Both the position numbers and the translations under genes were made by a program. DNA of 21,026 nucleotides, from IMG/VR virus record IMGVR_UViG_3300031673_005814, positions 1 to 21,026 of that record; one strand, 5' to 3'. The notes beneath the pieces were generated by a model. It searched no databases and was not told the origin of the DNA. It saw nothing but the letters and a program-made list of their open reading frames with translations. This document shows positions 1 to 21,026 of the stretch, in pieces. The first letter of the stretch is position 1. Each line of letters opens with the position of its first letter. This stretch comes from a virus.

Positions 1-716
1 TTACAAAATAAAGACCAAGCCCCGTGGGGGGCTACCATATCGTAGTCTGCCGCCCGACCCTCTATAAAATCCCCGGGTGCGCTTCTTGTTAACGTCACGG
101 GGAACTCATCAAAAGTCCCAAGCAAATCTTTAACCGTTAATAAGAAATTTGTTACAGGGGTGGGTAGCTCAATAGTAAAACTCCCCGCGCTAGAATCACA
201 AAGTAAAATCCGCTTATCGTCGCCCGAGGTCAGCACAGTATTGGAGTTTATTACTGTGACCCCTAGTGCGCCAAATCCGCCCGAGCCGGAACCCGCAATA
301 CTAAGCCAAGTTGAGCCGTTGTCATATTGGACTTCATTCAAATCAGTTACAAAAATAAGCCGCCCAGCATTTCCGAAGGCGGGTTTCCCCGCATCAACAT
401 AATTTTCTAAGCGGGAAGAAAGTTGCGCTAGGCCCGTGGCGGACAAAGCCCCCTCGGCAGTTACATCGTCAGCTTTCAATAATTGCAGCACACTAGCCGC
501 CGCCCGATTGAGGCGCAGATTGTCTGCAACCGTCCCGGAATTCCCTATAAATAGTTTGTCATTGTTTAAGAGTAGAGCCCGCTTAATGGTCCCATTGTCT
601 AGCTTTGGTTTACCCTCGGTTGTGTTATTCCAAATTCGACCTTGCGTATTTGCAACCGGGTCCGATGCTAGATTTTCAAGTGATACGTCTTTAATTTCGC
701 CAAAGATTCTTGGCAT
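1..716 (-). CDS. Phage tail appendage / fibre protein, C-terminus beyond window
   Basis: This is an open frame of 238 codons, reading from ATG at 716-714 to the window edge with no stop, so the gene is cut at its C-terminus. The start has a good ribosome site (GGGGG, six bases before ATG). Residues about 25-35 (QGRIWNNTTEGKPKL) match a motif common in fibre and virion-surface proteins, in which a label such as 'GRIWYNTTE' opens the shaft. The rest is rich in Gly, Ser, Thr, Asn and Val, as expected of a beta-structured appendage. It lies 119 bases downstream of the large adhesin-like fibre on the same strand, so it probably belongs to the same host-attachment set. No enzymatic motif is visible. 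The family-level call is an inference from composition, motif and context. Confidence 0.7.
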   Translation of the reverse strand, partial: MPRIFGEIKDVSLENLASDPVANTQGRIWNNTTEGKPKLDNGTIKRALLLNNDKLFIGNSGTVADNLRLNRAAASVLQLLKADDVTAEGALSATGLAQLSSRLENYVDAGKPAFGNAGRLIFVTDLNEVQYDNGSTWLSIAGSGSGGFGALGVTVINSNTVLTSGDDKRILLCDSSAGSFTIELPTPVTNFLLTVKDLLGTFDEFPVTLTRSAPGDFIEGRAADYDMVAPHGAWSLFC

Positions 717-835
717 GGTATTCCCCCTTTTTAACGGGCATTAGGACCCCGCAGTTTAATTGTTCTATCCTAAGCCGCCCAAGTCAATAAGCGGCCCGTC
801 CATGGGCCTATGCGGCCCGTCCTTAGCCTATAAAA
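717..835 (-). repeat. Intergenic region with duplicated GC-rich 11-mer
   Basis: The gap between the 927-aa fibre gene and the next gene holds two copies of GCGGCCCGTCC, at 791-801 and 812-822. On the transcribed strand the GGGCC and GGCCC words allow two alternative 5-bp hairpins. There is no following U-run, so it is not a standard terminator. It may attenuate or process the late transcript, but that is inference. Confidence 0.4.
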
Positions 836-3619
836 TTATGCCAATATAACAATAGAGTTACTCACATACGCCTTAAGTTGATTGGCAGTTATGTTGTACC
901 AAATCATACCGTTTTGAAGCGTCACGGGGTCCCCTGTAGGCGTAGGAAGTCTTAACGACCCAGCGTTCATGTAAATATTTTCTTGAACGCCGCCAACGCC
1001 CGTCCCCGCATTGAGTGTAACATATCCGCCCGGGCCATTAGTGGACTGACCCCCGGCTAAAAATATTCTACCGCCATTCCCCGCAGTACCTTGTGCGTTT
1101 CCGCCGTACAACCCGATTTCTCCGGCACTTCCCGTCCCGGCGGTAACGTATCCAGTACCAAGGTAGAGGGGTGCTGTACCGCTTGCCGCTTGATCGGAAG
1201 TTAGAAACGCGAGACTTTCAGAATTAGTTCCTTTATAAAGTATTCCCGCACCGAAAGCCGCAGCAACGTCGGCATCGGCAACATCAAATATAAGCCCCGG
1301 AATATCCGCTCCCCAAGTGTTGCTGAAATCAGTAGTTCCGTCGGCTATTCCGATTTTTCCTTTTCCTACAAAATTAACTTGGCCATTTTTTATAACCTCA
1401 AAAGCGTTAGCCCTTGCGGCCCCACTCGCCCCGATACCTATTACAAATAAAGGGTCCGTTGCTACCCAGGTAGAAAGATTAGCCGTAGGCGTTACCGCCC
1501 AGCGACCTAATACAGTAGTCAAATATGTGTTGTTGACGTGGCCAAGGCCCCAAGAATTTGCTAGGTCCGCCGACGTTGTAGTGTCATCTCCGAAGGTCCA
1601 AGCTGCCGCTCCCGAGGAAGCAATACTATTTGAAATCGTACTCCCCCAAGCTACCGAGCCAATGCCCGAGGCCGTTATATCCCGCCCCGATGTTGCGTGA
1701 CCTCTAGCAAATGCCGAGTTGGCCGTTGTGGAAATCGTAGACCCGCTTGTCGTAGAAGTCCCCGACGCCCAGCTACCCGAGCCGCCCGCTGAAATTATAC
1801 AATTCGCATTACTTGTTTGCCCTGACACAAATGAGCCGCCGCCTAGTATTTCCGCTGTACCGAAGTGATACCCTATTGCAAGTCCGCCTTGTGCCGCCGA
1901 GGAATTAAATCTTCCGCCGTCGCCTACCTGGCCAATAAAACCGCCGCCCTCAGAGTTGTTCGATATAATGGTGTTTGTCCTGAATGAACCAATTAAAAAG
2001 GAACCCGCGCCCGAATTAGACCAAGTGTTTGAGCCTGTAATACTCCCTAGGAATATTGAGCCCGTACCACCTGCCAAGTTTATGGTTTTTGAAGCCACGT
2101 TACAGGCAAAACCGCCCGCTGCGAATGAGCCATTACCTGACGAGCTGAAAGTTGTCTGTCCGGTAGTTCCCGACGCCCTACCAAAAATATGAGACCCTGC
2201 GCTCGTTGATCGCATTAAACCAAACGCCGCACAGTATCCACTTGACATAGAGCCAAGCCCGCCCGCCTCTAAGCTCGCACTGGAACCCGTTACGTAACCG
2301 TGAGCAAAAGACCCGGAAGCTGTAGCTAGGGCACTGTTAGACGCCGAGTTAGACCAACCACAAGCAAAGGACCCGTCCGCAAAGGCATATACGCCAGAAC
2401 TATTAGCCCCGCCATATCCAACTGCAAAAGACCCTAGACCTTGTGCTCGAATTCTACCGCCGCCAATGACATAACCATGGGCAAATGCGCCCGTCCCGAC
2501 CACCGTTATGTTTGAAGCCGCGCCCGTCGCATATCCGCCAACCATTCCACCAATAGCTGAATTCGTAATGTTACCCGAATCTTCAACTTTACCGTGGGAT
2601 AAATTCGCCTCACCTGTAATTGAAAATGTACCGGACGTTAAAATAGATACATAGCTAAGGCGTTTGTTTGTTACATCAAACCTCACGTCCGCATCACTAG
2701 CTAAGTCACCCGCCCCATCAAAATAAGCTAAAGTGTTGGCCGTTCCCGTCGGGGCTCCCCCGCCTGGTGTAGCCCAATAAAAAGTGCCGTCCGCTGCGCT
2801 AGCCGTGAGTACCATTCCCGCTTGCACGGTAACGTCGCCTGTTTTAATAAGCTTAAAATCGCCCTGTACGCCCGCACCCGCAACGGTTCCTATGCTAAAT
2901 AGCATATTCCCGCTATTATTATTGTTTGTAGCCTCAAGAATTGAGCCTGATTTCAAAATTAAATTACCGACCGTGCCGGAACCGACGCTAATCTGGTCGC
3001 CCGAACTAACGGTTGTGTCCCCCGTATTTGCCGCCGTATTTGATTGGCCGCTTTGAAATGTTACAGGGATACCAAAATTAAAGTCTGAGCCGAAATACCC
3101 GCCCGCAATATTGTTAACAAAGAATTTTGAATAGGTTAATAGCCAATGATTTCCACTTGACCCTAAATTCTTTGAAGCCGTTACACCGCCGGGCGCAAGG
3201 GAACCGTCTATTATAGTAGTGCCCGTAATTGTTTGGCTTGATGCTAGAACTGATATGCGCGTAGTGCCGCCAACTGTAACATTGAGTTGATTGGCACCCG
3301 CTGAAAAAATTCCAGTGTCAGCGTCCCCAGTAAAACTATATGACGGTGCGCCCGCAGTTCCGAGTGGCGCGAGTAGTGGGAAGCTTGCGCCGCCCGTTGC
3401 CGCAATAAGTAGTTCGGTTCCGCTCGGCGTAATGGTTATATTTGTCCCGGCTACTAAACTTTTGAATTGTAAATCTGCCGCAACCTTCGCGCTGAAAACA
3501 CCGTTTCCGCCGCCAAGGTTTGAACCCGTATTAGTCTCACCACTTCCGCCGCCGCCGCCCGCTGGGGACGTGGGGCTTCCAATCGAACCACTGTCAGGAT
3601 TTCTGTCAAATATTCCCAT
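836..3619 (-). CDS. Tail fibre / adhesin with YadA-like (Hep_Hag-type) beta-roll repeats
   Basis: This 927-aa protein is rich in Gly, Ser, Ala and Thr. Residues 1-40 are a Gly/Ser-rich flexible segment. Residues 98-124 contain the 'TGDADTGIFSAGANQLNV..GG' motif common in phage and algal-virus fibre-like proteins. Residues about 357-700 are a long series of degenerate repeats of the kind GSFAxGYxxxS (for example AFAHGY 378-383, GSFAVGY 396-402, GSFACGW 416-422, GSFAHGY 436-442). This is the pattern of the left-handed beta-roll heads of trimeric adhesins. Residues 723-750 (DPLFVIGIG...NAFEVIKNGQVNF) match the boundary motif often placed after such repeats. There is no autotransporter membrane anchor and no recognisable C-terminal S74 self-cleaving chaperone, so it is a virion fibre rather than a bacterial surface protein. 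The start is supported by AGGGAG seven bases upstream. Its likely role is host-surface binding. Confidence 0.8.
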   Translation of the reverse strand: MGIFDRNPDSGSIGSPTSPAGGGGGSGETNTGSNLGGGNGVFSAKVAADLQFKSLVAGTNITITPSGTELLIAATGGASFPLLAPLGTAGAPSYSFTGDADTGIFSAGANQLNVTVGGTTRISVLASSQTITGTTIIDGSLAPGGVTASKNLGSSGNHWLLTYSKFFVNNIAGGYFGSDFNFGIPVTFQSGQSNTAANTGDTTVSSGDQISVGSGTVGNLILKSGSILEATNNNNSGNMLFSIGTVAGAGVQGDFKLIKTGDVTVQAGMVLTASAADGTFYWATPGGGAPTGTANTLAYFDGAGDLASDADVRFDVTNKRLSYVSILTSGTFSITGEANLSHGKVEDSGNITNSAIGGMVGGYATGAASNITVVGTGAFAHGYVIGGGRIRAQGLGSFAVGYGGANSSGVYAFADGSFACGWSNSASNSALATASGSFAHGYVTGSSASLEAGGLGSMSSGYCAAFGLMRSTSAGSHIFGRASGTTGQTTFSSSGNGSFAAGGFACNVASKTINLAGGTGSIFLGSITGSNTWSNSGAGSFLIGSFRTNTIISNNSEGGGFIGQVGDGGRFNSSAAQGGLAIGYHFGTAEILGGGSFVSGQTSNANCIISAGGSGSWASGTSTTSGSTISTTANSAFARGHATSGRDITASGIGSVAWGSTISNSIASSGAAAWTFGDDTTTSADLANSWGLGHVNNTYLTTVLGRWAVTPTANLSTWVATDPLFVIGIGASGAARANAFEVIKNGQVNFVGKGKIGIADGTTDFSNTWGADIPGLIFDVADADVAAAFGAGILYKGTNSESLAFLTSDQAASGTAPLYLGTGYVTAGTGSAGEIGLYGGNAQGTAGNGGRIFLAGGQSTNGPGGYVTLNAGTGVGGVQENIYMNAGSLRLPTPTGDPVTLQNGMIWYNITANQLKAYVSNSIVILA

Positions 3620-3631
3620 TATAACTCCCTA

Positions 3632-3865
3632 TTAAATGTCCCAGGCCGAATTCCACGCTGTCAGAGATTCTTTCAATTTTTCAACATTTGTAGTCACACC
3701 AATATATGTGTATTCAGTTTTCAGCGCGGGCCCACCGTTTACGGCGTTTGCAAGGGCCTCATAACTCTCAATCACTCTATCGCTACCGTCATAGACCCGA
3801 AATAGTTTTACAACTTCTTTCCCAAGCGTTCTTAGTAGTTCATCTGCATTTGTGTCATTGCTCAT
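3632..3865 (-). CDS. Small protein of unknown function (77 aa)
   Basis: This 77-aa soluble protein is not recognised. It begins with an ATG that overlaps the stop of the upstream 170-aa peptidase-like gene (ATGA), so the two are probably translationally coupled, and it ends 12 bases before the large fibre gene starts. It is mildly acidic and predicted mostly helical, with an N-terminal segment rich in Asp, Glu and Leu and an aromatic segment near the end. It has no membrane segment and no Cys. Its place between a peptidase-like protein and a fibre suggests a virion or assembly role, but nothing in the sequence shows that. Confidence 0.7.
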   Translation of the reverse strand: MSNDTNADELLRTLGKEVVKLFRVYDGSDRVIESYEALANAVNGGPALKTEYTYIGVTTNVEKLKESLTAWNSAWDI

Positions 3866-4374
3866 CGTCCCACCTCAATTTGTTTTAAGTGTTGTTGACA
3901 TAGGTCATGTATTCCCCGGGGACCTATTGTTTCGAGATTTTCTTTTATTTCCATATCCAAAAATGACCCCAAGACAAACCCCACTAGCTCGGAACAAACC
4001 CAAGCGTATCTTCCGTTATCGAACGGATTGTTCCTTAAATTAAACAACTTAACAAGCAATATGCCAAGCGGTTGTTTCAGGGAGTATTTAGCCCCTGAAT
4101 TCATAATGGCCCACTTCATGAAGGCCTTGTGCTTTTCCTCGGTAATTTCGGCCTCAAATTCAACTAGAGATACGGCATGGTTTTGGAAGTTTTTAATACC
4201 CATGAAATTAACCTGGGCCCCGCTAGCCTGATAAATTAGATCAACGTCTAGCCCTTCGGAATAAGCCCGCAAATAAACATGGGAATATTTCGTGCGTTCC
4301 ACTAGCCGTATTGCCCAGGAAAAGGGCTTGAACCATGCCCTTGGTCTTGAAAACCCTACGGTTATTTTCCTCAC
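3862..4374 (-). CDS. Permuted NlpC/P60-type (YiiX-like) putative cysteine peptidase/amidase
   Basis: This is a 170-aa protein. Residues 29-36 (KYSHVYLR) give the 'SH' histidine motif, and residues 125-131 (WVCSELV) give the cysteine motif. This His-before-Cys order is the circularly permuted arrangement of the NlpC/P60 (papain-like) superfamily, in which H32 and C127 would be the catalytic pair. Family members usually cut amide bonds in peptidoglycan or lipids. In a phage the natural guess is peptidoglycan degradation during entry or exit. It starts with GTG overlapping the TGA of the upstream gene (GTGA) and has AGGG five bases upstream. It has no signal peptide. Its place within the virion-protein cluster favours a virion-borne enzyme over a soluble endolysin, which is inference. 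Confidence 0.65.
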   Translation of the reverse strand: MRKITVGFSRPRAWFKPFSWAIRLVERTKYSHVYLRAYSEGLDVDLIYQASGAQVNFMGIKNFQNHAVSLVEFEAEITEEKHKAFMKWAIMNSGAKYSLKQPLGILLVKLFNLRNNPFDNGRYAWVCSELVGFVLGSFLDMEIKENLETIGPRGIHDLCQQHLKQIEVGR

Positions 4375-4778
4375 ACTAGAACCCTTTCGAGGTTGTAGTT
4401 AACGCCTACGTCAACGGCGGTTCCGCCAATCGAATGATACACCACTCGAAGCGTTAAACCCGTGGCCAGCTTTGCTGGATAAGATGCCGTTGGTAGTTGC
4501 TGCATAACTGAGGTTGGGTCTAAACACCAAGCGGTTATGAACTGCGCCACAACCCCGGCTTGAGGGTGAACAACTTGAAAATCAACCGTATCCCCCCAGG
4601 CCGCCCCTTGTGCCAAGAATACGCCGCCCGTTATTAAAACATCGTTACCCATAACCAAATCAATGTTGGTTGTGCCCCCCGCCGCCGCCGTACCCAAAAC
4701 ACCCCTTGCATCTTTAGAAATTTTGGATTTTTCAAAATCCCTTATGTTTTGCGGATTGTAGGTTGTATTGCTTGCCAT
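4371..4778 (-). CDS. Putative virion protein, beta-rich, unknown (135 aa)
   Basis: The start is chosen at ATG 4778-4776, one base after the upstream stop and served by a GAGGA ribosome site inside the end of the upstream gene. An upstream in-frame alternative would add 10 residues but lacks such a site. The first 45 residues are polar and carry a short basic patch (DFEKSKISKDARG). The remainder alternates hydrophobic and small residues, as in a beta-sandwich, ending in VNYNLERVLV. There is no membrane segment. Size, order and coupling suggest a small structural or decoration protein. I do not recognise a family. Confidence 0.65.
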   Translation of the reverse strand: MASNTTYNPQNIRDFEKSKISKDARGVLGTAAAGGTTNIDLVMGNDVLITGGVFLAQGAAWGDTVDFQVVHPQAGVVAQFITAWCLDPTSVMQQLPTASYPAKLATGLTLRVVYHSIGGTAVDVGVNYNLERVLV

Positions 4779-4779
4779 A

Positions 4780-5463
4780 TTATTCCTCAGTCCATTCCGC
4801 GCCAACATTTAATGCCGAGCCCGGTACAGAATTTCCATTCAAATTAAGAACTAAATATTCATTTTCATTATTCAAAACAACGGGCTTTGTTAGTCCCGCC
4901 GTAAACTCAAATAACGCCGATGAAATTGCCGCCGAAGTATTTTTATTCGGAAGTAATGCCGCCGCCGCCCGTAATATTCCAACCGAAGTTCCAAGTGCCG
5001 ACGGGTTTCCAGTATAAGCAAAAGCCTGTGCTGTAGCCGCCGCATCGCTTGAATCTCTTGAGACAATATTTACCGCCGACCTTGTGCCGCCTGTGTTGTC
5101 AGAACTTCTTTTAATTAACACAATATCAATAACGCCTGAGTTTGTTTGAATACCTGAAAATAAAAATCTAGTTATTTTAATTTTTTTAGTGGCCGAACCC
5201 TTTAAGATAAAAATATCAGTAGGATTTGACGCAACATTTAAGTCAAGAGTAGTACAAGAATAAGTTTTTTCTAAATTCGCAACCGACGCGACAATTACCG
5301 CCTCAACTCTTAGGCGGTCACTTGTGTTTCCAATCTCGGTTCCGGTTGATGCACCCTTTATCTTTGAAACCTGATTTCCACTCGTTAAATTAGAATCAGA
5401 CGTGGGCAATGGTGCGCCCACGTCATTTAATATTTCTATTTCAGTCTGCGGGTTATCCGCCAT
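4780..5463 (-). CDS. Putative virion structural protein, beta-rich, unknown (227 aa)
   Basis: This 227-aa protein has an ATG preceded by GGGG with a six-base spacer. The N-terminal 45 residues are polar and low in hydrophobics, like a flexible connector. From about residue 60 it alternates Val, Ile, Leu, Thr and Ser. The pattern ILKGSATKKIKITRFLFSG..IDIVLIKRSS, followed by NNENEYLVLNLNG near the C-terminus, resembles jelly-roll or beta-sandwich phage proteins. The stop sits one base before the next start. It is most likely a head-tail, neck or decoration component, inferred from position only. Confidence 0.65.
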   Translation of the reverse strand: MADNPQTEIEILNDVGAPLPTSDSNLTSGNQVSKIKGASTGTEIGNTSDRLRVEAVIVASVANLEKTYSCTTLDLNVASNPTDIFILKGSATKKIKITRFLFSGIQTNSGVIDIVLIKRSSDNTGGTRSAVNIVSRDSSDAAATAQAFAYTGNPSALGTSVGILRAAAALLPNKNTSAAISSALFEFTAGLTKPVVLNNENEYLVLNLNGNSVPGSALNVGAEWTEE

Positions 5464-5473
5464 TCAAATCCCC

Positions 5474-6145
5474 TTATGCAAGCTTAACGGAAGCGGAAGC
5501 ATACATATCAGAAGGAGCATTAGGGTTAATGCCTTTGATAAGTAACAACTGCGCCCCAGTCGAACCCGCTACAATTTCCAGTTCGTTAAGGTTAGCGTGA
5601 AAAGAATATGCACCGGGGCCACAAATAGCATCGGCTAAAATTGTCTCTGCGCCGTTGTCCGAAAAAATTACTTGGAAGCGGCAATCACGAAAACAAGAAA
5701 CGATGAAATCTAAATTTTCATAAATTTCGTCAACCGCAAGTGCCAAAGACGCAACCGTTGATAATGCCGCATTTCCGACAATAGTGCCGCGAACTTTAAG
5801 TCCGTTGCCTGTCACAGTCCCAAAAACAACTGGAACGGGAGTTGCGCGAAGTTCGGTGTCAGTGAGTGGGCCCGTTACCGCAACCGAACCTGTAATGGTT
5901 GTTGATGTTAAGCTAACAGGGACCTCAGTTGCGCGAAGTTCGGTGTCAGTGAGTGGGCCAACTACAGGTACATTTCCACTTGCGTCTAAAGCAGGGAGCG
6001 CGGCGTTTCCAGAAACGTCTTGAAACGCTATACCTATCGCACCATTTTTACTTGCGACCGCCTCACCTTCCTGAATAGCCCTAAGTGCTAAACCTTCCTC
6101 AGTCCCGTTTTCTAGTGAAGCGAAGCTTGGTCTTTTATCTGCCAT
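5474..6145 (-). CDS. Putative virion protein with duplicated 'GPLTDTELRATxVPV' segment (223 aa)
   Basis: This 223-aa protein starts at an ATG with GGGG seven bases upstream. Residues about 63-105 contain two copies of GPLTDTELRAT followed by a VPV strand. Segments of the form 'LTDxELRAxPVPV' are common in phage virion proteins as linker or shaft repeats before a beta domain. The C-terminal half has a beta-domain pattern with three Cys residues. The two copies are encoded by an exact 32-bp DNA repeat, so the duplication is recent or kept by recombination. It sits in the run of structural genes, 10 bases from its neighbour. The exact role is unknown. Confidence 0.7.
   Translation of the reverse strand: MADKRPSFASLENGTEEGLALRAIQEGEAVASKNGAIGIAFQDVSGNAALPALDASGNVPVVGPLTDTELRATEVPVSLTSTTITGSVAVTGPLTDTELRATPVPVVFGTVTGNGLKVRGTIVGNAALSTVASLALAVDEIYENLDFIVSCFRDCRFQVIFSDNGAETILADAICGPGAYSFHANLNELEIVAGSTGAQLLLIKGINPNAPSDMYASASVKLA
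5841..5959 (-). repeat. Exact 32-bp direct repeat inside a virion gene
   Basis: Positions 5841-5872 and 5928-5959 are identical over 32 bases with an 87-bp period, which is 29 codons. The repeat therefore keeps the reading frame and encodes the duplicated TDTELRAT segment. Recombination between copies would delete or add exactly 29 codons. Confidence 0.95.
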
Positions 6146-6160
6146 AAAATTTCCCCTTTG

Positions 6161-6745
6161 TTATTCTGTTAATGTTTTCGTTATGCCTTGAAGATTCAGG
6201 CCAACTGACACATCGGGAGCCCCTGCCCTTTTCTCAAATATAATTTCAATTAAATCGCCAATATCAAAGGGCCTTGTTGGAAACCAAATGAAATTGGCCG
6301 TTGGGTTAGCGGGCCCCGTCCTAACATCGGCTATAACCACGCTATTCTTAAGAACCTGAAAATTTGACTCGAAGCGACAACTGACAGTCAATCTTCCGAG
6401 TTCTATCGTATCAGGAAAAGCCACGTTGTAGCTAAATAAAGTATGAGGTCCTGCGCCAACAGGAACGTCGAAATAGTCAAAAAAAAAGTTTGTGGCCGCC
6501 GTAGAATTTCCCGGAAACCAACCTTTGATAATATCAATAGCGTTAGACAAATTAGTTATGTCATTTCCGCCGTCATTCAAAGTTAATTCATTGTTTGAAA
6601 GTGCGCGGATAACATCACTTGAAGCTGCGAATGTTGGATAGTCCTGCGGCGGAATTGCATAGCTTGAGTTTGCGCTAACCGATACGCCCGCGTCGAATAT
6701 TTCAACCGAGTTTATAGGGTTATCATTTCGTAAAATTTTACTCAT
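6161..6745 (-). CDS. Putative virion structural protein, unknown (194 aa)
   Basis: This 194-aa protein starts at an ATG overlapping the stop of the upstream gene (ATGA), so it is coupled to it. The N-terminal third is polar with an NNELTLNDGGNDITNLSN stretch. The C-terminal part has alternating hydrophobic strands (DTIELGRLTVSCRFESNFQVL, then LIEIIFEKR) with Pro/Gly turns, typical of a beta-sandwich. There is no membrane segment or catalytic motif. Position within the structural run suggests a neck, tail or decoration component. No family is recognised. Confidence 0.65.
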   Translation of the reverse strand: MSKILRNDNPINSVEIFDAGVSVSANSSYAIPPQDYPTFAASSDVIRALSNNELTLNDGGNDITNLSNAIDIIKGWFPGNSTAATNFFFDYFDVPVGAGPHTLFSYNVAFPDTIELGRLTVSCRFESNFQVLKNSVVIADVRTGPANPTANFIWFPTRPFDIGDLIEIIFEKRAGAPDVSVGLNLQGITKTLTE

Positions 6746-7488
6746 ACGTCAGACCCTTTTAGCACAAGTGCCGCCCCCAAATTTCTAGTGTTGCCCGTTA
6801 TGAGCCGCATCGCAAGCTGCACGTTGACCGAAGTATATTGAATGGGTACGTCTACCAATATTCTTTTGTCGCCCCCGCTTAGTATCGGGACCTGAGTCAA
6901 CTCAGTTAAATTTATACCGTTTCCCTCATGTTGATAAATTCCAAGCGTATAGTTCGCCTCTAGCTCGGTCCCAACTGCAACTTGAATAATTCTACCGTTT
7001 CCAAATAATACGGGAACACCCACAACATTGCTCGGCATTCCATTGCCCCAAGTTAACCAAAAACCCGCAGATTTGTCGTTAATGGCCATATAAACAAAAC
7101 CCGGACTAGCCGGACCTACAATGTCCCCGGGAGCAACAAAAGGAAGCCCCTTCGCAGATAGTTTGTTCTTAATTTGATCTTTAAGTTTTCCCGCTAAGAA
7201 CCTAATCCGTACTGGACCCGAAGCGTTGATATACATATTTTCAGTGTCGAAATCTTTGTACTTAAAATAAAAATTATAGTCCCCTGTTACCGCCAAGGGG
7301 ATAATATCGGCGGGAATAAACGTGAGCCCATGCCGAACTTTGAAACTATCCGCTTCCTTGGGAATAGTTACATCATATAGCTGAAAGTCGCCCTCAAACC
7401 ATATTTGACGGTTGATGAACTGACTAAGCCTAAAAAAGTTTTCCCGAACATACGGGTCCTCAATATCCTTGAGGATAAGATCAATCAC
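6742..7488 (-). CDS. Putative virion protein, two beta-rich halves, unknown (248 aa)
   Basis: This 248-aa protein starts at GTG 7488-7486, preceded by GGGGG with four bases between. The N-terminal 25 residues look like a helix (DPYVRENFFRLSQFINRQIWF). Residues about 33-100 are a beta domain with the pattern 'FKVRHGLTFIPADIIPL', which resembles small domains seen in podovirus tail-associated proteins. Residues about 150-245 form a second beta domain. It is the first gene after the capsid gene, where head-completion or decoration proteins often lie. I cannot assign it to a known connector family. Confidence 0.65.
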   Translation of the reverse strand: MIDLILKDIEDPYVRENFFRLSQFINRQIWFEGDFQLYDVTIPKEADSFKVRHGLTFIPADIIPLAVTGDYNFYFKYKDFDTENMYINASGPVRIRFLAGKLKDQIKNKLSAKGLPFVAPGDIVGPASPGFVYMAINDKSAGFWLTWGNGMPSNVVGVPVLFGNGRIIQVAVGTELEANYTLGIYQHEGNGINLTELTQVPILSGGDKRILVDVPIQYTSVNVQLAMRLITGNTRNLGAALVLKGSDV

Positions 7489-7506
7489 TTAACCCCCAAC
7501 TATTTT

Positions 7507-7530
7507 GAGACGGTGCTTTCACACCGCCCC
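7507..7530 (-). promoter_or_regulatory. Hairpin between capsid gene and downstream virion genes
   Basis: In the 61-base gap after the capsid stop, the minus-strand transcript can fold a stem of up to 9 pairs (GGGGCGGTG with CACCGTCTC, two of them G-U) around a 6-base loop. No U-run follows, so it is not a typical terminator. It could partly terminate transcription, or stabilise the upstream capsid mRNA 3' end, which would favour high capsid dosage. Function is inferred. Confidence 0.45.
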
Positions 7531-7549
7531 AAGTATTGCCGTTCTAAAC

Positions 7550-8794
7550 TTAGTAGTTAGGAATATTCGTTAAAATCGCGTTTTTCCAGGGGGCAGTTAG
7601 GACTAAATCGCCGTAAAGGCAATGGTCCAAAATGTAGAAATACCCAGTAGTTTCGCGTACTTCGTAATATTCTTTCCCGTCCGGGGCCTTGCGCCGCTTA
7701 AATAGGCCGTTCGAGTAGAATTTCACACTACTCCAATCCAAGTACAGAATATGACTATCGTCAGCTTCCTGGATACCCACAAGGGTAATGGTCTGTCCCG
7801 AAACGCTACCGATTTCAATAGTGTCCCAACCATATACGCCAACTTTGCGTGAGTTTGGTACAACATTGAATGGGCCCTTTTGAGATTCAAGCAACTTCAA
7901 GCAAGAACCGAAGTGTTTGAAACTCATTAGGACTTCCGGTGCTTTCCCGCCTTTTGCAAGCTTCATGCGCTGTACATACCCGTCGAAGATTTTTTCGAGG
8001 ATATTCGACGCTGAAATCGTGCTGCCGTCCAGATTCGGGCACTGTAAAAATTGGTGATCTGTTTTAGCCTGGCCAAACAAATTTGCAGTTCCGCCGTTTG
8101 CTAGTGACAACATTTGACTTGGAAGCGAAGTCATCGCACCTGTTAATGCTCCCGGGTGATAAACCTTGGTCGCAGCGGCTAACGAGTAGGCCGAAATATC
8201 AGCGGCACCGCCGCCTCGAGTTGCGGATACTGTGATCGACTCGTCATACACACTCACGTCTATGACGTAATATGTAGCCGCCGCCGTATCGTTATCTTGC
8301 AACACGATCTTTTGGTCCTTGTTGTATCGGTCAATACGCGCTACGGGTAATACCCCGCCAACTGTACCGTTTCCAACCGCTCTATCAAAGTGCGGCCCAC
8401 CCAATAAATGGGTAGAAACAACCATTTTGTAGTACATCATCATGGATTCTATTTGATCTGGCAGAATCTTGAGGAATGTACTCTCGGGGATTCGACCGTC
8501 GTGTTCCATAAGATCACGGTGGGCGAATGAAAGTGAACTCCAAGTTTCCGGTTGTACCGAAATGGAACCCCTTACGTATTTGTGTTGACTTATGTCTGAT
8601 TGTGCGGCTAGCTGCCCAAACTCAATAGACGTAGCAATCTGGCCAGTAAATGGGATAATTAATTCCCCACCCTTCCAAGATTCTATATGGTCTACTTTTT
8701 GCATGAGATAGTCACGCTTGATAAATTCTTGTTTTAACAGGTCTAAAGGCAAATACTGATTTAGCATAGCCTGGAACGAACGATTTGTGCTCAT
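7550..8794 (-). CDS. Major capsid protein, probably HK97-fold
   Basis: This 414-aa protein directly follows the scaffold-like gene in the canonical terminase-portal-scaffold-capsid order. The ATG has AGGGAG at a suitable distance. The N-terminal part contains a basic/acidic helix-rich region (LNQYLPLDLLKQEFIKRDYLM). Residues about 40-95 fit the extended-loop region of HK97-fold coats. Residues about 148-215 are an Ala/Gly/Thr/Val-rich beta insert, which could be an I-domain-like insertion as in P22 coat. The C-terminal part (MSFKHFGSCLKLLES, then ILYLDWSSVKFYSNG) has the helix and strand pattern of the spine and axial domains. The call rests mainly on gene order and length. There is no N-terminal maturation-protease site or protease gene nearby, consistent with a separate scaffold. 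Confidence 0.85.
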   Translation of the reverse strand: MSTNRSFQAMLNQYLPLDLLKQEFIKRDYLMQKVDHIESWKGGELIIPFTGQIATSIEFGQLAAQSDISQHKYVRGSISVQPETWSSLSFAHRDLMEHDGRIPESTFLKILPDQIESMMMYYKMVVSTHLLGGPHFDRAVGNGTVGGVLPVARIDRYNKDQKIVLQDNDTAAATYYVIDVSVYDESITVSATRGGGAADISAYSLAAATKVYHPGALTGAMTSLPSQMLSLANGGTANLFGQAKTDHQFLQCPNLDGSTISASNILEKIFDGYVQRMKLAKGGKAPEVLMSFKHFGSCLKLLESQKGPFNVVPNSRKVGVYGWDTIEIGSVSGQTITLVGIQEADDSHILYLDWSSVKFYSNGLFKRRKAPDGKEYYEVRETTGYFYILDHCLYGDLVLTAPWKNAILTNIPNY

Positions 8795-8824
8795 TTTGAA
8801 ACTCCCTAGTTAATTAACGAAAAC

Positions 8825-9823
8825 CTATGCACCAAGGTCTTTGGCCATTTGTTTAAGGTCCTCGATTGATGTTGGCGACTTCTTTATGGGGGAAGTCCCT
8901 CGCCCCTGTACCGCAGGAATCACGGGTTTATTCTGAACTTGCGGTCCAGGCGTAGAAACATGGGGTGCTTGTGGCATTCCCGCTTGCGACGGAATCCCCC
9001 CGGTTTCAACCATTTTCCCGTATTTTGTCAGGACCCTTTGCGCGGCTTGTTCCGCAGAAATGTCCTGTTTATCGACGTACCAAGCCCTTTGCGCTTCCTC
9101 GACAATTTGTCTGCGGAATGCGCCAAGTTCGCCCGCTCTAGAATCCCACGCGCTTGCGACTTGTGAGACTTCGGGTCGATTCAATACCATTTCTAGCTGC
9201 ATAGTCCGGGCCTGGACCGCTTGGTGTTGGTATTGTTCTTGGAGTTCATTTTTTTCTAATTGTAAATCATACACCCGCTGCCGCTCTAAAGCTTGCGACT
9301 CTAAAGCGTGTTTCTGCGCGGGCGGAAGATTGTCCATTTCAATTTTTTGTTCAACCCAATCGTAGACCTTGGCGGCGTCTAAGTTTATCGCCTTGAAGAA
9401 ATTGTCTAGGTCCCCGTTGTTCAAAAATGAAGTCACGCGCCTAACGTCTCGGTCAAGGGCGGTATATTCATTGTAGACTTCGGTGAATTCTTGCTGGGTC
9501 CCCTCATGCCGAGTTTTTAAGTCGTCAAAGGCGTAGGCTTTTGTGAATACATCATTCACTTTCTTTTCGGATTCTGGGTCCTTAATTAAGGGCCGCCAAA
9601 ATTCCTCAACCTCATGCTCTTTTCCAAAAGCTTTGAATTTGAAGTTTGGTTTGTATTCGGGCGTAACAACTTCGGGCTTTGTACTACCCTCTAAATCTTC
9701 CGACGTAGTGTCGTCAGATATACTTTCCGGTGTTGTTGCTGTTTCTGTTTCTACACTTTGAGTTAAGCTTGCGGCGTTAACTCCCGTTGTGTCTACGGGT
9801 TCCGATGAATTGCTTGTCATCAT
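8825..9823 (-). CDS. Scaffolding protein
   Basis: This 332-aa protein lies between portal and capsid, the usual place for a scaffold. Residues 1-55 are acidic and rich in Ser, Thr and Glu. Residues about 60-110 contain KFKAFGKEHEVEEFWRPLIK, and residues about 110-260 are Gln/Glu/Leu-rich and predicted helical, as in scaffolds. The final residues (SIEDLKQMAKDLGA) form a small amphipathic helix like the capsid-binding tail of P22-type scaffolds. It is low in Cys and aromatics. The start overlaps the portal stop. Two adjacent ATG codons are available; the first is used here because GGGGG lies nine bases away. During assembly it would guide coat polymerisation and then leave the shell. Confidence 0.8.
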   Translation of the reverse strand: MMTSNSSEPVDTTGVNAASLTQSVETETATTPESISDDTTSEDLEGSTKPEVVTPEYKPNFKFKAFGKEHEVEEFWRPLIKDPESEKKVNDVFTKAYAFDDLKTRHEGTQQEFTEVYNEYTALDRDVRRVTSFLNNGDLDNFFKAINLDAAKVYDWVEQKIEMDNLPPAQKHALESQALERQRVYDLQLEKNELQEQYQHQAVQARTMQLEMVLNRPEVSQVASAWDSRAGELGAFRRQIVEEAQRAWYVDKQDISAEQAAQRVLTKYGKMVETGGIPSQAGMPQAPHVSTPGPQVQNKPVIPAVQGRGTSPIKKSPTSIEDLKQMAKDLGA

Positions 9824-11940
9824 TGCAGTAGTCCCCCTTGAACTTGTTGCCCCTCACCCATTCCTTGAGATTGTTGTGGTTGTTGTTTTTCCATAAGCTT
9901 CCTTGCGATTTCAGACTGTACTTGTTGCGTTTGCAATGCAAGTTGTTCTTGTGAACTTCCTTGCTCCGAAAGCCGCTTAACTAACCAATTCAAGGCTTCC
10001 GCCGGAACCGTTGCTCTAATTGAGCGGTTAGGTTGGTTCGGGTCAGGTATGTAGTAGTCGCATTTTATACTCGCCCCGGACGCCGGAATGAATTCATTCT
10101 GCGCTTGCTTAATAGCCTCAAGCCTATCCGCTCCCATTTTCTCGTAAATTTGAATAAGTTGGTCGTACCGTTGTTGAATCTCGGGCGCAAGCAACCTGTA
10201 GTCCGATTGCTTTTGCCTAGCCGCCAAACGCTTCAAAATATACTCGCCATTATCATTTTTTGAAATATGGGGTTCCTCATTTCGATCTAAAGCTAATTGG
10301 ATATTAACGGCAGCGTCGTAGTCCAAAGTTAGGTCATCGAACGCCGATTCGGAATTAGCAAACGGCATTTGCCGAATCATCTTCCCAATCGAATCCTTGT
10401 CTAAGTTAGTCCCCACATATTGCAAAATTTGATTCAAAACTAAATGACGACCCATCATTGAAGTGGTGTCCTCAGTCATTGGCTCAACTTTTATTTGAAA
10501 CTGTAATGGCTCGGTATTCTTAAACTCACTTATATTTATGTATTCAGATTTCCCAATAGCAGGGACTAGCATTTCCTCGTCAAAGTATTCCTTGGCAAGT
10601 TGTAGATAAACCGTGCAAAGAGATACTAGGAAGTTTTCAAATTTTTCGGCGTATATCGCAAATTTCTTCTTGTCCCTGACTGAGCGGTATAAATTGGCAA
10701 AAGCGTCCCCGCCTTCCTTTTCCGCCGCGTCCTCGGGAATATTTGCAACTTGATACATTTCCGCAATCTGTGAATTCACATATTCTAGGAACTGATTTCC
10801 GGCCCTACCTTCAAGGATTGTTGGCGTTTGTCCGGTCACGAACATCGTGCGAATCCCGGGCAAATTCGGGCCGTTTGTAACCTTGGCCCCGTTTTGTAAA
10901 ATAACCTTATCGTCCCCTAAAGTGACTTGGTGTTCGGCAATTTTTGACCCCGCTCTATTCACCTCGTATTGATACGGCCTTAATTGCTTAATAATGGACC
11001 GATGCCGGGGAGTAGTTTGAATCTCGTCAAATCCCTCATAGCATATAGGAAACACACCAAAAGGAAGGGGCCCTTCCGCTAGTTTCGTTTCCCCAGTTTG
11101 AATTACAAACCAACCGTCAGGATAGTCATACGAAGGCCGAAAAAACCACTCTTTCACTAAAGCTTGGTTTTCAGACTTTGAATAATTACCCTTGGCCCCG
11201 TCGAAAACAAAAAATGTTTCGTCCTGGGTAGATTGGATTTTTTTCTTCTTTTCCTCGTCGTCCCCGACTAAGGCTTTTAGGTCATTTATGTGAACCATTT
11301 TCCGGGAACAAAGCCATCTTGCTTCCTGCATGGTCTTGGCTTCCGCCGGGCGTATTAGGTTGAATCCGAGGATTCTTTCAAATACTAGGTCGCCCGTGAA
11401 TACCGCTTTCCCGTTAGACTTCGGTTGCCCGGCCTCGTCGAATACAGGTTGCCCGTCCTCACCAATTTCTTGTTCGTATCCCCTGAATCGTCCGGCCAAA
11501 GGGTCCCAAAATACCTTTGCAGCGCATTCCCCGATTTCTATGAAATCCTTGCACCAAGAATGCGTTTTCATGCGTAAATGTTGCGCGGTCTTAGCGTACT
11601 CCCAAACGGATTTGTTTAGCTGGGCAGATTTTTGGTCAGCTAACTCTTTGGGGTTATTCGGCGTAGGAACAACTCCCGGGGATTGTGACATTATGTTGTT
11701 TTCGTAGGTCCGCGTAATTTTGTGTATATGATTTTTTGTGAGCCTTAACTTTTGGTCATTGTAAATCTCTTTAGATTCCCGAAGCCTGTTATGCCATTTC
11801 GAGTTTTTCCTTGAATAATGGTCGCCCGAGGCCAACAAACAGTTAGACCTTTGCTCGGCGTACAGGTCGCTATCGGCGGATTCCCCGTCCAAAAACATTC
11901 TGTTTAGCTCATCAATCGAGGGTGATTTCGTTTCTTCCAC
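9820..11940 (-). CDS. Portal protein, P22-like
   Basis: This 706-aa protein is close in length to P22 gp1 (about 725 aa) and lies directly after the terminase pair and one small gene. Residues 23-52 (DSDLYAEQRSNCLLASGDHYSRKNSKWHN) fit the P22-type portal N-terminus. The core QLRPYQYEVNRAGSKIAEH (319-337), leading to DDKVILQNGAKV, matches the conserved stem region of that family. The C-terminal 60 residues are Gln-rich and helical (IARKLMEKQQPQQSQGMGEGQQ), like the coiled barrel of P22 portals. The start is GTG with GAGGA three bases upstream, overlapping the previous gene by 29 bases. It forms the dodecameric DNA entry ring at one capsid vertex and is the docking site of terminase. Confidence 0.9.
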   Translation of the reverse strand: MEETKSPSIDELNRMFLDGESADSDLYAEQRSNCLLASGDHYSRKNSKWHNRLRESKEIYNDQKLRLTKNHIHKITRTYENNIMSQSPGVVPTPNNPKELADQKSAQLNKSVWEYAKTAQHLRMKTHSWCKDFIEIGECAAKVFWDPLAGRFRGYEQEIGEDGQPVFDEAGQPKSNGKAVFTGDLVFERILGFNLIRPAEAKTMQEARWLCSRKMVHINDLKALVGDDEEKKKKIQSTQDETFFVFDGAKGNYSKSENQALVKEWFFRPSYDYPDGWFVIQTGETKLAEGPLPFGVFPICYEGFDEIQTTPRHRSIIKQLRPYQYEVNRAGSKIAEHQVTLGDDKVILQNGAKVTNGPNLPGIRTMFVTGQTPTILEGRAGNQFLEYVNSQIAEMYQVANIPEDAAEKEGGDAFANLYRSVRDKKKFAIYAEKFENFLVSLCTVYLQLAKEYFDEEMLVPAIGKSEYINISEFKNTEPLQFQIKVEPMTEDTTSMMGRHLVLNQILQYVGTNLDKDSIGKMIRQMPFANSESAFDDLTLDYDAAVNIQLALDRNEEPHISKNDNGEYILKRLAARQKQSDYRLLAPEIQQRYDQLIQIYEKMGADRLEAIKQAQNEFIPASGASIKCDYYIPDPNQPNRSIRATVPAEALNWLVKRLSEQGSSQEQLALQTQQVQSEIARKLMEKQQPQQSQGMGEGQQVQGGLLQ

Positions 11941-12232
11941 GGTCCTCTAATTCCCGTTCAATGACGAGTTGTTCATAAAGACTTGGGTCGTCTATTTGTA
12001 AAAGATCAAGACGGTCCTCGGCCTCAGTGAGATTCTCACTTATGTTAACTTCCTGTTCGGCTTCCTTAAGTTCTTGGTCAGTCATAAGATCGACTTCACT
12101 CGGTCTTATTTTTGTCTGTACGGTTTCACCCGCGACAAACTTAACTTCGATGTTTCCAATCTTCAATTCGGAAACTCTAGCCTGGTTGCAAGCCCTTAGA
12201 ACGCGAATTAAATCTTTCGCGTCAAAAGTCAT
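11912..12232 (-). CDS. Small acidic protein between terminase and portal (106 aa)
   Basis: The start is taken at ATG 12232-12230, nine bases after GGAG, overlapping the terminase stop by 11 bases. A GTG five codons upstream is possible but has no better ribosome site. The first 45 residues (DLIRVLRACNQARVSELKIGNIEVKF) look like a small helix plus beta-hairpin fold. The C-terminal half is very acidic and helical (DQELKEAEQEV, then EDRLDLLQIDD). No family is recognised. It sits between the packaging motor and its docking ring and overlaps both neighbours, which suggests an assembly or packaging accessory. This is inferred from position. Confidence 0.75.
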   Translation of the reverse strand: MTFDAKDLIRVLRACNQARVSELKIGNIEVKFVAGETVQTKIRPSEVDLMTDQELKEAEQEVNISENLTEAEDRLDLLQIDDPSLYEQLVIERELEDRGRNEITLD

Positions 12233-13781
12233 TATTAGATGCTCCACTTAAATCATTCCAAAAGTCAAATTCTTCCTGCATATCATCGGTAGGTTTGGAC
12301 CCGCCCATAAACCACTCTCGCCTTTTCTGGCCGTCGGTCAACTCGACTTTCGGCTTTCTTTCTTCCCTCAACTCACCCGGAATATTTACATCAATTTCTT
12401 CCTCGGGGAAACTCCAAGGAATAGCTTGAACAACATATCTAAGTGCGTCAACAAGGTCGTCTTGTGTTGCGCTAGACTTCTTGTCCGCATCAACCGCAAG
12501 TGTCGCAATCTCGTAAACAAGCTTGTCTAACTCGGGGTCGTCTCTTTGAATTTTTAATTTACCGCGCTTGAATAATGTATTCAATAAACCAAACCCGGCG
12601 TCACGCCCCTTATCTGCGGGAATGAATCTTTCACCTTGCCTACTCGCAACTAAATAAAAATCCTTAGCGGCCCAGTCGTAGACTTCCCCGGTCATCGTTA
12701 GCCCGGCTTTCAATCTTCGGTATTCATCTAATATGTCACTCGCTGCCGTAGGTATCCCGTCCATACGTCTTGCGCGTGTAACTCTACCCTCGGTGAAATC
12801 TGGGTTCACACTAACCACAACCATACCCGCCGGGTGCCCACTCTGACCGCCCGTTCCGGGGTCAACACTTCCCCAGTGACTCCATGTTTTCGGCGTCGGG
12901 TGATTTTCACTCCGATTTCTTTCATGGTCGAAAGATTCTATTCGCAAACCCGACGACCGGACGAAGCGACCCATCACGCGCCGCTCAATTTCCTGGGGAG
13001 TAGGACAGTTTGCAATAGCGGCGTTGATCTTCTTTTGGTCCCACATACTCGGGGTGCCGTCCTCGTAATGCTGGGAATCATATAGACTAGCGGAAATCTT
13101 CAAAGCGTCCTTGTGACGTTCATCTTCCTTGGTCGGCGGTTCCATTGTCATTTGCCAATGCAGTTGTCCCAAGGTCGCGGTAAAGACCATGAGGAACGCC
13201 CCATCTACCGCGTTTCGCCTGGCAGACAATTCGGGTAAGTATTCCTGGGGAAGTTCTTCGTCACAAGTAATATGGTAGACCGAGGCGGCCTGTAAATCCC
13301 GTATCTTCATAGAATAGCTGCGAAATTGAATTTGAATCCCTGTATTAAACCGAATTTTACTAATATTACCCTTTTCGTACACCGCTTCCCAACCAAACTG
13401 AGGGTGATTCTTAAATTCGCCCTTTGGCATGAGCGGAAGCCATGAAGTTTCCCATTGCGTATTTGCAAGCGGTAAAGTTGGGTAAAAATACCAAAATAAG
13501 TTCGGGGCCTTGCCCTTTGCTAGATTCGGCCAGAATTTTGGCCACAAAGTCGGCTCAGTACAAAGCCTTATGTTCTTTCTAATGGCCACGGTCGATTTTC
13601 CAACCTGATTGGCACTACAAACAAAGATTTCCCGGTTTGTTGAATCCCAAACCTTCCGCTGCCATGGATAAAACTTGTAACTAAACAAATGCGGAAGCCC
13701 ATCGTGAAACTTTTGAAGTTCCTCGAGTTCTTTGAGTTCCTGGACCTTTTTATTGTATTCTTCCTTAGACCATTCACTCAT
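12222..13781 (-). CDS. terL: Terminase large subunit (DNA-packaging ATPase and nuclease)
   Basis: This is a 519-aa protein. The ATPase Walker A loop is CSANQVGKST (residues 55-64). Walker B is VYHITCDEE (168-176) with D174 and E175 as the likely acidic pair. The C-terminal RNase-H-like nuclease shows SVDPG (D307), YDWAAKD (D369, D374) and QDDLVDAL (D441, D442, D445), the expected metal-binding acidic residues. Length and domain order are complete. The ATG overlaps the end of the upstream putative small subunit by 8 bases with no clear ribosome site, so translation is probably coupled. The enzyme cuts concatemeric DNA and pumps it through the portal. The P22-like portal suggests headful packaging, which is inference. 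Confidence 0.95.
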   Translation of the reverse strand: MSEWSKEEYNKKVQELKELEELQKFHDGLPHLFSYKFYPWQRKVWDSTNREIFVCSANQVGKSTVAIRKNIRLCTEPTLWPKFWPNLAKGKAPNLFWYFYPTLPLANTQWETSWLPLMPKGEFKNHPQFGWEAVYEKGNISKIRFNTGIQIQFRSYSMKIRDLQAASVYHITCDEELPQEYLPELSARRNAVDGAFLMVFTATLGQLHWQMTMEPPTKEDERHKDALKISASLYDSQHYEDGTPSMWDQKKINAAIANCPTPQEIERRVMGRFVRSSGLRIESFDHERNRSENHPTPKTWSHWGSVDPGTGGQSGHPAGMVVVSVNPDFTEGRVTRARRMDGIPTAASDILDEYRRLKAGLTMTGEVYDWAAKDFYLVASRQGERFIPADKGRDAGFGLLNTLFKRGKLKIQRDDPELDKLVYEIATLAVDADKKSSATQDDLVDALRYVVQAIPWSFPEEEIDVNIPGELREERKPKVELTDGQKRREWFMGGSKPTDDMQEEFDFWNDLSGASNNDF

Positions 13782-14406
13782 CTTGTGGTGTCACGTCTTT
13801 CAATGGTTGAAGTTTGGCCCGAATCTCTTTCAACTTGGCCTCAATCTCACGGGGGTCCGTCGGAGTTTCCATTTTCCCGCCCTGGACCTCAACATTTAGG
13901 TTCCTAGATTCAATTTTATGGACCATTGGACCTAAGTGCCTATCAGCAAAATACTGAAACGCCTTTAGAAGTATCGGGGCGGTCTTTTCCGTCACGGGCA
14001 TCGACAAAATGTCGTCCCGGACCCTTTGAAACGAATATCTGTAGGCTTCCTCGATTAAAGCCTCGGTGTCTATAGTCGGAGTAAATAACCAAGCAACCCG
14101 GGGCGAGTTTTTAAGTAGTTGATTGTAGAAATAAGAGTTGGAACAAACCCCACCATATACGTCCGTCCCTTTGAGTTTATAGAACCCCGTCGCCTCGGCC
14201 TCATAGAATAAAGTCCATAGATTTTTCTTCATGGCGTAGTCCAGGGGAGTAGGGTTAAACAGTCTAGCAAGTTCGGTTTCGTCCTTGATCTGCAATTCCT
14301 CGGGAATACTCGCTAGAGCCTTCCCAATCCCAGAATCCTCATTAAAACAGGCGACCAAGCGGTCCCGTTTCGTTTGTACTTCCATTTCCCCGGCAGTTTC
14401 ACCCAC
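13774..14406 (-). CDS. Putative terminase small subunit
   Basis: The start is placed at GTG 14406-14404, eight bases after a GGGGG site, giving 210 aa. A TTG five codons upstream and an ATG seven codons downstream are alternatives. It is the first gene of the packaging operon and overlaps terL by 8 bases, the standard position of the DNA-recognition subunit. The body is helical (LARLFNPTPLDYAMKKNLWTLFYEAEATG, then AYRYSFQRVRDDILSM). The C-terminal tail (EIEAKLKEIRAKLQPLKDV) is a predicted coiled coil, as in oligomeric small terminases. I do not see a textbook N-terminal helix-turn-helix, so the assignment rests on position and size. Confidence 0.6.
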   Translation of the reverse strand: MGETAGEMEVQTKRDRLVACFNEDSGIGKALASIPEELQIKDETELARLFNPTPLDYAMKKNLWTLFYEAEATGFYKLKGTDVYGGVCSNSYFYNQLLKNSPRVAWLFTPTIDTEALIEEAYRYSFQRVRDDILSMPVTEKTAPILLKAFQYFADRHLGPMVHKIESRNLNVEVQGGKMETPTDPREIEAKLKEIRAKLQPLKDVTPQDE

Positions 14407-14428
14407 TAATATATCCCCCAATTACAAT

Positions 14429-14457
14429 ATTCTACGAGTAACCTCGTAGCATTGCAA
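14429..14457 (-). promoter_or_regulatory. Candidate sigma70-type promoter of the late (terminase to fibre) operon
   Basis: Read on the minus strand, TTGCAA (14457-14452; 4 of 6 to consensus) is followed after exactly 17 bases by TAGAAT (14434-14429; 5 of 6). The predicted start would fall within about 20 bases of the putative small-terminase start. It is the only recognised promoter candidate upstream of a 14-kb run of coupled genes. The TTGCAA box is itself palindromic, so it could also serve the opposite strand, where no good -10 box follows. Confidence 0.5.
14432..14449. promoter_or_regulatory. Perfect 7+7 inverted repeat lying mainly in the late-promoter spacer (operator or hairpin)
   Basis: CTACGAG-TAAC-CTCGTAG is a perfect palindrome with a 4-base centre, flanked further out by CAAT (14425-14428) and ATTG (14451-14454). 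It covers most of the 17-base spacer of the minus-strand promoter candidate and its left end overlaps three bases of the -10 box. That is the geometry of a repressor operator. The small helix-turn-helix gene starts about 155 bases away and is an obvious candidate ligand, which is inference. Confidence 0.55.
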
Positions 14458-14504
14458 TTCACCCAGACCTATGCCATACAGTCAAGAACTAAAGGGGAAT
14501 TTTT

Positions 14505-14603
14505 ATGAATCTAGATTGGTCGCAAATTCTTATTGGCCTAGCAATCCTGGCCTTGGCAATTACCTGGACTTGGGTTTGCCGAACTTTACCGCTAGATTGG
14601 TAG
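14505..14603 (+). CDS. 32-aa single-pass membrane peptide
   Basis: ATG is preceded by GGGG with seven bases between, and the frame ends at TAG 14601-14603. Residues 7-25 (QILIGLAILALAITWTWVC) form one clear hydrophobic span. The N-terminus carries Asp4 and the C-terminus Arg26 and Asp31. It is the first gene of a plus-strand group of four, with the next gene starting one base after its stop. Phage peptides this size can be holin-like, regulators of lysis or membrane-protein modulators; the sequence does not choose between them. Confidence 0.6.
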   Translation: MNLDWSQILIGLAILALAITWTWVCRTLPLDW

Positions 14604-14604
14604 G

Positions 14605-14766
14605 GTGATATGTCCAAACTGCAAATCATCAATCGGCAAGGCATCGGCGGCGCAAACCAAGGCCACGGCCCGTTATCTCTTAAAGCGCGGCTATTCTTGC
14701 CGAGGAATTTCCCGCCTCATAGGCGTATCCGCCACAACCGTATCACGCTGGAACACCAAGAAATAG
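14605..14766 (+). CDS. 53-aa helix-turn-helix DNA-binding protein with N-terminal CPNC
   Basis: The frame starts at GTG, one base after the stop of the membrane peptide, so reinitiation is likely. Residues 3-6 are CPNC, half of a zinc-knuckle or zinc-ribbon. Residues 29-49 match a classic helix-turn-helix (GISRLIGVSATTVSRW at 34-49), with Gly at the turn and the 'TVSRW' recognition helix typical of Hin- and transposase-like domains. The protein is strongly basic. A second frame (ATG 14610 to TGA 14783) runs through the same DNA but has no recognisable pattern. It could regulate the adjacent divergent promoters or the late operon. No ribosome site is strong here, so the GTG start is tentative. 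Confidence 0.65.
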   Translation: MICPNCKSSIGKASAAQTKATARYLLKRGYSCRGISRLIGVSATTVSRWNTKK

Positions 14767-14779
14767 GCGACGACTCCCC

Positions 14780-14980
14780 ATGAGTGACGAACACGAAATG
14801 AAAAAATTTACCGCAAAGTTCAATGAACTTCTTAATATTAAAACCGCATATCAACTAGGCCTCATAGGTCACGATGAATATATCCGAAGGGCCAGGGAAA
14901 TAAATAGCGACGAACCCGAGTGTATCTGTCATGAAATAAACTCGCGCCATTGTCCCGTTCATAACGTGAGGGAAGAATGA
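14780..14980 (+). CDS. 66-aa protein with C-terminal Cys/His cluster
   Basis: The first 45 residues form two predicted helices (KKFTAKFNELLNIKTAYQLG, then DEYIRRAREIN). The C-terminal part, ECICHEINSRHCPVH, holds C48, C50, H51, C58 and H61. This resembles small metal-binding tails of the 'CxC...CPxH' kind seen in phage orphan proteins. There is no obvious ribosome site before ATG, so it may depend on translation of the upstream gene, 13 bases away. The next gene overlaps its stop (ATGA). Function unknown; a zinc-stabilised regulatory protein is plausible. Confidence 0.65.
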   Translation: MSDEHEMKKFTAKFNELLNIKTAYQLGLIGHDEYIRRAREINSDEPECICHEINSRHCPVHNVREE

Positions 14981-15177
14981 GCCAACACAATCTAGCTAAC
15001 TTCCTGCGACTTGTTGTGTTCCTAATTATCGTCGGGCTTTGCTTCACGCTTGCAGTTGCCCTACTAACCTCATGCACACACCCCGAAGTAAATAAATGCA
15101 CATACATTTGCCCAACTAAGAACCCGCCCGTCGGGTGCTATTGCCTGGAAGATGAAAGCGAAACTAAACGTCCATGA
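14977..15177 (+). CDS. 66-aa putative lipoprotein, Cys-rich
   Basis: Residues 12-31 form a hydrophobic export segment that ends in a lipobox, LTSC, with C33 as the lipidation site. The mature part is only about 33 residues and contains four more Cys in the pattern CTYICPTKNPPVGCYC, then an acidic and basic tail. It overlaps the previous stop (ATGA) with AGGG upstream. Small phage lipoproteins act as outer spanin components or as superinfection-exclusion proteins. No inner spanin partner is visible beside it, so a lysis role is not shown. Its last 14 bases overlap the 3' end of the opposing recombinase gene. Confidence 0.65.
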   Translation: MSQHNLANFLRLVVFLIIVGLCFTLAVALLTSCTHPEVNKCTYICPTKNPPVGCYCLEDESETKRP

Positions 15178-15685
15178 TTTCCCGCAAGTGTTCCTGCGAA
15201 TAAACAAAATCAACATAGATCATTGTATTCCTTAAATCCTTGTGACCAAGAATCATTTGAACCGCCTTCACGTCCTTTGTCCTTTTGTATAGCCGAATCG
15301 CACACGTATGCCGCAAACAATGAAACGTCTTTAACTTCTTATCAAGCGCGTGTTTCCTCGGAGCAAAATCCTGAAACACTTGATATAACCGCTGATATGA
15401 GATTGGAAATAACTTTTCGGTGGGAAGATTTTGAAGGCTCGAAAATAATTCAGGTCTGAGGGGAATATCGCGGTCAAATGAGCCCTTTAATCCATACACC
15501 CTAACAGATTTTGTCTTGGTCATCAAATCTTTCTTCCTGATATTTAAGATTTCTTGCGCCCGTGCCCCGGTAGCTAAAGCCAACTGAATCATGATCTTGT
15601 CTCGAGTGATTGGCGCAAACTTTATAGTATTAACTAAAGCCTCATACTCATCGTCGTCTAAACACTTATCGAAAGTTAGTTTCAT
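15164..15685 (-). CDS. int: Tyrosine recombinase, catalytic domain only
   Basis: This is a 173-aa protein. All active-site residues of the family are present in order: R42 in GARAQEIL, K67 in LKGS, H122 and R125 in FHCLRH, H148 in LGH, and the nucleophile Y157 in MIYVDF. The N-terminal SAM-like arm- and core-binding domain found in most integrases (300-400 aa) is missing, so the length is close to the short FimB/FimE type of about 200 aa. The start has GAGGGG eight bases upstream. Possible roles are integration, resolution of genome multimers or inversion of a segment. No pair of att-like repeats was identified nearby. It is the last gene of a four-gene minus-strand group. Confidence 0.9.
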   Translation of the reverse strand: MKLTFDKCLDDDEYEALVNTIKFAPITRDKIMIQLALATGARAQEILNIRKKDLMTKTKSVRVYGLKGSFDRDIPLRPELFSSLQNLPTEKLFPISYQRLYQVFQDFAPRKHALDKKLKTFHCLRHTCAIRLYKRTKDVKAVQMILGHKDLRNTMIYVDFVYSQEHLREIMDV

Positions 15686-15686
15686 T

Positions 15687-15944
15687 TTATGTCCCCTCTA
15701 GGTAGTCCACGGCGTCCCAGGATTCCGTTGTGAAAATAAAGTTTTCGGCTTCCTTCAAAGAATCAAACGTCGCAAGGTATTGATAAATACGCCCGTTGGC
15801 CCTAGTCGCTTGAAGGTTAAACTCCCCGTCATTTTCTGTGACTCTAAACTTGTTTCGCAAATTCAAAACAGTAAATTTACTGACAACACTATAAAACTTT
15901 TTGTCTTGCTCTGTGACTTTCTCGTAATGAATTAAGTCGCTCAT
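15687..15944 (-). CDS. Unknown protein (85 aa)
   Basis: This 85-aa soluble protein has no recognised family. The middle (TVLNLRNKFRVTENDGEFNLQATRANGRIYQYLATF) alternates strand and turn, followed by a helix (DSLKEAENFIFTTESW), an alpha/beta pattern common in small phage proteins. ATG overlaps the upstream stop and has GGGAG upstream. Its stop lies one base before the recombinase start, so the two are probably co-transcribed and perhaps co-regulated. Confidence 0.7.
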   Translation of the reverse strand: MSDLIHYEKVTEQDKKFYSVVSKFTVLNLRNKFRVTENDGEFNLQATRANGRIYQYLATFDSLKEAENFIFTTESWDAVDYLEGT

Positions 15945-16138
15945 ACAACTCCCGTCTCATCAATTATTTCAAATCCTAAACGCTTGCGTTCTTTCTCAAG
16001 CGACTTAATAAAAGCTTTCTTGCGCTTCACAGAGATTGCAAAGCAATCATAAGGCTCAGAGTTTTCCCAGAAATCAACCATGTAGAAGTTCTCGGAACAA
16101 GTTTTTCTAATCCTGAAAAATGATAGGGGGAGTTTCAT
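15941..16138 (-). CDS. Unknown basic protein (65 aa)
   Basis: This 65-aa protein has an N-terminal strand-rich part with several aromatics (ENFYMVDFWENSEPYDCF) and a strongly basic helix (KRKKAFIKSLEKERKRLGFE). The ATG overlaps the upstream stop (ATGA), showing coupling. The basic helix could contact nucleic acid, but no DNA-binding fold is visible. Its neighbours are small unknown genes upstream of the recombinase. Confidence 0.65.
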   Translation of the reverse strand: MKLPLSFFRIRKTCSENFYMVDFWENSEPYDCFAISVKRKKAFIKSLEKERKRLGFEIIDETGVV

Positions 16139-16371
16139 GGCTTGGCCTTTTCAATGTCACGTAACAATTCCCCATAGGTATATCCCAACCGAGCAATCTC
16201 GGCCCGCGCACCCTTTAATTCTAAATGTAATTGGTTAATCGTTTCCCGGAATACAGAGTTTTGCGCCAAGGTTTCAGCGTGGCGACGTTCCTCAGAATCC
16301 GGGAGTCCGAAGTCCTTGAGGTATTGTAACTTCCTTATTATGTCATCAATGTCGTCGGCTAGGCGGCTCAT
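16135..16371 (-). CDS. Unknown helical protein (78 aa)
   Basis: This 78-aa protein is almost entirely predicted helix, with heptad-like spacing (DDIDDIIRKLQYLKDFG, then RETINQLHLELKGARAEIARLG), suggesting a coiled coil. It is the first gene of the four-gene minus-strand group that ends in the recombinase. The start has AAAGGG at good distance. Function unknown. Confidence 0.7.
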   Translation of the reverse strand: MSRLADDIDDIIRKLQYLKDFGLPDSEERRHAETLAQNSVFRETINQLHLELKGARAEIARLGYTYGELLRDIEKAKP

Positions 16372-16399
16372 AAATTCCCTTTAGTAGAGGTTATACCTA

Positions 16400-16428
16400 A
16401 TAGTAAACTAGAACTTTGCGCTATGCAA
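16400..16428 (-). promoter_or_regulatory. Weak promoter candidate for the recombinase gene group
   Basis: On the minus strand, TTGCAT (16428-16423) and TACTAT (16405-16400) are separated by 17 bases, about 30 bases before the first gene of the group. Matches are only 3 of 6 and 4 of 6, so this is tentative. It is the best-spaced pair seen in the otherwise gene-free left part of this region. Confidence 0.3.
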
Positions 16429-16535
16429 TACGGCGCGTCATAATAGTACATTCTTTGAATTTTTTATATGGCGGGCGCGTAGATATTAAATCTAAACTCA
16501 CCGCGACCCCCCCACCCCCCATCTTTGAAAAAATC

Positions 16536-16554
16536 GAATTTCCCCAGGAAATTC
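16536..16554. repeat. 8+8 bp perfect palindrome
   Basis: GAATTTCC-CCA-GGAAATTC is a perfect inverted repeat with a 3-base centre. It sits five bases before a second, 6+6 repeat (AAATTG-GGA-CAATTT, 16559-16573) with a similar AT-rich core. The pair looks like two protein-binding sites in tandem. Confidence 0.7.
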
Positions 16555-16584
16555 AGGAAAATTGGGACAATTTCCCAGGGAATA

Positions 16585-16628
16585 CTTGAATCAGGGGGCC
16601 ATTGGCCATTGGTTCCCCTGAATTCAAG
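16585..16628. repeat. Long imperfect hairpin (13/14-bp arms)
   Basis: The left arm 16585-16597 and right arm 16615-16628 pair along their whole length with a single-base bulge. The loop region contains GGCCATTGGCC, which can itself fold. On either strand the stem would be very stable. No U-run follows. Confidence 0.75.
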
Positions 16629-16650
16629 GGTTTGGCCCTTAAGGTTTCAC

Positions 16651-16792
16651 GCATAATATTAAGTCGGGCCCCTGAATCCAAGGCGCGGGCCCGTTTCCCC
16701 GGGAATACTTGGCGGCCTTGGCCAAGGGCCAAGGGCCATGGCGGGAACCGCTAGACGTTCGGGCCTGAAAAATAAATCACTTAATATTATGC
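16651..16792. repeat. 14-bp perfect inverted repeat with 114-bp spacer
   Basis: GCATAATATTAAGT (16651-16664) and its exact reverse complement (16779-16792) flank a GC-rich segment full of GGCC. Each half contains the palindrome AATATT. It could be a pair of binding sites for a looping regulator or part of an origin. Confidence 0.85.
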
Positions 16793-16849
16793 CGAACCCT
16801 TAAGTTTTGTTCGGGACGTTCCGAATAAGAAGTATCAACCAATTCAGTG

Positions 16850-16886
16850 CCAAGTCGAGGCCTTGTATCGACGGGGGAAATTATGA
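16850..16886 (+). promoter_or_regulatory. Leader hairpin, copy 1 (DUF932 gene)
   Basis: This is a 37-base leader ending in the start codon. GTCGA (16854-16858) pairs with TCGAC (16868-16872) around the loop GGCCTTGTA, directly followed by GGGGG (ribosome site) and ATG at 16883. It matches copy 2 at 34 of 37 positions, and the closing pair differs in a compensating way (A-T here, G-C in copy 2). An alternative pairing of CAAG with CTTG in the loop would be mutually exclusive with the main stem. Confidence 0.7.
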
Positions 16887-17833
16887 GTCACGAAGTCGAA
16901 AATATGTTTTCAGTCAAGGAAACGCCTTGGCACGGCCTTGGCCAAGTTATACAAAACGCGCCAAGTATTGAGGAAATTCTAAAATTGGCGGGCCTTGACT
17001 GGACTGTTTCAAAACGTCCGTTGTACTTGGCCGACGGAACGGAAGTCTCGAACAATGCCTTGGTTCGGGATTCAGACAATAGCGTTTTAGGGTACGCCGG
17101 GAAACGATACAAACCACTACAAAACGCCGAGGCCTTGGAATTTTTCAAACCATTTCACGATTCGGGTTTGTGCAACTTCCAAACCGCCGGAAGTCTCAGA
17201 ATGGGACAGAAAATCTGGATTTTAGCGGCCCTGAATCAACCGGAAATGGAAATCGTCAAGGGGGACGTTGTTCGGAAATATTTAATGCTAAGTAACGGAC
17301 ACGACGGAATCACGGGAATTCGAGTTGGATTCACGCCAATTCGAGTTGTTTGTGCCAATACGTTGGCAATGGCGCACAATTCCGCCGATTCAAAACTGAT
17401 TCGAGTATTCCACTCAAGTCAAACAGTACAAAACTTGGATTTATTGAGGGATTCAATCAATGCCGCCAATTCAAGTTTTGAGGCAACCGCCGAACAATAC
17501 CGGGCCATGGCCAAAACTGGCATTAATGCCGGGGACGTTGAAAAATACGTTGACCTAGTATTCTACAACGGAAAATCAGCACAAACCGACCGGGAAATCT
17601 TGGCGCGTGAAAAATTGACAGCGGAAATCAATCAACTGTTTGTAGCGGGCCATGGTCAAGACGTTCAAGGCGTTCGGGGAACCATGTGGGGCCTCTACAA
17701 TGGCGTGACTCAATACTTAAGTTACAATCAGGGCCGAACCCAAGATACACGAATGGATTCCCTTTGGTTCGGGGACAACCGCGTTGTGAATCAACGGGCC
17801 TTTGATTCCGCCATGAGTTTTGTTGCGGCATAA
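16883..17833 (+). CDS. DUF932 phage/plasmid-like protein (TIGR03299 type)
   Basis: The start is set at ATG 16883 (316 aa) because it has GGGGG five bases upstream. The longer frame from 16847 has no such site and would run through the leader hairpin. The N-terminus MSHEVENMFSVKETPWHGLG and then LKLAGLDWTVSKRPLY match the opening of the DUF932 family, followed by LGYAGKRYKPLQNAEALEFF (residues about 70-90) and GIRVGFTPIRVVCANT (about 155-170), also typical. The family is widespread in phages and plasmids. Its biochemical role is not settled and it is sometimes linked to anti-defence or replication contexts. It is the first gene of the GGCC-rich plus-strand module. Confidence 0.9.
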   Translation: MSHEVENMFSVKETPWHGLGQVIQNAPSIEEILKLAGLDWTVSKRPLYLADGTEVSNNALVRDSDNSVLGYAGKRYKPLQNAEALEFFKPFHDSGLCNFQTAGSLRMGQKIWILAALNQPEMEIVKGDVVRKYLMLSNGHDGITGIRVGFTPIRVVCANTLAMAHNSADSKLIRVFHSSQTVQNLDLLRDSINAANSSFEATAEQYRAMAKTGINAGDVEKYVDLVFYNGKSAQTDREILAREKLTAEINQLFVAGHGQDVQGVRGTMWGLYNGVTQYLSYNQGRTQDTRMDSLWFGDNRVVNQRAFDSAMSFVAA

Positions 17834-17844
17834 TTAAATCAAAA

Positions 17845-17866
17845 CCCGGGGAAATTGTTCCCCGGG
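17845..17866 (+). promoter_or_regulatory. Perfect 9-bp hairpin after the DUF932 gene
   Basis: CCCGGGGAA-ATTG-TTCCCCGGG begins 11 bases after the DUF932 stop. It is a very stable stem with a tetraloop but no U-run (AAACTT follows). It may act as an mRNA-stabilising or processing element between two genes that carry the same leader, or as a partial terminator. Confidence 0.7.
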
Positions 17867-17877
17867 AAACTTAAGGG

Positions 17878-17914
17878 CCAAGTCGGGGCCTTGTTCCGAC
17901 GGGGGAAATTATGA
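17878..17914 (+). promoter_or_regulatory. Leader hairpin, copy 2 (107-aa gene)
   Basis: This is the second copy of the 37-base leader, ending in the ATG at 17911. GTCGG (17882-17886) pairs with CCGAC (17896-17900) around the loop GGCCTTGTT, followed directly by GGGGG. The spacing to the ribosome site and start codon is identical to copy 1. Only three bases differ, two of them forming the compensated base pair. Confidence 0.7.
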
Positions 17915-18234
17915 ATTCACTTAAAACAATAAAACCAAAACCGAAAAAAATGCTACTGAATCATGAGTTTTGTAAAATTATAGAGGAAAATGGAAAATTC
18001 ACGTTGTACCTGAAAATGGCCAATGGCCAATTTGCGGTTCAAAACCCGTACCCGGCGGATTTAAGGGGGGCCATTGGCGCGTTGACCTTGGCCCTTGACG
18101 TATTGGCCGGGAAAATTCAACTCGGGGCCGTTGTGGACTTGAATGAAAATTCAATCAATCAGGAATCAACCGGGGAAATTATTGAGGCCTTGGCCCTTAA
18201 GGCGTTCCAAGATGACGACGGGGGGATTCAATGA
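17911..18234 (+). CDS. Unknown protein (107 aa)
   Basis: This 107-aa protein begins with a basic Lys-rich tail (LKTIKPKPKK). A short strand-rich part follows (CKIIEENGKFTLYLKMANGQFAV), then a helix (LRGAIGALTLALDVLAGKI) and an acidic C-terminus (AFQDDDGG). The helix has no clear membrane-anchor length. It shares its leader hairpin with the DUF932 gene and overlaps the next gene (ATGA), so it links the two. Not recognised. Confidence 0.75.
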   Translation: MNSLKTIKPKPKKMLLNHEFCKIIEENGKFTLYLKMANGQFAVQNPYPADLRGAIGALTLALDVLAGKIQLGAVVDLNENSINQESTGEIIEALALKAFQDDDGGIQ

Positions 18235-18833
18235 GTACCCGATCAATCATAATTATAACAGGAAACGGAAAATACAACGGCCCGGAAACGACTCGACTCT
18301 ATAAGCATTCCGACGGATACCCAACGGACGTTTTGAACCTGATTCAACGGGCCATGGCCAAGTCTCAAGGCCAATGCGTTGACGATGCGGCCCGATTCAA
18401 GGAACGGGAAATCAAACCCGTCAACGTCGATCAACTTGTGGGGAATATTATTGGGGAATCGACTTCAATTTACGGCCAAGGGGCCCGAGTTGAGGCCGAA
18501 TTCCCCGAGGAATTCACGGCCAAACATCTTGGAAATCAGGGGGACCTTGAATGGATTTATATTATTCAACTCGAGACCAAAACCCTTGGAATTTTCGGCG
18601 GGGGATACACTGGCAAAACGCCACAAACCGCGTTGAAAAATGGCCCCGTGAATCCTGAAAAATATGCGTTGAACCTGTACCCGGAATATCAGGCCGGGAC
18701 GATTGAGGAAACGAGGAAATTGGTTCAATCAATTCAAGGCCTTGGATTTTCAGTCAATGCCAATCAACCAAAACCAAAACCAAAACCAAAACCAAGGGGG
18801 AAACGTGAAAAAATCAAAACCAAAACGGCATAA
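18231..18833 (+). CDS. Conserved phage protein of the 'LYKHxDGYP' type
   Basis: This is a 200-aa protein. The N-terminus MSTRSIIIITG and LYKHSDGYPTDVLNLI (residues about 22-37) match a recurrent but uncharacterised phage and plasmid family that begins with a beta strand and a 'DGYP' turn. The middle contains IYGQGARVEAEFPEEF and LEWIYIIQLETKTLGIFGGG. Residues 179-200 are a Pro-Lys dipeptide run (PKPKPKPKPRGK) encoded by a hexanucleotide repeat, followed by a basic tail that may bind nucleic acid or be unstructured. Translation is coupled to the upstream gene (ATGA) and has GGGGGG five bases before ATG. Function unknown. Confidence 0.8.
   Translation: MSTRSIIIITGNGKYNGPETTRLYKHSDGYPTDVLNLIQRAMAKSQGQCVDDAARFKEREIKPVNVDQLVGNIIGESTSIYGQGARVEAEFPEEFTAKHLGNQGDLEWIYIIQLETKTLGIFGGGYTGKTPQTALKNGPVNPEKYALNLYPEYQAGTIEETRKLVQSIQGLGFSVNANQPKPKPKPKPRGKREKIKTKTA
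18767..18796 (+). repeat. Hexanucleotide tandem repeat (ACCAAA-type, five units)
   Basis: There are four exact ACCAAA units plus ACCAAG in a row. It encodes the (PK)n tract of the 200-aa protein. Because the unit is 6 bp, slippage changes the protein by two residues without a frameshift. The next gene starts nine bases after the last unit. Confidence 0.95.
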
Positions 18834-19146
18834 TGGCCAAGTCCGTTGGATTGACCAATTCGGCGGCCAAGGCGTGATTCGAGTCGGTGCAACGGGGGAA
18901 TCAATCCCGTTTTACATTTGCAACTTGTTGGGGGCCAAAACTTGGTTCAATGAGACTTGTTGCATGACGATTGAACAAGGGGCCCCGGTTGAATTCGAGT
19001 TTCACGAAGCCTTGGGGGCCGTGAAAATTTCGGGGGGAACGCTTGACCTTGAACATTGGAACCGAATCAAAGGTCAAGACTTGGCTTTCACTTGTGATTC
19101 CGACGGGAACGCCACAAGTGGATTGTTCAAAGGGGGGGCCAAGTGA
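18805..19146 (+). CDS. Small cold-shock-domain-like protein (113 aa)
   Basis: The start is GTG 18805 because AGGGGG lies just upstream; the frame is open further 5' but only as a shadow of the previous gene, which it overlaps by 29 bases. Residues 10-24 (NGQVRWIDQFGGQGV) and the following strand IRVGATGESIPFYICNL fit the layout of a cold-shock domain: 'G-x-V-K-W-F', then a GFI-like strand, then a 'VFVH'-like strand. A later EFEF..LGAVKI strand closes the barrel. The aromatic RNA-binding residues are only partly kept. A basic tail (KKSKPKRH) precedes the domain. An RNA- or ssDNA-binding role is inferred. Confidence 0.55.
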   Translation: MKKSKPKRHNGQVRWIDQFGGQGVIRVGATGESIPFYICNLLGAKTWFNETCCMTIEQGAPVEFEFHEALGAVKISGGTLDLEHWNRIKGQDLAFTCDSDGNATSGLFKGGAK

Positions 19147-19358
19147 AAATCATAATTATGACCATTGTCTTGGCCATTGGCGGTTGCGGTTTGGCCCCAC
19201 AACGGGCCGAACCCGACCGGGTTCCGACGGAATCAGACCGGGGACTTGAATATTGCCGGGCCGAACCCGACGGGGCCCGGGTTTGCGTTATTTGCCGAAC
19301 GTACCCGATTTTCAGACTTGACGGGACGATTTCCAATTTTCAGGAAATTTGCCGATGA
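19143..19358 (+). CDS. 71-aa putative lipoprotein
   Basis: It starts at GTG overlapping the previous stop (GTGA), with a run of seven G upstream. Residues 1-15 (MKIIIMTIVLAIGGC) form a short signal sequence with lipobox IGGC, so C15 is the probable lipidation site. The mature part is about 56 residues with four Cys (including CVIC) and no recognised domain. In this position it is probably the last gene of the plus-strand module and exported to the cell envelope. Small phage lipoproteins often block superinfection or act in lysis, but that is unproven here. Confidence 0.65.
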   Translation: MKIIIMTIVLAIGGCGLAPQRAEPDRVPTESDRGLEYCRAEPDGARVCVICRTYPIFRLDGTISNFQEICR

Positions 19359-19807
19359 TTCACGCCGAACCAATTCAAACAAACCAATTCAGGGGGCCCG
19401 CCAAGGGCCCCGTTTCCTTGACTCATGGCCAAGGGCCCGGAATCCGAACCCGTTCAATGGCGGGGCCGGGGGGCCCGAAAATGGCCGTTCAAGGAACCCG
19501 ACCGGAATCAATGGCCCGAACCTGTTCAATCAATGGCCCTGAATCCGAACAAAACGGGGCCGCCATGGCGTTGAATCCGGGAACCCGACCGGAATCATGG
19601 CCGAACCCGGCGCGTTCAATGGCGGGGCCGGGGGGCCCGAAAATGGCCGTTCAAGGCCCGGGGGCCGAATCCGGTTCAAGGCCATGGCCAAGTATTGGCG
19701 GGGAATTCAAGGCCATGGCCAAGGGCCATGGCGTCGGGGTTCGGAAAATTCCCGGGGAATTTTTCGACCGCCAAGTGCAAAGCACGGCGGACCCGGCTAT
19801 ATTTAGC
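19359..19807 (+). repeat. Low-complexity, stop-poor GGCC-rich tract with 44-nt direct repeat
   Basis: About 450 bases are built from a small vocabulary of words (GGCC, GAACCCG, GGAATC, TTCAA, CCATGG). An exact 44-base repeat lies at 19451-19494 and 19613-19656, 162 bases apart (54 codons). An 18-base repeat lies at 19493-19510 and 19580-19597, and another at 19675-19692 and 19706-19723. Two or three plus frames stay open for a long way because stop codons are rare, so no frame can be called coding by length. One frame starts with ATG 19355 overlapping the previous stop and ends at TGA 19903 overlapping the next start. It would give a 182-aa Gly/Pro/Met/Ser-rich protein of unknown or no function. 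Confidence 0.7.
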
Positions 19808-19859
19808 GCGTTAGTTGTATGCAATTTCCCACGCATCTTATTCCCTTCCTTCTTTTCAG
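19808..19859 (+). repeat. 52-nt repeat, copy A, with pyrimidine tract
   Basis: Positions 19808-19859 match 20155-20206 at 41 of 52 positions without gaps; 9 of the 11 differences are transitions. ATGC can pair with GCAT in this copy, followed by CTTATTCCCTTCCTTCTTTT, a terminator-like arrangement. It closes the low-complexity tract 41 bases before the next start. Confidence 0.8.
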
Positions 19860-19899
19860 ACCGACTTTTTTCCAAAACTCTAACCGAAAGGATTTCCAA

Positions 19900-20151
19900 A
19901 TGAGAACTTTCAAACTAACCGACCTTTGGTTCAAAACAGTGCAAGGAACCAAACTCAAAGAATTTAATTGGAATGAAATTGCTGAGATACTTATTCAGCA
20001 TGAACTCATAACCCCGGTCGCTTCCCCGGGAAAGGATTGTTTTGACCGTTACAAATTGAATCACGACAAATTAAATTGTGAGCCGAACATGGTTCGTGGT
20101 GTTATACTAGAGGTATTGACGAAATATCTACCTACAGGGGGGAACAAATGA
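19900..20151 (+). CDS. Unknown protein (83 aa)
   Basis: The start is ATG 19900, with AAAGGA upstream; a longer reading frame begins at 19819 but runs through the repeat. The protein is polar, with a mix of helix (NEIAEILIQHELI) and a C-terminal helix (MVRGVILEVLTKYL), two Cys and no membrane segment. Its stop is followed by the second copy of the 52-nt repeat within a few bases, so the gene is bracketed by copies A and B. Not recognised. Confidence 0.75.
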   Translation: MRTFKLTDLWFKTVQGTKLKEFNWNEIAEILIQHELITPVASPGKDCFDRYKLNHDKLNCEPNMVRGVILEVLTKYLPTGGNK

Positions 20152-20154
20152 TAT

Positions 20155-20206
20155 GCGCTAGTTACATACGCATTCCCATGCGTCTTATTCCCTTCCTTCT
20201 TTCTAG
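20155..20206 (+). repeat. 52-nt repeat, copy B, with perfect 6-bp hairpin
   Basis: ACGCAT-TCCC-ATGCGT is a perfect stem here, followed by CTTATTCCCTTCCTTCTTT on the plus strand. It lies between the 3' ends of two convergent genes (19900-20151 plus and 20212-20562 minus). It may serve as a terminator for the plus-strand gene, though the T-run is interrupted by C. Confidence 0.75.
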
Positions 20207-20211
20207 GGAAG

Positions 20212-20562
20212 TTATCGAACTCCCGACCAAATGTTCTTTGGAATTATTGGACCGTCGTATTTCCCGGCTTCCTTTTGGTCAGCAAGATTTCTTAGCCTTT
20301 CCATTTCGGCTTGAAACTTTGCTTCCCTTTCATCAATGGCTTCGTTTGCATAAGCGTCCGAGCCGCGCATATTCATATTCATGGGGATTTCAGTTGCCCA
20401 TTGTTTTATTCCCAACCATGGGGAAGATTCGCCCTGTGCTGCCGCCGCAAGCCGTTGTTGCGTTAGGGGGTCCCAGTCTTGTTGAGCCCAACCTCGGGCA
20501 TCTTCCAAGTCTTGCTTCATCGCAAGTTTTGTTTCCCTTGTTCTTAAATCTTTTGGCGGCAT
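20212..20562 (-). CDS. Unknown helical protein (116 aa)
   Basis: This 116-aa protein is rich in Gln, Glu, Ala and Lys, with long predicted helices (LAMKQDLEDARGWAQQDWD, then EREAKFQAEMERLRNLADQ). That is a normal protein composition, whereas the overlapping plus frame is Leu/Pro/Ser/Arg-rich like an antisense shadow. The ribosome site is weak (AGGG, 11 bases from ATG). It lies alone on the minus strand between plus-strand genes. No domain is recognised. Trp residues near the C-terminus (NIWSGVR) are notable. Confidence 0.65.
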   Translation of the reverse strand: MPPKDLRTRETKLAMKQDLEDARGWAQQDWDPLTQQRLAAAAQGESSPWLGIKQWATEIPMNMNMRGSDAYANEAIDEREAKFQAEMERLRNLADQKEAGKYDGPIIPKNIWSGVR

Positions 20563-20596
20563 TTAATTTCAACCCTAACCTTATTGGAGTACAGTC

Positions 20597-20830
20597 ATGA
20601 AAAATAATATCCTTATCGGAATTGGTGTTGCAAGCCTTATCGGCATGGTCATAGCTTGGCCAAGTCTAGTTAAGTCCCCGGCTTTTGCGGGTCTAGTTGG
20701 GGGCCCAACAATGTACAAAACAATCTCGGGAAATCATGCGGCCATTGATCTTTGTTCCAAAGAATTGCCGGACAGTTTTTCCGACCAAGAACTTGATGAT
20801 TGTTACCGCCGGAACCGCTCTAAATTCTAG
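20597..20830 (+). CDS. Small membrane protein (77 aa)
   Basis: ATG has GGAG eight bases upstream. Residues 4-21 (NILIGIGVASLIGMVIAW) form one hydrophobic segment, followed by a Gly/Pro-rich stretch (FAGLVGGPTMY) and an acidic, Cys-containing C-terminus (SDQELDDCYRRNRSKF). It looks like an inner-membrane-anchored or exported protein with a soluble domain outside. No lipobox is present. Function unknown. Confidence 0.7.
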   Translation: MKNNILIGIGVASLIGMVIAWPSLVKSPAFAGLVGGPTMYKTISGNHAAIDLCSKELPDSFSDQELDDCYRRNRSKF

Positions 20831-21026
20831 ATTTGACGCGGGGCTCGGCACTGAAATGACCGTTGCATAAACCGTTACAGGATTTTCCTGGGGAGTTACA
20901 ATAACTTGGAAGGGAAAACCCGTCTCTGCAACGCTGAACCCTTAAAAGCCCTATATTACCCTATACACGTATTACATTATGCGTTATATACAATACAATA
21001 TTATTACAATTTCAATACCCTTTATA
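20831..21026. other. Gene-free AT-rich region at right window edge
   Basis: No gene is supported in these 196 bases. The last 90 bases are strongly AT-rich, with CCCTATA occurring twice 10 bases apart (near 20949 and 20959) and short ACAAT/CAATA words repeated. That is consistent with a promoter or the edge of an origin. A minus-strand frame (about 20950-20690) runs through the neighbouring gene without a start codon and is not called. Confidence 0.5.

Follow-up and report, generated by a model that had tools for sequence, protein, structure and literature searches.

A covarying hairpin ahead of the ribosome-binding sites of differing phage genes: probably a new, portable control element (switch or operator) for protein synthesis

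The window analysed here, a 21,026-nt stretch comprising IMG/VR record IMGVR_UViG_3300031673_005814 from its first position, belongs to a phage in which terminase, portal-like and tail proteins are encoded leftward and a rightward operon opens with a DUF932 gene. Why are this gene and the following one preceded by almost the same leader, and what could it do? As the first-pass annotation had described, the two copies lie exactly at 16849-16885 and 17877-17913, are alike at 34 of 37 bases and end with ATG; the similarity reaches 44 nt at 89% (16843-16886 / 17871-17914), and 0.00 matches are expected for such a pair in shuffled sequence. The stem proposed there is present in both copies as five base pairs closing a 9-nt loop, with its 3′ foot touching GGGGG. 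Its reading of the three differences also held, two of them making a compensated A-T/G-C exchange at the top stem pair and the third falling in the loop. The coordinates are collected in Table 1. No third copy was found in the window, where the next-best score was 15.8 bits, within GGCC-rich sequence. RNA folding of a short stretch agreed with the stem (pair probabilities 0.93-1.0), and the stability of the short leader folds alone was not significant (z = −1.15 and −1.70). These folds are thermodynamically unremarkable; the evidence for the structure is comparative.

Table 1. Positions of the leaders, their parts and the neighbouring features in the window
Feature	Position	Strand	Description
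Upstream intergenic block	16637..16815	+	CTTAAG-type elements; L003 aligns over the GGCCCTTAAGG-TTCACGC block
Leader copy 1, before DUF932	16845..16879	+	Flank AG.GCCAAG, stem GTCGA/TCGAC, loop GGCCTTGTA, then GGGGGAA; 57.1 bits with model R1
Candidate pseudoknot helix	16849..16861	+	GCC 16849-16851 with loop GGC 16859-16861; predicted geometry
Covarying hairpin of copy 1	16854..16872	+	16854-16858 paired with 16868-16872; 9-nt loop 16859-16867
Shine-Dalgarno (SD) GGGGG of DUF932	16873..16877	+	Adjoins the stem directly; other genes of the operon use the same SD style
DUF932 gene	16883..17833	+	316 aa; PF06067 / phrog_1221
Intergenic hairpin	17845..17868	+	CCCGGGGAA/TTCCCCGGG, between DUF932 and leader copy 2; from the fold of 17840-17932
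Leader copy 2, before the 107-aa gene	17873..17907	+	Stem GTCGG/CCGAC, loop GGCCTTGTT, then GGGGGAA; 58.9 bits
107-aa gene	17911..18234	+	Of the viral contigs reached, L003 and L004 alone contain relatives
113-aa protein gene	18805-19146		Called 'cold-shock-like' in the first-pass annotation; no cold-shock match in Pfam

The leader occurred in only one of the 80 viral loci retrieved with the DUF932 protein, the nearest one, L003 (74% identity), where both copies stand at the same two places as in the window. Their stems are GTCGG/CCGAC in copy 1 and GACGG/CCGTC in copy 2; the latter is a transversion in both members of one pair, compensated and independent of the window's A-T/G-C change. Between window and L003 the leaders kept 30/35 and 31/35 bases, and the fourfold sites of the two genes were 41% and 50% identical; both phages also have the same paralogue-specific loop base, A in the DUF932 leaders and T in those of the second gene. 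The locus L004 (72%) carries DUF932 and the 107-aa gene with no leader, and repeats a ACAAAGGA ribosome site instead. A search pattern in which nine of ten stem bases were unspecified found L093 and L096, two records of one phage with the structural gene order of the window and a terminase 75% identical, in which a leader with the stem GTCAA/TTGAC precedes a MoxR-like AAA ATPase gene. Relatives sought by terminase amounted to 13 records, mostly fragments, and none of these had a leader.

The same element was met in phages of other kinds when the SD was removed from the pattern in a viral scan, the pattern in these finds specifying 2/5 stem pairs (6-24 and 8-22). Four records (L137, L145, L147 and L149) fall, by the similarity of their portals, into one P22-like group and L151 has a lambdoid-type terminase, and in all of them the core lies directly before SD and ATG; in L152 it also precedes SD and ATG, the SD being weak. 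L137 and L151 have 33 identical bases through the SD, with surroundings that show no recognisable likeness and with different downstream genes, and at 1e-4 none of L137, L151 and L152 had an ORF in common with the window group, nor with either of the others. When L137 (8575) and L145 (6736) are compared, upstream sequence and leader are the same and the 58-aa ORFs directly behind differ, as if genes could be exchanged behind a leader that stays in place. The SD follows the group (GGGGG in the window group, as elsewhere in that operon, and AAGGAGG in L137 and L151), so that the conserved module is the hairpin with its flank, set against each genome's own kind of SD. Each genome carries one or two copies, and their position against SD and start codon is fixed in all members except L135, whose core is paired but has no SD or start; it was rejected as probably a chance match.

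Contexts with SD and start accounted for 10/11 of the paired pattern hits and 0/10 of the unpaired ones (p = 3e-5), some of these ten contexts being related, so that the effective number is smaller; for the new finds alone, counted by distinct core, the figures were 2/3 and 0/10. In the model searches members scored at least 37 bits and everything else at most 28.6 bits. The exact core pattern had two matches in about 400 Pseudomonadota genomes, with identical cores lacking the full stem; no member was found there, and BLAST of the leader against isolate phages, plasmids and E. coli returned chance pieces only, five of which were inspected and lay in coding, terminator or unannotated DNA.

Covariation was evaluated on five sequences, namely the two copies of the window, the two of L003, which were reached through gene homology with the stem not fixed by a pattern, and that of L093. 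All 25/25 stem cells pair, 3/5 pairs change on both sides and none changes on one side only or is broken, and slid controls gave 16-56% pairing. With L137 and L152 added, there are seven distinct cores, a small set in which pairs 6-24 and 8-22 are pattern-specified for the finds outside the window group; 35/35 stem cells pair, three of the five pairs vary on both sides with none breaking, and the covariation exceeded all 500 shuffles. Kinship alone can lift sequences above shuffles; here, the changes fall in different lineages at different pairs. On this comparison the hairpin structure is well supported, and the compensated changes in relatives (3/5 pairs, none broken) bear out the earlier proposal that pairing rather than primary sequence is under selection; an uncompensated stem break, which would have spoken against it, was found neither among the five sequences nor among the seven cores. 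Over the cores the 5′ flank GCCAA(G), the loop GGCCTNGT (GGCCT.GT) and the contact with the SD are invariant, whereas the SD sequence and the downstream gene are variable.

A CAAG/CTTG pairing exclusive with the stem, as in a switch, had also been suggested; it is possible in both window copies but did not stand in the wider set, pair 8-20 being broken in 3/5 sequences. The invariant GCC of the flank and GGC of the loop could form an H-type pseudoknot whose helices adjoin without a linker and whose first loop consists of two A's. This candidate helix has three pairs and shows no variation in any core, the search patterns having partly fixed these bases, and because of this invariance covariation neither supports nor refutes it. 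When GCC and GGC were occupied in nested-fold models, the results were mixed, with no consistent freeing of the SD. The two C's could also pair with the SD in the models, and a two-state switch built from these pairings would be speculation. Pairing of the loop CCU with the SD was rejected as geometrically doubtful in most members. The loop GGCCTTGTA together with GACGGGGG resembles the two strands of 16S rRNA helix 28; mimicry of 16S rRNA by the leader loop (16859-16867) was set aside as probably due to chance, since the base after CCT is variable.

The element has a size of about 24 nt plus the SD. No family of Rfam 15 matched at gathering score, the best sub-threshold match on the window leader being an unrelated lncRNA (13.8 bits). 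In the literature, as represented by titles and the openings of abstracts, no description of the element was recognised. As it stands ahead of the ribosome-binding site of differing genes in several unrelated phages and has no Rfam match, it probably represents a novel portable operator or switch acting on protein synthesis, and from the sequences it is best described as a new RNA family among small structured translational leaders. Its unusual feature is that one tiny element is common to unrelated phages before unrelated genes.

Several known systems are similar in part. MS2-type coat-protein operators are short hairpins, recognised through their loop and stem, that lie at a ribosome-binding site, and the leader is likewise a short hairpin at such a site, but its loop and stem differ, no coat gene lies downstream and no phage protein is common to the groups. 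The preQ1-I and other small pseudoknot translational riboswitches have about 25-35 nt and a pseudoknot-like layout adjoining the SD, which the leader shares in size and, as a candidate, in layout; unlike them, it gives no sequence or covariance match in Rfam, leaves the SD outside its helix and precedes genes that indicate no metabolic pathway. Similar as well is the operator of T4/RB69 gene 32, a 5′ pseudoknot bound by gp32 (PMC535899), which is also a compact structure in a phage mRNA leader upstream of the start codon, for which the candidate H-type pseudoknot and likely control of initiation predicted here would be counterparts. However, the T4 operator has a pseudoknot of about 28 nt with over 40 nt of UUAAA-rich RNA behind it and serves a single gene (PMC535899), whereas our structure abuts the SD, has no UUAAA-rich tract, is common to unrelated genes and phages, and has no downstream product common to the leader-bearing phages that could serve as the binding repressor. 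In its discovery by covariation in uncultured sequence the leader is similar to the candidate structured RNA motifs from metagenomes (PMC2864571), against which the comparison at sequence level covered those held in Rfam 15, without a match.

Taken on balance, the evidence favours, with some reserve, the view that the twin leaders belong to a so far undescribed family of phage RNAs, short and structured, that act in cis upon translation, a function in translation control that we infer from the sequences. According to this proposal, the hairpin would act on initiation: the invariant flank and loop would make up a recognised shape, possibly an H-type pseudoknot in which GCC pairs with the loop GGC, AA forms a short deep-groove loop and CTNGTA the second loop, and a host factor or small ligand, once bound, would alter how readily the 30S subunit reaches the adjoining SD. 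The two copies in the window would thereby place DUF932 and the next gene under the same control. More tentatively, the element may be a pocket-sized pseudoknot aptamer new to Rfam, a plug-in translation switch carried on exchangeable genes by unrelated phages and either sensing a host metabolite or bound by a host protein; we regard this fuller version as possible rather than probable. If the proposal is true, a very small RNA control element is common to unrelated phages, moves together with its position and not with any one gene, and probably responds to something in the host. It would then give a handle on how phages time the expression of DUF932, a MoxR-like ATPase and small accessory ORFs, and an exceptionally compact system for testing a translational switch.

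The strongest competitor, though an unlikely one in our estimate, is that the hairpin sets the life of the mRNA rather than initiation, either guarding the 5′ end or being cut by a host nuclease of the RNase III or RNase E type. Transcripts are commonly stabilised by a hairpin near the 5′ end; in the window, L003 and L093 the rightward operon has the leader in front of its first gene, and the intergenic hairpin ahead of copy 2 could mark a processing point. A stabiliser, however, would need no invariant 9-nt loop and 5′ flank common to unrelated phages, and the fixed position adjoining the SD, together with the copy before a second, internal gene, fits translation better.

Less probable still is an operator for a phage protein, in which the DUF932, 107-aa or 113-aa protein would bind the hairpins and repress its own operon as T4 gp32 does. 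Twin sites before two genes of one operon with small proteins behind are what such a system would show, and the first-pass annotation had suggested either an autoregulatory leader or the site of a regulator, with the 113-aa protein as candidate. This candidate was not supported, as Pfam showed no cold-shock match for it at E<1 and no homologue of it was present in G001 and G004, two relatives that carry the leader. Of these, G004 (44.9 kb; IMGVR_UViG_3300009085_000007, L105-L107) is apparently complete, since its contig ends correspond to the neighbouring window genes 6161-6745 and 6742-7488, and it has the leader but lacks all three proteins; autoregulation by the DUF932 or 107-aa protein cannot therefore be general, and the best class is still that of a translational operator or regulatory leader, with another partner. 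The same point is made by L137, L151 and L152, which have no protein in common with the window group, and conversely by L004 with its two genes and no leader. No protein common to all leader-bearing phages was found, several of the records being fragments, so that the partner would more likely be a host factor, a metabolite or the ribosome.

Binding as double-stranded DNA, with the inverted repeat as the site of a dimeric regulator or as a mobile repeat, would account for palindromic arms and for the same sequence in unrelated phages, but is very improbable, because DNA operators keep their arms and leave the centre free, whereas in this element both arms vary together and it is the asymmetric centre and 5′ flank that stay constant, at a place tied to the SD rather than to a promoter and in only one or two copies per genome. 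Finally, a recent duplication having no function of its own would be compatible with the two window copies alone, but can hardly be the explanation when the loop bases A and T stayed paralogue-specific in window and L003 despite 41-50% fourfold identity and several independent compensated changes already contradict it.

Some further features of the surrounding DNA were observed. A hairpin 3′ of the DUF932 stop codon is also seen by eye in L003 (about 5966-5985) and L004 (about 5950-5970), with different sequences, and the 3′ arm CCCCGGG of that in the window could, if displaced, base-pair with the following gene's SD. Upstream of the leaders, intergenic blocks are conserved in the window, L003 (4740-4930) and L093 (11500-11660), with CCTTAAGG.TTCACGC...TTAAG and AAAATAAAT...CTTAAGTTTT in common and with CTTAAG elements at similar distances from the leader in window and L093; from their sequences these blocks look like operators or promoters. 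The tetramers GGCC, GGGG and TTCA are 5.75, 4.1 and 3.8 times more frequent than expected in the rightward operon (16400-20150), GGCC is absent from the top tetramers of 1-16000, and composition changes near the intergenic region. The rightward operon also contains direct repeats of 59 nt (88%; 19451-19509/19613-19671) and 48 nt (81%; 19808-19855/20155-20202), and on the minus strand 15164-15685 encodes a 173-aa phage integrase-family protein, of catalytic-domain size only, that is conserved in L108 and L105.
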